NCBI RefSeq assembly: GCF_000767465.1
Contig: NZ_CP009292.1
Span: 186,001-250,000 of the forward strand
Source of the DNA: Novosphingobium pentaromativorans US6-1
GTDB lineage: Bacteria > Pseudomonadota > Alphaproteobacteria > Sphingomonadales > Sphingomonadaceae
Length of the DNA: 64,000 nucleotides
Reading direction: 5' to 3'
Part shown: positions 1 to 64,000 of the stretch, piece by piece
Layout: the number at the start of each line of letters is the position of its first letter
Position numbering within the stretch: position 1 is the stretch's first letter
The notes under the pieces: generated by a model
Database searches by the model: none
The model's input: the letters and a program-made list of their open reading frames with translations, nothing else
What the model was told of the DNA's origin: nothing
Program-made: the position numbers and the translations under genes

Positions 1-183
1 GCTCATCATGGCGGCTCCGCTCGCCTCCGGGGGGAAGACCTTCAGCAGATCGACGGCGCGTGCCGACAAGGCCGTGCGATCGCTTTCGGTCATCCGGTAG
101 GACTTGAACGCCTTGGCCGCTGGCCAGCCATGATCGACGGAAAGGAGCTTTCCAAGCTCTGCGAGATTTCGGGCAATCGACAT
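1..183 (-). CDS. hypothetical protein, N-terminal part
   Basis: An open frame reads leftward from an ATG at 183 to the window edge, giving 61 codons without a stop. The N-terminus starts MSIARNLAELGKLL and continues with a mixed helical-looking sequence (VDHGWPAAKAFKSYRMTESD). There is no signal peptide or membrane segment. The remainder of the gene lies outside the window. I do not recognise the family. Codon use is GC-rich and normal for the neighbourhood, which is the main support for it being real. Confidence 0.5.
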   Translation of the reverse strand, partial: MSIARNLAELGKLLSVDHGWPAAKAFKSYRMTESDRTALSARAVDLLKVFPPEASGAAMMS

Positions 184-384
184 GCGGGCCCCACTAGGCG
201 CATCGTCAAGGGGATGCCAGAAGGTTCGACGACGCGGACACTTTCGCGTCACCTGCCCGGGGGTAAGGCGCACATTCGTTCTGGCGCGCAGGGCCTGTGA
301 TGCTATGGGTTGTGGCCTTCACTTCACACCTCACCACAGCCGCTGCGACCGACCTGGCGGAGCGTGCAAGCGAAATGGAATGTC

Positions 385-789
385 ATGAAAACCAAGCACA
401 GTCTCGAAGCCGCCGACGTCAAGGCGATCCTTGCCGCCGCGGAAGCGGAAGCCGTCAGCAACGGTTGGGCCGTGACCATCGCTGTGGTTGACGAGGGGGG
501 ACATCTGCTTGGCATGCTGCGCCTTGACGGAGCCTCGGCGAGCACCGCGCACATGGCCCCGGCCAAGGCGCTGACCTCGATCATGGGACGGCGCGAGTCC
601 GGCTTCTACGAGGAAATGATCTGCAACGGCCGCGTATCGATGCTCTCGGCTCCGGCCATGGGCGCGCTGCTTGAAGGCGGCGTGCCGATTGTCGTCGATG
701 GCGATTTCGTGGGCGCGGTGGGCGTTTCCGGCGTCAAGTCCGACCAGGATGCGCAGATTGCAAAGGCCGGCATCGCCGCCATCCTCTGA
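385..789 (+). CDS. GlcG/HbpS family (DUF336) heme-binding-like protein
   Basis: This 134-residue protein matches the GlcG/HbpS (DUF336) family: an N-terminal helix of the type LEAADVKAILAAAEAEA, then VTIAVVDEGGHLLGMLRLDGA, and a C-terminal GGVPIVVDGDFVGAVGVSGVKSD block. Family members are small cytosolic or exported proteins; some bind heme, and many have no defined role. The open frame extends upstream to 310, but the ATG at 385 fits the usual family start, because everything before it lacks family-like sequence. It stands alone between a leftward partial gene and a convergent DUF998 gene, so context does not suggest a pathway. Confidence 0.85.
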   Translation: MKTKHSLEAADVKAILAAAEAEAVSNGWAVTIAVVDEGGHLLGMLRLDGASASTAHMAPAKALTSIMGRRESGFYEEMICNGRVSMLSAPAMGALLEGGVPIVVDGDFVGAVGVSGVKSDQDAQIAKAGIAAIL

Positions 790-794
790 CGCGA

Positions 795-1541
795 TCAGGT
801 CGCGCCGGTTCCGGCCGGCGCGACTTTAGCTACCCTGAAGCTGGCGGCGAGCAGCGTCAGGCCCGTAACGATCTCCCACGCGGTGATCGGGTAGATGCTG
901 GCTCTTTCCAGGACGCCGTCGGGCAGGATGGGGGTCCTGCCGATACGGTTGACTTCCAGCAGGGCCAAACTCCCCAATCCGAACAGGCCGAGCAGGGTAC
1001 TGGTGCTTCGCCATGCCCGGGGCAGGTCGAGGTGCCGCCCGCCGGGTGCAGCGGCGAGCAGCGCCAGGTTACCGCCCAGGATAGCCATGGCCGCGCCAAG
1101 AACATGATAGTGGTCGGCGCCCGAGGCCAGTTCCCGGCTGCCGCTGTGGACGAGCCCGACAAGGACCGTCCCCGCCGAGTGCATCAAGGCGAGTACCAGA
1201 AATACCGCGGCCCAGGGATTCACCCCGTCCTTCGCTGTGAAGGCAAGCCGAGCGGCGATCACGCTAGCCGCGGCGAACAGCACACCATCGAGGATGAAGC
1301 CTCCCCAGTTCATGAGCCAGGCAAGGCCTGAGCGAAGTACACGGCCGTCGATGACGTCGGCATAGGGCACGCCAAGATCGCTGACGTAATTGCGCGCGTA
1401 GCTGTAGCCGGGGAACGCAGCGGCAGCGACAGTCTCGGCCGACAGGTAGGACAGGCCAGCGATCAGCCAGAGCAGTCCTGCCAGGCGCAAAAGATGCGAT
1501 TCACCGTCCACCGGCGAAGGGTGCCCTGATCCGGCTGCCAA
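795..1541 (-). CDS. DUF998 family integral membrane protein
   Basis: A 248-residue protein with about six hydrophobic segments. After a polar N-terminus come [20 protein letters not shown] and the DUF998 signature around [12 protein letters not shown], followed by further helices near residues 80-100, 108-130, 145-165, 185-200 and 220-235. DUF998 proteins are membrane proteins of unknown function. The frame begins with TTG at 1541, with an AAGAGG-like ribosome-binding site about 9 bases upstream; a GTG at 1511 is an alternative. It is divergent from the persulfide dioxygenase gene. Its stop lies only 5 bases from the stop of the DUF336 gene (convergent). Confidence 0.8.
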
Positions 1542-1653
1542 TGCCAGCCGCCTCTTGGGCCTATCCTTCAGCCTCGAACCGGGTTGGAATATGGTTTATG
1601 CTTGCGCATGGCGGGCAAGCCGCTCTTGCCGCATTGTCACGTGGGGACAGCCG

Positions 1654-2727
1654 ATGCTGATTTTCCGGCAACTGTTCGATCAACAATCCTCGACATACAC
1701 GTACCTGCTCGCAGATCCCGCGAGCCGCGAAAGCGTGCTGATCGATCCCGTGTTCGAGCAGGTGCCTCGAGAGATCGCCCTGATCGAGGAACTGGGGCTG
1801 CGACTGCGCATGTCGCTGGAGACTCACGTTCACGCCGACCACGTGACCGGAGGCTGGCTACTGCGGCAGCGCCTGGGGAGCCGGATCGCCGTATCGGACA
1901 GGTCGGGCGCCGAGGGTGCGGACATCTACTTCGGCGAAGGCGACAAGCTGAAGTTCGGTGGACGGCACCTGACGGTGCTGGCGACGCCGGGCCACACCGG
2001 CGGCTGCTCGACATTTGTGCTGGACGATGCGTCTATGGCCTTTACCGGCGACTGCGTCCTGATCAGGGGTTGCGGCCGTACCGATTTCCAGCAAGGCGAT
2101 CCGGCGGCGATGTACGCTTCGGTCCACAACAAGATCTTCTCACTTCCGGACGAGTGCCTGCTCTATCCCGCCCACGACTACCGCGGTTCGACCGTGACGA
2201 GCGTGGCGGAGGAGAAGATCTACAACCCGCGCCTGGGCACCGAAGTCGGCCTTGAGGACTTTCGCGGCTACATGGAGAACCTCGGCCTGCCCCATCCCAA
2301 GCAGATCGACATTGCCGTGCCGGCAAACCTGAAATGCGGAGAGCCGGCAAAGCCCGCCAGCGCGGCGAACGAACCCGTCTGGGCCCCGCTGACCTTCACT
2401 TACGCGGGTTTCTGGGAGCTTCAGCCCGGCTGGCTTGAGGAGCACCGCAGCCAGGTGCAGGTTGTCGATGTGCGCGAACGCGAGGAATTCGAAGGTATCC
2501 TCGGTCATATCGAGGGGGCAACGCTCATTCCTCTCGGTCAGCTTCAGGACGGTGCCGCCAGGCTCCACAAGGACAAGCCAGTGGTGACCGTCTGCCGCTC
2601 CGGGGCGCGTTCGGCACAGGCTGTCATGATGTTGGAGAAGCAGGGGTTCGGCATGGTCGCCAATCTCGCAGGCGGCATGTTGCGCTGGCGTTCGCAGCGC
2701 CTGCCGGTGGAAGCGGCGGCCGATTGA
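1654..2727 (+). CDS. persulfide dioxygenase (ETHE1-like MBL fold) fused to rhodanese domain
   Basis: A 357-residue two-domain enzyme. Residues ~1-230 form a metallo-beta-lactamase fold with the motif HVHADHVTG and later [24 protein letters not shown] and YPAHDY, the signature of ETHE1-type persulfide dioxygenases. These use one iron to oxidise glutathione persulfide to sulfite. Residues ~255-355 are a rhodanese domain with the active-site loop CRSGARS, whose cysteine carries sulfane sulfur. Such fusions couple persulfide transfer to oxidation. The upstream codons from 1555 are not family-like, so ATG 1654 ([19 protein letters not shown]) is taken as the start. No dedicated partner gene is adjacent. 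A sulfide-detoxifying role is inferred from family. Confidence 0.9.
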
Positions 2728-2731
2728 CTGC

Positions 2732-2953
2732 CTAGCCTTGCGCCCGTGCGTTCCACAGCCTTGCAGCTTCTTCGTGCTCCGACCGGGGCGGGCCTTCCGC
2801 GCCGCACGATTTGCACATCACCGAAAAATGCCGCGCATAGACGTGTTCGAAGTAACCCACGTCGCGTGAGCCGCAGAAAGGACAGGGTTTCAGCTCGGAG
2901 CCGCTGGCGCCGGAAAATGGCCGCAGTTGGTCGCCCGTTGCCGTCGCGCGCAT
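2732..2953 (-). CDS. Lar-like zinc-ribbon protein
   Basis: A 73-residue protein carrying CPFCGS near residue 24 and CKSCGAEGP near residue 47, then EEAARLWNAR. This is the pattern of the Lar (restriction alleviation) family zinc ribbon, which is common as a small stand-alone protein in chromosomes and phages. Four cysteines in two CxxC pairs would bind one zinc. The ATG lies 3 bases after the stop of the upstream leftward ODP gene, so the two are probably co-transcribed and translationally coupled. Whether it acts on restriction enzymes is unknown; the name reflects sequence pattern only. Confidence 0.7.
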   Translation of the reverse strand: MRATATGDQLRPFSGASGSELKPCPFCGSRDVGYFEHVYARHFSVMCKSCGAEGPPRSEHEEAARLWNARAQG

Positions 2954-2956
2954 GGC

Positions 2957-3685
2957 TCAGGCACCCAGCGCCCTTGCGAGGTCGCCAAGAAGCCTCTCAC
3001 CGTCTCCGTGCCAGGCGCTGCCGTGCATGCAGGCCAGGATCCGTGGCTTGCTGGCGGCAAGACGGCCGAGCGTCGGTCCGGTCTCCGGGCCGTGGGCGTA
3101 GTAGTCCATGACCTGGCGGAACGCCTCGCTGGGACCAAGGATGTCGCCTTCGGTAACGACTTCCCGGCCTTCGCCGGGCTGTGTGAACAGGTCGCCGCAG
3201 AACAGGGTGCGCGTGACCCGTTCGAACAGGAATCCGTTGTCCCAGCCGTGGGGCACGTGCGGTGCGTCGAACCACTGCACTTCGCGTCCGCCCAGATCGA
3301 TGACTTCGCCTTCGGCCAATACCGTCGGGGCACGGCAGGCGATATCGCCGATGGACGTCATCGCGCCCACGGCGCTGCACAGGGGCACGGCGTCTGGCGC
3401 GCAGGCGAGCCATTCGTTGAGCGAGCCGCATTCGTCGGCTTCCATGTGGCAGAAGCCGACATAACGAAGCTGCGAGCAGGGCATGATCTGCTCGACGGCC
3501 TCTTGCACAACGGGGAAAAGCTGACGCGGGCCGGTATGAAAGAGCAGGGGGGCCTGCGCCTCGATCAGGTACTGGTTGAAGGAAAACGCGGTGTTCTCGT
3601 CTATCGCGACCGGCGTATTGATGCGCCAGATCCCCTCTGCCACTTCGCCGATGTTGGTGCGGGTTTCCTTGTTGGTAATCCCCAT
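2957..3685 (-). CDS. stand-alone ODP-type di-iron metallo-beta-lactamase-fold protein
   Basis: A 242-residue MBL-fold protein. Instead of the usual HxHxDH motif it has CHMEADECGS, i.e. the H-x-E-x-D ligand set of the oxygen-binding di-iron (ODP) domain of flavodiiron proteins. A further FDAPHVPHGWDNGFLF stretch and FCGDLFTQPGEG follow, supplying His and Asp ligands. Flavodiiron proteins reduce O2 or NO with electrons from a C-terminal flavodoxin domain. No flavodoxin domain is fused here or encoded next door, so an external electron donor or a different role is likely. An AAGGAG Shine-Dalgarno lies about 10 bases upstream of the ATG at 3685. It is followed by the Lar-like gene in the same operon. 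Confidence 0.8.
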   Translation of the reverse strand: MGITNKETRTNIGEVAEGIWRINTPVAIDENTAFSFNQYLIEAQAPLLFHTGPRQLFPVVQEAVEQIMPCSQLRYVGFCHMEADECGSLNEWLACAPDAVPLCSAVGAMTSIGDIACRAPTVLAEGEVIDLGGREVQWFDAPHVPHGWDNGFLFERVTRTLFCGDLFTQPGEGREVVTEGDILGPSEAFRQVMDYYAHGPETGPTLGRLAASKPRILACMHGSAWHGDGERLLGDLARALGA

Positions 3686-3781
3686 CGTGCAGGACTCCTT
3701 ACGCGTCTCGCCCCGGTCCTTGCATCTTATGCGCCCTTCAATCTCATCTGTCTTCCCCGGACTTTCAGCGCAATCGTGCTG

Positions 3782-4246
3782 CTAGAGCCCGAGATCGGAC
3801 AGCCCGGGATGCCCGGCCGGTCGTGGCTCGCTGGGCCAATGGAACAGGCGATCGGCCTGCGCGATCGGCAGGTCGTTGATGCTGGCGATACGGCGCTCCA
3901 TCAGTCCGTCCGCAGCGAACTGCCAGTTTTCGTTGCCATAGCTGCGATACCATTGGCCGGCATCGTCGTGCCATTCATATGCAAAGCGCACGGCGATGCG
4001 ATTGCCATCGTGGGCCCAGAGTTCCTTGATCAGCCGGTAGTCGAGTTCCTTCTCCCACTTGCGGGTCAGGAACGCCTCTATCGCCGCGCGGCCCTCGAGG
4101 AACTCGCTGCGGTTCCGCCAGATGCTGTCCGGCGTGTAGGCGAGGGCGACCTTGGCAGGATTGCGGCTATTCCAGCTGTCTTCGGCGGCCTGAACCTTGG
4201 CGGCCGCGCTTGCCGGGGTGAACGGGGGAAGAGGCGGGCGGGACAT
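3782..4246 (-). CDS. DUF1348 / NTF2-like family protein
   Basis: A 154-residue protein. Its core (residues ~10-150) has the DUF1348 pattern: a helix [17 protein letters not shown], then [53 protein letters not shown] and [19 protein letters not shown]1348 proteins are cone-shaped NTF2/SnoaL-like folds of unknown activity, sometimes suspected of binding small organic ligands. The start at 4246 ([11 protein letters not shown]) is preferred; the longer frame to 4300 has no family-like sequence. It is a single leftward gene just behind the ODP operon. Confidence 0.8.
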
Positions 4247-4679
4247 GGGCTTGGCTCCGGTCATGCAAGAGGCGCTGCGAACTCGATACGAATGCTGCAC
4301 CGGTCGGGCTCGCCATTTCGCCGGTTGTCATCGCCTGATCCTTGCGTGAGGTAACGGCTCCACTTGGCAAACTGACGCGGCGGTGACCTGAAATTACGCC
4401 GGAGGTGCCTTCGACATCAAGATACGAGATCGAGACCTCGAGATAGAAGTCGTCGCCTGGTATTGGATGCCCCAGTGAACTGCCGAAAAATCGATATCGG
4501 CGACGTCTTCATGGTCGCTATTCGGCATTCCCGACCCCCATCGCCTCCGTGGCCTCAATGGAAGGCGCGCTCTTCGGTATCGTCTGACTCGATTTGCTGA
4601 GCGTGAGCCCCGCCCCCGGACCGGGCGTGAAGCTCTGTTTGTGCGCAACAAAATGCAATGTTTCAGGCTTTGATCGCTA
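4247..4679. other. intergenic region without a convincing gene
   Basis: These 433 bases separate the leftward DUF1348 gene from the rightward LysR remnant. Short frames exist on both strands, but none has recognisable sequence or a clear ribosome-binding site. The last ~40 bases before 4680 are the most AT-rich and could hold the promoter for the LysR/TetR frame. Confidence 0.4.
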
Positions 4680-5112
4680 ATGCGAATCGGTTGCATCACA
4701 AGGCCAATGATTCATTCGCATTTGTCTCCGAACCTAATCCTGGTCTTGGCCTATCTCCTCAAGACCAGGAGCGTGGGCTCCACGGCCTTGGCGCTCGGTC
4801 TGAGTCAGCCCAGCGTGAGCCGTTACCTTGCGCAATTGCGGGAGGTCATCAAGGATCCGCTGCTCGTGCGAACTGGAAATGGAATGACCCGCACGCGGCG
4901 GGCCGATGAGCTTGTCGACAAGCTGTCGGACTGGGTATCCCACACCGCCGGCTTGTTTGATGAGCGCGCGTTCGCTCCAGTCCGGCTCAACCGCCGTTTT
5001 CGCATTGCCTCGACGGACTTCGGGACAACTTCGGTCCTTCATCCGGCACTCGCCCAACTGCGGCGCGATGCGCCCGGTGTGGGAATCGACATCGTTCCGC
5101 TTGGCAACGCGC
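4680..5112 (+). pseudogene. truncated LysR-type regulator (5' part)
   Basis: About 140 codons match the N-terminal half of a LysR-type regulator. They comprise a winged helix-turn-helix (LILVLAYLLKTRSVGSTALA, LSQPSVSRYLAQLRE), the wing region (DPLLVRTGNGMTRTRRADEL) and the first strand of the effector domain (RRFRIASTDFGTTSVLHPAL). Similarity stops near IVPLGNA at ~5112. LysR proteins are about 300 residues, so roughly half is missing. The frame does not terminate there: it stays open for ~45 unrelated codons and continues in frame into a TetR gene. I read this as a deletion remnant; a genuine two-DNA-binding-domain fusion is possible but less likely. Confidence 0.65.
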
Positions 5113-5246
5113 CATGCCTGACATCGAAAGCCTTGGCATCCGTCCGGCACCGTTTATTTTCCCGGCGGCCGGTGCCTCATGTGCTTTGCCCGCCCGGAAA
5201 ACTTCGGCCTATATGGCCCGGTCTGAACATGAGAGCGTCACATCCA

Positions 5247-5891
5247 ATGAACAAAGATGCAGCGCAACCCAAGCCCCGGCGGGGCCGACCCAGGAAGGAA
5301 GAGGTCGCTTCGATCGACCGGGACGTGCTTGACGCAGCGCGTAGCTGCTTTGTCGCAGCCGGGTTCGATGCGTCGACAATGGAGGCGATCGCCGCACAGG
5401 CGGGGGTGACAAAGACGACCCTGTATCTCCGTTATGCCGACAAGGAGAGCCTCTTGCGCGCGGTGTTGGAGGATCGTCTAAAGGCGTGGGGGGAAGCGTC
5501 TTCCAAGACCGACTGGATGATGGGGCAAAGCATAGACGACCGCTTGCGCTACTTTGCGCGAACGCTCGTGCGCCTGTCCCAAGATGCGGAAATCCGGTCG
5601 TTCAGGACGTTGGTGGACAGCCTGTTCGGCTCCAACCGGTCCCTTGGCGAGCAGTACAAGGAACTGCTGTATCGTCCTATGCTGGACATCCTCTCGCATG
5701 AAATTTCGGTGGCCGCCGCTCAGACCGGTCGCGATGCCCGAAATGCGGACGAGGCCGCCGCCGTATTTCTCGGCATGTTGTCGAGCTTCGCATTCGTAAG
5801 GCTTTCTGCAGATGAAGATGCCGAAATCTCTTACGATGAGTTCGCCTACACCGTTACGGAGATATTCCTTCGCGGGCGGGAGGCGTGGTGA
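5247..5891 (+). CDS. TetR/AcrR family transcriptional regulator
   Basis: A 214-residue regulator. After a basic N-terminal arm (PKPRRGRPRKEEV) comes the TetR helix-turn-helix at residues ~20-65: DVLDAARSCFVAAGFDASTM, EAIAAQAGVTKTTLYLRYAD, KESLLRAVLEDRL. The rest is a helical ligand-binding and dimerisation domain (residues ~80-210) that cannot be assigned a ligand. ATG 5247 is chosen because the arm and helix-turn-helix follow directly; ATG 5229 is in frame too. The frame is open upstream into a truncated LysR gene, so a 403-residue fused product is formally possible. No obvious target gene is divergent from it. Confidence 0.85.
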   Translation: MNKDAAQPKPRRGRPRKEEVASIDRDVLDAARSCFVAAGFDASTMEAIAAQAGVTKTTLYLRYADKESLLRAVLEDRLKAWGEASSKTDWMMGQSIDDRLRYFARTLVRLSQDAEIRSFRTLVDSLFGSNRSLGEQYKELLYRPMLDILSHEISVAAAQTGRDARNADEAAAVFLGMLSSFAFVRLSADEDAEISYDEFAYTVTEIFLRGREAW

Positions 5892-6012
5892 CCGCCATCG
5901 TGGAACGAGACAGACGCTCACCCATAGATAAATAAACGGCTTCGTAGACTTTTACTGTCAGCCGCTCTATGTGCCAATCACAAGGCCGGGAAATTGGTTT
6001 GGAGAGAGGCAG

Positions 6013-6597
6013 GTGTCGGCGGGCGGTAAAGGCAAGCGAAAGGCACCCAGAACGCGCATGTTCGGTGCCACGATCGCCGCGTTCATGGGGATTGCGTCAT
6101 CGGCGACGACCGCGTTTGCTGAGATCTCCGAAACAGAGATTCGCACGAGGGCCGAGGCCCGCGTGCTGCGTACGCCGGCCCATCTCGACGCGTCGCGCTC
6201 CTCGCCCGAACCACCGGGGCGGCAAAAGGAATTGCTCGAAGCGGTGATCGCGCCCGGCGGCAAGGTGACGGTCACGTTCGATCTGAAGAACACCGGCACC
6301 CGCACCGCTGACGAAGTGGCGCAGCTCTACATTCACCAAGCAGTCGGAACCGCCTCACGTCCTGTCCGCGAGTTAAAGAGCTATCAGCGGGTTACCCTTG
6401 GGCCGGGCGAGACACGCAGGCATTCCTTCGAGCCGGGCCCGAAAAAGCGGCAGTACTGGAATGCCGCGACGCGCGCTCGCGTAATCGATGAAAGTACGTT
6501 CGAAGTGGCCGTTGGCGGCGATTCCACTGCCGATTTCGAGGCCTCATTCGTCGTGGATCGTAGCGGTGCCGCGCAGACAGAGGGGAATTTCCGATGA
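6013..6597 (+). pseudogene. GH3 beta-glucosidase C-terminal Fn3-like domain remnant with a signal peptide
   Basis: The last ~125 residues match only the fibronectin-III-like domain that ends GH3 beta-glucosidases: VTVTFDLKNTGTRTADEVAQ, LYIHQAVG, RPVRELKSYQRVTLGPGETR and FEVAVGGDS. The catalytic domains (about 600 residues) are absent. In front is a secretion signal (MFGATIAAFMGIASSATTAFA) and a linker with no GH3 similarity. A GTG at 6013 preceded by GGAGAGAG gives a plausible start; GTG 5971 and ATG 6058 are alternatives. It overlaps the next gene by 4 bases (ATGA), so the remnant may still be expressed as a small exported protein. Confidence 0.6.
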
Positions 6598-7520
6598 AGG
6601 GCCTCGTAAACGTTCAGCATGTAAGCTGTTGGCTGAAGAAAATTGCGATTGCCACAATGGGCGTTGCCGTTGCCTCCTGCACCACGGCGCAAGTACCGCG
6701 ATTGGTACCTCTGCCAGCAGGCGCGCACTACGTTGCGATGGGAAGCTCCTTTGCGGCAGGGCCCGGCGTCGGTACGACCGTGGAATCGACCCCGGCCCGG
6801 TGCTCGCGCTCGACAGATAATTATGCGCAGCAACTCGCCCGAATGTACGATCTACGCCTGACGGACGTAAGCTGCGGCGGCGCAACGACCGCACACGTCC
6901 TTGGCCCATGGAATGAACTTCCCGCGCAGGTCGATGCACTCAGGCCCGACACCGCCCTCGTGACAGTTACGATTGGCGGCAATGACGTTAACTACATCGG
7001 TGGGTTGATGGCGAAGTCCTGCGAGCAGCCTGCCGCAGGAGTGGCGGCGAAGGTGTGCCAGAAACTGGCTGAAATGGCATCTGCAGATCCAGAAGCTCGC
7101 AGCCGTGCAATGGCCGCGTCATCCGAAGATGCATGGCAGGCGGTAAAGGCCGGCCTCGAAGGCATCGCCCGCGAAGTCCGCCGCCGGTCACCGAATGCTC
7201 GCCTGGTCTTTGTGGACTATCTTTCTATCGTCCCGGAAGGCGAATTATGTGCACAGGTGCCGCTATCCGACGAGGCGGCGGCATCTGCCCGGGCGACAGC
7301 CGCCCGCCTGGCGGAGGTTACCGCCAATGTGGCGAGAGATACCGGCGCAGAACTGATCCGCGCGTCCGAACTGTCGAAAAATCATGACGCATGTTCGAGT
7401 GCCCCCTGGATGAATGGGTTCATTCCTTCAGGCGGGGCAGGCCAGTTTGCGCTTTATCATCCGAACCTGGCTGGCATGACGGCCATAGCCGAAGCGTTGG
7501 GTCAAAGACTGGGGCGATGA
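6594..7520 (+). CDS. SGNH/GDSL-type esterase, lipoprotein
   Basis: A 308-residue lipoprotein. The N-terminus has a basic start, hydrophobic segment and lipobox ending VAVASC near residue 29. The catalytic domain follows SGNH order: block I is AMGSSFAAGPG (serine nucleophile, with GSS in place of GDS), block II is SCGGATT, block III is GGNDVNY, and block V is YHPNLAGM with the catalytic His. Three or more further cysteines suggest disulfides, as in Streptomyces-type SGNH lipases. Such enzymes hydrolyse esters of lipids or acylated sugars at the cell surface. It is coupled (ATGA) to the GH3 remnant and followed by a ThuA gene, so a polysaccharide or glycoside context is likely. Confidence 0.85.
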   Translation: MKGLVNVQHVSCWLKKIAIATMGVAVASCTTAQVPRLVPLPAGAHYVAMGSSFAAGPGVGTTVESTPARCSRSTDNYAQQLARMYDLRLTDVSCGGATTAHVLGPWNELPAQVDALRPDTALVTVTIGGNDVNYIGGLMAKSCEQPAAGVAAKVCQKLAEMASADPEARSRAMAASSEDAWQAVKAGLEGIAREVRRRSPNARLVFVDYLSIVPEGELCAQVPLSDEAAASARATAARLAEVTANVARDTGAELIRASELSKNHDACSSAPWMNGFIPSGGAGQFALYHPNLAGMTAIAEALGQRLGR

Positions 7521-7559
7521 TATCCAGCCATTCGTTCGCCATTATCGAGGAGCACTGAA

Positions 7560-8717
7560 ATGACCGCCTTCAAGCTTCGAGCGGCACTGGTTCCTGCCAT
7601 CGCGCTTCTTGCTTTTCCGGCGTTCGCGCAGAATGCATCCGAGGATAGCGCCATGAAAGCCAGTCAACCGGTCACCGATTGTCCGCTGCGCGATGAGGCT
7701 TTCTCGCTGGACAGTCCCTTGATCGACATCCTCCTCAGTCCGCGCGCCCGAGCGGTTGCGGAACAGGCGCTGGGCTTGTCGTTCGAGAATCTCCCCGCGC
7801 AGTTCGCGGGTACGCAGGCGCCCAGCTTTGCGGCCATTCTGACGATACGTACTGCTGCGTCCATGCTGGGCAAGCGGGACGATGCCTCATTGACGCGCGC
7901 CGAAGAAGCCTTGCACGAACTGCCGGTGACCGATGCCGATCGCATGGCACGGTGCGCACGTTACGATAACGACCCGCTTGACGTCGCTTTGCCGGTAGGG
8001 CCGCGGCGCATTCTCCTGTTCGAGAAGATCAACGGGTTTCGCGACGATCCTTCGGTCGACGCAGCGCATCAGGCATTGATGAGAATGGCTGGCCAAAAGG
8101 GCTGGGCCATGGTGGCAACCGACCGGGGAGGCGCCATCACTCCCGAAACCCTTTCTCAGTTCGACGCAGTGATCTGGAATAATATTTCCGGCGACGTGCT
8201 CACCCTCTCGCAACGCGATGCGCTCCGCAGCTATGTCGAAGGCGGAGGCGGCTTTGTCGCGATCCATGGCAGCGGCGGAGACCCCGTATACTTCTGGGAC
8301 TGGTATGCGGATGAGCTTCTCGGCGCCCGGTTCCAGGGACATCCGATGAAGCCTCAATACCAGGATGCGCGGATCGTCACGGAAGCAGAAGATCATCCCG
8401 TCGCCGCGGACTTGCCACGGGAGTGGGTGATGAGCGACGAGTGGTATTCCTTCAGGAACAACCCGCGGGACAGCGGCTCGAAGATAATCGCAACGCTTGA
8501 CGAATCCACCTATTCGCCGGTTGGATACGGCGGTCAGGACCTTCGCATGGGCGACCACCCGATCGTCTGGACGCGGAATGTCGGCAAGGGACGCATGCTC
8601 TATTCCGCGATCGGCCATCGCCCCGAGACCTACGACCATCCAGTCTACCTCACCATGCTTGAAGACGCGGTCGAGTGGGCTTCGTCCACAAGGGATTCTG
8701 CTGAAGCAGTGCAGTAA
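7560..8717 (+). CDS. ThuA domain protein, exported
   Basis: A 385-residue protein with an N-terminal signal peptide (LRAALVPAIALLAFPAFAQ). An N-terminal ~120-residue segment rich in helices carries four or so invariant-looking positions but no known domain. The ThuA domain spans ~150-375: RRILLFEKINGFRDD, VIWNNISGDVLTLSQRDALR, GGGGFVAIHGSGGD, DEWYSFRNNPRDSG, HPIVWTRNVGKGRMLYSAIGH and HPVYLTMLEDAVEW. ThuA is a class I glutamine-amidotransferase-like fold linked to trehalose and other sugar use, with unproven chemistry. It follows the SGNH gene by 39 bases with an AGGAG-like site, so it is probably in the same operon. Confidence 0.85.
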   Translation: MTAFKLRAALVPAIALLAFPAFAQNASEDSAMKASQPVTDCPLRDEAFSLDSPLIDILLSPRARAVAEQALGLSFENLPAQFAGTQAPSFAAILTIRTAASMLGKRDDASLTRAEEALHELPVTDADRMARCARYDNDPLDVALPVGPRRILLFEKINGFRDDPSVDAAHQALMRMAGQKGWAMVATDRGGAITPETLSQFDAVIWNNISGDVLTLSQRDALRSYVEGGGGFVAIHGSGGDPVYFWDWYADELLGARFQGHPMKPQYQDARIVTEAEDHPVAADLPREWVMSDEWYSFRNNPRDSGSKIIATLDESTYSPVGYGGQDLRMGDHPIVWTRNVGKGRMLYSAIGHRPETYDHPVYLTMLEDAVEWASSTRDSAEAVQ

Positions 8718-8799
8718 CCTGTTCGTTATCGCTTCGATCACGGAGGAATGAATGGCGCAGGGCACGAACAAACTTCCCCTCGTCCGGAAGCACAAACAG

Positions 8800-9459
8800 G
8801 GGCGCATGTCGCTCGAATAAGCATTTGTCTGACAGGAGCGAGCGCTCGGCAGCCATGGCGCGGCGGTCTATGCGACCGGCCGCAGCGAGTCGCCGGACGA
8901 CCACCTGTTATTCGGCGCCATCCTTGGAACCGCCAAGGCCGTTACCGGGGCGGGTGAAAGGAAAATCGCGCTCCGCCGCGACGATGCCGACGTTCGGCAG
9001 GCCGAGGCGCGGTTCCAGCGGATCGCGGCGGAGAGCCGGCGGCTCGACATCTGCGGCAATAGTATCGTGGCGATCTATGGCGAGCTGGCGACCCCGGCAA
9101 TTTCTGGGAAAAGCCGCTCAAGCTGGACGAAATCAACAACGTAGGTCTCCGCAATTCCCACGTTGCGGAGCTGGCACGCGGCGCGCACGATGGTGCCGCA
9201 GGGAAGCGGGGTGATCGCCTTCACCTCGGCTTCGGGGGCAGCACATCATGTCTATGGGCCGGGTCATGGCACGCAAAAGGCGGTCGTTGACACCATGCCT
9301 TCGACATCGGCGAGGATCTTGCCGAGACAGGCGTGATGGCCCACTCTGTCTGGATTGCGGCCACCTGATGCCGGATGGAACTTGAAGATCACCCGCGCCA
9401 TCAACATGCAAGGAGTGGCTTCCCCCGCTATTCCTGGAGGGCAGGTTTATGCGTCGTGA
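8800..9459 (+). pseudogene. degraded short-chain dehydrogenase/reductase (DHRS1-like)
   Basis: No single frame is open, but pieces in successive frames read as one SDR in the right order. ICLTGAS (cofactor loop) at ~8823 is followed from 8854 in a new frame by AAVYATGRSESPDDHLLFG and later RLDICGNSIVAIYGELATP. From 9096 comes FWEKPLKLDEINNVGLRNSH, from 9181 MVPQGSGVIAFTSASGAAHH then GTQKAVVD, from 9297 AFDIGEDLAETGVMAHSVW, and last WNLKITRAINMQGVASP up to the TGA at 9457. At least four frame changes are needed. The active-site tyrosine of the YxxxK motif reads as H-x-T-x-K here, so the gene is inactive. The layout resembles DHRS1-type oxidoreductases. Confidence 0.75.
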
Positions 9460-9797
9460 CATCTTCGCCCGCCAGAGCGCGGCGAGAACGCGCCGTCGGC
9501 ATTCAGGAGCGGAGCCATCACCTCGTCATGTTGACTTGAGCCGGTGCGTTCAAATTGACGCCCGCGGCCGATCCTATCTTCGTGGCCGCGCTTGCAATAG
9601 TACAGAGGATAGCCCTGGCAAAGGACGGCGGCAGGCTGGTTGGTTGTGAAACATCCTTCGACCTGTCGTCCAATCAGAACGGGAGCACAATTCGCGCGAA
9701 AGGTGCCAATTTTCTGAAGGCTTCGAAATTATCTGCCGAACGAGCGATGGGATGATTTGTTCGATTGGATTGAATGGTCAATCGGGGGTTATAGCTA
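9460..9797 (+). other. intergenic region after the SDR remnant
   Basis: These ~340 bases hold only short frames of no recognisable family. The first part may still be decayed coding sequence belonging to the SDR remnant. The last ~100 bases are AT-richer and end with GGGGGT about 8 bases before the GTG of the FAD oxidoreductase, so the promoter and ribosome-binding site of that gene are here. Confidence 0.4.
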
Positions 9798-11120
9798 GTG
9801 TCTCCATATGTCGAACGCATAGATAGCGACGAGCGTTTGCCGGAATCCGCCGACGTGGTCATCGTGGGCGGTGGTATCGTCGGCGTCTCGGCGGCATACT
9901 TCCTTGCGCGGCAGGGTCATTCAGTGGCGCTGATAGAAAAGGGCCATATTGCGTGCGAACAATCCAGCCGTAACTGGGGCTGGTGCCGTCAACAAAATCG
10001 TGATTACCGCGAATTGCCATTGTCCTCGGTTTCGATGCGGCTGTGGGACGAATTTTCGAAGGAACTCGGCCACGATGTTGGTTTCCAGCGCTGCGGCCTT
10101 TTCTACGCGACCGATAACGAAGCCCAATTGGCCGAATGGGCGAAATGGCAGCCCTACGGCCTCGAGAACGGCGTCGAGACGCAAATGCTCAGCGCCGCGG
10201 AGATCGTTCGGCATATTCCCGAAGGCTCGCGCAAGTGGATCGGCGGCGTTTCCTCGCCCAACGACGGCAAGGCAGAACCGGCGCTTGCTGCCCCCGCGAT
10301 CGCGCTCGGTGCGCGCGCCCACGGCGCGACAATACACCAGGGATGCGCCGCCCGCTCTCTCGAGATTACGAACGGCCGGGTTGTTGGCGTGAATACGGAA
10401 CAGGGCCTGATCAAGGCCGATGCGGTCCTGTGTGCAGCCGGCGCCTGGGCCTCGCGCTTCCTTCGCCCGCACGGTATCAACTTCCCGCAAGCCGGCGTGC
10501 GACAGACGGCTATACGCACAAAACCCATGAACGACGTTGGAGGGTGTCTTTATGCCCCCGATTTCGCGATGACGCGACGGCTTGATGGTAGCTACACTCT
10601 GGCGATCAGCGGTAAGGCAACGATCGACCTGACGCCGCAAGGCATCCGTTATTCCCGCGAGTTCCTGCCTCAGTTCAAGCGTCGCCTCAAGAACGTCAGG
10701 CTGGCGGTCGGGCCCTCCTTCGTGACCGGCCCGGAATCTCTTTTCTCGCTGCTCAGGAACGATGAAACGCTTTTCGAAAGAACCCGCGTTCTCGATCCCA
10801 ATCCGCAGCAATGGCTCGTACGCAGGATCCTGGCCAACGTCGCCCGTGCGTTTCCGCAGTTTGCCGGTATCGAATTGGCAGGAGCATGGGGCGCGCTTGT
10901 CGACTGTTCCCCCGATGCGGTGCCCGTCGTTTCGAAAACGGATAAAGTTGAAGGGCTTGTCCTGGCCGCGGGCTGTTCGGGCCATGGTTTTGGCATGGGG
11001 CCAGGGATTGGCCTGCTCGCCTCGCAATTGCTGGTGAACGACACCCCATGTGTGGACGCCGCGCCATTTCGCCTGTCGCGTCTCGTGGACGGTTCGCCGC
11101 TCGAAATCGGCGGACTCTAA
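9798..11120 (+). CDS. FAD-dependent amine/amino-acid oxidoreductase (DAO family)
   Basis: A 440-residue flavoenzyme. The Rossmann fingerprint ADVVIVGGGIVGVSAAYFLA lies at ~18-37, followed by the acidic-end loop ALIEKGHIACEQSSRNWGW. The ~SRNWGWCRQQNRD motif is typical of the PuuB / glycine-oxidase-like branch of the DAO superfamily. Near the C-terminus, LVLAAGCSGHGFGMGPGIG is the conserved FAD-closing motif. These enzymes oxidise amines or amino acids to imines with FAD. The GTG at 9798 is the start used. It faces, across 1.5 kb, the leftward RidA/DSD1/ALDH genes. RidA removes reactive imines, so a shared amino-acid catabolic role is a reasonable inference; the substrate is unknown. Confidence 0.85.
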   Translation: MSPYVERIDSDERLPESADVVIVGGGIVGVSAAYFLARQGHSVALIEKGHIACEQSSRNWGWCRQQNRDYRELPLSSVSMRLWDEFSKELGHDVGFQRCGLFYATDNEAQLAEWAKWQPYGLENGVETQMLSAAEIVRHIPEGSRKWIGGVSSPNDGKAEPALAAPAIALGARAHGATIHQGCAARSLEITNGRVVGVNTEQGLIKADAVLCAAGAWASRFLRPHGINFPQAGVRQTAIRTKPMNDVGGCLYAPDFAMTRRLDGSYTLAISGKATIDLTPQGIRYSREFLPQFKRRLKNVRLAVGPSFVTGPESLFSLLRNDETLFERTRVLDPNPQQWLVRRILANVARAFPQFAGIELAGAWGALVDCSPDAVPVVSKTDKVEGLVLAAGCSGHGFGMGPGIGLLASQLLVNDTPCVDAAPFRLSRLVDGSPLEIGGL

Positions 11121-11127
11121 CGACAAA

Positions 11128-11153
11128 CCGGGCAGGAGCGCGCTCCTGCCCGG
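11128..11153. terminator. perfect 26-base palindrome downstream of the FAD oxidoreductase
   Basis: CCGGGCAGGAGCG is followed directly by its exact reverse complement CGCTCCTGCCCGG, eight bases after the stop of the FAD oxidoreductase. It would form a strong stem and probably ends that transcript. No clear T-run follows, so it is not a textbook intrinsic terminator. Confidence 0.55.
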
Positions 11154-11465
11154 CTCCAGTACAAGACTGCGCCCAACCGGCTCCCTCCGTCAGTCAGCCT
11201 GCCGGAAATTGGCAGGGCGATCGCTTCAACGGAGCGGGGTCCCAGCGCCGATCTCCAGCGCTCATGCATCGGTCCCGAATGGATCGTCTCCAGTAGGAGA
11301 CACGGTATCGGCAAGGGCGTCGAGATCCTCGGTGGCCGGTCATTCGGCAACTGCGGTCAGACATATCCCTTTGCGAGAATATGGAATTCGAAGTGATCCG
11401 CTAACCTGGGGCACCTTGCGGGCAGCCTTGCCATGGACATGCCCCGAGCCGCCCGCAGAACCGAT
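11154..11465. other. non-coding spacer between two convergent genes
   Basis: About 310 bases between two hairpins at the ends of convergent genes. Short frames are present on both strands, but none resembles a known protein and none has a good ribosome-binding site. I see nothing else in it. Confidence 0.4.
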
Positions 11466-11488
11466 GCGCGCCCCGTATCGGGGCGCGC
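11466..11488 (-). terminator. hairpin downstream of the acyltransferase-like membrane protein gene
   Basis: A 10-bp perfect stem (GCGCGCCCCG / CGGGGCGCGC) with a 3-base loop lies about 10 bases beyond the leftward stop codon at 11498. It is a likely transcription end; no T-run is evident on the minus strand. Confidence 0.55.
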
Positions 11489-11497
11489 CGTGAACTG

Positions 11498-12742
11498 TCA
11501 GAAATATTTCAGCCAGGCGATGTCGCGGCGACGGCGCTTGAGGCGGGCATACCAAACGGTCGGGATATACAGCGGTACGATCATCAAGGCGTACCACAGC
11601 AGGACCCAGTGATAGTTATCGAACATGTAGGCGTTGCCGTTGTTCGGGCCCCAGATCGCCAGAGCGCTGTGGTACAGCACGCGCAGTACCGTCAGGTGCA
11701 GCAGGTAGAAGAACATCGGCGCTGCACCGAATACTGCCAGCGCCTCCACCAGCCTGGAATCGTTGATCTTCTCGAACAGGACCAGCAGGAGCGCCCCTCC
11801 GCCAAGCGTCGGCAGGAGAAAGAGCAGGGACGGCGGATACTTCGTCATCGAGATGAAGCTGATCGTGGTGCGTACGAAATCGCCTTCGACAACGAACCAG
11901 GGCTTGTCGCCGTAGACGTTCAGCATGCGCAGCACGATGAAAGCAGCGATCATTCCGAAGCCGAGGATGAGCAGATTACGCTGCCGCCTCTCCGTCCCGA
12001 AATCGGGGCGGAACCAGTTGCCGATGGCATAGCCCAGCGAGATGACGCCCAGCCACGGCAAGAGGGGATAGGTCGTCTTGGCAGCGAAGCCGAATGGCAG
12101 CGCGATCACGTCACGCTGGTACAGGATCGCCCAAAGCGGAAACCAGGGATTTTCGGGCGTCAGCCGAACCGGATCGAGGAGATTATGGAAGCATACGATG
12201 ATCAAGCCGAACGCGATCAGTGCCGGGCGCGGCAGACGCATCAGTACTGACAGGGCGATCATGCTCAGTCCGATCGCCCAGATGACCTGAAGCCAGAACG
12301 TGGGCTGCGGTACGATCCCCCAGTACAGCGGGGAGAGATAGAACAATTCGATGGCGACGAGAAGAAGGCCGCGCTTGAGCAGGTACGACGAGGTTTCCTC
12401 GACCGTATGGTTCATGCTGAAGAGATAGACGCCAAGGCCGGTAAGCGCGACGAAGATGGGTGCGCAAAAACTGACTGCAAAACGCGCAAATCCAATCGCT
12501 GGTATCACGGTTGCCGCATTGATCGGATCGCTCACGGCGTAGTTGACGAACCACGTTTCGCGCAGGTGGTCCAAAAGCATCAGAACCATGACAAAGCCGC
12601 GCAGGGCATCGATATTGGCCAGACGCGATTTCACTTTGACAGCTTGCTGGCCTGCTGCCGAGGCTTCGGCCAAATGTGGTGACAGTGATGCGCTACTCGC
12701 CATGATACCAACCCGTTCCCGTGTAGAGCCAACTTGCTTCAT
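11498..12742 (-). CDS. DUF1624 / heparan-alpha-glucosaminide acetyltransferase-like membrane protein
   Basis: A 414-residue polytopic protein with about ten membrane segments. The N-terminal motif RLANIDALRGFVMVLMLLDH, followed by an ETWF segment, is the hallmark of the DUF1624/HGSNAT-YeiB superfamily of membrane acyltransferases. The Asp and the DH pair in this helix are conserved in the group. These proteins may transfer acyl groups to sugars, but few bacterial members are characterised. ATG 12703 (MASSASLSPHL) is an alternative start with a weak GGTTGG site; the first ~38 residues are polar either way. It is monocistronic. Confidence 0.8.
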   Translation of the reverse strand: MKQVGSTRERVGIMASSASLSPHLAEASAAGQQAVKVKSRLANIDALRGFVMVLMLLDHLRETWFVNYAVSDPINAATVIPAIGFARFAVSFCAPIFVALTGLGVYLFSMNHTVEETSSYLLKRGLLLVAIELFYLSPLYWGIVPQPTFWLQVIWAIGLSMIALSVLMRLPRPALIAFGLIIVCFHNLLDPVRLTPENPWFPLWAILYQRDVIALPFGFAAKTTYPLLPWLGVISLGYAIGNWFRPDFGTERRQRNLLILGFGMIAAFIVLRMLNVYGDKPWFVVEGDFVRTTISFISMTKYPPSLLFLLPTLGGGALLLVLFEKINDSRLVEALAVFGAAPMFFYLLHLTVLRVLYHSALAIWGPNNGNAYMFDNYHWVLLWYALMIVPLYIPTVWYARLKRRRRDIAWLKYF

Positions 12743-12925
12743 GCTGGCTCAACACGCATCGATAAAGTTGGCAAGTTTGCGCCCGATCTGGCCGATTGTT
12801 TCAAATTCGGATCAGTCCAAAGCAGTATGTGTCGTGATCGCGCTGAAGCTTATCTCGTGTTCGGACCGCTTGCTCCGATACAAGGACAACGCTTGACGCT
12901 TGGCCATATTGCTCGTCAGTCAGAC

Positions 12926-13324
12926 TCAGCCCTCGTCATCGAGGGTCGCGATCGCGTCGATCTCGACGAGAAACCCGTAATGCAGCTCCGGAACCGGCAC
13001 GACGGTCCGGGCGGGGCGCGCATCGCCAAGCAATTCGCCGTAAATGCGGTTGAATTCCGGCCAGTTCGCCACGCCGACAATGTAGGCGGTAACCCGCGAA
13101 AGGTCCGCTGGCGAACCGCCTGCCGCTTCAAGTATGGCAAGCATGTTCGCGATTGCCTGACGAGCCTGCGCGGCGAAGCTCGTATCAGCTAGAGGTTCCT
13201 TGTCCGCGCGGATCGGCAATTGACCCGAAATGTAAAGCGTCGCCCCGGACCGGACGGCCTGAGAATAAGCGCCGGCAGGGGCGGGTGCCTTGTCCGTTTC
13301 AATGACCTGCTGTTTATTGTTCAT
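12926..13324 (-). CDS. ridA: RidA family reactive-imine deaminase
   Basis: A 132-residue RidA/YjgF-family protein. It has GAYSQAVRSGATLYISGQLP (residues ~18-37), an AQARQAIANMLAILEAAGGS helix and VGVANWPEFNRIYGELLGD. The near-terminal ARTVVPVPELHYGFLVEIDA block carries the substrate-binding arginine. RidA hydrolyses 2-imino acids to keto acids and ammonia, preventing damage by PLP-enzyme or flavin-enzyme intermediates. Its ATG overlaps the TAA stop of the upstream DSD1 gene by one base (TAATG), showing translational coupling. The coupling strongly suggests that the DSD1-family enzyme, or the FAD oxidoreductase facing it, releases imines or enamines. Confidence 0.92.
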   Translation of the reverse strand: MNNKQQVIETDKAPAPAGAYSQAVRSGATLYISGQLPIRADKEPLADTSFAAQARQAIANMLAILEAAGGSPADLSRVTAYIVGVANWPEFNRIYGELLGDARPARTVVPVPELHYGFLVEIDAIATLDDEG

Positions 13325-14505
13325 TACCAGCCTCCGAAGCGCTTCCATTCATTCACGACGACGTTGTCGCTCCCGCGCACAACGCGATACGATCCATGCT
13401 GCGCTCCTGTCGCGCATGCATGATTGGGGTGGATACGGACCCGGTCGCCAATCTTCAGGTCGGGCAAAGCTGCGTTCGAGCCGGGGCGCACCGTGACTAT
13501 CCCGTGTTCCTGGTTCGCATCGGCCAGGATCAGATCTTCGTAGGGAAGGCCGGTGCTGTCGCACACGATCCCGTAACCTTGATCGACCTCCTGCTTGGAT
13601 GTCCCGCGATCGCGAGACATCGCCATCCAGCCCGCATCGATAAGTATCCAGCCTTTTTCATGCTGGTGACCGATCACCGTCCCCAGCACGGAAAGGGCGA
13701 TGTCATCGATCCGGCACACGCCGATGCCCGCCATGACCAGATCGAAAAAGACGAAAACCCCGGCACGCACTTCCGTCACGCCATCAAGATTCTCGGCATA
13801 ATGGGCTGTGGGTGTGGAGCCGATGCTGACCACCGGGCAGGCATGGCCGGCATCCCGCAGGATTGCAGCAGCATCGACGACAGCCACACGCTCGTTCTCG
13901 GCGCAGACCCGAAGCGCCTCGGCACCGCGCGCATCATAGCTTGCGCCCGCATGGGTGAGGACGCCGCGAAGCTCCCCGCCCCTCGTCAAGGCGTCCGCAA
14001 TGTCGAGAAGGAGTCTTGCGTCGTGCGGCAACACACCCGAACGATGCCCGTCGCAATCTATCTCGATCAGGGCCGGGATGGCCATTTCGGCATCGATCGA
14101 TGCAGAAGCGACCGCCTGAGCTTGCTCGACCGTGTCCAGCACCACTGCAAGGTCGCATCCCTTGCGCCGCAAATCGATGATCTTTTCCAGTTTTCCCGGT
14201 GCGATACCTACCGCGTAGATAATGTCGGTCACCCCTGCCGAGGCGAAAAATTCCGCCTCGCGCAAAGTGGATACGGTGGCCGGGCCTTGCGGCGAGGACA
14301 TCACCTCCCGCGCAACTTCGATCGACTTGGCCGTCTTGAGGTGTGGGCGCAGTGTTACGCCGAACTTCGCAAGCCGTGCGCGCAGGCGCGCCACGTTTCG
14401 CTCCATGCGTTCCGCATCAAGGATCAAGCAGGGAGTTTCCAGATCGTCGAGGGTGATTTGGTCGGACAGATCCCGTTCACTTTCGAGAAAATTGTTATTC
14501 TTCAT
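13324..14505 (-). CDS. DSD1/D-threonine aldolase family PLP enzyme
   Basis: A 393-residue fold-type III PLP enzyme. RPHLKT places the PLP lysine at residue 57. TLREAEFFASAGVTDI, LIEIDCDGHRSGV and GELRGVLTHAGASYDA follow in barrel order. The C-terminal NHACATGAQHG carries the H-x-C divalent-metal site of D-threonine aldolase and eukaryotic D-serine dehydratase. It should therefore cleave or dehydrate D-beta-hydroxy-amino acids such as D-threonine, D-serine or 3-hydroxyaspartate; the sequence does not say which. The ATG at 14505 has GGGAG seven bases upstream. It lies 48 bases after an aldehyde dehydrogenase gene and is coupled to ridA. Confidence 0.88.
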   Translation of the reverse strand: MKNNNFLESERDLSDQITLDDLETPCLILDAERMERNVARLRARLAKFGVTLRPHLKTAKSIEVAREVMSSPQGPATVSTLREAEFFASAGVTDIIYAVGIAPGKLEKIIDLRRKGCDLAVVLDTVEQAQAVASASIDAEMAIPALIEIDCDGHRSGVLPHDARLLLDIADALTRGGELRGVLTHAGASYDARGAEALRVCAENERVAVVDAAAILRDAGHACPVVSIGSTPTAHYAENLDGVTEVRAGVFVFFDLVMAGIGVCRIDDIALSVLGTVIGHQHEKGWILIDAGWMAMSRDRGTSKQEVDQGYGIVCDSTGLPYEDLILADANQEHGIVTVRPGSNAALPDLKIGDRVRIHPNHACATGAQHGSYRVVRGSDNVVVNEWKRFGGW

Positions 14506-14553
14506 GTTTTTACTCCCGATGCGATTGGGAATGAATGTCGGCAACGGCGCCGC

Positions 14554-15993
14554 TCATGACGGGAAATAGCCCAGCACGGACTTCGTCTCGAGGTATTCCT
14601 CAAAACCGAAACTACCGTATTCCCGACCGTTTCCGGATTGCTTGTAACCACCGAACGCAGCATGCGCGTCCCATGCAGGGTAATTGATGTGCACTTGCCC
14701 CGCCCTTACCTGCATCGCCACGCGCCGCGCACGGTCCAGATCGGCTGACTGGACGTGCGAGCCCAGGCCGTAGCAGGTGTCGTTGGCAATTCGGATCGCG
14801 TCTTGCTCATCCTCGTAAGGGATAAGGCAAAGGACCGGCCCGAAAATCTCCTCCCGCGCAATGCGCATGTCCGATGAAACGTCTGAAAATATGGTCGGCT
14901 TCGTGTAGAAGCCACGCTCCAGACCCTCTGGGCGGCCGGGACCGCCGCAAAGCAACCGTGCCCCTTGCGCAATGCCGGATTCGATCATCGCCTGGACCAT
15001 TTCGAACTGTGAGCGGTTGGCAAGCGGACCCATGACGGTCTCATCGTTCCGCGGGTCGCCAACGATGATGGTATCTGCGGCTGCAGCAGCCAGGGCTTCT
15101 GCTTCGGGCAGGCGCCGCTTCGGAACAAGCATTCTCGTCGGGGCGCTGCAAGACTGGCCCGCATTGCGCATTGCAGAGGCTACGCCGAGTGGGACCACCC
15201 GCGCAAAATCGGCATCATCGAGAAGTATATTCGGCGATTTCCCACTCAATTCCTGCGTCACTCGCTTAACAGTCGGTGCAGCCGCCTGCGCTACCTGCAC
15301 CCCGGCACGAGTAGAACCGGTGATCGAAACCATGTCGACATCGACATGACTGGAAAGCAGTGCGCCAACCTCCGGTCCTGTGCCCGTGACCATGTTGAAC
15401 ACCCCTGCAGGCAGGTCCGCCTCGTCGAGCACCTGCGCAAATAGCTGCGCACTGAAAGGTGAATTCTCACTGGGCTTGAGGACCATTGTGCAACCGGTCG
15501 AAAGAGCCGGAGCAACTTTGGCCGTCATCTGGTAAAGCGGCCAATTCCAGGGCGTGATGAGTGCGCACACTCCGATTGCTTCGCGGGCAATCATTGTCGT
15601 GCCCTGTCGGCGGGAAAACTCGAACCTGCCCAGTACCTCGATTGCAGCGCGGATATGGGCCAAGCCAAATGGAACTTGTGCGCTTCGGGAAAAGCCTATC
15701 GGGCAGCCCATCTCGGCTGTGATGATTTGTGCGAAGTCTTCGGCACGATCTTCCATCAGCGCAAGAATGCGACCGAGCAATTCCGCTCGCTCGGCTGGTG
15801 TCGTGGAAGAGAAGGCAGGAAGGGCCCTCCGGGCGGCAGCGACTGCCTTATCTACCTCTGCCGATCCTCCGGCGATTACGGTTCCGATCTGCGTTTCGCT
15901 TGCCGGGCTGATTACCGCAACTACACGGCCCGCTTCGACCGGCGCAATCCATTCGCCACCAATATAGTGCATATCGCAAGCTGCCATGGTCAT
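14554..15993 (-). CDS. NAD(P)-dependent aldehyde dehydrogenase
   Basis: A 479-residue ALDH-superfamily protein. It contains ITPWNWPLYQMTAKVAPALS and LKPSENSPFSA (cofactor region), ITGSTRAGVQVAQAA, and VTQELSGKSPNI with the general-base Glu near residue 248. NAGQSCSAPTRMLVP carries the catalytic Cys near 282. The C-terminal FGGYKQSGNGREYG stretch is typical. It oxidises an aldehyde to an acid. As first gene of the leftward ALDH-DSD1-ridA operon it would take the aldehyde produced by aldol cleavage of a hydroxy-amino acid (e.g. acetaldehyde or glyoxylate); this is inference. A divergent LysR gene starts 134 bases away. Confidence 0.92.
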   Translation of the reverse strand: MTMAACDMHYIGGEWIAPVEAGRVVAVISPASETQIGTVIAGGSAEVDKAVAAARRALPAFSSTTPAERAELLGRILALMEDRAEDFAQIITAEMGCPIGFSRSAQVPFGLAHIRAAIEVLGRFEFSRRQGTTMIAREAIGVCALITPWNWPLYQMTAKVAPALSTGCTMVLKPSENSPFSAQLFAQVLDEADLPAGVFNMVTGTGPEVGALLSSHVDVDMVSITGSTRAGVQVAQAAAPTVKRVTQELSGKSPNILLDDADFARVVPLGVASAMRNAGQSCSAPTRMLVPKRRLPEAEALAAAAADTIIVGDPRNDETVMGPLANRSQFEMVQAMIESGIAQGARLLCGGPGRPEGLERGFYTKPTIFSDVSSDMRIAREEIFGPVLCLIPYEDEQDAIRIANDTCYGLGSHVQSADLDRARRVAMQVRAGQVHINYPAWDAHAAFGGYKQSGNGREYGSFGFEEYLETKSVLGYFPS

Positions 15994-16084
15994 TGCAGGG
16001 TCTGCCTTCGCAAGAATCGGAGAGGCGCATCTGAGACATCCGTCCTACTTGCGCGTTGCAAATGATGATCCGAACACGTAAAGA

Positions 16085-16106
16085 ATGCAATTAAGGTAAA
16101 TTGTAT
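16085..16106. promoter_or_regulatory. candidate LysR-type binding site in the ALDH/LysR divergent region
   Basis: TGCAATT at 16086-16092 and AATTGTA at 16099-16105 form a dyad with one mismatch across a 6-base spacer. This suits the T-N11-A style of LysR boxes. It lies in the only AT-rich stretch between the divergent ALDH and LysR genes, about 20 bases before the LysR ATG, so autoregulation plus operon control is plausible. Confidence 0.45.
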
Positions 16107-16127
16107 ATTGGATTAAGATTGAGCTTA

Positions 16128-17039
16128 ATGGTTACGCATGAGGACCTCCTCTTCTTCCAAGTCCTCTCAACCTCGACTTCCCTGGCCGAGGCGGCGCGCC
16201 GTCTCAACGTAACGCCTCCGGCAGTTACCCAGCGCCTGCGCGCTCTGGAAACTCGGGTAGGTGTCAAATTGGTCGACCGGAACCCGCGCGGACTTCGCCT
16301 GACTGACGAAGGGGAGCTGATCGCGACCGAAGGTGTGAACATTGCTCACGCACTGGAAGATCTGGCAGAGCGATTGTCCAAACGAACCGAGCAGGTGCGA
16401 GGCAATCTTCGCGTGGCCGCTCCCTACGGGTTTGGAAGACGATACGTTGCCAGTGTCATGCAATCATTCGCAGCAACCCATCCTTTCGTCACGGTCAAGC
16501 TGGACCTGTCCGAAAATCCGGTGAGGCAAGTGGCGGAAACTTGCGACCTTATCGTACATATCGGCGCGCTGCCCGAAAGCGACAGGCTGGTAACTACCCT
16601 TGCCCCGAACCGCCGTATCCTGTGCGCTGCGCCCGCCTATCTGGACGCAAATGGCCCGATCCGTCATCCGCAGGACCTCTCGGCGCATAAATGTCTGGCC
16701 CTGCGTGAAAACAGTGAAGACGTAACGCTCTGGCGCTTCGCGAAGAACGAAAATGAAAGTGTGACGGTCCGAATAAAGCCCGTGATGTCGAGCAACGACG
16801 GCGAGATCATTCGGCAATGGGCTCTTGCAGGAATGGGTGTCATGGTCCGCAGCGAGTGGGACGTTGTCGAGGATCTTGAAGCCGGAAACTTGCAGGAAGT
16901 ACTTCCGGAGTGGCGACCGCCCAGCGCAGATGTTGTTGCGCTATTGCATGCCCGGCACGGCAGGAGCGGGCGAACCAGCGCATTCCTGCAATGTTTGCGC
17001 GAAAGCCTCTCCCCGGTGCCGTGGCGGGCATTGAAGTGA
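16128..17039 (+). CDS. LysR-type transcriptional regulator of the ALDH-DSD1-ridA operon
   Basis: A 303-residue LysR regulator. The winged helix-turn-helix lies at ~8-65 (LLFFQVLSTSTSLAEAARRL, NVTPPAVTQRLRALETRVGV). The effector domain starts at ~90 with GNLRVAAPYGFGRRYVASVM. The branch resembles the DmlR/CrgA-like group with a VIVHIGALPESD-type loop. ATG 16128 (MVTHEDLLFF) is chosen because it starts directly before the first helix; a TTG at 16101 is in frame. It is divergent from the aldehyde dehydrogenase operon, the usual arrangement for a LysR activator and its target. Confidence 0.9.
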   Translation: MVTHEDLLFFQVLSTSTSLAEAARRLNVTPPAVTQRLRALETRVGVKLVDRNPRGLRLTDEGELIATEGVNIAHALEDLAERLSKRTEQVRGNLRVAAPYGFGRRYVASVMQSFAATHPFVTVKLDLSENPVRQVAETCDLIVHIGALPESDRLVTTLAPNRRILCAAPAYLDANGPIRHPQDLSAHKCLALRENSEDVTLWRFAKNENESVTVRIKPVMSSNDGEIIRQWALAGMGVMVRSEWDVVEDLEAGNLQEVLPEWRPPSADVVALLHARHGRSGRTSAFLQCLRESLSPVPWRALK

Positions 17040-17145
17040 TGGCTCGTCCGATCGCAGCCATCGGCCGAGCCTGCATTTCTGAACTGCCACGCAAAAATGT
17101 TTCATTAGCGAAGCAAACTGCCGACTGGTATGCAGGGTCATTCGA

Positions 17146-17289
17146 ATGACTGAAAGAATGTCGCCTTTCGGCGCCATAGAGGCAGGCGGCACTAAATTCG
17201 CGCTCGCTACCGAGGATGCGGAGGGACATATCTGCGCGCGGCACTTCATCTCGACGAAAGACCCAGCCACGACCCTTGCCGCAGCGACC
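17146..17289 (+). pseudogene. 5' fragment of a ROK-family fructokinase gene
   Basis: From ATG 17158 the frame reads SPFGAIEAGGTKFALATED, then GHICARHFISTKDPATTLAA. This matches the first ~45 residues of ROK-family fructokinases, including the phosphate-1 ATP-binding segment (GAIEAGGTKF). A complete enzyme needs about 290-300 residues; sugar-binding and zinc motifs are absent. The frame continues without a stop into a lipoprotein start at 17290, which implies a deletion or rearrangement junction near 17285. Confidence 0.7.
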
Positions 17290-17772
17290 ATGAGAACCCG
17301 CAATCGATCCGGCAGCATCTGCAGACGTTCCGGGGCAATGGCCTGGTCCTTGGCTTTGCTAGCCATGCTGACGGCTTGCGGATCAGCTGAGAAGGCGTCG
17401 CAGCCTGACCCGATGCCGACCAGCTATACCATTCGAAAGGCGGATCTCTATGCGGCAAGCCCCGCTGACATCTGCCGCGCCAAAGATGCGGCCTTCCTCA
17501 ACGCCCTTGTCCAACGTGTGAGCGCTGCACTTCCACCGGGCACCTCATCATTCGACTTCGTCGATTTTCGCGCGGACGTGCCCGCCAATGGCAAGGCCGC
17601 GTCGGCGCAGCTGCGCTTTCGCACGAGCGGGCCCGATGGCGCTGAAGTTACAATGTATGCGTCTGGACCTTTCAATCCGCAGACGTGTGTGGTCGGGCCC
17701 ATGACAGGCGGCATCGGTCAGGGACCCGACGATCCAAACGCGGCCGTATCGTTCAACGAAAAGGGCAATTGA
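17290..17772 (+). CDS. lipoprotein of unknown function
   Basis: A 160-residue protein beginning at ATG 17290. It has an arginine-rich start, then MAWSLALLAMLTAC with a lipobox cysteine near residue 31. The mature part has about 130 residues with two further cysteines (ADICRAKDAAF and NPQTCVVGPM), possibly a disulfide. It resembles small sphingomonad lipoproteins but I cannot name a family. The start is not certain, since the frame is open back through the fructokinase stub to 17146. If translation begins there, the lipobox would be internal and secretion would fail. Confidence 0.6.
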   Translation: MRTRNRSGSICRRSGAMAWSLALLAMLTACGSAEKASQPDPMPTSYTIRKADLYAASPADICRAKDAAFLNALVQRVSAALPPGTSSFDFVDFRADVPANGKAASAQLRFRTSGPDGAEVTMYASGPFNPQTCVVGPMTGGIGQGPDDPNAAVSFNEKGN

Positions 17773-17829
17773 CCCGCCGATCGAGCGCAATGGGAGAGCA
17801 GGCAACTGCTTTGCGCGCTGCGATACCCG

Positions 17830-18381
17830 TCAGGCACGACGAAAGCAGCCGGGCTCGTGATCGTCGACCATGCCGACGGCCTGCATGAACGCATAGGCAA
17901 TCGTTGGCCCGACGAACTTGAAGCCTTCAACCTTGAGGGCCTTGGACAGCGCGGCGGAGGTATGGGTGCTCGCCGGTATGATAGTGCCATCGTTGACCTG
18001 GGTCTTTCCGTCCACGAAAGACCAGATGAATTCCGCGAAGTTCCGGCCTTCCTCGCGCATGCGCAAGTACGCCCTGGCATTGCCGATGGTGGCTTCGATC
18101 TTGGCGCGGGCGCGGATGATGCCCTCGTCCTGCATCAGGGCTTCGACCTTGTCCGTGCCGTAAGCCGCGATGACTTCAGGATCGAAGCCGTCAAAGGCGC
18201 GCCGAAAGCCGTCGCGCCGGTGCAGGATCGTTCGCCAGGACAGTCCGGCCTGAAAGCCTTCCAGGACAAGCATCTCCCACAGGAGGCGAGGATCGCGGAC
18301 CGGCACGCCCCATTCGGCATCGTGATAGGCTTCCATCACCGGATCGCCTTGGGCCCATGCGCAACGGCAGACGGGCGTCAT
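17830..18381 (-). CDS. tag: DNA-3-methyladenine glycosylase I
   Basis: A 183-residue protein with the full Tag pattern: CAWAQGDPVMEAYHDAEWGV, DPRLLWEMLVLEGFQAGLSW, ILHRRDGFRRAFDGFDPEVI, IEATIGNARAYL, FAEFIWSFVDG, and LSKALKVEGFKFVGPTIAYA. The N-terminal Cys and a His near the C-terminus (DDHEPGCF) fit the zinc-binding snap that joins the ends of Tag. The enzyme excises 3-methyladenine from alkylated DNA in base-excision repair. It is a single leftward gene, with no ada- or alkB-like neighbour in view. Confidence 0.95.
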   Translation of the reverse strand: MTPVCRCAWAQGDPVMEAYHDAEWGVPVRDPRLLWEMLVLEGFQAGLSWRTILHRRDGFRRAFDGFDPEVIAAYGTDKVEALMQDEGIIRARAKIEATIGNARAYLRMREEGRNFAEFIWSFVDGKTQVNDGTIIPASTHTSAALSKALKVEGFKFVGPTIAYAFMQAVGMVDDHEPGCFRRA

Positions 18382-18652
18382 GCCAACGGTGCGCCCATGG
18401 TCCTGTACTTCGGATTCGCGTGATGCGAGGGTTTCGAGAGGTTATCCATGCTGGCAGCCTAGGCGATTCCCGGCCCGGCCGATAGGAGCCCCGAACTGCC
18501 GCCGTTTTCTGGCCATGGGACCGGGATGGAGGCCAGCCATCGCATGCAACTGGCAGTCGAACGCACGGGTGGTTGACGCCGTCTCCGCCCCCTCACACGC
18601 GCCGTCCGGTCAAGGCAGCGTGGATCGACAACCCGCAATAAGCCACCTTTAG

Positions 18653-19711
<1,059 letters not shown>

Positions 19712-19811
19712 AGCCGGGCGGGGACGGACACGTCCGGACGCGTGGGCAAGTCAGAGCACCTGATCAAGCCCTTAACGATTGGCTAGTTCACGTGGTCTAT
19801 AGGCCTGCATC

Positions 19812-21620
19812 ATGCGCTTATCGACCATCACCAACTGGGCATATGGCGCGACCGTTGCCCTCACGCTTGCATCGGGCGCGACCATGCTCATGGCATCGGC
19901 CGCCCAGAAGCAGGAGCGCGATGCCGTACAGCAGCGCTACGAACTCGATCATGCGACGTCGCTCGTAGCCGAAGATGTCGGGGTTCTGAGCGGGCTTGCG
20001 CGCCAGTACGCGATCAGCGGCAGCTTGGCCGACCTCACCGCCTATCGACATGAGCTCAAGGAACTTGCGAAGGTAGAGGACCGCGCCCGTCATATTCGCG
20101 ATGCAGGCGCGAGCAGCGCGGAGCTGTACGACCTGCGCCAGGTGTTTCGGCAGGCCGACGCCCTGCTGGACGAACAGGATGCCGCCATCAAGGTGCGCGG
20201 CGAAGGGAAACGCGATCAGGCCATCGCCGTCCTGTTCTCGCCAGAGTATGAGCGCGAGCTGGAGCGCATCCAGGTCGGGGTCGTCAAGTTTCAGAGCCGG
20301 ATCGACCAGCGAACTGAGGCGGCAATGCAGGAAGCCGTGCGCACCTCGCGGCTCTGGCGGACCACATCGGAAGTGATGCTGGGCATAACCGGCCTGCTGT
20401 TCCTGTGCGTTCTCTATTTCATATTCCGCCGCCGCGTGCTTCATCCGGTCGTGAAGCTCAGCGACGTCGTGACGAGGCTCGCTGCCCAGGACTACGCCGC
20501 CGAACCGCCGATTTACGACCAGATCGACGAGATCGGCGACATGGCGCAGGCTCTGCGGATCTTTCGCGAGAACGGCATCGAACGGCAACGGCTCGAACAG
20601 GAGCGCGATGCCGACCGCAGCGTGCGTGACCTGCTCTCGCGCATGACCCAGCGCATGCAGAACTGCGACACGATCGGCGATCTGCGTGGCATCGTCGAAC
20701 GCTTCATTCCCAGCATTGTCCCCTCGGCGGCGGGGAGCCTGTTCCTGCTCGATTCCGAGCGGGACGAGATGGTTGAGTTCTGCTCGTGGCTCGAGCCGCA
20801 GCAATCGCGGTCAAGTTTCCCGGTCAGCGCGTGCTGGGCCCTGCGGCGCGGCGGCCTGCACAAGGCGGCGGGAAGTGTGATCGACGTGCCCTGCGATCAC
20901 CTCGAACCGACCGGACAGGGTGTTGCCGAAACGATCTGTCTTCCGCTCGTCGCGCGGCGCGGGACACTGGGCCTGCTCTATTTCGAGTTTGCTGCCGGCG
21001 GTGCTTCCGCAACCGTCTCCGATGTCTACCTGAATATCCTGGCTGAAAATGTCGGACTGGCCCTCGACAACCTGCGGCTGCGCGACGCTTTGCAGGACAT
21101 GGCCATGGCGGATCCCCTGACCAGCCTCTCGAACCGGCGCAAGCTCGAGGTGGCTCTTGAAAGCCACGTTGCAGGCGCCCAGCCCGAGTTGTCGATCAGC
21201 TGCGCCATGATCGACATCGATCACTTCAAGCGCTTCAACGATGAATATGGACACGACGCTGGCGATGCGGTTCTGCGCGCGGTCGGGAAGGCCCTCAAGG
21301 ACGCTGTGCGTTCCGACGACCATGTCTTTCGCTATGGCGGCGAGGAGTTCCTGCTCCTGATGCCCGGCCTCGGCCCCGAAGAAGCCGAGCGGCGGGTCGA
21401 AGGTGTCAGGGCATCGATCGCTGCATTGCGCCTGCGGCACGCGGACAGGATCCTGGGACAAATCAACGTATCGGCCGGGGTTGCCTGCGCGCCGGCTCAC
21501 TGTAACCGCGATGGCTTGGTTCAGGCCGCCGATGCAGCCTTGTACGAGGCCAAGAGAAGCGGTCGCAATCGGGTCGCGATGGCCCCGTTGAAGGAGTCTG
21601 AGGGGAGAGCCGCCGGTTAG
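19812..21620 (+). CDS. membrane diguanylate cyclase (HAMP-GAF-GGDEF)
   Basis: A 602-residue signalling enzyme. TM1 is at ~10-30, a periplasmic helical sensor spans ~31-185, TM2 is ~187-208 (VMLGITGLLFLCVLYFIF), HAMP ~209-262, a coiled linker follows, then a GAF domain ~280-425 and a GGDEF domain ~435-590. The catalytic motif is RYGGEEF, and the inhibitory I-site RxxD (RSDD) sits exactly five residues before it. Both synthesis of c-di-GMP and product inhibition are therefore expected. The periplasmic part is a four-helix-bundle type of sensor with unknown ligand. It follows mreB on the same strand. Confidence 0.9.
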   Translation: MRLSTITNWAYGATVALTLASGATMLMASAAQKQERDAVQQRYELDHATSLVAEDVGVLSGLARQYAISGSLADLTAYRHELKELAKVEDRARHIRDAGASSAELYDLRQVFRQADALLDEQDAAIKVRGEGKRDQAIAVLFSPEYERELERIQVGVVKFQSRIDQRTEAAMQEAVRTSRLWRTTSEVMLGITGLLFLCVLYFIFRRRVLHPVVKLSDVVTRLAAQDYAAEPPIYDQIDEIGDMAQALRIFRENGIERQRLEQERDADRSVRDLLSRMTQRMQNCDTIGDLRGIVERFIPSIVPSAAGSLFLLDSERDEMVEFCSWLEPQQSRSSFPVSACWALRRGGLHKAAGSVIDVPCDHLEPTGQGVAETICLPLVARRGTLGLLYFEFAAGGASATVSDVYLNILAENVGLALDNLRLRDALQDMAMADPLTSLSNRRKLEVALESHVAGAQPELSISCAMIDIDHFKRFNDEYGHDAGDAVLRAVGKALKDAVRSDDHVFRYGGEEFLLLMPGLGPEEAERRVEGVRASIAALRLRHADRILGQINVSAGVACAPAHCNRDGLVQAADAALYEAKRSGRNRVAMAPLKESEGRAAG

Positions 21621-21758
21621 GCGCGTCCATCGGCTCCCGGCGCAGCTTCGTTACAATCCAGGCATTCGAAAATCCTGAACAAAAAGACCGGTTTTATCTG
21701 AATTCTCCTGAAATCCGCGCATCGGCATAAGCTGTGCGACCCACAGGAGATGCCCCCC

Positions 21759-21959
21759 ATGAGCAAGTTTTTCGAACCTATCGGTATCTGCGCCAGACAG
21801 TTCGCGAACCTCGCCGAGCCTGCCATCATGGCATTCAGCGTGGCAGGGCTCACAGGCGGGACGCTGGCGACCCTGGGAATCCTTGCCGATCACGCCCGTG
21901 GGCGAGGCTCGGCAAAGGTTCTTGCGGCGGACGATGTACCTGGGACCTTGGACCTTTGA
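21759..21959 (+). CDS. small hypothetical protein
   Basis: A 66-residue protein starting MSKFFEPIGICARQ with an excellent AGGAGA ribosome-binding site eight bases before ATG 21759. A hydrophobic stretch (IMAFSVAGLTGGTLATLGIL) at ~26-45 suggests one membrane helix, with a basic tail HARGRGSAK. It is not a recognised family. The stop abuts the stop of the leftward PhnA-domain gene without any gap. Confidence 0.55.
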   Translation: MSKFFEPIGICARQFANLAEPAIMAFSVAGLTGGTLATLGILADHARGRGSAKVLAADDVPGTLDL

Positions 21960-22268
21960 TCAGCGTTTGCGCACGAATTCGGCGCGCAGCACCAGGCCCT
22001 TGATGCCGGGATACTTGCAGTCGATCTCCTGCGCATCGCCGGTAAGCCGGATCGAGGGGATGAGCGTACCGCGCTTGAGGGTCTGGCCGGCGCCTTTCAC
22101 GTCGAGATCCTTGATCAGCGTCACTGCGTCGCCATCGGCCAGCAGGTTGCCGACTGCATCGCGCACTTCCACAAGGTCTTGCGCCGCGCGCTTCGCCGCC
22201 AGTTCCGAGGCAGGCAGCCATTCGCCGCTTTCCTCGTCGTAGATGTAGTCCTCTGAGTCGCCCGACAT
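21960..22268 (-). CDS. PhnA-domain protein lacking the zinc ribbon
   Basis: A 102-residue protein whose C-terminal ~65 residues match the PhnA (YjdM) domain: VRDAVGNLLADGDAVTLIKDLDVKG in two parts, then LKRGTLIPSIRLTGDAQEID and GIKGLVLRAEFVRKR. The classical PhnA N-terminal zinc ribbon with two CxxC pairs is replaced by an acidic YIYDEESGEWLPASEL segment with no cysteine. Despite its old name, the family is not proven to act in phosphonate use. A GGAGAT ribosome-binding site lies upstream of the ATG at 22268; the longer frame to 22691 is not conserved-looking. Confidence 0.85.
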   Translation of the reverse strand: MSGDSEDYIYDEESGEWLPASELAAKRAAQDLVEVRDAVGNLLADGDAVTLIKDLDVKGAGQTLKRGTLIPSIRLTGDAQEIDCKYPGIKGLVLRAEFVRKR

Positions 22269-22477
22269 GTCTTTATCTCCGGTTTGGTCAGCCCTTGGCA
22301 GAGCGGGGAGGATTTGGCGAGGCCGGCAGGAATATTTCATGTCGCTACGCTGGATCGTTTCGCACTGCATACTGCGCGGCGGACCAAAGTGTGGTACGGT
22401 CAATTCCGGGCTTTTCCGACATGAGAAGATTTTGTCGGCGAGGGCCAGCGGGGAATCTGACCGGAAAGGAGACTCCC

Positions 22478-22945
22478 ATGCCACAGATCGACAAGGAGCG
22501 CGTCGTCGGGTTGCTGAACAGCATTCTCGAACAGGAATTGGCGGGCGTCGTTCGTTACACGCACTATTCATTTCTCGTCTTCGGCTTTGGGCGCATTCCG
22601 ATTGTTTCGTGGTTGCGTAGCCAGGCCGATGAGTCACTGCTGCACGCGCAGGAAGCGGGGGAAATGGTGACCCTGCTGGGCAGCCATCCATCCCTGCGCA
22701 TCGGTCCGCTATTGGAGAGTCACGAGCACGATATCGGGGCGATCCTGCGCGAATCCCTCGCCGCTGAAGGCGAGGCGCTCAAACTCTATCGGCAGTTGCT
22801 CGACGTCGTGGACGGCAAGTCCGTCACGCTGGAGGAATATGCGCGCAAGATGATCTATGCAGAGGAAGTCCATGCCGGCGAAGTGGACAAGATGCTGCGC
22901 AAGCCCGGCGATATCGATGCATTCGCAGAGGAAGAGATCGCGTAA
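22478..22945 (+). CDS. bacterioferritin-like ferritin-fold protein
   Basis: A 155-residue four-helix protein of the ferritin-like/bacterioferritin group. Helix A carries LNSILEQELAGVVRYTHYSF with the first Glu ligand. Helix B has DESLLHAQEAGEMV (E-x-x-H). Helix C has LAAEGEALKLYRQLLDVVDG and helix D MIYAEEVHAGEVDKML (E-x-x-H). These give a complete di-iron ferroxidase set. It could store iron or act as a Dps-like protectant. AAAGGAG seven bases upstream supports ATG 22478. It is divergent from the PhnA-domain gene. Confidence 0.85.
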   Translation: MPQIDKERVVGLLNSILEQELAGVVRYTHYSFLVFGFGRIPIVSWLRSQADESLLHAQEAGEMVTLLGSHPSLRIGPLLESHEHDIGAILRESLAAEGEALKLYRQLLDVVDGKSVTLEEYARKMIYAEEVHAGEVDKMLRKPGDIDAFAEEEIA

Positions 22946-22989
22946 GGGGTAATGGGAAGGCCGATTGCCTCCCGCAGGCGTTCTCGACG

Positions 22990-23859
22990 CTAGCTTGCGG
23001 TCGACTCTTCCATGGCGCGGCGCGCAGTGCGATCCCGCAGGGCCCAGTGCAGGAGAACTTGCGCGCCTTGAGCGCTGCTGCGCACCAGAAGCCGTTCGGG
23101 TCCCTGCACGGACAGGCGATGCATGCGGGCGGCCCAGTGGGGCAGCAGGTCGATGGCGGCCTTGCTGCTCATGGTGCGAAACAGCCGGGGCCCAAGCCGG
23201 GAAGGGCGGGGCGAGAGCAGGGCATGAGCGACCTCCCGCGTTCGCCCGTCGACCTTCAGTTGCGGGCGCGTGGCTTCGAAATAGAGTTCGCATTGCCTGA
23301 GGCTGGTGGGGACATTTTCAGCTCCAAGCCGATGTGCGATCTCGGACATTTCCGCCAGATACTTGTCCTGATCGGCAAACGGCAGCAATGGATCGCGATA
23401 GCGCACATAGGCACGCAGGAAACTGGTCGCCGAGGTAACATGGACCCAGGTCAACAGATCGGGATCGCGCGCATGATAAGGCGTACCGTCGGGCAGATGC
23501 CCCCGAACCCGGTCGTGGATGGCGTTGATCTGCTCGATCAGCGCAAGGGCCTGACGCGTTGAACCATAGGTCGTGCCGGAGACGAATTGCGCCGTGCGGC
23601 GCAGCCGCCCCAATGGGTCTTCCCGGAAGTTCGAGTGGTCCCAGACACCGGCAAGGACCCGGGGGTGAAGCATTTGCAGAAGGAGCGCGGAAAGCCCGCC
23701 GATCATCATCGTCGTGAAATCACCGTGAACCCGCCATGTCACCGAGGAGGGTCCGAAGAGTCCTTGGTCGCCGGCTACGCGATCGCGGTCGATCTCCCCC
23801 GACCGGGAACCGATGAGGGCATGGACTTGTCCGGCGATCGATCTGCGAATGCGGTCCAT
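22990..23859 (-). CDS. oxygenase MpaB family protein (DUF2236)
   Basis: A 289-residue protein with the DUF2236/MpaB hallmark: VTWRVHGDFTTMMIGGLSAL, LLQMLHPRVLAGVWDHSNF, DPLGRLRRTAQFV, RVRGHLPDGTPYHARDPDLL, WVHVTSATSFLRAY. In the rubber oxygenase Lcp and fungal MpaB relatives, conserved His/Arg/Thr residues of these segments position a b-type heme that activates O2. The substrate here is unknown. The start at 23859 (MDRIRRSIAGQVH) is preferred over an upstream frame to 24012 that lacks family similarity. It is divergent from the pentapeptide-repeat gene. Confidence 0.88.
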   Translation of the reverse strand: MDRIRRSIAGQVHALIGSRSGEIDRDRVAGDQGLFGPSSVTWRVHGDFTTMMIGGLSALLLQMLHPRVLAGVWDHSNFREDPLGRLRRTAQFVSGTTYGSTRQALALIEQINAIHDRVRGHLPDGTPYHARDPDLLTWVHVTSATSFLRAYVRYRDPLLPFADQDKYLAEMSEIAHRLGAENVPTSLRQCELYFEATRPQLKVDGRTREVAHALLSPRPSRLGPRLFRTMSSKAAIDLLPHWAARMHRLSVQGPERLLVRSSAQGAQVLLHWALRDRTARRAMEESTAS

Positions 23860-24018
23860 GACTACAAGATAGGCGCCTTTGCCCTCGAATATAAGGCGAG
23901 CGGCGCCTCCCGCTTGTGTTTGCCGCCTTTTCCCGGATCGATCCCCGCGAAAGGAAATCCGGTCAAAGCCGGCAGGACCTGTCTGGCCTGCGAAAGGCTC
24001 ACGGTCTAACACGCGTTC

Positions 24019-24705
24019 ATGGATGATCTGTTTTCCGATCGCGCCTTGCGCGAGCTGATCTTGTCACGGACTGACCTTGAGCGGATGCAGGGAGCGGTGC
24101 AGACGCTGGTCGATTGCTCCTTTGAGGAAGTCGATCTTTCCGGGCTCGACATGGCGGGATGGACTTTCGAGCGTTGCAATCTGCGCCACGCAGACGTGAC
24201 ACGTGCCAATCTGGAAGGTGCCGTCTGGCAATCGTGCCGAGGGGCTTTTGCCAATTTCCTTGCCAGCGACCTGAGCGATGCGCGCCTCGTCGCCTGCGAT
24301 TTCAACAACGCCACCTTCAAGCGCGCGAACTTGCAGGGCGCGAGGATCGAGCGATGCAAGCTTACCGGTGCGGACCTGACTGACCTGCGCGGCATGGATG
24401 TCGCCTTCGACGAAACCCTCCTGGTAAACGCCAACCTGGCCGGTCACTCGTTTCGCAGGTCAAATCTCAACCGGATCGATTTCTCCCAGGCTGATTTGCG
24501 CAAATGCGATTTCCGGCAGGCGCATTTCATCGAATGCAGCCTGCGCGAAGCGGGCATGGACGGCGCGCGCTTCGATGGGGCAGACTTGCGCGGTGCCGAT
24601 CTGGGAGGTGTGCGTCTGGTCGATGCCAGCCAGTTTCGCGGCGCGACGATCTCGCGCGAGCAGGCAGGACAGCTACTTGGCGAACTGGGCCTGAATGTGC
24701 GCTAG
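24019..24705 (+). CDS. pentapeptide-repeat protein, Qnr-like length
   Basis: A 228-residue protein built almost wholly of A(D/N)LXX-type pentapeptides from residue ~30 to ~205, such as CSFEEVDLSGLDMAGWTF, ADVTRANLEGAVW and GARFDGADLRGADLGGVRL. These form a right-handed quadrilateral beta-helix. A break near residues 125-150 (DLRGMDVAFDETLLVNANL) may be a loop like those of Qnr/AlbG. Length and layout match chromosomal Qnr-like gyrase-mimic proteins, but most pentapeptide proteins have no known function. The C-terminal ISREQAGQLLGELG helix could be a dimerisation element. Confidence 0.88.
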   Translation: MDDLFSDRALRELILSRTDLERMQGAVQTLVDCSFEEVDLSGLDMAGWTFERCNLRHADVTRANLEGAVWQSCRGAFANFLASDLSDARLVACDFNNATFKRANLQGARIERCKLTGADLTDLRGMDVAFDETLLVNANLAGHSFRRSNLNRIDFSQADLRKCDFRQAHFIECSLREAGMDGARFDGADLRGADLGGVRLVDASQFRGATISREQAGQLLGELGLNVR

Positions 24706-24729
24706 CCAAGCGGACCGAGCAGATAATGA

Positions 24730-24768
24730 AGCGGGTTCGAGAAGAAGGGACCCCTTCACGAACCCGCT
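24730..24768. terminator. hairpin after the pentapeptide-repeat gene
   Basis: AGCGGGTTCG (24730-24739) pairs with CGAACCCGCT (24759-24768), and an inner GAAGGG/CCCTTC pair extends the stem. It begins 24 bases after the stop codon. A-rich rather than T-rich sequence follows, so it may be a structure-only terminator or an mRNA-stabilising hairpin. Confidence 0.55.
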
Positions 24769-25645
24769 CCACGTTCCTCAAAACACGACTACCCACCGGC
24801 AACCATGGTTCGAGGAGGGTCACCTCGTCAAAACTGTCGTTGCTGGCCCCCGCCAACTGATCTTGCCCGCCAGAGCGCGTGCAAGGTCACTATCGAACCT
24901 ATTATGAATTAATCTTGATGCATTGCAACAACTATTACAGTTCAGAAATATGATACGGCGAAGTTGACACCTCGTTCAGGATTTACGCTTCAGTATATCG
25001 GTTGTAGCGTTTAGTGAGCTGTCGAAAGTTAAGTGGGTCTTGTCGCTGCCTTTTGCGCCACGCGAAATCGCTGTCGGCGCGCGGCATCGGATCGTCCGGG
25101 CAGGCAGCTTTATGACTGAATAACAATCACGTAGAAAATTGATCGCGGCAACATCATTCGCGACAAGGCGTAAACCGTCCGAGAGCGCAGGGTCGCTCGG
25201 CGTAGATGCGTCGACGCATCATCAGGGCGCGGCGGGGCGCTTCTCGGAAAAAGGCTCGGGTGAATCCGCCTGTCGTTTCGGGTTGGTGATCCTGATTCTG
25301 GTCGAAGAAGGCAAATTTGTCGTCGGCATGCCCCGATTCGCGCCAGCGCGTGGCCGATATCTTTGAGCTGATCCAGCAAGACTTTCGCACCAAGCAAGAA
25401 GACTACGTGGGTCTTCCCGGCTCCATGGGCTCAATCCATCAATAGTCCCCTTGTGCTCGCACGCTTTCAAGAGGAGCCTTGCCCAAGGGTGCGCGCCTCT
25501 GATCGAGATCGTGGGCGAAATGCGCCCCGATCCCGATCAGGACGATCGCGAAACCAGTGATTTGTACATTCGAGTTTCGATGGGGGCACCATGCCCTCTA
25601 CGGCTTATGAAAAGCCTTTCGAACCTCGCAAGCTCAGGTTCTGCT
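24769..25645. other. long non-coding stretch
   Basis: Nearly 900 bases without a convincing gene. 24890-25040 is clearly more AT-rich than the surroundings. From 25100 onward several overlapping short frames occur on both strands with no recognisable protein family. One minus-strand stretch (~25440-25600) reads ITGFAIVLIGIGAHFAHDL, like a membrane helix, but has no in-frame start. The segment could be decayed coding sequence or hold an unrecognised small RNA. Confidence 0.4.
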
Positions 25646-26080
25646 TCAAGGCGTGCCTGAACCCGGGGCCTTGGCCGCGGCAGCCTGAATGCGCTGCATC
25701 AAGGCCGGATCGGACTGTGTGGCCATCGCGATTTCGTTGAACTTCTGCGGGGTCAGGCCCTTTTCCTGGACCGCCGCGGCTGCCTTGGTCTGCTTGTCCG
25801 ACGCGGCTATGCTGGCGTCGGCCTGGATCTCCTGCACGGCCTTGGCGGCTTCGGCAAACTGCGCAAGCTCGGTGTCGCTGAAAGTCGCGGAGTTCTGGGC
25901 AGGGGCCGGCGCGTCGGTTGGCGCCTGCGCAGTGGTTGATGGTTGCTGTGCCGGAGCGGGCGGCCCTGCCATCTGCGCTTGCGCATCACCGGCGCCGGGC
26001 ACTTCTGCCTGCGCATAACCTGCCGTCAATGCCATGGCGCCGATGGCTGCGCCAATTGTGTATCGAGTGCTGAACTTCAT
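25646..26080 (-). CDS. DUF4168 exported protein
   Basis: A 144-residue secreted protein. A signal peptide (MKFSTRYTIGAAIGAMALTA, cleavage near AQA-EV) is followed by a Pro/Ala/Gln-rich linker at ~30-62 and the DUF4168 domain at ~63-135: SDTELAQFAEAAKAVQEIQA, KAAAAVQEKGLTPQKFNEIA, SDPALMQRIQAAAAK. The domain is a small helical periplasmic fold of unknown function. A GGAAGAG site precedes ATG 26080. It is a single gene in the sphingomonad style. Confidence 0.85.
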   Translation of the reverse strand: MKFSTRYTIGAAIGAMALTAGYAQAEVPGAGDAQAQMAGPPAPAQQPSTTAQAPTDAPAPAQNSATFSDTELAQFAEAAKAVQEIQADASIAASDKQTKAAAAVQEKGLTPQKFNEIAMATQSDPALMQRIQAAAAKAPGSGTP

Positions 26081-26344
26081 GTCGCTCTTCCTTTGGCTGT
26101 GAGCTGCACTCGGAAAATTTGGACGAAAAGCCGGAACGTCAATCCGGCCGGGGACACGCGGTGGCGGAGGCGGGGCGGGTCGCGGCTTTGGAGTGATAGC
26201 TGCGATGAATACATTTCGAAGACCAAGGGGTTCCCGCCAGATCGGAGGACGGTTGGCCACGATTCTGCTTTTATCCAGTGCACTTTGCTTTGTGACACCC
26301 TTCTTGCCTGACCTTGTGCTCCTCCTATGGCCGGGTCGAATATT

Positions 26345-27427
26345 TCAGCTGCCGATGCTCAGGCTGACAAAGGCCAGCGCCGCCAGAAAGCTCGCCAAAG
26401 TGGCGACGATCACCGGTGTCAGCGATCGCCAGCCCAGCTCGATCAGCAGGTCCATGCGCGATCGCATCGCCGTAGCCGTTACGGCAAGAAGCAGCAGGGC
26501 CTTTGATCCGGACAGTGCCGCAGTCTTTGCCGCCTCGGGCAGTGCGACGAGACTGTTGAGGGCAACGACGGCGATGAAGGCAGTGATGAACCACGGAGGG
26601 CTGAAGCGACGCCAGGCCGGGCGGCTTTCCTGTCCGGAGCTGGGCCCCAGCCAGAGGCTTACGAGCATGACGATAGGTGCAAGCAAGGCAACTCGTGCAA
26701 GTTTGACGATCGTAGCATAGGATCCGGCCACGTCTGAGTAGGCATAGCCACCGCCGATCGCTTGAGCGACGTCGTGAATGGACGCCCCGATCAGGAAGCC
26801 GGCCTGCTTGTCGTCGAATCCCATTTGTCCGGCCAGTGCCGGATAGATCGACATGGCAATGGCACTGGCCAGCGATACGCCCACAAGGGTGAGCGCGAAC
26901 TGGGCCTGGCTCAGCCTTTCCTTGCCAATCACCCCGTAGAGCGCGAGAGCCGCGCTGGCGCCGCAAATGGCCGTGGCGCCGCCTGCCAGTATGCCGGCAT
27001 ACCGAGACTGACGGGAAATGCGCGCGCCTGCCAGGCCCGCACTGAAGGCGATGGCCATGATCACGAGCAACGCGGCGAAGGGCTGAATGCCGAGCGCCTC
27101 GATCTGGACGAATGTAATCTGCAGGCCGAGTACGACGATCCCCAGCCGCAGGCAGGTGCGCGAGGCAAAGTCGAGACCGGCGTGCGTATCCTGATCGCGC
27201 GAGATGAAATTGAGGGCCAGTCCGATCAGCAGGCCCATGAGAATGATCGGGAATCCATAATGGTCCGAAAGCCAGGCGGCAGCACCGGCCGCGGCAGAGC
27301 AGGCAAGCAGTCCGGGGATGAGGTGCGAGGGCGCACGCTTGCCCGGCGGCGGGGCATCATCGCCGAGTTGCAGTTCTCCGAACAGGTCGCCAGCATGGGG
27401 TGAAGCCTGCCAGTCCACACCTCTCAT
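26345..27427 (-). CDS. YeiH-type putative sulfate/sulfite exporter
   Basis: A 360-residue membrane protein of the YeiH (UPF0324, putative sulfate exporter) family with about ten helices. Family blocks include IILMGLLIGLALNFISRDQ, TCLRLGIVVLGLQITFVQIE, GGATAICGASAALALYGVIG, GASIHDVAQAIGGGYAYSD, and the C-terminal LLIELGWRSLTPVIVATLAS. AGGAG six bases upstream supports the ATG. It is divergent from an MFS importer, and a 21-bp dyad 17 bases upstream of this ATG recurs in front of the sulfoquinovosidase operon. A monooxygenase pathway releases sulfite from sulfoquinovose, so export of sulfite or derived sulfate is the likely job. Confidence 0.85.
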   Translation of the reverse strand: MRGVDWQASPHAGDLFGELQLGDDAPPPGKRAPSHLIPGLLACSAAAGAAAWLSDHYGFPIILMGLLIGLALNFISRDQDTHAGLDFASRTCLRLGIVVLGLQITFVQIEALGIQPFAALLVIMAIAFSAGLAGARISRQSRYAGILAGGATAICGASAALALYGVIGKERLSQAQFALTLVGVSLASAIAMSIYPALAGQMGFDDKQAGFLIGASIHDVAQAIGGGYAYSDVAGSYATIVKLARVALLAPIVMLVSLWLGPSSGQESRPAWRRFSPPWFITAFIAVVALNSLVALPEAAKTAALSGSKALLLLAVTATAMRSRMDLLIELGWRSLTPVIVATLASFLAALAFVSLSIGS

Positions 27428-27443
27428 TCCTCTCTCCTATCCC

Positions 27444-27464
27444 ATATGTCTAACGGTGTCATAT
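27444..27464. promoter_or_regulatory. candidate LacI-family operator shared with the sulfoquinovose operon
   Basis: The 21-bp imperfect dyad has ends ATATG / CATAT, inner C...G pairs and the core AACGGTGTCA. It is identical at 17 of 21 positions to the element at 37759-37779. It lies 17 bases upstream of the yeiH-like ATG and 73 bases before the MFS start, well placed to repress both divergent promoters. Confidence 0.65.
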
Positions 27465-27536
27465 TTTGCTTTCCTTATCAGGCGCCGGCGCTAAGCTGCA
27501 ACAACAAATCGGCTGGAAGTGCCGGGGACCGGGAGA

Positions 27537-28775
27537 ATGCTGGTGGTATCGCAAGAGGAGATGATGCGCGAAAAGGTGGCGAGCAGGATCGTCGTCCTGT
27601 TGGTCGTGCTCCTTTTCGTGGGCAATGCCCTCAACTACGTCGACAGGCAGGTACTTGCCCTGCTCAAGCCGACGCTCGAAGCCGAATTCGGTTGGACAGA
27701 CACAGACTATGCCCACCTGGGTGCCACCTTCCAGATCGCGGCGGCGGCGGCCCTGTTGGGCGTGGGCTGGTTTGTCGACAGACTCGGCGTCCGCCTTGCC
27801 TACGGCATCGCCATCGCGGTCTGGAGCGCGGCAGGCATGGCCCATGCTCTTGCTGCGAGCGTCCAGCAGTTCGTCGCCGCACGCGTGGTTCTGGCCGTTG
27901 GCGAATCGGTCAGCACCCCGGCTGGGCTTAAGGCCGCGTCGATCTATCTGCCCGCAAGGCAGAGAAACGTCGCCATCGGCCTGATCAATACCGCGCCCAA
28001 CATTGGCGCCATCATCACGCCTTTGCTGATCCCGCCCTTTGCCATCGCCTTCGGCTGGAAGGCGGCCTTCATCGTGACCGGAAGTCTCGGCTTCATCTGG
28101 CTGGCATTCTGGTGGCCGACCATGCGCGGTATCAAGCCGCTCCATCACGTAGCCGAGCGCGCTCCCGTCAGGTGGGGGGAGATGCTGAGTGACCGCAGAA
28201 CCTGGGCAGTGGCCGGCGCCAAGGCCTTCACAGACTGTGTCTGGTGGTTCGTGCTGTTCTGGATGCCCGACTTCTTCAACCGGGCCTTCGGGATGGACCA
28301 GGCCGACCTCGGCTGGCCCATCGCGATCATCTTTCTACTTGCGGCACTTGGCGCGATCACGTCCGGTGGACTCTATCCGATCCTTCTTGGCCGCGGTTAT
28401 TCGGTCAATCGCGCCCGCAAGATGTCGATGCTGTTCTTTGCAGTGACCGTGCTGATCATGCTGTTCGCCCTGCAGACCGACAATCCCTGGCTCGCTGCCG
28501 TGTTCATCGGTTTCGGCCTGTTCGCGCACCAGGGATTTTCGACGAACATCTTTGGCATGGCTGCCGACATTGTGCCCTCGGCACGCATGGCAAGCGTCAT
28601 TGCCGTGGGCGCGGTGGCAGGCAACCTTTCAGGAACGGCGATGATCGAGTTCGCCGGCTGGTCGCTGGATAGCGGCCTGGGTTACGGGCCGATCTTCGCT
28701 ATCTGCAGCGTGGCGTACTTGTGCGCCCTGGCCTTCATTCATCTGATCGTGCCGGATCTCCAGTTGGAGGATTGA
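27537..28775 (+). CDS. MFS transporter of the anion:cation symporter (hexuronate-type) family
   Basis: A 412-residue, twelve-helix MFS protein. The first helix contains VGNALNYVDRQVLALLKPTL, followed by WTDTDYAHLGATFQIAAAAA and DRLGVRLAYGIAIAVW (motif A) and VGESVSTPAGLKAASIYLPA. This is typical of the ACS family (ExuT, GudP, tartrate transporters), which import anionic sugars and sugar acids with protons. Sulfoquinovose is an anionic sugar. The promoter dyad shared with the sulfoquinovosidase operon makes inner-membrane import of sulfoquinovose or its glycerol glycoside the best guess. ATG 27537 has GGGAG close by; ATG 27561/27564 are alternatives. Confidence 0.85.
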   Translation: MLVVSQEEMMREKVASRIVVLLVVLLFVGNALNYVDRQVLALLKPTLEAEFGWTDTDYAHLGATFQIAAAAALLGVGWFVDRLGVRLAYGIAIAVWSAAGMAHALAASVQQFVAARVVLAVGESVSTPAGLKAASIYLPARQRNVAIGLINTAPNIGAIITPLLIPPFAIAFGWKAAFIVTGSLGFIWLAFWWPTMRGIKPLHHVAERAPVRWGEMLSDRRTWAVAGAKAFTDCVWWFVLFWMPDFFNRAFGMDQADLGWPIAIIFLLAALGAITSGGLYPILLGRGYSVNRARKMSMLFFAVTVLIMLFALQTDNPWLAAVFIGFGLFAHQGFSTNIFGMAADIVPSARMASVIAVGAVAGNLSGTAMIEFAGWSLDSGLGYGPIFAICSVAYLCALAFIHLIVPDLQLED

Positions 28776-28793
28776 GCAGGCCAGCGCCCTGAA

Positions 28794-28813
28794 TCTCCCT
28801 TCTTCGGGGGAGA
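28794..28813. terminator. hairpin between convergent MFS and diguanylate cyclase genes
   Basis: TCTCCC and GGGAGA pair around an 8-base loop in the 39-base gap between two converging stop codons. It probably ends transcription in both directions; the stem is short. Confidence 0.45.
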
Positions 28814-28814
28814 G

Positions 28815-30608
28815 TCAGGCCGCGGCCCTCACGCCATTGCGGCCGAAGCGCTTCACTTCGTGCAGCGCGATATCCGCATTGTGGAAGACCCGGTCCGGCA
28901 AGTCAGCCGCGTGAAACTCGGCTATGCCGCAGCTGACTGTCGCCAGGATGTGTACGGAATCCTGGCTGAAGGCGGGCGCTTGCCTGACATGCTCGACCAT
29001 GCGCTGGCACGCGTTCTGCGCGGTCGCCACGTCGCAGTGCAGGAGAATGGCGAACTCGTCGCCGCCGATGCGTGCGACGATATCGTCCCCGCGCATGCTC
29101 GTCTTGATGCGCTGCGAGATTTCTCGCAGGACGATGTCGCCTACGCTGTGTCCATGCGATTCGTTGATGGCCCTCAGTGAATCGACATCGACGATCGCAA
29201 GAGAGACCGGGCCGGTTGCGCAGTTGGCAACAGCTTCCAGTTCCACGCGCAAGGCCTGACGATTGGGCAGTCCGGTAAGATCGTCCTTGAAGGCTTTCGA
29301 TGCGAGGGAAACGTCGCTGTCCTTGCGCACCGTCACATCGCGCAAGGTAATGACGGTTCCGCTGACTGCGCTGCCGGGCCGGAGCAGGCCTATGGATCCT
29401 TCAAGGACAAGCTCGGGCCGCATCATCGGCGTAAACTCGAAAGTGCTGGGTGGGGCGCAGTCGCCCCTGCTCGCTGCGCGCAGTTTCAGCGCGAGATCCT
29501 TGGCCTGGGGCGAAACGACGTCCATCGACCGGCCAATGACCTGATCAGGGTCAACCCCAAGATATTTCCTGAGCGAGCCCTGGGCCCACTTGCATATGCC
29601 GTCCCCGTCGAAGGCGAGGACTCCGCCCGGCGCATGAACCATCATCAGCCGCAGAGCTTCGTCGCGCTCGACCAGGCCTTGCGAGGCGGTCTTGCGCGCT
29701 GACACGATCGTAGCCACCGGCAGGGATGTGGCAAGCAGCATGACGAGGTAGAACTGGAAATAGAATTCCTGCGCTTCCTTGCCGTAAGGCATGATCGTGA
29801 TCGGGCCGATGCCGCGTACGGTCGCGGTGGCGCCGATGATGGCAATGACGATCACTCCGGCCATTACCGATGGGTTGCCGAGACGGAAGGCGAGGATCAG
29901 CAGCGACGATGTCAGCAGGAACAGCAATGGCATGTTGCCCTGCGTAAAGACGAAGAGCGCCAGCAGGGCGTGAGCTCCAAGCAGTCCCAGGGCTTCGATC
30001 TTCTCGGCCGGGCCGCGCGATCGAATGCTGTGCCAGTAGCTGCCGTCGAACAGGGCGGTGAGGAACGGCGTCAGGACGATGTAGCCGAGCGCATTGCTCA
30101 GGAACCAGCGCATGAAGGAGGGACCGAACGCTTCGCCATAATTGATCGCCGTGAGCAGCGTTCCTGCGCAGGCGCCCACGAGCGGCGCAATCAGGCCGCA
30201 GCATACGACGAAGCCCAGCACCGTGCGGGCGTTTCCAAGAAGCGCACCGCCCTTGCCGATTTTCAGCAACAACCGGCAAGCAAGCCAAGTCTGGCCCATG
30301 TTGATGGCGCCGTACAGAAGCAGCCCCGGCGTCCATTCACGCGTGAGCACATTCGCGATCAGGTTGCCGCACCAACCGGCGATCAGGATATAGGGCCAGT
30401 GACGAGCGGGATGCTTGAGGAGAAGCGCAAGAATGACCGCGTCTGCAGGCCACATGGTCGCATGGGCGTGAAGATCCGAAGTGACGTAGATCGTCGTCCA
30501 CGCGAGCAGGGCATAAGCAAGCGCAGCAACAAGAGCGCTGTCGACACAGCACTGCCAGTCCTTTTTTCCTTCACATAGATTTGCGACCATTGTCGCCGGA
30601 TCTAGCAA
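28815..30608 (-). CDS. MASE1-PAS-GGDEF diguanylate cyclase
   Basis: A 597-residue protein. Residues ~20-300 form eight or so membrane helices of the MASE1 sensor (VALVAALAYALLAW, MWPADAVILALLLKHPARHW, NALGYIVLTPFLTALF). A PAS domain spans ~320-425 and GGDEF ~435-590. The active site is RIGGDEF, with an I-site RxxD (RGDD) five residues before it, so an active, feedback-inhibited c-di-GMP synthase is expected. No EAL domain is present. It interrupts the sulfoquinovose-related genes, lying between the MFS importer and a TonB receptor. Whether it is part of that regulon is not shown by the sequence. Confidence 0.9.
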   Translation of the reverse strand: MLDPATMVANLCEGKKDWQCCVDSALVAALAYALLAWTTIYVTSDLHAHATMWPADAVILALLLKHPARHWPYILIAGWCGNLIANVLTREWTPGLLLYGAINMGQTWLACRLLLKIGKGGALLGNARTVLGFVVCCGLIAPLVGACAGTLLTAINYGEAFGPSFMRWFLSNALGYIVLTPFLTALFDGSYWHSIRSRGPAEKIEALGLLGAHALLALFVFTQGNMPLLFLLTSSLLILAFRLGNPSVMAGVIVIAIIGATATVRGIGPITIMPYGKEAQEFYFQFYLVMLLATSLPVATIVSARKTASQGLVERDEALRLMMVHAPGGVLAFDGDGICKWAQGSLRKYLGVDPDQVIGRSMDVVSPQAKDLALKLRAASRGDCAPPSTFEFTPMMRPELVLEGSIGLLRPGSAVSGTVITLRDVTVRKDSDVSLASKAFKDDLTGLPNRQALRVELEAVANCATGPVSLAIVDVDSLRAINESHGHSVGDIVLREISQRIKTSMRGDDIVARIGGDEFAILLHCDVATAQNACQRMVEHVRQAPAFSQDSVHILATVSCGIAEFHAADLPDRVFHNADIALHEVKRFGRNGVRAAA

Positions 30609-30741
30609 GATTCGTTAAAGGATTTTTTAGTGTCGGCTAAGTAGTCGGGCATTGCACTCAAGATGCTCATATAATGGAAGAAATATCCCATTGGACGCAT
30701 GACCTCAGGTGCCGGAGATGCGAACTTGAGCCCAAGGTTAC

Positions 30742-30772
30742 CGCCGGTCAGGCAATCCGTACCAGACCGGCG
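30742..30772 (-). terminator. possible terminator of the TonB receptor gene
   Basis: CGCCGGTC at 30742-30749 pairs with GACCGGCG at 30765-30772 just beyond the leftward stop at 30778. The loop is long (15 bases) and no clear T-run follows, so this is tentative. Confidence 0.35.
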
Positions 30773-30777
30773 CGCAT

Positions 30778-33204
30778 TCAGTAGTCGTAGCCCACCTTGA
30801 TTCCGAAGAACTGTGGCTTGGTGGGATAGGCCATTGCGTATTCGCCACAGAGCTGCGGCGCGCAGACCGTGTTGAGCGACAGAATGCCGTGGCTGGAGAA
30901 GGCATTCTGGATGAAGCCTTCCACGCGATACCGGTCCCAGTTCATCCCGATCGAGAAATCTGCGGTTGTGAAGCCTTTCGTCGGGCCCACTGCGGCAAAA
31001 TCGCTGTCGGTCAGGAAAGACCGAGTCCCGCCCTGGTGACTGACGGTCGCCTGAATGAATGCCGTCCCCGCACCGACGGGGGCTTCATACCGCGCAGTCG
31101 CGTTACCCTTGAACTTGGGCATGATCGGCAGGCGGGTGCCCGAAGGCGTGGATTCGCCGAGTGAGCAGTCTGGATTGTTGGTCGCGTCTAGATAGCAGAA
31201 GCCACGTGAAAGTTGTGCATCGACATAAGTGGCCCCGGTGGAGAGCGAAAGGCCGCCGAAGCGAACCGAGAGATCGCCCTCTATGCCGTAAATGCGCGCA
31301 TCGCCGGCATTGTAGGTGTTGGTGACGCCGTTTTGACCGAACGGGACCAGGCCGAACTGCAGGTTCTTCCATTTCTCGTAGAAGACCGCGCCATTGAACA
31401 CCGCAGGACCGAAGCGGGTTTTCCATCCGATCTCGTAATTGTCGAGGGTGTCGGACTTGAAAGGCCGGACTCCGGGCCTGCGGTTGTTGCCACCCGGGCG
31501 ATAACCGCGCGAAACCGTGCCGTAGAGCATGATGTCCGGCGTCGCCTGCCATTTGATGCCCCCCTTCCAGATGACACCGGACTCGTCGATCTTCTTGTCG
31601 ACGCTCTGGCAGGGCACATCGGGTATGTCGGTCGGGAAGCAGATCGACGGATCCACGCTGCTGCCGAAATTCAGGCCCGAGAAACCGAAGATCGTATTCT
31701 TGGCCATGAAGCCGCGAATGCCGCCAATGACCGTGACCGAGGGGACGATATCGTACTCCGCCTGGGCGAACATCGCATAATCGCGGTCCTTGCGGTTGAT
31801 GCGGGTGCGAAAGGCCGTGTCGGAATTGGGGAATGGCACAACCCAGTAGGGATCTACCGCCGTGCCCAGACCCTGGATATCGTAGTCGGCAAAGACCTTG
31901 TCGGTCTGGATCTGCAGGAACATTCCGGCCGTCAGCCGGAAGGGCTTGTCCGATGGTGAACTGACCCGCAGCTCCTGCGTGAACTTGGTGTACTTGTCCT
32001 TCAGGATGGCGTTCTGGGTCGGGTCGAGGAACTGTCCATCGGGCCCGATGAACTTGGTTGCATCGCTGAAATAGGTGACGCCGTCATACTCGTACGTGTA
32101 GCTATCGTAAGCCACACTGTAATAGGAATAATCGGGCCGATTATCGACGGTACGCTCGAAATAGCCGCCGACATAGGTGATGTCCCAGTCGGAAAGCTTC
32201 CCCTGGACAGTAAGCGCCGCCTGCCACCATTCGTCCTTGTTGTAGCCGGGCAGATAGGAGGTGACCGTCAGGTAAGGCTTGGCTGACACTGCCGGGCGGT
32301 TGGCGTTGGCCTGTACATCGCGAACCGGCCCCCACAGGAAACTGCCGTGGGCTACCTGGTGCTGGTACATGAAGGAAGGTGTAACCGTCCAGGAATCGTC
32401 GAGTTCGATACCGAGCGCAGCGCGGCCGCCGGCAGTTTCGACATCGTTGAAGTCATCCTCCACCAGCGCATCGTTGGTGACGGTGACACTGGTCGTCGGG
32501 TCATTGTCGTCCAGATAGAATGTGCGCGTACCGGGCTTGTTGTCGATGTAGCCGCCCTGTTTTTCGTAGAAGGCGCTGACACGCAGGGCCATCATGTCGT
32601 TGAGCGGCAGGTTGACGTAGCCTTCGACCGAGCCGCCGAAATCGCCTTTGCCCCATTTGTTGGCCTGGAGGTCGATCGAGCCGGACGTCTTGCCCGGATC
32701 GGGTTTGTTGGTAATGATCCGAAGCACGCCTGAAAGCGAGGAAGCCCCGAAAAGCGTGCCCTGCGGCCCGGCGAGAGCCTCGATCCGGGCAACGTCATAG
32801 ACATGGAAGTCTACCGTTCCCCCGATTGTCGTGACCGGAACGTCGTCAATATACATCGAGCTGGTCGGCAGGGGGCCGATATGCAGGCCGTCACCGCCCG
32901 AAGATACGCCGCGGAAGAAAATCTGCGACTGGCTAGGCCCGAACGACTGGAAACTCACGCTAGGCAGGATCTTCGCGTAATCGTCGAACGAGGCGACATT
33001 CGCGTTCTCCAGGCTTTCCGAACCCAGGACATTGATGCTCAGCGGAACTTTCTGGAGGCTTTCTTCCCTGCGCTGCGCCGTGACGATGATTTCACCGCTG
33101 TATTCATCGCCAGCCTGCTGGGCATGTGCGGCGACGGGCGCGATGAGAGAGGTCGTTGAAAGCAGAGTAAAGGCAAGCCGGCCCTTGCGGATTCCTCGAA
33201 GCAT
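30778..33204 (-). CDS. TonB-dependent outer-membrane receptor
   Basis: An 808-residue receptor. A signal peptide (LAFTLLSTTSLIAPVAAHAQ) is followed by the TonB box region GEIIVTAQRREESLQKVPLS. The plug domain spans ~50-170 (LPSVSFQSFGPSQSQIFFRG, RIEALAGPQGTLFGASSLSG) and a ~22-strand barrel ends in FFGIKVGYDY. The terminal residue is Tyr rather than Phe. The family imports siderophores, vitamins and, in sphingomonads, many glycans and organic substrates. ATG 33204 (MLRGIRKGRLAF) directly precedes the signal peptide. The TPR-sulfotransferase gene stands just upstream on the same strand. A role in sulfolipid headgroup uptake is possible but unproven. Confidence 0.93.
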   Translation of the reverse strand: MLRGIRKGRLAFTLLSTTSLIAPVAAHAQQAGDEYSGEIIVTAQRREESLQKVPLSINVLGSESLENANVASFDDYAKILPSVSFQSFGPSQSQIFFRGVSSGGDGLHIGPLPTSSMYIDDVPVTTIGGTVDFHVYDVARIEALAGPQGTLFGASSLSGVLRIITNKPDPGKTSGSIDLQANKWGKGDFGGSVEGYVNLPLNDMMALRVSAFYEKQGGYIDNKPGTRTFYLDDNDPTTSVTVTNDALVEDDFNDVETAGGRAALGIELDDSWTVTPSFMYQHQVAHGSFLWGPVRDVQANANRPAVSAKPYLTVTSYLPGYNKDEWWQAALTVQGKLSDWDITYVGGYFERTVDNRPDYSYYSVAYDSYTYEYDGVTYFSDATKFIGPDGQFLDPTQNAILKDKYTKFTQELRVSSPSDKPFRLTAGMFLQIQTDKVFADYDIQGLGTAVDPYWVVPFPNSDTAFRTRINRKDRDYAMFAQAEYDIVPSVTVIGGIRGFMAKNTIFGFSGLNFGSSVDPSICFPTDIPDVPCQSVDKKIDESGVIWKGGIKWQATPDIMLYGTVSRGYRPGGNNRRPGVRPFKSDTLDNYEIGWKTRFGPAVFNGAVFYEKWKNLQFGLVPFGQNGVTNTYNAGDARIYGIEGDLSVRFGGLSLSTGATYVDAQLSRGFCYLDATNNPDCSLGESTPSGTRLPIMPKFKGNATARYEAPVGAGTAFIQATVSHQGGTRSFLTDSDFAAVGPTKGFTTADFSIGMNWDRYRVEGFIQNAFSSHGILSLNTVCAPQLCGEYAMAYPTKPQFFGIKVGYDY

Positions 33205-33228
33205 GCGGAAACCCCCTGAGTTGTTGCG

Positions 33229-33244
33229 GCATGATTTGTCATGC
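33229..33244. promoter_or_regulatory. perfect inverted repeat upstream of the TonB receptor
   Basis: GCATGA and TCATGC flank TTTG, 25 bases before the receptor ATG. It could be an operator or a small 5' hairpin. Its half-site resembles that of the 37759 element, but the spacing differs, so the regulators need not be the same. Confidence 0.35.
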
Positions 33245-33341
33245 GCGACTATTCGCAAAGCGAATTTTTGCAGTGCGTTACCTCTTGTGTTGCTTTTTGA
33301 ACTTGGCGTGTCCCTCGCGCCACAGTTCCGACGCTATCTTT

Positions 33342-35096
33342 TCAGACCCGGTAGTCCTCGAGAATGGGGCCCAAGGCATCACGTAGCGGATGCAGGCCCG
33401 TCTCGACGGCACGCCACAAGCCGGCCCCGTCGCGATTGATGGGGCGGCGAACCTGCTCGGAACTTGCGGTGCGCACGGCACGGTCGTTTTCGAAAAAGCG
33501 CAGGCAGGCTTCTTCGAAGGGCAGATTCAGCGCGTCGAGCAGGCTGCGGGTCGCTTCCTCCGGGTCGTCCAGCAGGTCCTCGTGGATGACGCGTACGATA
33601 CGACCGGGCATTACGGCATCGAAATGACGCATCAACCGGACGTAATCGGCGTAGTAGTGGCCGATGTCTGCAAGGTCGTAAGAGAAGGCCTGGCCGCTGG
33701 CGTAGTGCTGACGAAAGTTCGAATAACCGCAGTCCAGCGGATGACGCCGGGCATCGACTATACGCGCATTGGGCAGGATGAGGTGGATCAGTCCGGCGTG
33801 GAGCCAGTTGTTCGGTGTCTTGTCGATGAACAGCGCCTTGCCTTCGCGGCGATGGATTTGCGTGCGCTCGAGATAGGTTTCGCCCAGTTCGCGCAGCCGG
33901 TCGGGGGTGAGCGCAGCAATGACTTGCGGATAGCTTCCCTCCTTCCCCAGCTGCGATACCAGAGAGAGAATGTCCGGCAGTTCCATCGTGCCTTCGACCA
34001 TGGAGTGGCTGGATAGGATCTGTTCGATCAGCGTTGAACCGGCGCGGGGCATGCCCAGGACGAATACCGGATCGGGTTGATGGCAACCCTGTCCTTCTCG
34101 CGCGGCGAGGAACGGGCTATCGAAAAGGGCTATGGTGCGATCCACCGCGCTCGAAGTGCGCTGGGCGCGATAGGGAAGCTGCTCGCGGCGCAGGGCATTG
34201 GCCTTCAGGTAATGTTCGAAGCCTTGTTCCGGCCGGCCGCCGTCCTCAAGCGCCTTGGCGAGAGCGAAATGGAGATGATAGCGATCCTCCGTGCTGGCTG
34301 AAGGCTCGGCAAGAGCACCCTGGATCGAGGGGATGTCAGCCTCTTCCAGGCGCACCGTCTTGAGATTGGCGATCGACCACCAGGCTTCGCCATAGGCCGG
34401 GCGCAGTTCCAGCGCGCGTCGATAGGCGGCCACAGCGTCGGCCTGACGACCCACGGTCTTGAGCGCGTGGCCATAGCTTGTCCAGATCCGCGGCTGACGT
34501 TCGCTGCCGGCGCGTGCCAGAACGCTTTCGTATAGGCTGATCGCTTCGGCGAATTCACCAAGCCGTGCAACCACGGCTGCACGCAGGACGCCGTTGCCCG
34601 GACCGTCATCGGTCAGGCGGTCCAGTTCGGCAAGGGCCTCGACTGTCTTGTTCTGGCGATAAAGGGCCATAGCCAGATTGGTGCGAGCAGCAACGAAGGC
34701 TGGGGCGAGCTCAAGCGCCCGGCGCAAAAGCCTTTCCGCATCCTGATAGCGGCCGATCCGACCGGCAACTTCAGCCAGCATCCGGATCGCGGCGACGTCG
34801 AACGGGTTTTCCCGCAGGCGGCCCCGGAGAAGAGGTTCGGCCTGCTCAAGCCTGTTGTGAACCATCGCATGGCCGGCCTGAATCAGGGCCGGGTCAAGCG
34901 TGGAGGCATCGATTGCAGCAAGCTCTTCGGCGCTGGCGCGCTCCTCACTGCCCAGGGCGCGCAAGGCGCGGGCGGCGAGGCGATGGGCTTCCGCGTCATC
35001 CGAATTTCGGGCCAGTAATTGCTCGCAGTTACGAAGAGCCGCGCGTGGATCCTCAGCCAATTCCCTGCGTATGGCGGAATAAGTCGCTGGCGTCAT
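33342..35096 (-). CDS. TPR repeat-containing sulfotransferase family protein
   Basis: A 584-residue protein. Residues ~1-270 are about six to seven tetratricopeptide repeats (e.g. AEPLLRGRLRENPFDVAAIR, AERLLRRALELAPAFVAART, AVAAYRRALELRPAYGEAWW). Residues ~320-580 form a sulfotransferase domain with the 5' PAPS loop PVFVLGMPRAGSTLIEQILS and the 3' element IVDARRHPLDCGYSNF. The family transfers sulfate from PAPS or is a PAPS-fold protein of unknown acceptor. It is common beside TonB receptors in sphingomonads. ATG 35096 is preferred; the extension to 35402 is not family-like. It lies between two TonB receptor genes on the same strand. Confidence 0.9.
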   Translation of the reverse strand: MTPATYSAIRRELAEDPRAALRNCEQLLARNSDDAEAHRLAARALRALGSEERASAEELAAIDASTLDPALIQAGHAMVHNRLEQAEPLLRGRLRENPFDVAAIRMLAEVAGRIGRYQDAERLLRRALELAPAFVAARTNLAMALYRQNKTVEALAELDRLTDDGPGNGVLRAAVVARLGEFAEAISLYESVLARAGSERQPRIWTSYGHALKTVGRQADAVAAYRRALELRPAYGEAWWSIANLKTVRLEEADIPSIQGALAEPSASTEDRYHLHFALAKALEDGGRPEQGFEHYLKANALRREQLPYRAQRTSSAVDRTIALFDSPFLAAREGQGCHQPDPVFVLGMPRAGSTLIEQILSSHSMVEGTMELPDILSLVSQLGKEGSYPQVIAALTPDRLRELGETYLERTQIHRREGKALFIDKTPNNWLHAGLIHLILPNARIVDARRHPLDCGYSNFRQHYASGQAFSYDLADIGHYYADYVRLMRHFDAVMPGRIVRVIHEDLLDDPEEATRSLLDALNLPFEEACLRFFENDRAVRTASSEQVRRPINRDGAGLWRAVETGLHPLRDALGPILEDYRV

Positions 35097-35280
35097 GCGC
35101 GGATCGACACCTCGTCGCGGTTGATTTCGGTTCCGGTCATACAGGACAAGATTTGCAACTGGCAATGACTTGCGCAAGTTCGATGACCTGCAAGCCCGGA
35201 AAGTCAGTCCCGAGTTGGCAAGATCGCATTCGGCTCGCGGCGCAGGATATCGCGAGGAAATCAGTCGGCGCAAAGAAAAT

Positions 35281-35306
35281 GCCCCCTCGCCGCTGCGCGA
35301 GGGGGC
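35281..35306 (-). terminator. intrinsic terminator of the sulfoquinovose-linked TonB receptor gene
   Basis: GCCCCCTCGC and GCGAGGGGGC form a 10-bp perfect stem with a 6-base loop. Read on the minus strand it is followed by ATTTTCTTTG, a T-rich tail. It lies 26 bases beyond the stop at 35332, so it separates this receptor from the TPR-sulfotransferase gene. Confidence 0.8.
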
Positions 35307-35331
35307 ACCGGGGGAGAACCGGCAGGTTGGG

Positions 35332-37644
35332 TTACATGCGCGCTCGCAGGCTGACGCCGAAATAGCGGTCAGCATCGCGCGGGATCTGCAGGCGCTGACC
35401 ATCGGAAACGTTCAGCAGGACGTAGCTTTCATCCGTGATATTGCGGAGGTAGAACGTCAGGCGGTACTTGTCATCGGCATCGGACAGGCCGAGCGAGGCA
35501 TTCCACTGACCGTAGGCGTCAATCGGTCCGGATTCGCCGAGGTCCGAATACTGCTTCGAGACATGGCGATAGTCGGTATTCAAGTAGACGACCATGTTGC
35601 CGACGGGACGCTCGTAATCCGCACCCAGGGTATAGGTGAACTTGGGCGCCAGCGGCAGCCGCGTGCCGTCGCGCGCGTCGGGGGCATTGGTCAGCGGGTT
35701 CGGGTTGAAGCGCTTGACCTTGGCATCGGCATAGGCGGCGCTGGCGCGCAGCGTCAGGCCGGTGACAGGAACGGCCGTGAAGTCTGCCTCGAAGCCCTGG
35801 CTCTTGACTGTGCCGGCATTGGTCAGGTTGGTGACCACTGCGCCGTTCAGCAGCACGAAGTTGTTGGCCTGGAAGCCGTCGTACTGAACGGTGAACCCGG
35901 CAAGGTTGAGCTGGACCTTGTTGTTCAGGAATTGCGACTTGAGACCGACCTCGAAGGCATCGGAAGTCTCTTCGTCGATCGGCACGGCATTGGTCGGTGC
36001 GGTGTGGTTGAAGAAGACGTTGAAGGCCGGGCCCTTGTAGCCGCGCGTGTAGCTGCCGTAGAGCATGATGTCGCGGCTCGGGGTGAACTGCACGACGGCC
36101 TTGCCGGAGAGGTTGCTGTTGGAGCTCGATCCGCTGGAGACGTTGGTGCCGTTACCGCCGCTTGCAATCGTGCCGCCTGCCGGGTTGCCCGAAACGCCGG
36201 GTCCGGTTGCCGGAAGGCCCGTCGTCGCGTTCACGCCGGGTGCGCGAATATGGGTGAAGCTGAGCTCGTCCCAAGTGTAGCGCAGGCCGCCGGTAATCGC
36301 GAACATGTCACTCAGGCGATAGGTTGCCTGCCCGAATACGGCATAGTTCGACGAGTTGACGTCGCTGGCTGAACTTGCGGTCGGGAAGAGGGTATTGACG
36401 GTGTCGTCGAGGTTGCACGGCTGCCCGCCGGTGATGGGATCGACCGGCAAGGTCGAACTGGCGCACGTGATGTCGCGGCGGGTGAAATCCTGCTTGTTGT
36501 CTGAATGCCAGAGGAAACCACCGACCTGGTAGTAGAACGGGCGCGACTGGTCCGAAGCGATGCGCGCCTCGAAGGACATCTGCTGGGTCTTGACCACGCC
36601 ATTGTCGTGAAGCTGGGCAGTGCCGACGATGGCGCGGGGCAGGAAGTCGCCCTCGCGGATCTCCTCGTTCCACCAGTTGCGGTAGCCGGTCACGAAGCTC
36701 AGCGTATGCGTATCGGACAGATCGATGTCACCCGATGCGGTGAAGCTGTACTGCTTGTCACGCGTGCGGGTTACCAGATTGTGGTTTACGTAGCGCTGGT
36801 CTTCGCCCAGTGCGACACCGCCGGGCAGGCCCAGTTCTGCGTCGAGCACCGGACCGCGGCTGGCGCCGGTTACGTCGGCGCAGCAGTCATCGTCGGCATG
36901 GAAGTAGTCGGCAATGAAGCGCAGGCGGGCAATCGAACCGGAATAGTCGACGATGCCGCGAGCGCCCCAGTGCTCGTACCCGTTTACCTTCTTGTTCTTG
37001 CCGCCGTAGACATTGGTGATGTTGCCGTCGTAGGTGCCATAGAATCCGGTGACGCGTGCGCTCCAGTCCTGGCCGAGCGGACCGGAAACGGACGAGCGCA
37101 GGCGGTATTCGTCGCCTTCGTACCATTCGGCCTTGGCTTCGGCCTGGAGCGTGTCGGTACCGCCCTTGGAGACGATGTTGACGAGGCCGGCCGACGCATT
37201 CTTGCCGAACAGCGTGCCTTGCGGGCCGCGAAGGACTTCGAGGCGGTCGGCATCGACGAGGTCCATGAAGGCCTGGCCCGAACGGCTCAGGACCACGCCG
37301 TCGACGACGGTGGAGACACTCGGTTCTGCGGCGATGGAGAAGGTGATCGTGCCGACACCGCGCATGACGATGGCGCTGTTGGCGCTCGTCGTACCCTTGC
37401 GGAAAGTGACAGAGGGAACGATTCGCGTAATGTTTTCAAGGCTGGTGGCCCCGGTCTGCTCGAGCCGGTCGCCCGATACCGCGGAAATGGCAATGGGAAC
37501 GGACTGCGCGTTCTCCTTCACCTTCTGCGCCGTGACGATGATTTCCTCGACTTCCTGTGCAGAGGCAAGAGCGGGTGAAAGCAGCGCCATCGCGCTTGTG
37601 GAAGCGGCCAGCGCCCACGCGAACTTGTGCCTGGAAACGTTCAT
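35332..37644 (-). CDS. TonB-dependent receptor, divergent from the sulfoquinovosidase operon
   Basis: A 770-residue receptor. The signal peptide ends near LSPALASAQ, and the TonB-box-like EVEEIIVTAQKVKENAQSVP follows. The plug domain has ITRIVPSVTFRKGTTSANSA, VMRGVG and LEVLRGPQGTLFGKNASAGL. The barrel closes with YFGVSLRARM, with an atypical C-terminal Met. GGGAGGGGAG precedes ATG 37644. It shares a 195-bp promoter region with the sulfoquinovosidase operon, including the 21-bp dyad at 37759. The probable ligand is sulfoquinovosyl glycerol or an oligomeric or lipid-derived form of it; this is inferred from position only. Confidence 0.93.
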   Translation of the reverse strand: MNVSRHKFAWALAASTSAMALLSPALASAQEVEEIIVTAQKVKENAQSVPIAISAVSGDRLEQTGATSLENITRIVPSVTFRKGTTSANSAIVMRGVGTITFSIAAEPSVSTVVDGVVLSRSGQAFMDLVDADRLEVLRGPQGTLFGKNASAGLVNIVSKGGTDTLQAEAKAEWYEGDEYRLRSSVSGPLGQDWSARVTGFYGTYDGNITNVYGGKNKKVNGYEHWGARGIVDYSGSIARLRFIADYFHADDDCCADVTGASRGPVLDAELGLPGGVALGEDQRYVNHNLVTRTRDKQYSFTASGDIDLSDTHTLSFVTGYRNWWNEEIREGDFLPRAIVGTAQLHDNGVVKTQQMSFEARIASDQSRPFYYQVGGFLWHSDNKQDFTRRDITCASSTLPVDPITGGQPCNLDDTVNTLFPTASSASDVNSSNYAVFGQATYRLSDMFAITGGLRYTWDELSFTHIRAPGVNATTGLPATGPGVSGNPAGGTIASGGNGTNVSSGSSSNSNLSGKAVVQFTPSRDIMLYGSYTRGYKGPAFNVFFNHTAPTNAVPIDEETSDAFEVGLKSQFLNNKVQLNLAGFTVQYDGFQANNFVLLNGAVVTNLTNAGTVKSQGFEADFTAVPVTGLTLRASAAYADAKVKRFNPNPLTNAPDARDGTRLPLAPKFTYTLGADYERPVGNMVVYLNTDYRHVSKQYSDLGESGPIDAYGQWNASLGLSDADDKYRLTFYLRNITDESYVLLNVSDGQRLQIPRDADRYFGVSLRARM

Positions 37645-37758
37645 AGTAACTCCCCTCCCAATACGGGCTCGACTTGGTTTTCATTCGCTTCCGTGCTCCC
37701 TTGCGGAGCCTGTCGGAAACGGGCCTTCATTGATGCTTGCATTGCCAGCGTGTCCTCG

Positions 37759-37779
37759 GTATGTCAAGCGGTGTCATAC
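37759..37779. promoter_or_regulatory. candidate operator between TonB receptor and sulfoquinovosidase
   Basis: A 21-bp imperfect dyad with ends GTATG / CATAC, inner C-A...T-G pairs and the core GCGGTGTCA. It differs at only four positions from the element at 27444-27464 and lies 60 bases before the sulfoquinovosidase TTG and 114 bases from the receptor ATG. The LacI-type protein encoded at 39846 is the obvious candidate to bind it. Confidence 0.7.
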
Positions 37780-37839
37780 GCAAATGCAGAAGCACACAAA
37801 GTGCCGCATTGGGCAGGGCGACATTAGAGAGGAAATGCA

Positions 37840-39849
37840 TTGGAAGTGCGTATTCTGGACGCTGGAGACGGTTTCGACCTCGAGTATCGGGGGCGCGTGG
37901 TCCTGCGTCACAGAGAATCATGTCCAGCGTTGGACATTGCGCGCGGCAAGTCCTGTGTGGAGATGTATCGAGGCAACTTCTCGATTTCCGACGAGCCATC
38001 GGGTCGCATAATTCCTGCAAAGTGGCGCAGGGCCGATGGAGGTATCGAGTTCCTTGACGCCGGTTCGCCCTGCGCGGTGCTGCGCATCGATGGGACGCGT
38101 TTGCAGTTCGATGTGCTGCTCCCCGGGTATGATCGCATTACCGTCAGGTTCCATGCCGAACCTGAAGAGGTGGTCTGGGGCGGCGGCGAGCAGATGAGCT
38201 ATCTGGCGCTCAACGGTCGCAGCTTTCCGATGTGGACCAGCGAACCGGGCGTGGGGCGCGACAAGACAACCGAACTGACCCGCATCATGGATGAGCAGGG
38301 GATGGCCGGCGGAGACTATTGGAATACCAATTACCCGCAACCCACCTTCCTTACCTCTCGGTGGCTTGCCGTGCATCTCGATGCTTCCTGCTACAGCGTG
38401 CTCGATTTCTCGGACCCCGCCGCGCACCGCGTCGAGGTGTGGAGCGGATGCGCCCGCTTCGAACTGTTTGCCTCCAGCGGGCCCCTGGAGCTGGTTTCGG
38501 CACTATCGGCGAGGTTCGGCCGCCAGCCGGCCTTGCCCGAATGGGCCATCGGCGGCGCGATTGTCGGCCTCAAGTCAGGTGCGAGCAGTTTTGAACGGCT
38601 GGAACGCTTCATCGATGCCGGCGCGGCCGTGTCAGGCCTGTGGTGCGAGGACTGGGCCGGCATTCGCGAGACAAGCTTCGGGCGCCGCCTGTTCTGGGAC
38701 TGGGTCGGGTCTGAGCGCAGTGAGGCCCGATATCCCGATCTCACGGCGTCCATCGCGACGCTTGCCAAGCGGGGCATTCGTTTCCTCGCTTATGCCAATC
38801 CTTACCTGGCGGTCGACGGGACGCTCTATGAGGAAGCCCTGGCAGGCGGTCACTTCTGCCTGCGTCAGGACAGTGACGAGGTCTATCTCGTCGACTTCGG
38901 CGAGTTCGACTGCGGTGTCCTCGATTTCACCCGGGAAGAAACGCGCGACTGGTTCGCCGAACGTATCCTTGGGCGCGAAATGCTGGATATCGGAATTTCC
39001 GGATGGATGGCGGATTTCGGCGAGTACCTGCCGACCGATCTGCGCCTCGCCGACGGATCCGACGCCATGGAAGCCCATAATCGCTGGCCGGTCCTGTGGG
39101 CGCAGGTCAATGCGAAAGCCTTGGCTTCGCGCGGTAGGACAGGCGATGCGCTCTTCTTCATGCGGGCCGGCTTTTCCGGGGTGCAAGCCTATTGTCCGCT
39201 GTTGTGGGCCGGAGACCAGTGCGTCGATTTCACGCGCCATGACGGCATCGGGACGGTCGTGACTGCCGCGCTTTCTTCGGGGCTGGTCGGCAATGCCTAC
39301 AGCCACTCCGATTGTGGCGGCTACACATCGCTCCACGGCAATGTCCGCAGCGTCGAGCTGATGCAGCGTTGGTGCGAGCTGTCGGCCTTTGCGCCGGTCA
39401 TGCGCAGCCACGAGGGCAATCGCCCCGATGACAACCTCCAGTTCGATTCCTCATCTGAATTGCTGGATTGCTTTGCGCGCTGGAGCCGGGTCCACGCGCA
39501 TCTGGCACCCTACGTCCGCCACTTGTGCCACGAGGCGCAAGGGGCGGGTCTTCCTGCCCAGAGGCCATTGTTCCTGCATTATCCCGATGAACCTGCATTG
39601 TTTACGGTGCAGGATCAGTTCCTCTACGGTGCCGACATGGTCGTGGCACCCGTCATCGAAGAGGGAGCCGAGGCGCGCCGGGTGATCCTGCCGGGCAGCG
39701 GTGTCTGGAGACATTGCTGGACGGGCAAGGTTTACGCACCCGGAGTTGCCGAGGTTCCCGCTCCGATAGGGCAGCCGCCTGTGTTCTATCGGCCGGACAG
39801 TGCCTTCGCGCAGCTGTTTGCCGGACTGGAAGGGGTGTTGCGGGGATGA
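37840..39849 (+). CDS. smoI: GH31 sulfoquinovosidase (SmoI/YihQ type)
   Basis: A 669-residue GH31 glycosidase. The family nucleophile is Asp392 in GWMADFGEYLPTD and the acid/base Asp459 in WAGDQCVDF. The residues that bind the sulfonate in characterised sulfoquinovosidases are all in place: Lys245 (GLKSG), Glu270 (CEDW), Arg283 and Trp286 (GRRLFWDW), and Tyr495 (DCGGYTS). This is the K-E-R-W-Y variant known from the Agrobacterium enzyme, as opposed to Q-Q-R-W-Y of E. coli YihQ. It hydrolyses alpha-sulfoquinovosides such as sulfoquinovosyl glycerol to sulfoquinovose and glycerol. The start is TTG with AGAGAGGA upstream. No signal peptide is seen, so it is cytoplasmic. Its stop overlaps the LacI gene (ATGA). 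Confidence 0.92.
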   Translation: MEVRILDAGDGFDLEYRGRVVLRHRESCPALDIARGKSCVEMYRGNFSISDEPSGRIIPAKWRRADGGIEFLDAGSPCAVLRIDGTRLQFDVLLPGYDRITVRFHAEPEEVVWGGGEQMSYLALNGRSFPMWTSEPGVGRDKTTELTRIMDEQGMAGGDYWNTNYPQPTFLTSRWLAVHLDASCYSVLDFSDPAAHRVEVWSGCARFELFASSGPLELVSALSARFGRQPALPEWAIGGAIVGLKSGASSFERLERFIDAGAAVSGLWCEDWAGIRETSFGRRLFWDWVGSERSEARYPDLTASIATLAKRGIRFLAYANPYLAVDGTLYEEALAGGHFCLRQDSDEVYLVDFGEFDCGVLDFTREETRDWFAERILGREMLDIGISGWMADFGEYLPTDLRLADGSDAMEAHNRWPVLWAQVNAKALASRGRTGDALFFMRAGFSGVQAYCPLLWAGDQCVDFTRHDGIGTVVTAALSSGLVGNAYSHSDCGGYTSLHGNVRSVELMQRWCELSAFAPVMRSHEGNRPDDNLQFDSSSELLDCFARWSRVHAHLAPYVRHLCHEAQGAGLPAQRPLFLHYPDEPALFTVQDQFLYGADMVVAPVIEEGAEARRVILPGSGVWRHCWTGKVYAPGVAEVPAPIGQPPVFYRPDSAFAQLFAGLEGVLRG

Positions 39850-40859
39850 GTGAGCGGGCGAATATCAGGGACGTGGCAGCCATGGCCGGTGTGGCGGTGA
39901 AGACGGTCAGCCGCGTGCTCAACGGGCATCCCTACGTCAGCGCGGATACGCGTGCGCGGGTCGAGGAGGCCATGCAGAAGCTCGATTTTCGCCCGAGCGT
40001 TGCCGCCCGCATCCTGTCCGGATCGAAATCCAACCAGATCGCCCTGATCTACGACAACCACAGCCCTTTCTACATGTTCCAGATCCAGACCGGATGCTGG
40101 GAACAGTGCAAGCAGCACAACATCCGCCTGCTTGCCCAGCCGGTCGACGTGACCGATCCGACCGTTGGCGAACAGGTGCGCGGTCTTGTGACCGAGACGC
40201 ATGTCGACGGGATCATCCTGTCCTCGCCAGTCACCGACTGCGAACCGGTGCTGCGCGCACTCGAGGCGCTCGACCTGCCTTTCGTGCGGATCTCGCCGGG
40301 TACCAACCATGCGCTCACCAGCTCGGTGTTCATGGATGACACGCAGGCCGCAGATGACATGACGACCTACCTGATCAACCAGGGCCATCGCCGTATCGGT
40401 TTCATAAAGGGACACCAAAGCCACATGGCGTCCGAAGATCGCCTCTTCGGCTATCGCCGGGCACTTGACCGGGTCGGCATCCAGTTCGAACCTTCGCTCG
40501 TCTTCGAAGGCGAGTTCGATTTCGAAAGCGGCGTGCGGGCGGCGCAGTACCTGCTCGACCTGCCCGAAGTGCCGACCGCTATCTTCGCGTCGAACGACGA
40601 CATGGCCGCCGGAGTCCTGGCCGAAGCGCATACCCGCGGGATCGAGATTCCGGCGCAGCTGTCGGTGACCGGCTTCGACGATACGACCCTGGCCCGCACG
40701 GTATGGCCGCCGCTCACCACCATTCACCAGCCGATGGCGGAGCTGGCCCAGACCGCCACCGAGATCCTGATCGCCGGAAACGAGATCACCCACCGCCGCC
40801 TGCCCCATTCCCTTATCGAGCGCGCATCCGTCGCGCCGCCTCTCAGGAAGACCATATGA
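39846..40859 (+). CDS. LacI family regulator of the sulfoquinovose operon
   Basis: A 337-residue LacI/GalR regulator. The helix-turn-helix and hinge occupy residues ~1-60 (NIRDVAAMAGVAVKTVSRVL, TRARVEEAMQKLDFRPSVAA). The periplasmic-binding-like effector domain spans ~65-330 (SNQIALIYDNHSPFYMFQIQ, DDTQAADDMTTYLINQGHRR, VTGFDDTTLARTVWPPLTTI). It is embedded in the operon, overlapping the sulfoquinovosidase and the aldo/keto reductase by ATGA on both sides, so its own level follows the operon. Sulfoquinovose or a pathway intermediate is the expected inducer. Its predicted sites are the two 21-bp dyads at 27444 and 37759. Confidence 0.93.
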   Translation: MSERANIRDVAAMAGVAVKTVSRVLNGHPYVSADTRARVEEAMQKLDFRPSVAARILSGSKSNQIALIYDNHSPFYMFQIQTGCWEQCKQHNIRLLAQPVDVTDPTVGEQVRGLVTETHVDGIILSSPVTDCEPVLRALEALDLPFVRISPGTNHALTSSVFMDDTQAADDMTTYLINQGHRRIGFIKGHQSHMASEDRLFGYRRALDRVGIQFEPSLVFEGEFDFESGVRAAQYLLDLPEVPTAIFASNDDMAAGVLAEAHTRGIEIPAQLSVTGFDDTTLARTVWPPLTTIHQPMAELAQTATEILIAGNEITHRRLPHSLIERASVAPPLRKTI

Positions 40860-41770
40860 GCCAATTGCCTGCCGCCCCTGCCGTCCGAACTCTGGGTGCC
40901 AGCGGCATCGAAGTGTCCTCGATCGCGTGGGGCATGTGGCGCCTTGCAGAGGGTGGGCGCACCGTCGATGAAGCTGCCCGTCTCGTGAACACGGCTCTCG
41001 ATGCCGGGATCACCCTGCTCGATACTGCCGATATCTACGGTTTCGACGGAGTGGCCGGGTTCGGCGATGCAGAGGCGCTGTTGGGCGAAGTGCTGGCCCG
41101 GGATTCCTCGCTGCGCCCGCGCATGGTGCTGGCAACCAAGGGCGGCATCTGCCCGCCGCTCCCTTACGATCAGAGCACCGCCTATCTCAACGAGGCCATC
41201 GATGCATCGCTGCGCCGCCTGAAGGTCGAGCAAATCGACCTCTGGCAGGTCCATCGTCCCGACATCCTGACCCACCCGCAGGAAGTGGCGCGCGCGCTGG
41301 AGGATGCCGTTGCGGCAGGCAAGATCCGCACGCTGGGCGTCTCGAACTTCACCATCCACCAGATTGCCGCGCTGGATTCGTTCCTTGGTACCAGGCTGGT
41401 GTCCACCCAGCCCGAGATCAGCCCCCTGCGTATCGACTGCTTCGAGAATGGCGAACTCGATCAGGCGATGATGATGGGCCTGCTCCCGATGGCATGGTCG
41501 CCGCTGGGCGGCGGACGCCTCGCCAATCCGCAGAGCGCGCGTGACAGGGCGGTTGCCGCGGCGCTTGGCGCGGTGGCCGATGCCCATGGCGTATCCAGTA
41601 CGGTTGCGGCCTACAGTTGGCTCATGGCGCATCCGGCAGGCATCGTCCCGATTATCGGGTCGCAGCAGGCCGAGCGGATCGTCGAAGGAACGGCGGCGCT
41701 CAAAGTCCGCTGGACCAGGCAGGAGTGGTACGGCGTTCTGGTCGCGGCCCGGGGAGTGCCATTGCCCTGA
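40856..41770 (+). CDS. smoB: aldo/keto reductase, 6-oxo-glucose reductase (SmoB type)
   Basis: A 304-residue AKR with the complete catalytic tetrad: Asp and Tyr in LDTADIYG, Lys in VLATKGG and His in WQVHRPD. NADP-binding features near the end are VPIIGSQQAERI. In the sulfo-SMO pathway the SmoB reductase turns 6-oxo-glucose, the product of desulfonation, into glucose. The assignment rests on the operon with a K-E-R-W-Y sulfoquinovosidase and an SsuD-like enzyme; the sequence alone says only AKR. ATG 40856 overlaps the LacI stop. Confidence 0.85.
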   Translation: MSQLPAAPAVRTLGASGIEVSSIAWGMWRLAEGGRTVDEAARLVNTALDAGITLLDTADIYGFDGVAGFGDAEALLGEVLARDSSLRPRMVLATKGGICPPLPYDQSTAYLNEAIDASLRRLKVEQIDLWQVHRPDILTHPQEVARALEDAVAAGKIRTLGVSNFTIHQIAALDSFLGTRLVSTQPEISPLRIDCFENGELDQAMMMGLLPMAWSPLGGGRLANPQSARDRAVAAALGAVADAHGVSSTVAAYSWLMAHPAGIVPIIGSQQAERIVEGTAALKVRWTRQEWYGVLVAARGVPLP

Positions 41771-41833
41771 GCCAGGAGTTCCGCACCTGCGGAGCTGAAC
41801 GAGAGTAACAGTAACTATTGCTGGACATGCAAA

Positions 41834-41870
41834 CGTGCGCCCGGACCGGGTGACCCGGCAACCGCGTACG
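41834..41870 (+). ncRNA. structured mRNA leader upstream of the flavin monooxygenase gene
   Basis: CGTGCGC (41834-41840) pairs with GCGTACG (41864-41870, one G-U). Inside it CCGGG and CCCGG (41846-41850, 41854-41858) form a second stem capped by TGA. The internal loop reads CCGGA on one side and CAACC on the other. It lies 26 bases before the monooxygenase start in a 126-base gap within an otherwise overlapping operon. It may be a sulfur-related cis-regulatory RNA, an attenuator, or an mRNA-processing element; no family is claimed. Confidence 0.5.
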
Positions 41871-41896
41871 CCTGATTGATGTGAGAGGAGATCGAA

Positions 41897-42985
41897 ATGT
41901 CAGACCGGAAATGTGAAATCGCGTGGTTCTCCGCATTGTGCGACGACGATTACGAATTCCTCGGGGTTCCCGATCCCTATCTCCAGTCGAGCTGGGAGCA
42001 TTGCCGCAATATCGTGATGCGCGCCGAGGAAGGCGGTTTCGACAATATCCTTTTGCCATCGGGCTACCAGCTCGGGCTCGATACCACGGCTTGTGCCGCT
42101 GCGGTGGCGACGCAGGTGCGCCGCATGAAATTGCTCTGGGCCACCCGCATCGGTGAGGACTGGCCGCCCCAGCTTGCGCGCCGCATCGCAACGCTCGACC
42201 GCATCCTCGGCCCGAATGCCTCGGGCACCGGCGGCCGCCTCAACGTCAACATCATCTCCTCCGACATGCCCGGCGAAAAGCTGGAAAGTGCGCGCCGTTA
42301 TGCCCGCGCGACCGAGGTCATGAAGATCGTGCGTACGCTCCTCGATGGCGAGCACCTCGATCACGAGGGCGAGTTCTACAAGCTCCAGCTCGACCCGCCG
42401 CGCATCGGCACTATCTCTGGCAAATGTCCCGCGTTCTACTTCGGGGGATTGAGCGAGGATGCGCGCGAATGCGCTGCCGAAGGCTGCGACGTCTATCTCA
42501 TGTGGCCCGATACGATGGACAAGGTGCGCGAAACCATCGCCGACATGAAAGCGCGTGCTGCGCGATTTGGCCGTAGTCTCAAGTTCGGATACCGTGTCCA
42601 CGTCATCGTCCGCGAAACCGAAGAGGAGGCCCGCCACTATGCCGACCGCCTGTTGTCGAAGCTGGATGACGAAGCGGGCAAGGCCATTCGCGAAAAATCG
42701 CTCGATGCGAAGAACTACGGTGTCCAGCGCCAGGCGGAACTGCGCAGCGCCGCAGGGGGAGATGGCTTCGTCGAGGACAACCTGTGGACCGGCATCGGGC
42801 GCGCCCGCTCGGGTTGCGGCGCCGCGATCGTCGGCACGCCCGATCAGGTTCTCGCCAAACTTCGCGCCTATCAGGACGAAGGGATCGAGGCGTTCATCCT
42901 ATCCGGCTATCCCCATGCGCAGGAGGCCGACCTGTTTGCGCGCCATGTCCTGCCGCATATCCAGCACGGTCCGCTCGAAGCCTGA
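41897..42985 (+). CDS. smoC: LLM flavin-dependent sulfoquinovose monooxygenase (SmoC type)
   Basis: A 362-residue bacterial-luciferase-like monooxygenase of the SsuD branch. It starts IAWFSALCDDDYEFLGVPDP and has SDMPGEKLESARRYARATEV. FGYRVHVIVRE carries the Arg-x-His pair of SsuD, and IGRARSGCGAAIVGTPDQV the C-terminal mobile-loop arginine. The reaction is FMNH2 plus O2 plus sulfoquinovose to 6-oxo-glucose and sulfite. The AGGAG site seven bases upstream is strong. A flavin reductase (SmoA) is needed and is not encoded nearby, so one must be supplied from elsewhere. Methane/alkane-sulfonate substrates are the alternative, but context favours sulfoquinovose. Confidence 0.88.
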   Translation: MSDRKCEIAWFSALCDDDYEFLGVPDPYLQSSWEHCRNIVMRAEEGGFDNILLPSGYQLGLDTTACAAAVATQVRRMKLLWATRIGEDWPPQLARRIATLDRILGPNASGTGGRLNVNIISSDMPGEKLESARRYARATEVMKIVRTLLDGEHLDHEGEFYKLQLDPPRIGTISGKCPAFYFGGLSEDARECAAEGCDVYLMWPDTMDKVRETIADMKARAARFGRSLKFGYRVHVIVRETEEEARHYADRLLSKLDDEAGKAIREKSLDAKNYGVQRQAELRSAAGGDGFVEDNLWTGIGRARSGCGAAIVGTPDQVLAKLRAYQDEGIEAFILSGYPHAQEADLFARHVLPHIQHGPLEA

Positions 42986-43003
42986 CAGAAGGAAGCCACC
43001 GAG

Positions 43004-44491
43004 GTGAGCGAAGAGCTCTTCGACATTGCCGTGATCGGCGGCGGCGTGAACGGTTGCGGCATCGCACGCGATGCCGCGGGCCGCGGTGCGCGGGTCCTGC
43101 TGCTGGAAGCGCGCGACCTGGCAAGCGGAACGTCTTCTGCATCGACCAAGCTCATCCACGGCGGCCTGCGCTATCTTGAGCATTACGAGTTCGGCCTCGT
43201 CCGTGAATCGCTCAGCGAACGCGAACGCCTCTGGGCGATTGCGCCGCATATCATCTGGCCGCTGCGCTTCATCCTGCCGCATGTGAAGGGGCTGCGGCCC
43301 CGCTGGCTGTTGCGCCTGGGCCTGTTCGTCTATGACCATCTCGGTGGCCGCAAGCGCCTTCCGGCGACGCGGTCGGTCGATCTCGCCAGACATCCCGGCG
43401 GCAGGCCGCTTAAGGACGAATTCACCCACGCCTATGTCTACTCCGATTGCTGGGTGGACGATGCGCGCCTCGTTGTCCTCAATGCGCGCGATGCGGCGGA
43501 TCACGGCGCCGAGGTGCACACGGGTTCGCGGGTCGAGGCGCTGACCCGCGAGGCGGAGGGCTGGCGTATCGAGGCAGGCGGCAAGAGCTTCCACGCGCGG
43601 GCAGTCGTCAATGCAGCAGGGCCTGCGGTCCTCAAGCTCCTGGGGCAGGCCGGTGAACAGTCCGAACGGCGCATGCGCCTCGTGCGCGGCTCGCACATCG
43701 TCGTTCCGCGCAAATTCGAGCATGAATTCGCCTATTTCTTCCAGCTTCCCGACGGGCGGATCTTCTTCGCCATCCCTTACGAGCAAGACTTCACGCTGAT
43801 CGGCACGACCGATCGCGACCATCATGGCAGCCTTGAGGACGTCCGGGCGAGCGATGAGGAAATCGCCTACTTGTGCGAGGGGGCGAGCCACTACTTTCGC
43901 GAACCGGTGACCCCCGGCGATGTGGTGTGGACCTATTCGGGTGTGCGGCCGCTCATCGACGACGGCTCAGGCAAGCCGGAAGCGGCGACGCGCGGCTACA
44001 CGCTGGAACTGACCGACGAGGATGAGGGGGCGCCGCTGCTCTCGGTCATGGGCGGCAAGATCACCACGTACCGGCATCTGGCGCAGGAAGCCGTCGATCT
44101 GCTGTGCCACCGCTTGCCGCAGCTTGCCCACAAGCACTGGACCGACAAGGCGCCGCTGCCCGGCGGCAATTTCTCCGCCGATGAATTGCCCTCAATGTTT
44201 GAACACTATGCATCGCGCTATCCGTTCCTGGAGCCGGGATGGCTGCACCGCCTGCTGCGCAATTACGGGACCTTGATCTCGGACATTTTCGGCAATGCCG
44301 CAGCGCTGCCGGAATGCGGCATTCACTTCGGAAACGGATTGACCGAATGCGAGGTGCGATACCTCGTTCAGCGCGAGTGGTGCCGCAGCGCGGAGGATTT
44401 GCTGTGGCGCCGGACCAAGCTGGGCCTGAGAATGAACGCGCAGCAAGTCGATGAGCTGCAGAATTACCTTGCGAAACTGACGCCTGCTTGA
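43004..44491 (+). CDS. glpD: glycerol-3-phosphate dehydrogenase (FAD, aerobic)
   Basis: A 495-residue GlpD. The N-terminal FAD motif is DIAVIGGGVNGCGIARDAAG, followed by the family signature SGTSSASTKLIHGGLRYLEH. Substrate-domain blocks FLIPYEQDFTLIGTTD-like (here FAIPYEQDFTLIGTTDRDH) and YSGVRPLIDD are followed by the C-terminal cap with EVRYLVQREWCRSAEDLLWR and RTKLGLRMN. It oxidises glycerol-3-phosphate to DHAP and passes electrons to quinone at the membrane. The start is GTG with AAGGAAG upstream, 18 bases after smoC. With glpK behind it, glycerol released by the sulfoquinovosidase can enter glycolysis. Confidence 0.95.
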   Translation: MSEELFDIAVIGGGVNGCGIARDAAGRGARVLLLEARDLASGTSSASTKLIHGGLRYLEHYEFGLVRESLSERERLWAIAPHIIWPLRFILPHVKGLRPRWLLRLGLFVYDHLGGRKRLPATRSVDLARHPGGRPLKDEFTHAYVYSDCWVDDARLVVLNARDAADHGAEVHTGSRVEALTREAEGWRIEAGGKSFHARAVVNAAGPAVLKLLGQAGEQSERRMRLVRGSHIVVPRKFEHEFAYFFQLPDGRIFFAIPYEQDFTLIGTTDRDHHGSLEDVRASDEEIAYLCEGASHYFREPVTPGDVVWTYSGVRPLIDDGSGKPEAATRGYTLELTDEDEGAPLLSVMGGKITTYRHLAQEAVDLLCHRLPQLAHKHWTDKAPLPGGNFSADELPSMFEHYASRYPFLEPGWLHRLLRNYGTLISDIFGNAAALPECGIHFGNGLTECEVRYLVQREWCRSAEDLLWRRTKLGLRMNAQQVDELQNYLAKLTPA

Positions 44492-44565
44492 GGCTGGATT
44501 GCGCTTGCCATCCAGGGTTGGGGCGGGCGCAGACGATCACGGATTGAATCTTAGGGAGAGATACG

Positions 44566-46044
44566 GTGCAAGAGCGCCCCATTCTGGTTCTCGATGAAGG
44601 AACGACTTCGACCAGAGCCATATTGTACTCTGCCGAGGGCAGCATTCTGGGCGTGTCCCAGTCGGAACTGACGCAGCATTATCCTGCGCCCGGCTACGTT
44701 GAGCACGATGCGGACGAAATCTGGGAAAAGACGCTCGCCTGCGCGCGGGAAATGGTCGCGAGGGCAGGCGGCGCGGATCGCATCTCTGCCATCGGTATTA
44801 CCAACCAGCGCGAAACCGTTGTTGCCTGGGACCGCCAGAGCGGCAAGCCGATCACCCCCGCCATCGTCTGGCAGGACCGCCGCACGGCGGACCGCTGCCA
44901 GCAATTGCGGGAAGCGGGCCATGAACCGCTGATCGGTGCGCGGACCGGCCTGATGCTCGATCCCTATTTTTCGGCAACGAAGATGAGCTGGGTTCTCGAA
45001 AACGTGCCGGCGGCGCGCGAGCTCGGGGACAGGCTGGCTTTCGGAACTGTCGAGAGCTGGCTGGTCTGGAAGCTCACCGCAGGGCTGCATATCACCGACG
45101 CCAGCAATGCCAGCCGGACGATGCTGATGCCGCTGGAAGGCGCGGGCTGGGATGACGAGCTGCTCGCGCTTCACGGCGTCCCGCGCGCCAGCCTGCCCGA
45201 GATCGTCGACAATGCCGGACAATTCGAGCGGACGAGCCCGGAACTGTTCGGTGGATCGATTGCCATATGCGGCCTTGCCGGAGATCAGCAAGCTGCAACG
45301 ATCGGTCAGAATTGCCTCTCACCCGGGGACGTCAAGGCCACGCTGGGAACAGGCGCTTTCGTTCTGGCGAACACGGGAACCTCGCCGAGGTTGTCCAGTC
45401 ACAGGCTGGTGAGCACCGTGCTGGCGCAGATCGGCGGAGAGCGCAGCTACGCGCTGGAAGGCTCCGTCTTCGTCGCCGGCAGCCTGGTCAAATGGCTGCG
45501 CGACGAACTGTGCATGGTCGGAACTGCCTGCGAAACCGAAAGTCTTGCCCGCTCGATTGCGGACAGCGGCGGCGTGTGCATTTTGCCGGCCCTGTCGGGT
45601 CTCGGCGCCCCGCACTGGCGCGCCCAAGCGCGCGGAGTCATTGCGGGACTGACCCATGGCACCGGGCGAGCGCACATCGTTCGCGCTGCGCTGGAAGCCA
45701 TGGCCCATCAGATGCATGACCTGAAAGTCGCCTTCGATGGTGACGGCGCGGCATGGCTGAACCTGCGTCTCGACGGCGGTATGAGTGCGAACGACTGGAT
45801 CGCCCAGGACCTTGCCGACATCCTTGATCTCGAGGTCGAACGACCGCTCGATGTCGAGACGACTGCCTTGGGTGCCGCCATGCTGGCAAGCGTGGGCTGC
45901 GGTATCTATGGCTCGCTTGAAGATGCGGCGAGGATGCGGCCCGAGGTCATGGTGTTCCGGCCGGCGATGGACTCTGCGATGCGTCGCGCCCGCCTTCACT
46001 TGTGGCATAAGGTGCTGGCCTCCGAACTGGGCAAGGGTGCGTAA
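44566..46044 (+). CDS. glpK: glycerol kinase
   Basis: A 492-residue FGGY-family kinase. The N-terminal phosphate loop is LDEGTTSTRAILYSAEG, with ITNQRETVVAWDRQSGKPI, AIVWQDRRTADRC, and the C-terminal ATP-binding LRLDGGMSANDWIAQDLADI. These are glycerol-kinase-specific. It phosphorylates glycerol with ATP. The GTG start at 44566 is preceded by AGGGAGAG, 74 bases after glpD. No glpF facilitator is adjacent, which suits glycerol generated inside the cell by glycoside cleavage. Confidence 0.96.
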   Translation: MQERPILVLDEGTTSTRAILYSAEGSILGVSQSELTQHYPAPGYVEHDADEIWEKTLACAREMVARAGGADRISAIGITNQRETVVAWDRQSGKPITPAIVWQDRRTADRCQQLREAGHEPLIGARTGLMLDPYFSATKMSWVLENVPAARELGDRLAFGTVESWLVWKLTAGLHITDASNASRTMLMPLEGAGWDDELLALHGVPRASLPEIVDNAGQFERTSPELFGGSIAICGLAGDQQAATIGQNCLSPGDVKATLGTGAFVLANTGTSPRLSSHRLVSTVLAQIGGERSYALEGSVFVAGSLVKWLRDELCMVGTACETESLARSIADSGGVCILPALSGLGAPHWRAQARGVIAGLTHGTGRAHIVRAALEAMAHQMHDLKVAFDGDGAAWLNLRLDGGMSANDWIAQDLADILDLEVERPLDVETTALGAAMLASVGCGIYGSLEDAARMRPEVMVFRPAMDSAMRRARLHLWHKVLASELGKGA

Positions 46045-46161
46045 GGGGGTAAGGGCGAGAAGCCGGGCAAGGACCACCCCTGCGGTAGAATTGACAAGAC
46101 TACTGCAAGGGTGAAGTCTCTTCCCAGCGGCAAAAGCCGCGCAAAATGCGGGAGAAACGGC

Positions 46162-46836
46162 ATGACCCTGCAGGCCGCAGAGGCGCCCGACCTGGGTGCT
46201 GCGAAGATCGGCGCGATTGCGCACCTTTATCGCGGGGAAGTGTATCGTTCGGCTGTCTGGCGAACGCGGCTCGATACGACTACCAACTGGTCGGTCGTTA
46301 CGCTCGGGATTGCACTTTCGATAACGTTTGCCTCGCCGGATGCTTCGCCTTTGCCGCTGCTTCTGGCAGGCATCCTGATCCTGTTCTTTCTGTTGCTCGA
46401 GGCGCGGCGCTATCGCTATTTCAACGTCTGGCGCGCCCGTTGCCGCTGGATGGAAACGCACTTCTTCGCAAGCTTGCTCAGTGACGATGAGGAATGTCAC
46501 GGACCTGGCTGGCAAGAGACGCTCGCCCGCGATTACCTTCGTCCGCGCTACCATATCCCGCTGCAGGTCGCGATCGGCCGGCGCATCCGGCGCAATTACT
46601 TCTGGATCCTGCTGATCCAGACAACTGCCTTTGTCAGCAAGATCGTCGTCCATCCCAGCCCGATCGAGCATGTGTCCCAGCTTGCGCAGCGCTCGGCGAT
46701 CGGTCCGGTACCAGGCGAACTCGTGCTCGCGCTAGGTGCGCTCTATTGTCTCGTCTGGGGGTGTGTTGCGGTCTGGAGCTGGCGCGACGACAAGCGGCGC
46801 GCGGCAAACCGCGAAGATCACGTCGGAATGGGGTAA
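46162..46836 (+). CDS. DUF2270 membrane protein
   Basis: A 224-residue protein with about four membrane helices. The DUF2270 core is seen as IAHLYRGEVYRSAVWRTRLD, TTNWSVVTLGIALSITFAS, LLLEARRYRYFNVWRARCRW, METHFFASLL and RDYLRPRYHIPLQVAIGRRI, RRNYFWILLIQTTAFVSKI. Function is unknown; the conserved Arg-rich cytosolic loop suggests an interaction surface. GGGAG seven bases upstream supports ATG 46162. It follows glpK by 118 bases and may or may not be on the same transcript. Confidence 0.85.
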   Translation: MTLQAAEAPDLGAAKIGAIAHLYRGEVYRSAVWRTRLDTTTNWSVVTLGIALSITFASPDASPLPLLLAGILILFFLLLEARRYRYFNVWRARCRWMETHFFASLLSDDEECHGPGWQETLARDYLRPRYHIPLQVAIGRRIRRNYFWILLIQTTAFVSKIVVHPSPIEHVSQLAQRSAIGPVPGELVLALGALYCLVWGCVAVWSWRDDKRRAANREDHVGMG

Positions 46837-46883
46837 ACGTGGGGCCCTTCAAATACGGTGAAAGGGCTCCGTTCAAGCCTTCT

Positions 46884-47033
46884 TCAAATGCCCCGTCGGC
46901 CGGTAACAAGCTGATAGACAACGACGATCACGGCGAGAACCAGCAGGAGGTGGATAAGCCCGCTGGCGACGTGGAAAGCCAGGAAGCCAAGCAGCCAGAG
47001 AACGAACAGTATTACAGCGATAGTCCAGAGCAT
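46884..47033 (-). CDS. lmo0937-family small membrane protein
   Basis: A 49-residue protein consisting of two membrane helices: MLWTIAVILFVLWLLGFLAF and LIHLLLVLAVIVVVYQLVTG, joined by HVASG. This is the DUF5670/lmo0937 pattern, widespread as a small stress-related membrane protein. GGAGAAACCTG directly precedes ATG 47033; the longer frame up to 47105 lacks a site. It is a single leftward gene convergent with the DUF2270 gene. Confidence 0.85.
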   Translation of the reverse strand: MLWTIAVILFVLWLLGFLAFHVASGLIHLLLVLAVIVVVYQLVTGRRGI

Positions 47034-47202
47034 CAGGTTTCTCCGCGAATTGTATATTGCGTACTCAACGCTTGGGATGCCGCTGTGTTTCCAGCGCTGA
47101 AACATGCGTGACGGATTACGCTGCGCCGCAATGCAAGTACTTCAAGTTGCCCAGTGGAAGCCGAGTGCCTCTCTCGCGCTGTCAATGGAAGATCGCGGGC
47201 CA

Positions 47203-47221
47203 GGGGGCTGGGTGAGCCCCC
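47203..47221 (-). terminator. hairpin downstream of the BdcA-like gene
   Basis: GGGGGCT and AGCCCCC form a 7-bp stem with a 5-base loop, flanked by pairing GCGGGCC sequences. It lies about 77 bases beyond the leftward stop at 47298, without a T-run, so this is tentative. Confidence 0.4.
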
Positions 47222-47297
47222 GGCGGGCCGCCGCAAGCAGCAGTGCTTTATCCGCAGCAGCCCGCCCAGTGATCCGCAATTCAGTTCGATACCGGCA

Positions 47298-48011
47298 TCA
47301 AGCGCCGAAGCCTCCGTCGATTGTCTGGAGGGAGCCGGTAATCATTGCGCCGTGAGGTCCGGCGATATAGGCGGTAAGCTCGGCGATTTCGTCCGGTGTG
47401 GCATGCCGCTTGATCGCCATGAAGCTGTGCATCGTCTCGGCCATCGGCCCGTCGGCCGGGTTCATGTCGCTGTCGGTCGGCCCGGGCTGGATGCTGTTGA
47501 CCGTTATTCCCCGGTCGCCAAGATCGCGAGCCAGGCCGCGAACCATGCCCTGCATCGCCGACTTGGTCAGCGCATATGCGGCACCGCCCGCGAAGGGCAT
47601 GCGATCGCCATTAACCGACCCGATGACGATGATGCGTCCGTTGTCGTTCATCCGCCGCGCTGCCTCGACCGCCGCGTGATAGGGCGCCCGGACATTGACA
47701 TCGATCATGTGATCGATCGCATCGGCCTCCAGTTCCAGCGGGTCGCCCAGCACGAGCGAGCCGGCCGCGATGACGATGACGTCGAGGGGACCACGATCGG
47801 CGACGGTTGCGATCAGTTCGCTCCGGTCGGCGCTGTCGGTCCGGATCGCGGAGGCGCCGGTTTCGGCCGCGAGATCTTCGGCCGCCTGCTTCGAGCCGGC
47901 ATAGGTGAAGGCGACTTCGCCGCCGCCTGCCGAAAAGCGGCGCACGATTGCCGCGCCGATGCCACGGCTGCCGCCTAGAATCAGAACATTCTTGGTGTTG
48001 AAATCATCCAT
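47298..48011 (-). CDS. bdcA: BdcA-like short-chain dehydrogenase/reductase
   Basis: A 237-residue SDR. It has LILGGSRGIGAAIVRRFSAG (cofactor loop), FTYAGSKQAAEDLAAETGAS, DVIVIAAGSLVLGDP and IGSVNGDRMPFAGGAAYALT with YxxxK at YALTK. IKRHATPDEIAELTAYIAGP and TIDGGFGA close the protein. The sequence follows E. coli BdcA closely, a protein reported to affect biofilm dispersal and proposed to bind c-di-GMP. Redox substrates are unknown. GGAGAAACC lies upstream of ATG 48011. It is divergent from a LysR gene that probably controls it. Confidence 0.85.
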   Translation of the reverse strand: MDDFNTKNVLILGGSRGIGAAIVRRFSAGGGEVAFTYAGSKQAAEDLAAETGASAIRTDSADRSELIATVADRGPLDVIVIAAGSLVLGDPLELEADAIDHMIDVNVRAPYHAAVEAARRMNDNGRIIVIGSVNGDRMPFAGGAAYALTKSAMQGMVRGLARDLGDRGITVNSIQPGPTDSDMNPADGPMAETMHSFMAIKRHATPDEIAELTAYIAGPHGAMITGSLQTIDGGFGA

Positions 48012-48152
48012 GAGGTTTCTCCAGTGTTTGGGGCGTATTCGAAACGAAGGGGCGCCCGTCCCGGTCCTGCGCCTCTGGACTTGAAGATGAACTGCAGGCA
48101 TTGTCCGGACTAGCCGTAAAAAGCTGGATCTAGTTGACGGGATTACCGAACA

Positions 48153-49061
48153 ATGATGAAACTCGACGGCGTTGTTGCGTTCGTCGTGACGGCAGAAGCC
48201 GGTTCGATCAGCGCGGCGTCAAGGCGGCTGGGCCTAGCCAAGTCGGTGGTGAGCGAGCGGCTTGCCGAGTTGGAGCGAACCCTGGGGACGACACTTGTCC
48301 AGCGATCAACCCGCAAGTTGTCCCTGACTAACGGAGGCCGTTCCTTCCTGCCGCGAGCACAGCGCATCCTGCGCGAAGTGGAGGAGGCTTCTTCCGAATT
48401 GGCGGCGCGGAGCGGCAAGCTGGCCGGGCCCCTGCGCATCTCCGCGCCCGTGGGGTTCGGCAATCTTCATCTCGGGCCCGCTCTCGGGCGGTTCCTTCGT
48501 GACTATCCCGAGATCGACCTTTCTCTAGAACTCGACGACAATTTCGTCGACGCGGCGAGCGGAGGTTTCGACGCCGTGTTGAGGCACGGCGCGATTGGCG
48601 ATGGACGCCTCATTGCCAGGCGCCTGGCGTCGAGCCGGCGCCTGCTGGTCGCGTCGCCGGGATACCTGGATGAGTGCGGAATACCCACGACACTCGCCGA
48701 ACTGGAGCGGCACAGGGGCATTCTCTATTCCAACCGGGCAAGCGATTGGCGGTTTGCGACGGCCAGCGGCTGGTCGGTGATCCGCCCGCGGGCGGGATTG
48801 CGCGTGAACAGCGGCATGCTCATGCGCGAAGCGGCAACGGAAGGCTTGGGGATCGCCCTGTTGCCCACCTTCTTCATCCACGAAGCGCTTGCCAATGGCA
48901 CGTTGACGCAGATCGACATCGGACAACAGGCGGAAGGAGCGGAGCTCTTCCTGACATATCCGAAGGACCATGGTGCCTCAGCGAAGATCCGGGCTTTCGG
49001 CGATAGCCTTCGCCGCACCTTCGGCAGTCCGCCTTACTGGGAGAAAATCCCCGGGATATAG
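48153..49061 (+). CDS. LysR-type transcriptional regulator, divergent from bdcA-like gene
   Basis: A 302-residue LysR regulator of the CrgA/DmlR-like branch. The helix-turn-helix lies at ~4-62 (VVAFVVTAEAGSISAASRRL, GLAKSVVSERLAELERTLGT). The effector domain starts near residue 90 (GPLRISAPVGFGNLHLGPAL), with the branch-typical DAVLRHGAIGDGRLIARRL and EGLGIALLPTFFIHEALANG. It is 142 bases from, and divergent to, the BdcA-like SDR, the usual target arrangement. Confidence 0.9.
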   Translation: MMKLDGVVAFVVTAEAGSISAASRRLGLAKSVVSERLAELERTLGTTLVQRSTRKLSLTNGGRSFLPRAQRILREVEEASSELAARSGKLAGPLRISAPVGFGNLHLGPALGRFLRDYPEIDLSLELDDNFVDAASGGFDAVLRHGAIGDGRLIARRLASSRRLLVASPGYLDECGIPTTLAELERHRGILYSNRASDWRFATASGWSVIRPRAGLRVNSGMLMREAATEGLGIALLPTFFIHEALANGTLTQIDIGQQAEGAELFLTYPKDHGASAKIRAFGDSLRRTFGSPPYWEKIPGI

Positions 49062-49278
49062 GCTCATTTGCCGTCGCGATCCGGGCATTTGTTGAAAGGG
49101 CGCCGAAGATCACAAGGTTCTGGCGACACTCGGCAAGTTGGTTGCTTCTGCATTATGCCCCTGCAAGAGGGCAGCTCATCACTTTGGATCCGGTCTCCTG
49201 AAGACAATGCCCGGCAGGCCAATTTGTGCCGCGAGAGGTTCTGCCGGCAGGGGCGGACACTCCGGCCGGTCTGACCAT

Positions 49279-49623
49279 TCAGTCGCGGTGGAAGAAGGCA
49301 GGCTTGCCGGCAAGAACATTGGCAGCCATTTCGCCGCCGTCGTGGAAGGCCAGCGCGCCGCCCGGAAGGGTATCGTCCCAGAAGCCTGGATCGGCATATT
49401 GGGAGAGGGCGGTTTCATAGCGCGCCACTCGGTCTGCCTGTTGGGAGAGAAGTGCGTCTGCGGCGCGCACTTCCTCGAAGTCGTCCCCTTTGCCTTCGCG
49501 TACCAGCTGCGAAAGATCCTGGCGGTTGATAGCGTCGAAGTAATCGGCAACGAAGCGCCGCGCGAATTCGGTGGAAGGCCGGCCTTGTGCCGGACTCGCG
49601 GGCAGGACCGCGTACTTGGCCAT
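49279..49623 (-). CDS. hypothetical protein downstream of DUF983 gene
   Basis: A 114-residue protein starting MAKYAVLPASPAQGRPSTEF. It is predominantly helical with charged surface (VADYFDAINRQDLSQLVREG, AADALLSQQADRVARYETAL) and a conserved-looking end YADPGFWDDTLPGGALAFHD. No signal peptide, membrane helix or known motif is seen. It begins 7 bases after the DUF983 stop, so it is in the same operon. I cannot name a family. Confidence 0.6.
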   Translation of the reverse strand: MAKYAVLPASPAQGRPSTEFARRFVADYFDAINRQDLSQLVREGKGDDFEEVRAADALLSQQADRVARYETALSQYADPGFWDDTLPGGALAFHDGGEMAANVLAGKPAFFHRD

Positions 49624-49630
49624 TTTCAGG

Positions 49631-50059
49631 TCAATCCTTTTCACGTGCGGCACGTGCGTTGAGATCGGCCCAGAGCTTTTCGGTGCCGGCTTCCTGGGCC
49701 TTGTTCACATACTGCGAGGCGACGAGCCAGCCCTTGATAAATTGCAGGGGAACGATGCACCCGATTGCCAGGAGCGGAAACGAGGTCACCAGGTGAACCC
49801 AGAATGGCGGGTCGAATTTCACCTGCAGCCAGACTGCGAAGAACGTCAGCGGAAAGGCGACGATGCATAGGGAAAAGAATGCAGGCCCGTCATCGGGGGC
49901 GGCAAAGTCGTAGGAGAGGCCGCAGTTCGGGCACTTGTCGTTCAGTTTGAGCCACTTGCGAAACATCTTCCCCTTGCCGCAGCGCGGGCAAAGACCCCTG
50001 GCGCCGCAGTGGAATATCCACTGGCCCTTGTTGGGTTGCTGGTTGTCTTCGTCAGCCAT
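49631..50059 (-). CDS. DUF983 zinc-ribbon membrane protein
   Basis: A 142-residue protein. The N-terminal zinc ribbon is GLCPRCGKGKMFRKWLKLND followed by CPNCGLSYDFAAPDDGPAFF, giving two CxxC pairs. Two membrane helices follow (FSLCIVAFPLTFFAVWLQV; LVTSFPLLAIGCIVPLQFI). This is the DUF983 layout seen across Alphaproteobacteria, often near cytochrome oxidase genes, though not here. ATG 50059 is the chosen start. It is divergent from the MocR-type regulator. Confidence 0.88.
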   Translation of the reverse strand: MADEDNQQPNKGQWIFHCGARGLCPRCGKGKMFRKWLKLNDKCPNCGLSYDFAAPDDGPAFFSLCIVAFPLTFFAVWLQVKFDPPFWVHLVTSFPLLAIGCIVPLQFIKGWLVASQYVNKAQEAGTEKLWADLNARAAREKD

Positions 50060-50113
50060 GGGGCAAGTCCATTCGCTTTTTTTGCAGGGAATCGGTCGTT
50101 GCAATATATGATA

Positions 50114-50140
50114 TTTGCATGCATACAAAGTCAATGCAAA
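50114..50140. promoter_or_regulatory. dyad overlapping the MocR gene start
   Basis: TTTGCAT at 50114-50120 and ATGCAAA at 50134-50140 are perfect inverted repeats with a 13-base spacer. They bracket both candidate start codons (ATG 50119 and 50134) in an AT-rich region. A palindromic TGCATGCA occurs inside. Autorepression by the encoded GntR/MocR protein fits this position. Confidence 0.5.
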
Positions 50141-51528
50141 GTGTGCAGCAAAAGTGGCTCCCGGATATCGGGCAGTCTGAAGGACCAGTCTATCTGGCGA
50201 TTTGCGCCGCCCTCGAGCGCGATATCGAGGGGGGGCGACTGAGCGCCGGCGATCGGCTGCCGCCGCAGCGCGAACTCGCCGAAACTCTGGGGATCGATCC
50301 CGGGACCGTGACGCGCGCCTATGCCGAAGCGCGCCGGCAAGGCCTCATCGATGCCGAGGGGCGGCGCGGCAGCTTTGTCAGGGGAAGGGAGACCAGCGCG
50401 GTTTCAGCCGAGATTGCCCCATTCGACACCGGCATGAACCTGCCCCCCATTCCGGCGCGCAGCACATTTGCCGCGCGCTTCATGGCCACATTGCAGGCGG
50501 TCATGACGGGGCCTTCAGCGATCAACCGAATGCAGTACCAGCCCGCTGGCGGAGCGCCTGAGGATCGACACGCCGGCGCCGAATGGCTCGCCGCCAGCGG
50601 CATGGAGGCGAATGAGGACAATGTCCTGGTCACGAGCGGAGCGCAGACCGCGCTTCATGCGATTGCCAGTTCGGTCCTCCAGCCGGGCGATATCGTCTGC
50701 ACCGGACCTTTCGTCTATCCCGGCTGGACGGCGATTTGCCGGAGGGCCAATGTGACGTTGCTCCCCCTCGCTGCCGACGATCAGGGTATTGACCCGGATG
50801 CCTTCGCACGCGCCTGCGCTTCCTCGCAGGTGCGCGCAATCTACATTGTGCCGGACAACGAAAATCCGACCACGGCGACGCTCTGTCCGGATCGGCGGGA
50901 GCGCATTGTGCAGATTGCCCGGCGGCACGATGTTCTGATTATCGAGGACGATTCCTACTCGCGATTGGGCGAGAAAGGCCCCGCTCCGCTGGCGGCTTTG
51001 GCGCCGGAGCGGACGTGGCATGTGTGCAGCTTGTCCAAACTGATCTCGCCGTCCTTGCGTATCGCCTATCTGCGCGCGCCGCGCCTGCGCGATGCCTTGC
51101 AGCTGGCCACCGATACATACGAGACAACGGTGATGCCGCCGCCGCTCAATCTTGCGGTATCGACGCAATGGCTGCGCGATGGAACATGGTCGAGGCTGAT
51201 CGATGAGGTGCGGGGCGAGTGCAAGGCGCGGCAGGCGATCGTCGCCCAGACTCTGCCTGCTGGTAGTTATCGCGGGGCCCCCGCCGGTTATCACCTCTGG
51301 GTTCCGCTTGGCGAAGCGGTGCAGTCCTACGAACTTGTCAGCGCGTTGCGTCCCCTGGGCGTTTCGGTGGTATCGAGCGAGCAGTTCCGCGTGGGCCCGG
51401 AGACGTCCGGGCGCGCCGTGCGGCTTTCGATCGGCGGCAATCTCGACCGTAACCAACTCGCGCGCGCGCTGGGTCTTCTTGACGCCATGCTTCATCACCG
51501 GGCCGGGCGGTCGAGTCCATTGATCTGA
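50119..51528 (+). CDS. MocR/PdxR-type GntR regulator with aminotransferase domain
   Basis: A 469-residue chimeric regulator. A GntR winged helix lies at ~20-90 (GPVYLAICAALERDIEGGRL, SAGDRLPPQRELAETLGIDP, GTVTRAYAEARRQGLIDAEG). Residues ~110-460 are a fold-type I aminotransferase domain: LVTSGAQTALHAIASSVLQP, VPDNENPTTATL and SLSKLISPSLRIAYLR with the PLP lysine. Such proteins sense PLP or an amino compound and control PLP or amino-acid genes. The start may be 50119 or 50134 (MQSVQQKW). It is divergent from the DUF983 operon, with no obvious metabolic target nearby. Confidence 0.9.
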   Translation: MHTKSMQSVQQKWLPDIGQSEGPVYLAICAALERDIEGGRLSAGDRLPPQRELAETLGIDPGTVTRAYAEARRQGLIDAEGRRGSFVRGRETSAVSAEIAPFDTGMNLPPIPARSTFAARFMATLQAVMTGPSAINRMQYQPAGGAPEDRHAGAEWLAASGMEANEDNVLVTSGAQTALHAIASSVLQPGDIVCTGPFVYPGWTAICRRANVTLLPLAADDQGIDPDAFARACASSQVRAIYIVPDNENPTTATLCPDRRERIVQIARRHDVLIIEDDSYSRLGEKGPAPLAALAPERTWHVCSLSKLISPSLRIAYLRAPRLRDALQLATDTYETTVMPPPLNLAVSTQWLRDGTWSRLIDEVRGECKARQAIVAQTLPAGSYRGAPAGYHLWVPLGEAVQSYELVSALRPLGVSVVSSEQFRVGPETSGRAVRLSIGGNLDRNQLARALGLLDAMLHHRAGRSSPLI

Positions 51529-51663
51529 CAGGCATGGCTTCGCTTACATCGTGTTCGGGAAACCGAGGTTCAGAAGCCGTTGCGATGCCTTTCGATAATG
51601 ACGCGAAGAGGCCATTTGCGCAGCGCTGAGCCGGGCCGCAACTCGCATGTAGCGCGGTCGCGC

Positions 51664-52341
51664 TCAGCGGGCTCCTGATGCCAGGCGGCGTCCGGTGACA
51701 AGGGTCTGGATGATGAAGAGAACCATCAGGATCGAGCCCACGGCGCCGACGAAGACATCGAATCCGGACGTCGTGCCGAAGATCCCTTTGCCGCTTCCCA
51801 GCAACATCATCATCAGCGTCAGGCCAATCAGCATGAAGCGCAGCTCGGTCGGGCCGGCGGACAGATAGGAGAGTTTGAACTCGCCGATGACCCGTGCTGC
51901 CAGGTAGGCATGAATGGAGAGCAGGAGATAGCCCACCAGCGCCACTGTCGCCACGTTCATGGCTATGTAGGGGCTTGCGCCCAGGCCCCATACGATGAGG
52001 ACGGTGGTCAGCCCGTCGCAGCTGTGGTCGATGAAATAGCCGTAAGCGGGCCGCTCAATCTGGCGGAAGCGGGCGAGGCTTCCGTCCATCGAATCCCCGA
52101 ACCACTGGACAATGTAGCCCGCAATCGACAGCCATAGCCACTGCCAGGCCCAGTTGCTGGCAGCATAGCCGGCAAAGGTCATGACGGCCCCGACGATGCC
52201 AAGCGCTGTCAGGATGTCCGGAGTAACCCAGCCGGGCATGTGCGCGCAGAGCCATTGCAGGATGCGCCGCTCCGAGCGCGCAAGCAGGTTCTGCTGAATG
52301 CGCACCATCGGGCCGGCGTGGGTGTCGGGGCTTGAACTCAT
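51664..52341 (-). CDS. CDP-alcohol phosphatidyltransferase family protein
   Basis: A 225-residue protein with about six membrane helices and the CDP-alcohol phosphotransferase motif: Asp-Gly in DSMDGSLARFRQ, then GYFIDHSCD, supplying the DGxxAR...GxxxDxxxD metal ligands. The enzymes swap the CMP of a CDP-alcohol for another alcohol, making phospholipids or related phosphodiesters. The alcohol substrate cannot be read from the sequence; the length is that of PgsA/PssA relatives. It stands alone on the minus strand behind the MocR gene. Confidence 0.87.
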   Translation of the reverse strand: MSSSPDTHAGPMVRIQQNLLARSERRILQWLCAHMPGWVTPDILTALGIVGAVMTFAGYAASNWAWQWLWLSIAGYIVQWFGDSMDGSLARFRQIERPAYGYFIDHSCDGLTTVLIVWGLGASPYIAMNVATVALVGYLLLSIHAYLAARVIGEFKLSYLSAGPTELRFMLIGLTLMMMLLGSGKGIFGTTSGFDVFVGAVGSILMVLFIIQTLVTGRRLASGAR

Positions 52342-52395
52342 TCGGGTAACCTTGTGGAGATTGCGCGGCCGCGGTTGCGGCGATCGCGCTTCAGC

Positions 52396-52665
52396 TCAGA
52401 TGGACTGGCTGGCGAGGCGGCGGACAAGCTTGCTGACCATCAATTGGCCGTGGGCTGAGCCCATGGCGACGGAGAGGAGCGTCCCGGGAAAGGCGGCATC
52501 GTGCGCGCCCAGAAAGTGCGCGGCAGGACGCGCGCCGCCAAGCAGATCAAAGGCCAGTTCATAGACCTCGCTGCGGCGCTTCCATTGCTGCGAAGATCTG
52601 GGCGGGGAGGCCCACTGCCTGCCGCAGGGAGAAGGCGGGTCGCGCAATACGCGTCCGAGGGTCAT
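52396..52665 (-). CDS. small hypothetical protein, coupled
   Basis: An 89-residue protein starting MTLGRVLRDPPSPCGRQWAS. The C-terminal ~55 residues (VYELAFDLLGGARPAAHFLG, AFPGTLLSVAMGSAHGQLMV, SKLVRRLASQSI) look like a compact helical domain. The ATG overlaps the TGA of the preceding 62-residue gene (ATGA), which supports it being translated. No family is recognised. Confidence 0.5.
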   Translation of the reverse strand: MTLGRVLRDPPSPCGRQWASPPRSSQQWKRRSEVYELAFDLLGGARPAAHFLGAHDAAFPGTLLSVAMGSAHGQLMVSKLVRRLASQSI

Positions 52666-52850
52666 AGTTGAGCCTGTCCGTCCGCCCAGTACGGATACTG
52701 CGTGGTGCCCAGTTCCCTGCGCAATTTGCTGATGCGACGTTCGTAATGCGAAACGAGGTCGAAATGCGAGCCGCAGTGTTGCGGGGCTTCGCCATCGCCC
52801 TTGCGCATAAGAGCAATCTGGTGATGGTACAGAAGCTGATTGAGGTCCAA
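52662..52850 (-). CDS. small hypothetical protein (sphingomonad type)
   Basis: A 62-residue protein starting MDLNQLLYHHQIALMRKGDG, then FDLVSHYERRISKLRRELG. The opening DLNQLLYHHQIAL block looks like that of short conserved proteins of sphingomonads, with no known function. It is coupled by ATGA to the 89-residue gene that follows. Confidence 0.55.
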   Translation of the reverse strand: MDLNQLLYHHQIALMRKGDGEAPQHCGSHFDLVSHYERRISKLRRELGTTQYPYWADGQAQL

Positions 52851-53145
52851 GACTGCTCTCCTTCATGCGGGAGCGCGTTGGTCTCTCAGTCGCCGATATG
52901 CAAAAAGGGGCCGGCGATAATCTACTGTAATCCAAAAGAGTCTCGCTGGCTAGTGCAGCCCAAAATTTCGTTGCCTTGAAATTTGCAATTGAAAGCTCTA
53001 TATGGCTTTCGCTACGTCGCTCCATGACGAGATAATTTTCAGCATCTGCTGCAATCTCGATTTCCTCTACAGCTTCCTGGCAATCATTTCCCGGAATGCA
53101 TTTTGAGCATCGGGGCTGGGCAACGCTTTTTCAGGATTTATTGAA

Positions 53146-53412
53146 GTGGCTAAAGAAGAACTACTGACAATGGAAGGTTCGGTCGAGGAAGTACTTCCCG
53201 ATGGACGTTTCGCCGTGCTGCTGGACAATGAGCATCGGATCATCGCCTATACGGCTGGCAAGATGCGCAAGTTCCGGATTCGCACGGTGGCCGGAGACCG
53301 CGTTCATGTTGAAATGACGCCTTACGATCTCAGCAAGGGACGTATCGTCTTTCGTGAGCGTTCGCCTGGGCAGCCCGGGCCGGGCAAGGGACGTGGCAAT
53401 TTTAAAAGATAG
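53146..53412 (+). CDS. infA: translation initiation factor IF-1 (extended)
   Basis: An 88-residue S1/OB-fold protein with all IF-1 landmarks: [60 protein letters not shown]. Typical IF-1 is 72 residues; this one has a C-terminal Gly/Pro/Lys tail ([16 protein letters not shown]), which some Alphaproteobacteria add. It binds the 30S A-site. The start is GTG. It may be an additional paralogue linked to cold response, as a cold-shock gene lies 0.6 kb away. Confidence 0.88.
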
Positions 53413-53428
53413 ACAGAAAACGAAGGGA

Positions 53429-53444
53429 AGCGGCTTTGGCCGCT
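53429..53444 (+). terminator. short hairpin after infA
   Basis: AGCGGC and GCCGCT flank TTTG, 16 bases after the infA stop and 13 bases before the next small gene. It may attenuate readthrough into that gene or serve as a 5' leader hairpin. Confidence 0.4.
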
Positions 53445-53457
53445 ATCAGAGGAATTG

Positions 53458-53610
53458 ATGATCAATACCATTTCGGACGCATTTGGGCGTCCCCACAAGA
53501 AGAACGGCAGTGAAAAGCTGCCCTTTTCGATCAAGCATACGCTTGAAAAGACGCGCAGTTCGCTTTCCGTGCAGGAGCTCAAGCTCCTTGTCGCGGCAAT
53601 GGTGGACTGA
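53458..53610 (+). CDS. small hypothetical protein of 50 residues
   Basis: ATG 53458 is preceded by AGAGGAAT at a suitable distance and opens a 50-codon frame to TGA 53608-53610. The product begins MINTISDAFGRPHKKNGSEK and ends LSVQELKLLVAAMVD, with a helical C-terminal half. Codon use is GC-rich and normal. It follows infA on the same strand and is closed by an intrinsic-looking terminator. No family is recognised. Confidence 0.6.
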   Translation: MINTISDAFGRPHKKNGSEKLPFSIKHTLEKTRSSLSVQELKLLVAAMVD

Positions 53611-53621
53611 AACGCGCATCG

Positions 53622-53647
53622 GGTCGGGCTTTGCCCGGCCTCGGTTT
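53622..53647 (+). terminator. intrinsic terminator after the 50-residue gene
   Basis: GGTCGGGC and GCCCGGCC form an 8-bp stem (one wobble pair) with a TTT loop, then TCGGTTTT. It begins 12 bases after the stop codon. Confidence 0.7.
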
Positions 53648-53671
53648 TCCATGAAAATCGATCGGCTACAC

Positions 53672-53702
53672 CGCAGGAGGGGCTATATGCCTGACTCCTG
53701 CG
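53672..53702 (-). terminator. hairpin beyond the 80-residue leftward gene
   Basis: CGCAGGAG and CTCCTGCG are perfect 8-base inverted repeats with a 15-base loop, just past the leftward stop at 53706. It probably ends that transcript. Confidence 0.5.
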
Positions 53703-53705
53703 TTG

Positions 53706-53948
53706 TCAGTTGCCGGCGGGTTTGACCCCGTCGTCGGCCTGCGAGGCTTCCTGCTCTTGCCTGGCTTCCAGTTGCGCGCGTTCCCTGGCGGAGCGCGTCG
53801 TTTCAAGCTTCTGGATCCGGTCGGACATAGCCTGCCAGGCCGCAGCCGAGCGCAGTTCGCGCTGGCGGACATTGTCGAGGATTGACTGATCTGCGGCAAG
53901 GGTCGCGGCGCGGACGCGCTCGTCGCAGAAGGTGCGGGTCAGGCTCAT
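53706..53948 (-). CDS. small coiled-coil hypothetical protein
   Basis: An 80-residue, highly charged helical protein (MSLTRTFCDERVRAATLAAD, then SAAAWQAMSDRIQKLETTRS, ARERAQLEARQEQEAS). The heptad-like spacing from ~30 to ~68 suggests a coiled coil. No membrane segment is seen. A GGAGAG site lies upstream of ATG 53948. It is downstream of the cold-shock gene on the same strand but separated from it by a strong hairpin. Confidence 0.6.
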   Translation of the reverse strand: MSLTRTFCDERVRAATLAADQSILDNVRQRELRSAAAWQAMSDRIQKLETTRSARERAQLEARQEQEASQADDGVKPAGN

Positions 53949-53986
53949 TCGAGGGGCTCTCCGCGAGATCGGGTAGATGGGAAGGT

Positions 53987-54010
53987 CAGGGCTGTCCTGA
54001 GACAGCCCTG
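53987..54010 (-). terminator. terminator of the cold-shock gene
   Basis: CAGGGCTGTC and GACAGCCCTG form a perfect 10-bp stem with a 4-base loop, 13 bases beyond the leftward stop at 54023. There is no long T-run, but the stem is strong and correctly placed. Confidence 0.65.
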
Positions 54011-54022
54011 CATTTTGCGCGA

Positions 54023-54229
54023 TCAGGCCTCGCGCAGGTTCGTTGCCGAAGCCTTGCCGTTGCGGCCGACTTCAACTTCGTAGGAAATGCGCTGGTTCTT
54101 TTCGAGCGTGTGCATGCCTGCTGCCTGAACCGCCGAGACGTGAACGAAGCTGTCATCGCCGCCGTTGTCCGGCGAAATGAAGCCGAAGCCCTTGTCGGTG
54201 TTGAAGAATTTTACGGTGCCGATAGGCAT
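54023..54229 (-). CDS. cspA: CspA-family cold-shock protein
   Basis: A 68-residue OB-fold protein: GTVKFFNTDKGFGFISPDNG contains RNP1 (KGFGFI), and DDSFVHVSAVQAAG contains RNP2 (SFVHVS). It binds single-stranded RNA/DNA and acts as an RNA chaperone. ATG 54229 has AAGGAAA upstream. The long untranslated space to 54615 may carry a cold-sensing 5' leader as in E. coli cspA. Confidence 0.95.
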   Translation of the reverse strand: MPIGTVKFFNTDKGFGFISPDNGGDDSFVHVSAVQAAGMHTLEKNQRISYEVEVGRNGKASATNLREA

Positions 54230-54615
54230 TGGTGTTTCCTTTCAAGAAACGATGTTCCCGGCGCACAAAGCGCGCGACCGGATCACGTCAAACCGTCAGA
54301 GAAAGGGAAATCGTCTCAGATGGGAAAATTACCGAAGCAGACGTCGGCTCAAAAACCAGAATTGTCGAAACCCGTCGCAAATTCGACGTTCGGCCTTGTA
54401 GCATGGATTGTGCAATGCAGCCAGAAAATTCGCCGTTGAAGATTGGCGGATTAAATTCGAACGTAAATGAAATATAGTTCGTATTGGCGCGAAGTTGGGA
54501 AATCACAGACTTTCTAAACTGCATGAGGCCGGCAGCAATTATCACGCATGCTTTGCCGATCGTGCGAGTATGAGCGGCTTTGCTCTTGTTTGCATGGCAG
54601 GCTACAGACGTGCCC
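54230..54615. promoter_or_regulatory. cspA upstream region and leader
   Basis: This 386-base gap lies between the leftward cspA and the rightward transporter. It is notably AT-rich at 54440-54530. Csp mRNAs usually carry leaders of 100-160 bases, so the cspA promoter probably lies near 54370-54480. No coding frame with recognisable sequence is present. Confidence 0.45.
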
Positions 54616-55224
54616 ATGACAGGATGCGGATGCGAGCCCACTGCAGTTGAAACGGCGGCCCAGCGGCGCGTGCTGTGGCTGGCCTTGTCCTTGAATGCCG
54701 CCATGTTCGTGGTGGAAGTGACAGTTGGCCTGCTTGTCGGGTCGACGGCTGTCCTGGCTGACGGTCTCGACATGTTATCCGACGCGACGGTCTATGCGAT
54801 TGCGCTTGCCGCGATCGGGCGCAGTGCGCGCTTCAAGGTCAACTCCGCAAGGCTCAGCGGTGTCCTGCTGCTGGCCCTTGGCATTGCCTTGCTGTGGGAA
54901 GTGGCGCGCCGGCTCCAGGTGGGAGTAGCACCTGAAGGCTTGTGGATGATGGCCGTTTCCCTGCCGGCGTTGGCCGTCAATGTCATCGTGCTGCGCCTGC
55001 TTTCACACCAGCGCAATGGCGAGGTGCATCTAAGGGCGGCGTGGATCTTCACGCGGGCCGACGTCGTGGCCAATGTGGCCGTGATCTTCTCGGGCCTTGC
55101 CGTCATGCTGACGGGCCTTCGCTACTTCGATCTCTTCGTCGGCGCGGCAATCGGTGTCTATGTCATTCGCGAAGCGCTGGAGATCCTCAAGGATGCGCGG
55201 TCGGAGCGAAACTCCCCCGCCTGA
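54616..55224 (+). CDS. CDF-type cation transporter
   Basis: A 202-residue membrane protein with five to six helices. A Cys-rich start (MTGCGCEPT) is followed by LNAAMFVVEVTVGLLVGSTA, VLADGLDMLSDATVYAIALA (the D-x-x-D metal site of CDF proteins) and HLRAAWIFTRADVVANVAVI (second site). It lacks the C-terminal cytosolic domain of classical CDF exporters. The export of Zn/Co/Cd-type ions is the family role. The antiporter gene begins 97 bases downstream. Confidence 0.85.
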   Translation: MTGCGCEPTAVETAAQRRVLWLALSLNAAMFVVEVTVGLLVGSTAVLADGLDMLSDATVYAIALAAIGRSARFKVNSARLSGVLLLALGIALLWEVARRLQVGVAPEGLWMMAVSLPALAVNVIVLRLLSHQRNGEVHLRAAWIFTRADVVANVAVIFSGLAVMLTGLRYFDLFVGAAIGVYVIREALEILKDARSERNSPA

Positions 55225-55320
55225 CCGGAGCGCGCCGATCGAAAAGCTTTCGCGTTCTGAGTGAACGAACCGGAACCCCGGGCATTTAACAATCCGGATG
55301 ACGTGGAGTATGCCCTGCCT

Positions 55321-57159
55321 ATGGAGCACCAGGCCCTTGTTTTTGCACTGATCGGCGTTCTGGGGATCGGGGCGCAGTGGATCGCGTGGCGCACGGGATG
55401 GCCGGCGATCGCGCTGATGCTGTTTGCAGGCGTTATCGCAGGGCCGATCACCGGGCTGGTCCTGCCGGAACAGACTTTCGGTGAACTGCTGGAGCCGATG
55501 ATTTCGGTGGCTGTCGCGCTGATCCTGTTCGAGGGCGGCCTCAATCTCAATTTTCGCGAACTGCGCAAGACCGAGGGGGCAGTGACGCGGCTCGTGCTCA
55601 TCGGTGTGCCGGTGGGCTGGGGCCTTGGCGCCATCGCCTGCTATTACCTGGCGGGGCTGGTTTGGCCGGTGGCGATCCTGTTTGCCGGCATACTGGTCGT
55701 GACCGGCCCTACGGTCGTGCTTCCTCTCCTGCGCCAAAGCAACGTGGCGCCGCGACCGCGTGCGATCCTCAAGTGGGAGGCGATCGTCAATGATCCGATC
55801 GGGGCGCTCTGCGCGGTCATTACCTACGAGTACCTTCGGCGGGCGGAAGCCGGCGGAACGCTGATTGCCGTCGTCATCTCGCTCTTGGCTGCCGCCGTCG
55901 TGGCCGGACTGATCGGCTACGCCGTGGCCCGCCTGGTCGCCTGGTCCTTTCCGCGCGGACAAGTGCCGGAATACCTCAAGGCGCCCGTCCTGCTGGTAGC
56001 CGTGATCAGCACTTTCGTCCTGTCCAACCTCATCCAGCAGGAAACGGGCCTGCTTGCAGTGACGGTCATGGGTGTCGCCATTGCCAACATGCGGCTCGAC
56101 AGCCTGCGCGACATACATCCCTTCAAGGAGAACGTGACGGTTCTGCTGATCTCCGGCGTCTTTGTGCTGCTTTCGGCATCGCTGGATCTTGAAGTTCTGC
56201 GCCAGTTCGAGTGGCGCTTCATTGCTTTTCTCGTGGCACTGCTGTTCATCGTGCGTCCGGTGACGGTGCTCGTCAGCCTGGCTTTCAGCCGGTTGCCGTG
56301 GAACGAGCGTCTGCTCCTGGCTTGGATTGCCCCGCGCGGTGTCGTCGCCGTCGCGATCGCCGGCCTGTTTGCCTTGCGCCTGGGCAAGCTGGGTTATGCC
56401 GACGGGAGCATCCTGGTGGCGTTGTCCTTCGCGGTCGTCGTCGCGACGATCGTCGCCCACGGTTTCAGTGTGCGCCATGTCGCGCGCTGGCTGAAAGTGA
56501 CGGGCGTTCAGCGCAAGGGGCTGCTGATCGTGGGCAGCACGCCCTGGAGCCTGGCGCTCGCCGAACAGGTGTGCTCGCTCGATCTGCCGGTGACCATCTG
56601 CGATACCAGTTGGCAACGTCTTTCGGCAGCGCGTCAGGCGGGTATCCCGACCTACCACGGTGAAATCCTCTCGGAATCGACGGAGGAGAGGCTCGACCTG
56701 ACGCAGTTCCAAGTGCTTGTCGCTATATCGCAGAACGAGGCTTACAATGCTCTTGTCTGCAACGAATTTGCGCCGGATTTTGGGCGCGATTCCGTATACC
56801 AGCTGGGCGGGATGGGCGATGACGAGGATCACCGAAGCCTGCCCGAGGCGCTGCAGGGCCGAGCCATGTTTACCTCGGGTCTTGGCGTCGAAGACATCAT
56901 CGCACGCGAGCAGGCCGGGTGGAGCTTTCGCAAGACCAAAATCAGCGATCAGTTCGATTTCTCGGACGCCCAGGCGGTTTTGCCGGAAGGGGCGGACATG
57001 CTCTTCCTCTACCGCAAGGATGGCAAGATCCGCTTCTTCACCCATGCTTCGCGGCCGGCGCCAGAGCCCGGCGACGTGATTGTTTCCTACGCGCCATCAC
57101 GCCGCCCGGAGCCGCAATCTTCCGGGCAGACAACACTGACAGAGGAGACAGGAGCATGA
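55321..57159 (+). CDS. CPA1-type sodium/proton antiporter with TrkA-N domain
   Basis: A 612-residue protein. Twelve or so helices (residues ~5-385) carry MLFAGVIAGPITGLVLPEQT, VALILFEGGLNLNFRELRKT, VTGPTVVLPLLRQ and AIVNDPIGALCAVI, where the Asn-Asp pair is the CPA1 ion site. A cytosolic Rossmann TrkA-N-like domain follows (LLIVGSTPWSLALAEQVCSL), and then a RCK-C-like part. It exchanges Na+ or K+ for H+ in pH and salt balance. GTG 55261 would add 20 residues; ATG 55321 begins right before TM1. Its stop overlaps the OmpA lipoprotein start (ATGA). Confidence 0.9.
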   Translation: MEHQALVFALIGVLGIGAQWIAWRTGWPAIALMLFAGVIAGPITGLVLPEQTFGELLEPMISVAVALILFEGGLNLNFRELRKTEGAVTRLVLIGVPVGWGLGAIACYYLAGLVWPVAILFAGILVVTGPTVVLPLLRQSNVAPRPRAILKWEAIVNDPIGALCAVITYEYLRRAEAGGTLIAVVISLLAAAVVAGLIGYAVARLVAWSFPRGQVPEYLKAPVLLVAVISTFVLSNLIQQETGLLAVTVMGVAIANMRLDSLRDIHPFKENVTVLLISGVFVLLSASLDLEVLRQFEWRFIAFLVALLFIVRPVTVLVSLAFSRLPWNERLLLAWIAPRGVVAVAIAGLFALRLGKLGYADGSILVALSFAVVVATIVAHGFSVRHVARWLKVTGVQRKGLLIVGSTPWSLALAEQVCSLDLPVTICDTSWQRLSAARQAGIPTYHGEILSESTEERLDLTQFQVLVAISQNEAYNALVCNEFAPDFGRDSVYQLGGMGDDEDHRSLPEALQGRAMFTSGLGVEDIIAREQAGWSFRKTKISDQFDFSDAQAVLPEGADMLFLYRKDGKIRFFTHASRPAPEPGDVIVSYAPSRRPEPQSSGQTTLTEETGA

Positions 57160-57815
57160 TGCTATGTCGTGGCAGGGACGGCGGGCAGGCTTGGCTTTTG
57201 AGTGCAGCGCTGGTCATGTCACTCTCGGCTTGCGGCGGTCCGGGGCGGCACGAAGCGCCTGAAGAAACCGGTTCCGCGGCAAGTGAGGTGGCTGGTGCCG
57301 CAGCACAGGACAATTCCCCTGACGTGGACGTCATGCCGAAAAAGTCGATACTTCGTCCCGACGTCAGTCCCTTGCGCGATGCGGCGCCTTCGCTGCAGCC
57401 GGTGACGATTACCGTTCGCTTTCCCGAGCAGGGCAAGGAGCCGGATGAGGCAGGACTTGCCGCCATCGACGAGCTTGTCGCCAATCCGACCTTCAAGGCA
57501 GGCGGTGCTGTCACGATCTGGGGACACACCGATTCCCGCGGCAGCGACAAGGCCAACCTCGCGGCTTCGAAGAAGCGCGCAGAGGCCGTGCGCGATTACC
57601 TGAAGAGCAAGGGCGTGGATACCGATCGCCTTACGGTCATCCCCTTGGGGGAAAGCCGTCCTATTGCGCCCAATCGCAAGCTTGACGGTTCGGATGATCC
57701 GGAGGGACGGGCGCGCAACCGGAGGGTGGAAATCCGTGTCCAGCCGCCTGTAATGGAAGCGCAGGGAGGTCCCGACGCTACTGCGACCCGCGAGCCCGAG
57801 CCGTTACCCGAATAG
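57156..57815 (+). CDS. OmpA-family lipoprotein
   Basis: A 219-residue lipoprotein. The signal peptide and lipobox are LLSAALVMSLSAC (Cys near residue 25). A linker is followed by the OmpA-C peptidoglycan-binding domain at ~85-205: VTITVRFPEQGKEPDEAGLA, TIWGHTDSRGSDKANLAASK, KRAEAVRDYLKSKGVDTDRL, RARNRRVEIRV. It anchors the outer membrane to peptidoglycan. It is coupled to the antiporter gene by ATGA, an uncommon pairing. Confidence 0.9.
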   Translation: MMLCRGRDGGQAWLLSAALVMSLSACGGPGRHEAPEETGSAASEVAGAAAQDNSPDVDVMPKKSILRPDVSPLRDAAPSLQPVTITVRFPEQGKEPDEAGLAAIDELVANPTFKAGGAVTIWGHTDSRGSDKANLAASKKRAEAVRDYLKSKGVDTDRLTVIPLGESRPIAPNRKLDGSDDPEGRARNRRVEIRVQPPVMEAQGGPDATATREPEPLPE

Positions 57816-57946
57816 TTCGGCCTGACTCCTGCGGGACTTTCGTGTCCGCGGTGACATCCAGGCTGGACTGCACCCAAGTGTATTCCTGCCGAGCATCATC
57901 GTTATACCCGACAGATGACGCTTAAGCGCCTTAGAAGTCGATCAAA

Positions 57947-57990
57947 GTTGAATTTTCAACGCCAATTTCGAATAATCATCATGAAATTGG
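57947..57990. promoter_or_regulatory. two inverted repeats upstream of the pilus operon
   Basis: GTTGAA/TTCAAC (57947-57960, 2-base spacer) and CCAATTTC/GAAATTGG (57962-57969 and 57983-57990, 13-base spacer) are perfect dyads in an AT-rich region followed by TAATATAAT. They sit 110-155 bases before the first pilin gene, as operator or promoter elements would. Confidence 0.5.
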
Positions 57991-58100
57991 TAATATAATC
58001 AGTGGCATCCGAGCTGTTTCAAAATTGTAATCGGCGCATTTACCAAAGTTTATTTACCCGAAGAAGACACTTGCGGGACAAGAACTCGAGGTGTCTGATC

Positions 58101-58643
58101 ATGATGCGTAGGTTCAAATACAGATATGGTGCGGTGCCTGTCCTGCTGCTCGCCGCTCTGTATCCTGTCCGGCCGGTCCAGGCCCAAACGATAACCGGAA
58201 CGATCGACGCGACAATCACGCTGGTCGCAGCCTGTGCAGTCAACGGCGATACGGCGACCAGCAATGTCGATTTCGGCTCGCTCGATTTCGGTTCGGTCAG
58301 TACTTTTTTCACATCGTCCGACGCTCACGTCGACGGCAATGGATCTGGCAACATTTCGGTGCAGTGCTCCCCCGGCTCCGATGCCACGATAACCATCGAT
58401 AGCGGCGCGAACGACGCTGCGGTGGCCGGGGGCGGCAGGGCGCTGTCGAACGGTTCGCTGTACATACCCTATGACATCTATTCCGATGCCGGGTTCAGTA
58501 CTGTTCTTAACAACGGTTCGACGTTGTCCGTGACCGGTGATGGAACCGAGCAGACGGTGCCGATCTACGGCCGCGCCGTGGGTGTCACCGGTCTCTCTCC
58601 CGGGACTTATACCGACACGATTTCGGTGACGCTGACCTTCTGA
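58101..58643 (+). CDS. spore coat U (SCPU) domain pilin, Csu-type
   Basis: A 180-residue secreted protein. The signal peptide ends near VQAQ. The SCPU domain begins ATITLVAACAVNGDT, with VDFGSLDFGSV and ISVQCSPGSD giving the conserved cysteine pair. It ends PGTYTDTISVTLTF, the donor/acceptor-strand-like C-terminus of archaic chaperone-usher subunits. It is probably a major pilin. ATG 58101 is preferred; a longer frame from 58002 would disrupt the signal peptide. First gene of a five-gene operon. Confidence 0.9.
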   Translation: MMRRFKYRYGAVPVLLLAALYPVRPVQAQTITGTIDATITLVAACAVNGDTATSNVDFGSLDFGSVSTFFTSSDAHVDGNGSGNISVQCSPGSDATITIDSGANDAAVAGGGRALSNGSLYIPYDIYSDAGFSTVLNNGSTLSVTGDGTEQTVPIYGRAVGVTGLSPGTYTDTISVTLTF

Positions 58644-58660
58644 GGGCGGAGGAAAGACTC

Positions 58661-59194
58661 ATGGCATCGCGATGGCGCCGCGTAGCAGGACTGGGGGCAG
58701 CACTGGCGGCTGGTCTGTCCACAACGGCGATAGCCCAGACGACGGCCACCTTTCAGGTATCCGCTACGATCGTTTCGGGGTGCGAGATCAATGGTTCCCT
58801 TGCCATGGGAGGCGAAGCGCTTGGTCGATACGGATCGCTCGACTTCGGGACTCATCCCTCGCTTTCCACCGATACGGCGTCTGCAGCCATTGCGGCAGAT
58901 GCCGGCTTGACGTTGAGCTGCACGCCTGGCGTGACCCTGTCGATGGCGCTTGGGGGCGGCCAGCATGGCTCTGCGACACGCAACATGCAGGCTTCGGGGA
59001 GCAACGACCTGCTTGCCTATCGGCTTTATCGCGACGCTGCCTTTTCGAACGAGATGCAGGTGGACCAGGCCTATTCGGTCAGTTTCGCCGATCCGGAAGA
59101 CATGGTCTTGCCCATTTATGCAAGGGTTGTGCTTGGCGGGGATAAGCCGCCGGACACATATTCCGACACCGTCGTTCTGACGCTGAGCTGGTGA
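58661..59194 (+). CDS. SCPU domain pilin, Csu-type
   Basis: A 177-residue secreted protein paralogous to the preceding one. The signal peptide is VAGLGAALAAGLSTTAIAQT. The SCPU pattern follows: SATIVSGCEINGS, GSLDFGTHPSL, LTLSCTPGVTLSMALGGGQH, and the end PDTYSDTVVLTLSW. It is likely a minor or adaptor subunit. It starts 17 bases after its neighbour's stop and overlaps the chaperone gene by one base. Confidence 0.9.
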   Translation: MASRWRRVAGLGAALAAGLSTTAIAQTTATFQVSATIVSGCEINGSLAMGGEALGRYGSLDFGTHPSLSTDTASAAIAADAGLTLSCTPGVTLSMALGGGQHGSATRNMQASGSNDLLAYRLYRDAAFSNEMQVDQAYSVSFADPEDMVLPIYARVVLGGDKPPDTYSDTVVLTLSW

Positions 59195-59949
59195 TGGCCA
59201 TGGGAGAGGCAAAAGAACCGGCTAGCATGGCAGCAAGCCTCATCGCTGCGGCAATTGCGCTTCTGCCGCTTCGGGCCTGGGCCGCAACAGTCCTGATCTG
59301 GCCGATCGACCCGGCTATTGAGGCGGGCCGCGCTGGAACTGAACTCTGGCTGGAGAACCGCGGTTCGTCGGATGTCGTCCTGCAGGTCCGGGTCCTGAGC
59401 TGGTCGCAGGAAGAGGGACGCGAAGTGCATTCCGAACAGGATGAAGTCCTCGCCAGTCCGCCAATGGTCAAGGTGGTCCCCGGCGTGCGCCAACTCGTGC
59501 GCCTCGTGATGGCTAAACCGGAGCCGCGCGAGCGCGAAGGCGCGTACCGCGTCATCGTCGATGAGATTCCCGCAGTTACCGGCAAGCCCGCAGAAAAGCA
59601 GACCGCTACCGCGCTTCGCTTTCGCATGCGTTATTCCATTCCCCTGTTCGTCGCTCCGAAGCAGAGCGGCGCAATGGCTACCCAGCCGCAGTTGAGCTGT
59701 CGTCTCAATCCGGGGGGACGCCGTATTCGACTGACCAATACCGGGACGGTTCACGCCCGGCTTGCCGATGCTGTGCTCGATAGCGCAAACGGTTCCGTGC
59801 CGCTGGCGCAGGGGCTTCTCGGTTATGTTCTGCCCGGCAGCATCATGGAATGGGCCGTTCCCGGCAAGGCAACCTCCAGCGGTACGTTGCTTGCGAAGGT
59901 CAACGGCAATGCGAAGCAGGTGGCGCTTGGCGCCTGCATGCCGCTCTAG
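59194..59949 (+). CDS. periplasmic pilus chaperone (PapD/CsuC-like)
   Basis: A 251-residue protein. The N-terminal signal region (MAASLIAAAIALLPLRAWAA) is followed by a two-domain immunoglobulin-like chaperone. WPIDPAIEAGRAGTELWLEN, SWSQEEGREVHSEQDEVLAS, PPMVKVVPGVRQLVRLVMAK and YRVIVDEIPAVTG carry the typical PapD-domain motifs. It donates a strand to pilin subunits in the periplasm and delivers them to the usher. ATG 59194 shares a base with the preceding stop. Confidence 0.9.
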   Translation: MAMGEAKEPASMAASLIAAAIALLPLRAWAATVLIWPIDPAIEAGRAGTELWLENRGSSDVVLQVRVLSWSQEEGREVHSEQDEVLASPPMVKVVPGVRQLVRLVMAKPEPREREGAYRVIVDEIPAVTGKPAEKQTATALRFRMRYSIPLFVAPKQSGAMATQPQLSCRLNPGGRRIRLTNTGTVHARLADAVLDSANGSVPLAQGLLGYVLPGSIMEWAVPGKATSSGTLLAKVNGNAKQVALGACMPL

Positions 59950-62275
59950 ATGGTCGGCGCTGGGGCTCCTCGTGGCGCCGGTTGCGGGTCTGGTCCCGTT
60001 TGCATCGGTGAATGCACATGCCGATGATGCGCCCGAGCAGATGACACGGGGCTCGGATATCCGGTCGAGCCTGCGCCTTCATCTGGAACTGGTGGTGAAT
60101 GGCCGGCGGGCCAGCGGCCTGGTCCCCGTCACCTTGCAGGATGGGCGCATCACGGTGGTGGCAAGGGATCTGCGCGATGCCGGGATAGATCGCGATTGGG
60201 CCACCGATGCCGAAGTCGATCTCACGACCGAACCAGGGGTGGATGTCACTTATTCCCAGGCCGATCAGACCCTCCTGCTGACGGTGCCCCCGCATTGGCT
60301 CCATGGCGATCATCTGGCAATTGTCCCCGGACGTAGCCGGATCGCGCCGCAGAGCGACTTCGGCGCCTTGGTCAACTACGATCTCTATGTCGCGCATTCG
60401 GGGCAGGGAAGCCATGGTTCGCTCTGTAGCGAGCAACGCGTCTTCGGAAGGCTGGGGACGATCAGCAATACCGGAAACCTCCGGCTCGGCCCCTCTGGCG
60501 GGACGGGACGGTACTTGCGGTACGAGACACGCTGGACATATGTCGATGACAGCGCCATCCGCACCTATGAAGCGGGGGATCTTGTCACCCGCACTCTGCC
60601 CTGGATGAACCCGGTCAGGTTGGGGGGCGCGCAAGTCTCGCGCGATTTCAGCGTACGGCCCGACGTCGTGACTTATCCCTTGCCCGGCTTTTCGGGTTTG
60701 GCGGCGGTGCCAAGTGCGCTTGAGCTTTTCGTCAATGGCTACCGCGCTGCGGCAACGACGGTGCAGCCTGGCCCTTTCGTGGTGGATGAATTGCCATACG
60801 TGAACGGGGCAGGCGAAGCGACTGTCATCACCACCGACGCGCAGGGCAGGCAGGTGCAGTCGTCGGCGGCTTTCTATGTAGCAAGCTCCTTGCTGCGGCC
60901 TGGTTTGACCGACTACGCATTTTCACTGGGCAAGCTTCGCCGTAATTTCGGGGCCAGCAGCGCGGATTATGGTGATTGGGCTGCTTCGGCATCCGGACGC
61001 CTCGGCCTCACCCCTTATCTGACCGTGGAGGCTTCGGCAGAAGCGTCCGAGGAGCACCGCCTGGTTGGCGCGGGCGGTATCCTGCGCCTGGGCAACCTCG
61101 GCGTGTTCGATGGATCGGTCAGCATCAGTCGCCAAAAGGGCCGCGACGGCAGCCAGGTCGTGCTGGGCTATCAATATTCCGGGCGCGGCTTCAACCTGAT
61201 GGCAAGGGCGGTCCGGCGCAGCACCGGTTACGGCGATCTTTCGAGCTATGAGGCGGCGCAGTTTCGCTTGCCTAACCGCCAGTGGCAGGCTCAGGCGAAT
61301 GTCGTCCTGGGCAAGGGCTTGGGCAGTCTTGCCGCCAGCTATGTCGAGACGAGCCAGGGAGACGCACGTTTCAGACTGGCGAACCTGTCCTATTACAAGT
61401 CCCTTTGGGGCAGAAGCAGCCTGCACCTTTCTGCCGTGAGCGATATCGAACGGGGGACGACCAGCGCCATGGCGCAATGGGTGGTTCCATTGGGACGGCA
61501 AGGCAGCGCTGTCGCCGGCATCGAGAAGACGCCGCGTGGCAATTCTCGCGCCGTGGTCGATTATGGCAGGGCCGTTCCCAGCGAAGGCGGACTGGGATGG
61601 TCGGCCGGAGCATCCCACGCACGCGGTGAACGCGATCGCTATCGCGCCGATCTGACATGGCGCAGCACCGCGTTGCAAGTACAGGGCGGCATCTTTGGGG
61701 CGGGTGCTAGGACAAGTACCTGGGGCGAAGTTTCCGGTTCGCTGGTGATCATGGACGGCGATGTATTCGCGTCCAATCGCATCAACGACGCCTTTGCGCT
61801 CGTCTCCACCGATGGCGTGGCGGGGGTGCCAGTCCATTACGAAAACCAGAAAGTCGGCATGACCGACTCCAAGGGACACCTGCTGATTGCCCGCGTCCCC
61901 TCGTACTATGCAGCCAGTTTCGCCATCGACACGCGCGATCTGCCGGTGGACGCTCAAGTTCCCGTGACAACGCAGCGGTCCGCCGTGAAGAACGGTAGTG
62001 GTCGCCTTCTGCATTTCCCTGTCTTGCGTAGCAGGGCTGCCCGGATTCTCCTGATCGGGAAGGATGGCGCGGCGCTTGCTGCGGGCTCTAAGGTCACCGC
62101 GGCAACGGGCGAGGAAACCTGGGTCGGGCTCGATGGTCGCGCCTTTCTTCAGGACCTGCAGGATAGCAATTCCCTTTCCGTTGTTATGGCGGATGGCACC
62201 CGCTGCAATGCCGCGTTCGAGTACACCATCACGGATCCTGGCGTGGGACGCGTGGGGCCATTGTCATGCCGCTAG
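59909..62275 (+). CDS. outer-membrane pilus usher (CsuD-like)
   Basis: A 788-residue usher. A signal peptide (LGLLVAPVAGLVPFASVNAHA) is followed by the N-terminal chaperone-binding domain, the barrel with LPYVNGAGEATVITTDAQGR, and the plug. The C-terminal domains hold RILLIGKDGAALAAGSKVTA. It forms the pore through which subunits are polymerised. ATG 59909 with GAAGG upstream gives an intact signal peptide and overlaps the chaperone gene by 41 bases, which is unusually long. No start between 59949 and the signal peptide is better. Confidence 0.88.
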   Translation: MRSRWRLAPACRSRWSALGLLVAPVAGLVPFASVNAHADDAPEQMTRGSDIRSSLRLHLELVVNGRRASGLVPVTLQDGRITVVARDLRDAGIDRDWATDAEVDLTTEPGVDVTYSQADQTLLLTVPPHWLHGDHLAIVPGRSRIAPQSDFGALVNYDLYVAHSGQGSHGSLCSEQRVFGRLGTISNTGNLRLGPSGGTGRYLRYETRWTYVDDSAIRTYEAGDLVTRTLPWMNPVRLGGAQVSRDFSVRPDVVTYPLPGFSGLAAVPSALELFVNGYRAAATTVQPGPFVVDELPYVNGAGEATVITTDAQGRQVQSSAAFYVASSLLRPGLTDYAFSLGKLRRNFGASSADYGDWAASASGRLGLTPYLTVEASAEASEEHRLVGAGGILRLGNLGVFDGSVSISRQKGRDGSQVVLGYQYSGRGFNLMARAVRRSTGYGDLSSYEAAQFRLPNRQWQAQANVVLGKGLGSLAASYVETSQGDARFRLANLSYYKSLWGRSSLHLSAVSDIERGTTSAMAQWVVPLGRQGSAVAGIEKTPRGNSRAVVDYGRAVPSEGGLGWSAGASHARGERDRYRADLTWRSTALQVQGGIFGAGARTSTWGEVSGSLVIMDGDVFASNRINDAFALVSTDGVAGVPVHYENQKVGMTDSKGHLLIARVPSYYAASFAIDTRDLPVDAQVPVTTQRSAVKNGSGRLLHFPVLRSRAARILLIGKDGAALAAGSKVTAATGEETWVGLDGRAFLQDLQDSNSLSVVMADGTRCNAAFEYTITDPGVGRVGPLSCR

Positions 62276-63264
62276 GCACCATGCGCTTTGCGAGGCGGCT
62301 TGGCCTCGCCCTGCTTGCCGTCCTGCTTCATGCAGCGATGCCTGGCGAGGCTCGGGCCGATTGCAGCACGACCTCGGGGTCGGCAAGCCTGGGCAGCGCG
62401 AGTTCATTCGCTCTTGCGGCCTCTGCGCAGACGGCAGCCGGGTCGACCGGGTTCTCCTGCACAGGGAGCCTGCTGTCGATCGCGTCAACCAATACGATCA
62501 CCGCCACCATCGCCAGCGTGACCAACAGCCAGGGCACGCAGCCGCGCCTGCACGACGCGGCGACGGGCGATTATATTGGCTATGATATCTGCAAGGATTC
62601 CTCGTGCAGCGCGGCTTATTCGGTGGGCCACTCCATAACCTGGAGCAGTTCGACCTTTCTGGGCATTCTAGGCCTGTTCAACGCAACCGGCGGAACCCTG
62701 CCGATCTACATTCGCACCCAGGTCGGATCCCAGGTCGCTGCGGGGACCTATACCAGCACGATTGCCGTGGACTGGACATGGCACTTGTGTTCGGCCGGTG
62801 TTGGCACGCTGTGCATCTACGACGATGACGCAGCGTCGAGTACGATCGCGGTCAGCATGACCGTCAGCCCCGATTGTATCCTCTCCGCGCCAACCGCCAA
62901 TTTCGGAAGCGCAGCCTTCGTCGGCAGTTTCGATCCGGTTACCCAGGCCATCACCATCCGCTGTTCGAAGGACGCGGCCTATTCGGTGGGTATCGATGAC
63001 GGGCAGAACTTCTCGGGCACAAGGCGACTGGGGAGTGCCGGCAACTACATCGCCTACGAGATCTACTACCCGCAAGGCTCCACCCGTCGTTGGGGCCGCA
63101 TCGGCACCGAACGCCGCAGCAGCGCAGAAGCGACGACCAATGCCGGGATCTACACAGGGACCACGGATCAGACCTATAGCTACCGCGCCGAAATCCTCAC
63201 TGGCCAGTCGACCCCGCCTCCCGGCACATACACCGATACGCTGACCGTAGACGTACAGTTCTAG
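62266..63264 (+). CDS. two-domain SCPU tip adhesin (CsuE-like)
   Basis: A 332-residue secreted protein. Signal peptide LGLALLAVLLHAAMPGEARA; first SCPU domain ~33-185 (two or more cysteines, VDWTWHLCSAGVG); second domain ~190-332 (SPDCILSAPTANFGSAAFVG, ending PPGTYTDTLTVDVQF). Two-domain SCPU proteins are tip adhesins of Csu-type pili, in which loops of the first domain bind hydrophobic surfaces. The start overlaps the usher by 10 bases. It is the last gene of the operon. Confidence 0.88.
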   Translation: MPLGTMRFARRLGLALLAVLLHAAMPGEARADCSTTSGSASLGSASSFALAASAQTAAGSTGFSCTGSLLSIASTNTITATIASVTNSQGTQPRLHDAATGDYIGYDICKDSSCSAAYSVGHSITWSSSTFLGILGLFNATGGTLPIYIRTQVGSQVAAGTYTSTIAVDWTWHLCSAGVGTLCIYDDDAASSTIAVSMTVSPDCILSAPTANFGSAAFVGSFDPVTQAITIRCSKDAAYSVGIDDGQNFSGTRRLGSAGNYIAYEIYYPQGSTRRWGRIGTERRSSAEATTNAGIYTGTTDQTYSYRAEILTGQSTPPPGTYTDTLTVDVQF

Positions 63265-63565
63265 CCCGGCTCGGTCAGTTCGGCGTGCAGCCGGGTTTCG
63301 CCTCCCACTGTTAAGCTCTGACAGGCGCACATTGAAAGCCCATGCTGCGGGCCATTCCGTGTTCGAGGCCGATACCGGGCTTGCGCGTCTTGCCACCGGC
63401 ATGCGGAACTGGGCGAAGTCCCTGGTTGAACCCTGAGGCGACGCCTTTCGCGGCGTTTCCCTGCGCCATCGGGGGTAATGCACTCGCGCCCGGTTTGAGA
63501 CCATTGCAAACCTTGCCCAAGGACCCATCTTGGTTGTGCAAGAACAGTCGGGAGGCGAGCAAGTC
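63265..63565. other. intergenic region before cmk
   Basis: About 300 bases between the adhesin gene and cmk. Short frames exist on both strands without recognisable products. A GGGAGG ribosome-binding site sits just before cmk. I see no clear terminator for the pilus operon. Confidence 0.4.
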
Positions 63566-64000
63566 ATGCTTATCGCCGTTGATGGTCCTATAGGATCGGG
63601 AAAGGGTTCGGTCGCCAGGGGGCTCGCCTGGCATTTCCAGGTGCCTTACCTCAAGACCGGGCTGCATTACCGGGCGGTCGCGCGGCAGGTGATCCTGAAC
63701 GGCGGCCAGGTCGATGACGAGGACGATGCCTTGGCCGCATGCGATTTTCCGATGGGGTTGCTGGGAGAACCGCACTTGCGCTCGGAACTTGTCGCGGACC
63801 TGGCCAGTCGCGTGGCGGTATTTCCTTCGGTGCGGCAGGCCCTGTTCCAGCGACAATGGATCTTCGCCCACAGGAAGGGGGGCGCCGTTCTCGAAGGACG
63901 CGACATTGCAACGGTGATAGCGCCCGATGCCGATGCCAAGATTTTCGTTACCGCCAATCCCGACGTACGCCTGCGCCATCGCTTCAACGAACTGCTCGAG
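63566..64000 (+). CDS. cmk: cytidylate kinase, N-terminal part
   Basis: The first 145 codons of a (d)CMP kinase, cut by the window edge. The P-loop is VDGPIGSGKGSVARGLAWHF, the CMP-binding segment YLKTGLHYRAVARQVIL, and the later LEGRDIATVIAPDADAKIFV. The P-loop and the Gly-rich region differ slightly from the usual DGPAASGKGT, with IGSGKGS. It phosphorylates CMP and dCMP. GGGAGG lies nine bases before ATG 63566. It is normally adjacent to rpsA, which would be outside this window. Confidence 0.9.
   Translation, partial: MLIAVDGPIGSGKGSVARGLAWHFQVPYLKTGLHYRAVARQVILNGGQVDDEDDALAACDFPMGLLGEPHLRSELVADLASRVAVFPSVRQALFQRQWIFAHRKGGAVLEGRDIATVIAPDADAKIFVTANPDVRLRHRFNELLE

Follow-up and report, generated by a model that had tools for sequence, protein, structure and literature searches.

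A predicted LacI-controlled island for the use of sulfoquinovosyl glycerol in a sphingomonad

Described sulfo-SMO systems and the present locus

The sulfo-SMO cluster of Agrobacterium tumefaciens, which Sharma et al. are said to have described in 2022, reportedly comprises SmoI, SmoB, SmoC and a LacI-type regulator, along with SmoA and an ABC importer that includes SmoF. In clusters of the Agrobacterium type the ABC importer is SmoEFGH. The locus described here resembles that system in SmoI, SmoB, SmoC and the LacI-type regulator; in contrast to SmoA and the ABC importer of A. tumefaciens, it has a TonB-dependent receptor, an MFS carrier and a GlpD-GlpK arm. The initial annotation had remarked on the missing ABC importer, and none was found among the 23 ORFs scanned with Pfam in the window (the whole stretch of 64,000 nucleotides that was analysed). 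However, transport is probably provided for by the divergent TonB receptor and by the MFS carrier, whose gene shares the predicted operator of the operon.

The sulfo-SMO/sulfo-ASMO pathway has already been described for Novosphingobium (PMC9594981, PMC12890257, PMC13372026, in the parts cited). The sulfo-ASMO pathway of N. aromaticivorans DSM 12444, a strain of the genus to which the nearest relatives of the window belong, was described by Liu et al. in 2021 according to PMC9594981 and PMC12890257 and has the same enzymes as the present locus as far as the cited enzyme set goes: a YihQ-type sulfoquinovosidase (SQase), SquD and SquF. It likewise has no clustered SsuE, and other reductases are presumed to give reduced flavin (cited passages of PMC9594981). 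The clusters containing the GH188 enzyme SqgA, with Sphingomonas sp. Leaf17 among the examples, also have an aldo/keto reductase (AKR) and SmoC downstream in sphingomonads, but in them an NAD-dependent SQase replaces the GH31 enzyme (PMC10755693, in part). The sulfo-SFT cluster of Eubacterium rectale carries a glycerol kinase that is proposed to use the glycerol released from sulfoquinovosyl glycerol (SQGro); it differs in following another sulfoquinovose (SQ) pathway, with a transaldolase and no desulfonation, and GlpD is not mentioned in the cited passages (PMC11968277).

Since the pathway was already reported from N. aromaticivorans, the locus is another case of a known pathway, and its novelty is lower than first rated. 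The present analysis contributes the complete set of genes and a DNA switch that apparently links them. The literature searched, mostly at title level, yielded neither a sphingomonad SQ operator nor a glp arm, which is no claim that they are absent from print. On sequence grounds the locus is very probably an island of the sulfo-SMO (sulfo-ASMO) type, under LacI control, that serves the utilisation of SQGro and SQ. Its genes are predicted to import the plant sulfolipid head group, remove the sulfur and make both the sugar and the glycerol available.

Genes and enzymes of the island

The six genes of the operon (Table 1) follow one another in the order first proposed, all on the plus strand between 37840 and 46044, with open, intact reading frames and matches to the expected families. 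The SQase and LacI genes overlap by 7 bp (39843-39849), as do the LacI and AKR genes (40853-40859); for LacI and AKR the starts at 39843 and 40853 were used, the longer listed ORFs (from 39714 and from 40703) entering the upstream gene. Gaps of 126 bp and 18 bp separate AKR from SmoC and SmoC from GlpD. The supposed fusion of glpD and glpK is ruled out by two separate ORFs, 74 bp apart. Nor is the operon the whole unit that it had been taken for: the functional unit extends to about 26345 and includes the MFS and YeiH-like genes. A scan of 37600-46200 found no sigma-70-like promoter, and a terminator scan was uninformative too.

Table 1. Features of the island, in window coordinates
Feature	Position	Strand	Remarks
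YeiH-like (PF03601) membrane protein that may export sulfite/sulfate	26345..27427	-	divergent from MFS
Second predicted operator, TATGTCTAACGGTGTCATA	27445..27463		two mismatches to first; between YeiH-like gene and MFS
MFS carrier, probably for import across the inner membrane	27519..28775	+	~9 kb from operon
TonB-dependent receptor, probably for import of SQ or SQ-glycerol across the outer membrane	35332..37644	-	divergent from operon
Predicted LacI operator, 19 bp, TATGTCAAGCGGTGTCATA	37760..37778		between TonB receptor and SQase
GH31 sulfoquinovosidase, SmoI/YihQ type	37840..39849	+	best PDB 5ohy/5ohs; D392, D459, R283, W286
LacI-family regulator, predicted binder of 19-bp site	39843..40859	+	PF00356, PF13377
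AKR, SmoB/SquF type; putatively 6-dehydroglucose to glucose	40853..41770	+	PF00248; best PDB 7bbz
Putative SmoC/SquD-type FMNH2-dependent SQ monooxygenase	41897..42985	+	PF00296; best PDB 7olf, 7oh2
GlpD	43004..44491	+	NF009906
GlpK	44566..46044	+	NF000756

In a profile search the GH31 protein scores 870 bits against NF007746 (cut-off 553), and its best PDB matches are 5ohy (808 bits) and 5ohs (806 bits), both deposited as YihQ and both, we assume, SmoI of A. tumefaciens. Chain position 455 is D in 5ohy and N in 5ohs, which marks the acid/base; in an alignment with these chains the query carries D459 there and D392 at the place of the nucleophile, and R283 and W286 are also present. These four residues presumably have the catalytic and sulfonate-binding roles. 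The gateway enzyme of the sulfo-SMO pathway, a predicted SQase with the presumed sulfonate-binding residues, is present. The SmoC protein scores 369 bits with 7olf and 363 with 7oh2, against 208 with 7jv3 and 178 with SsuD. We take 7olf and 7oh2 to be SmoC; their PDB labels are methanesulfonate sulfonatase and alkanesulfonate monooxygenase, respectively. R233, H235, R304 and Y338 are invariant in an alignment of 12 sequences and presumably correspond to R226, H228, R297 and Y331 of SsuD. The best PDB matches of the AKR are 7bbz and 7bby (178 bits for 7bbz), presumably SmoB. Co-localisation of SmoB and SmoC homologues within 10 ORFs defines sulfo-SMO in the cited part of PMC13372026, and here the AKR and SmoC genes are adjacent. 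GlpD scores 728 bits against NF009906 (cut-off 352) and GlpK 572 against NF000756 (cut-off 498); GlpK falls below the cut-off of TIGR01311 (574.5 against 590.35).

Which activities must come from elsewhere in the genome? The pathway also needs reduced flavin, from a flavin reductase, and glucokinase, contrary to the statement that no other sugar enzyme was needed. The search of the window, which lies on contig C2, yielded neither of them; matches to the flavin-reductase families (PF01613, two; PF03358, three) and to the glucokinase family (PF02685) are confined to contig C1. The clustered FMN reductase of relatives has only distant matches (at most 32%) in this genome. A clustered SmoA/SsuE, none of which lies in the window, is a common feature and not a required one; clusters without SsuE, for example that of N. 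aromaticivorans, are counted in by PMC9594981 in the part cited. The closest solved relatives, the residues and the neighbourhood lend good support to the sulfo-SMO reading of the initial annotation, which appears sound apart from the three statements on transport, further enzymes and fusion.

Conservation of the locus and of the predicted operator

The locus was compared with 114 unique SmoC loci, taken from the best 80 of at least 549 relatives and therefore leaning to close relatives; many contigs were truncated, and no record title named N. aromaticivorans DSM 12444. In 83 of the 114 loci the four-gene core is found with gene order and strand unchanged, and in 17 so is the six-gene order, which it had been proposed to seek in relatives; this argues against an operon assembled by chance. 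A GH31 SQase-like gene is present in 89 loci (with at least 57% identity in 86), a GH188-like gene in 17 and neither in 8; no locus among the 114 has both. The best PDB matches of the GH188-like protein, 8qc3 and 8qc2, are SqgA (PMC10755693, in part).

The SQase and TonB receptor genes are neighbours in 84 of the 114 loci and divergent in 82 of these. The 19-bp site between them was found through shared k-mers; it has partial dyad symmetry only, and palindrome scoring of the intergenic region gave nothing useful. Its relaxed core, TGTCNNNCGGTGTCA, has 144 matches in the 114 loci (2.13 Mb), where random sequence would give 0.25. The starts of the SQase and TonB receptor genes flank 75 of these; 30 lie between the MFS and YeiH starts, 24 before YeiH, 11 before MFS and one between the GlpD and MFS starts, so that 66 precede MFS and/or YeiH. 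The last three lie behind the 3' end of MFS, where no start was found. The site also goes with the regulator: among loci whose LacI recognition helix has VK before TVSR or SVSR, 79 of 89 have the core, against none of the nine with other helices (two loci duplicated). Thus, the same site stands at the target promoters, is conserved across species and is tied to the recognition helix; since it is common to both promoter regions, a single LacI regulon is predicted. Across the whole genome the 15-bp core has eight matches with up to two mismatches, only one of them exact, compared with five for the reversed control, and the second site therefore rests on conservation. Where the site stands alone at the YeiH start (24 loci), MFS is not obviously under the second site.

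In EMRT-2, SmoC and the AKR lie beside a LysR gene, and no LacI is annotated within the 27 kb shown. Three genes of the window between MFS/YeiH and the operon (28815-35402), encoding a TPR-sulfotransferase, a second TonB receptor and a GGDEF protein, were rejected as pathway members, having no site nearby and few matches beside SmoC. The second receptor has a match beside SmoC at 30% in locus L034 and its duplicate L132, and in N. mathurense (L079) there is a 93% match to the TPR gene.

Proposed pathway, alternatives and the glycerol arm

The proposed scheme takes gene identities, residues, synteny and site distribution from the sequence; from these we infer substrates, transport direction, repression and inducer. 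The glycoside would pass the outer membrane through the TonB receptor and the inner membrane through the MFS carrier. SQGro would then be cleaved to SQ and glycerol by the GH31 enzyme. SmoC would use O2, and flavin reduced by an unlinked enzyme, to convert SQ to sulfite and 6-dehydroglucose, which the AKR would reduce to glucose. Glycerol would reach dihydroxyacetone phosphate (DHAP) through GlpK and GlpD, and sulfite or sulfate may leave the cell through the YeiH-like protein. LacI is predicted to repress both divergent promoters through the common 19-bp operator until SQ or the glycoside is present.

Could these genes serve other substrates? It is very improbable that the monooxygenase acts on another sulfonate, in the manner of SsuD or MsuD, beside an ordinary alpha-glucosidase and chance neighbours. 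SmoC does belong to the SsuD superfamily (243 bits against TIGR03565, below the cut-off of 518), the label of 7olf and the name of NF007746 (alpha-glucosidase) point that way, but its scores with 7olf and 7oh2 are nearly twice that with 7jv3 and about twice that with SsuD, the SQase residues are in place, and 106 of the 114 SmoC loci have a GH31 SQase-like or GH188-like gene. Somewhat less remote, though still improbable, is that MFS and YeiH handle a different substrate and that the common site belongs to another regulator. This would fit the three genes that separate them from the operon, the top MFS family score, which is to the D-galactonate transporter family and far under its cut-off, and the variable orientation of MFS (MFS/YeiH neighbours are divergent in 36 of 63 pairs and on the same strand in 27); the YeiH-like protein itself scores 117 bits against TIGR00698, below the cut-off of 232.6. 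Against it, 141 of the 144 core sites precede SQase/TonB, MFS or YeiH starts, and in PP1Y, where the MFS/YeiH unit is about 158 kb from the operon unit on the same megaplasmid, the site is kept at both. Moreover, it was not found at an unlinked MFS (L169) or an unlinked YeiH (L170), the one of each checked.

The glycerol arm is the part of the SQGro scheme most exposed to an alternative, namely that glpD and glpK are general glycerol genes merely beside the SQ genes and outside the SQ response. GlpD has one clear copy in the genome (the sole other match is weak, 28%) and GlpK no second match anywhere in it, so that both may serve general glycerol use, and no copy of the predicted operator was found directly before them. 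GlpD (E 1e-40) occurs in 121 and GlpK (E 1e-60) in 126 of 149 genomes of the family, and in 23 of 38 SmoC genomes no GlpD gene is found less than 15 kb from SmoC. The other 15 genomes, however, do have GlpD at this distance, where 0.41 would be expected; of the 114 loci, 34 have it immediately downstream and 26 on the other flank. Seven of the 15 linked genomes have two GlpD matches, which suggests that in some of them the SQ island retains a GlpD copy of its own (G007 may be an assembly duplicate, and the linked copy of G021 is only 39% identical). The glycerol kinase proposed for SQGro glycerol in E. rectale (cited part of PMC11968277) also speaks against this alternative. We regard purely general glycerol genes as unlikely, though a serious contender.

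It is tentatively proposed, at slightly short of an even chance, that sphingomonads use whole SQGro through a single LacI regulon that has two promoter regions. This regulon would combine TonB/MFS uptake with SQase, oxidative desulfonation and sulfur export; it would also take in a glycerol kinase and a glycerol-3-phosphate dehydrogenase, which would have been recruited more than once and are in this genome the sole clear copies. The proposal names specific genes and a DNA site for uptake, sulfur export, the glycerol arm and regulation in sphingomonads, all directly testable, and these genes and the site can guide searches for the regulon in further genomes, including those where its parts are unlinked. 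If the glp arm lies inside a single SQGro regulon under LacI, the breakdown of the sulfolipid head group would control glycerol catabolism too.

The six-gene operon and its replicon

All six ORFs of the operon are intact and tightly packed on the + strand, with two 7-bp overlaps between adjoining genes and a widest gap of 126 bp. Pfam and NCBIfam profiles assign them to GH31, LacI, aldo/keto reductase (AKR), luciferase-like monooxygenase, GlpD and GlpK, and the packed gene set described in the initial annotation is borne out; the glpD-glpK fusion it proposed is not, as these are separate genes.

Features of the sulfoquinovose (SQ) island in the window
Feature	Position	Strand	Setting
MPAB/rubber-oxygenase-domain protein (PF09995)	22990-24012		near the island
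YeiH-like gene (PF03601)	26345-27427	-	
Predicted operator, two mismatches	27445-27463		between YeiH-like gene and MFS
MFS carrier	27519-28775	+	
GGDEF protein, second TonB receptor, TPR-sulfotransferase	28815-35402		between MFS and first TonB receptor
First TonB receptor	35332-37644	-	divergent from operon
Predicted operator, exact	37760-37778		between TonB receptor and SQase
Operon	37840-46044	+	

Among the best 60 of 68 PDB matches of the GH31 protein, chains 5ohy (808 bits) and 5ohs (806 bits) lead, followed by four more sulfoquinovosidase (SQase)-like chains at about 600-660 bits, with other GH31 chains at 131 bits or less. Position 455 is D in 5ohy and N in 5ohs, and the window enzyme has D459 at the equivalent place. 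It also carries D392 at the position of the nucleophile and, in the sulfonate-binding pocket, R283 and W286. The monooxygenase, SmoC, scores 369 bits against 7olf and 363 against 7oh2, compared with 208 for 7jv3 and 178 for SsuD; its residues R233, H235, R304 and Y338 are invariant in 12 sphingomonad sequences. The AKR is closest to 7bbz (178 bits) and 7bby (176 bits).

The window lies at 186001-250000 of contig C2 (757 kb of a 5.46-Mb genome), which is most likely a secondary replicon, since its SmoC is nearly identical to that encoded by the Novosphingobium sp. PP1Y megaplasmid (99.4%) and to that of N. mathurense (98%). Elsewhere in the genome there is one weak second match to GlpD (28%) and none to GlpK or the SQase; the glucokinase is on contig C1.

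A predicted operator shared with the transport genes

How might these genes be regulated? The k-mers common to the upstream regions of 86 SQase genes yielded a 19-bp site, TATGTCAAGCGGTGTCATA; of the 86 regions (a few duplicates included), 82 agree with it at no fewer than 13 of the 19 positions. With at most two mismatches, the window holds two copies of the site, against 0.01 expected. A genome-wide search for the 15-bp core, two mismatches allowed, finds eight matches, one of them exact, compared with five for a reversed control, so that the site beside the MFS gene rests on its conservation.

With up to three mismatches, 126 loci (duplicates included) contain 119 matches, 83 at the SQase/TonB region and 36 adjoining MFS or YeiH. 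A relaxed core gives 144 matches in 2.13 Mb after removal of duplicates, against 0.25 expected; this figure is descriptive, since the core was defined once the variants from the 126-locus scan were known. Classed by gene starts within 450 bp, the matches fall at SQase and TonB (75), MFS and YeiH (30), YeiH (24, loci with the second site at the YeiH start only), MFS (11), and GlpD and MFS (1). The three without a gene start (in relatives' loci L156, L158 and L127) each lie past an MFS gene, on its 3' side. In PP1Y, checked after the relaxed core was fixed, about 158 kb separate the MFS/YeiH unit from the operon, and the unit retains the site in precisely the window's variant; the GGDEF and second TonB receptor genes remain with this distant unit. 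On other plasmids, two unlinked regions, one with an MFS gene and one with a YeiH gene, lack the site.

The core is present in 79 of 89 loci whose LacI recognition helix has VK and in none of nine with other helices, where the best LacI match may be another LacI. Four of the ten VK loci lacking the strict core (L035, its duplicate L152, L038 and L040) show a one-base variant; in the other six, the sequence starts inside or after the SQase gene.

The SQase adjoins a TonB receptor in 84 of 114 loci, divergently in 82, and MFS and PF03601 genes recur nearby across relatives. A frequent order is YeiH, MFS, TonB, SQase, LacI, AKR, SmoC, then GlpD and GlpK in some. Adjoining MFS-YeiH pairs (n = 63) are divergent in 36 cases, as in the window, and on the same strand in 27. 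In L100 and L105, of the latter arrangement, a more distant MFS relative (~39-40%) is oriented like the TonB receptor and is perhaps read from its promoter.

SmoC loci among relatives

SmoC matches (E 0.001 or better) occur in 72 of 149 family genomes and close ones (70% identity or more) in 38. Which enzyme might act as the gateway? Of 35 relatives' loci, 18 carry the GH31 SQase, 15 a GFO/IDH/MocA protein and two neither. The best PDB match of the second type, 8qc3/8qc2 (364 bits), is identified by PMC10755693 as SqgA of GH188. The 114 unique loci, pooled from the window and its relatives, comprise 89 with a GH31 SQase, 17 with a GH188-like gene and eight with neither; none of the 114 has both. 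The SQase is at least 57% identical to the window's in 86 of the 89.

Among the matches listed, SmoC copies on Rhizobium plasmids (H7, H9-H12) share 71-73% identity with the window copy, as against 48-52% for those of Ruegeria, Roseivivax and similar matches, a hint that the gene has passed between rhizobia and sphingomonads. On a plasmid of Novosphingobium sp. EMRT-2 (L167:11058-14080), SmoC and AKR adjoin genes for a LysR regulator and a protein resembling phytanoyl-CoA dioxygenase, and an alpha-glucosidase gene as long as an SQase gene lies ~6 kb away; no LacI is annotated within the 27 kb covered, and a four-mismatch copy of the 19-bp site precedes AKR.

GlpD lies directly 3' of SmoC in 34 of 114 loci, 17 of which also have GlpK (immediately 3' of GlpD in nine), and on the far opposite flank in 26. 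Of the 38 genomes with a close SmoC, 15 have GlpD within 15 kb of it (random placement would give 0.41) and seven have GlpK at this distance. This argues for repeated recruitment of glycerol genes, although GlpD and GlpK occur in 121 and 126 of the 149 family genomes. The idea of a glycerol kinase within an SQ cluster has a precedent: PMC11968277 proposes that one in E. rectale uses the glycerol freed from sulfoquinovosyl glycerol.

Of 116 SmoC loci, 35 (including one duplicate pair) contain a PF03358 FMN reductase, accompanied in 32 by DHBP synthase (RibB, riboflavin synthesis), mostly 3' of GlpD or directly 3' of SmoC; L031:11762-12951, inside a relative's SQ cluster, is an example. Together they make up a cassette for flavin supply next to SmoC, itself a flavin-dependent enzyme. 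Neither was found in the window, and the genome's flavin-reductase candidates (two PF01613, three PF03358) are all on C1, its FMN reductases being only distant relatives of the clustered one. Reduced flavin for the window SmoC would have to be borrowed from elsewhere, as PMC9594981 presumes for N. aromaticivorans.

The SQ monooxygenase (sulfo-SMO) pathway and its occurrence in Novosphingobium are already published; a limited literature search found no earlier mention of the sphingomonad operator, the predicted co-regulated MFS/YeiH unit or the GlpD-GlpK arm. Judged from sequence, these features are most simply read as a sulfo-SMO-type regulon, in which LacI would repress the genes for sulfoquinovosyl glycerol utilisation and uptake would proceed via the TonB receptor and the MFS carrier.
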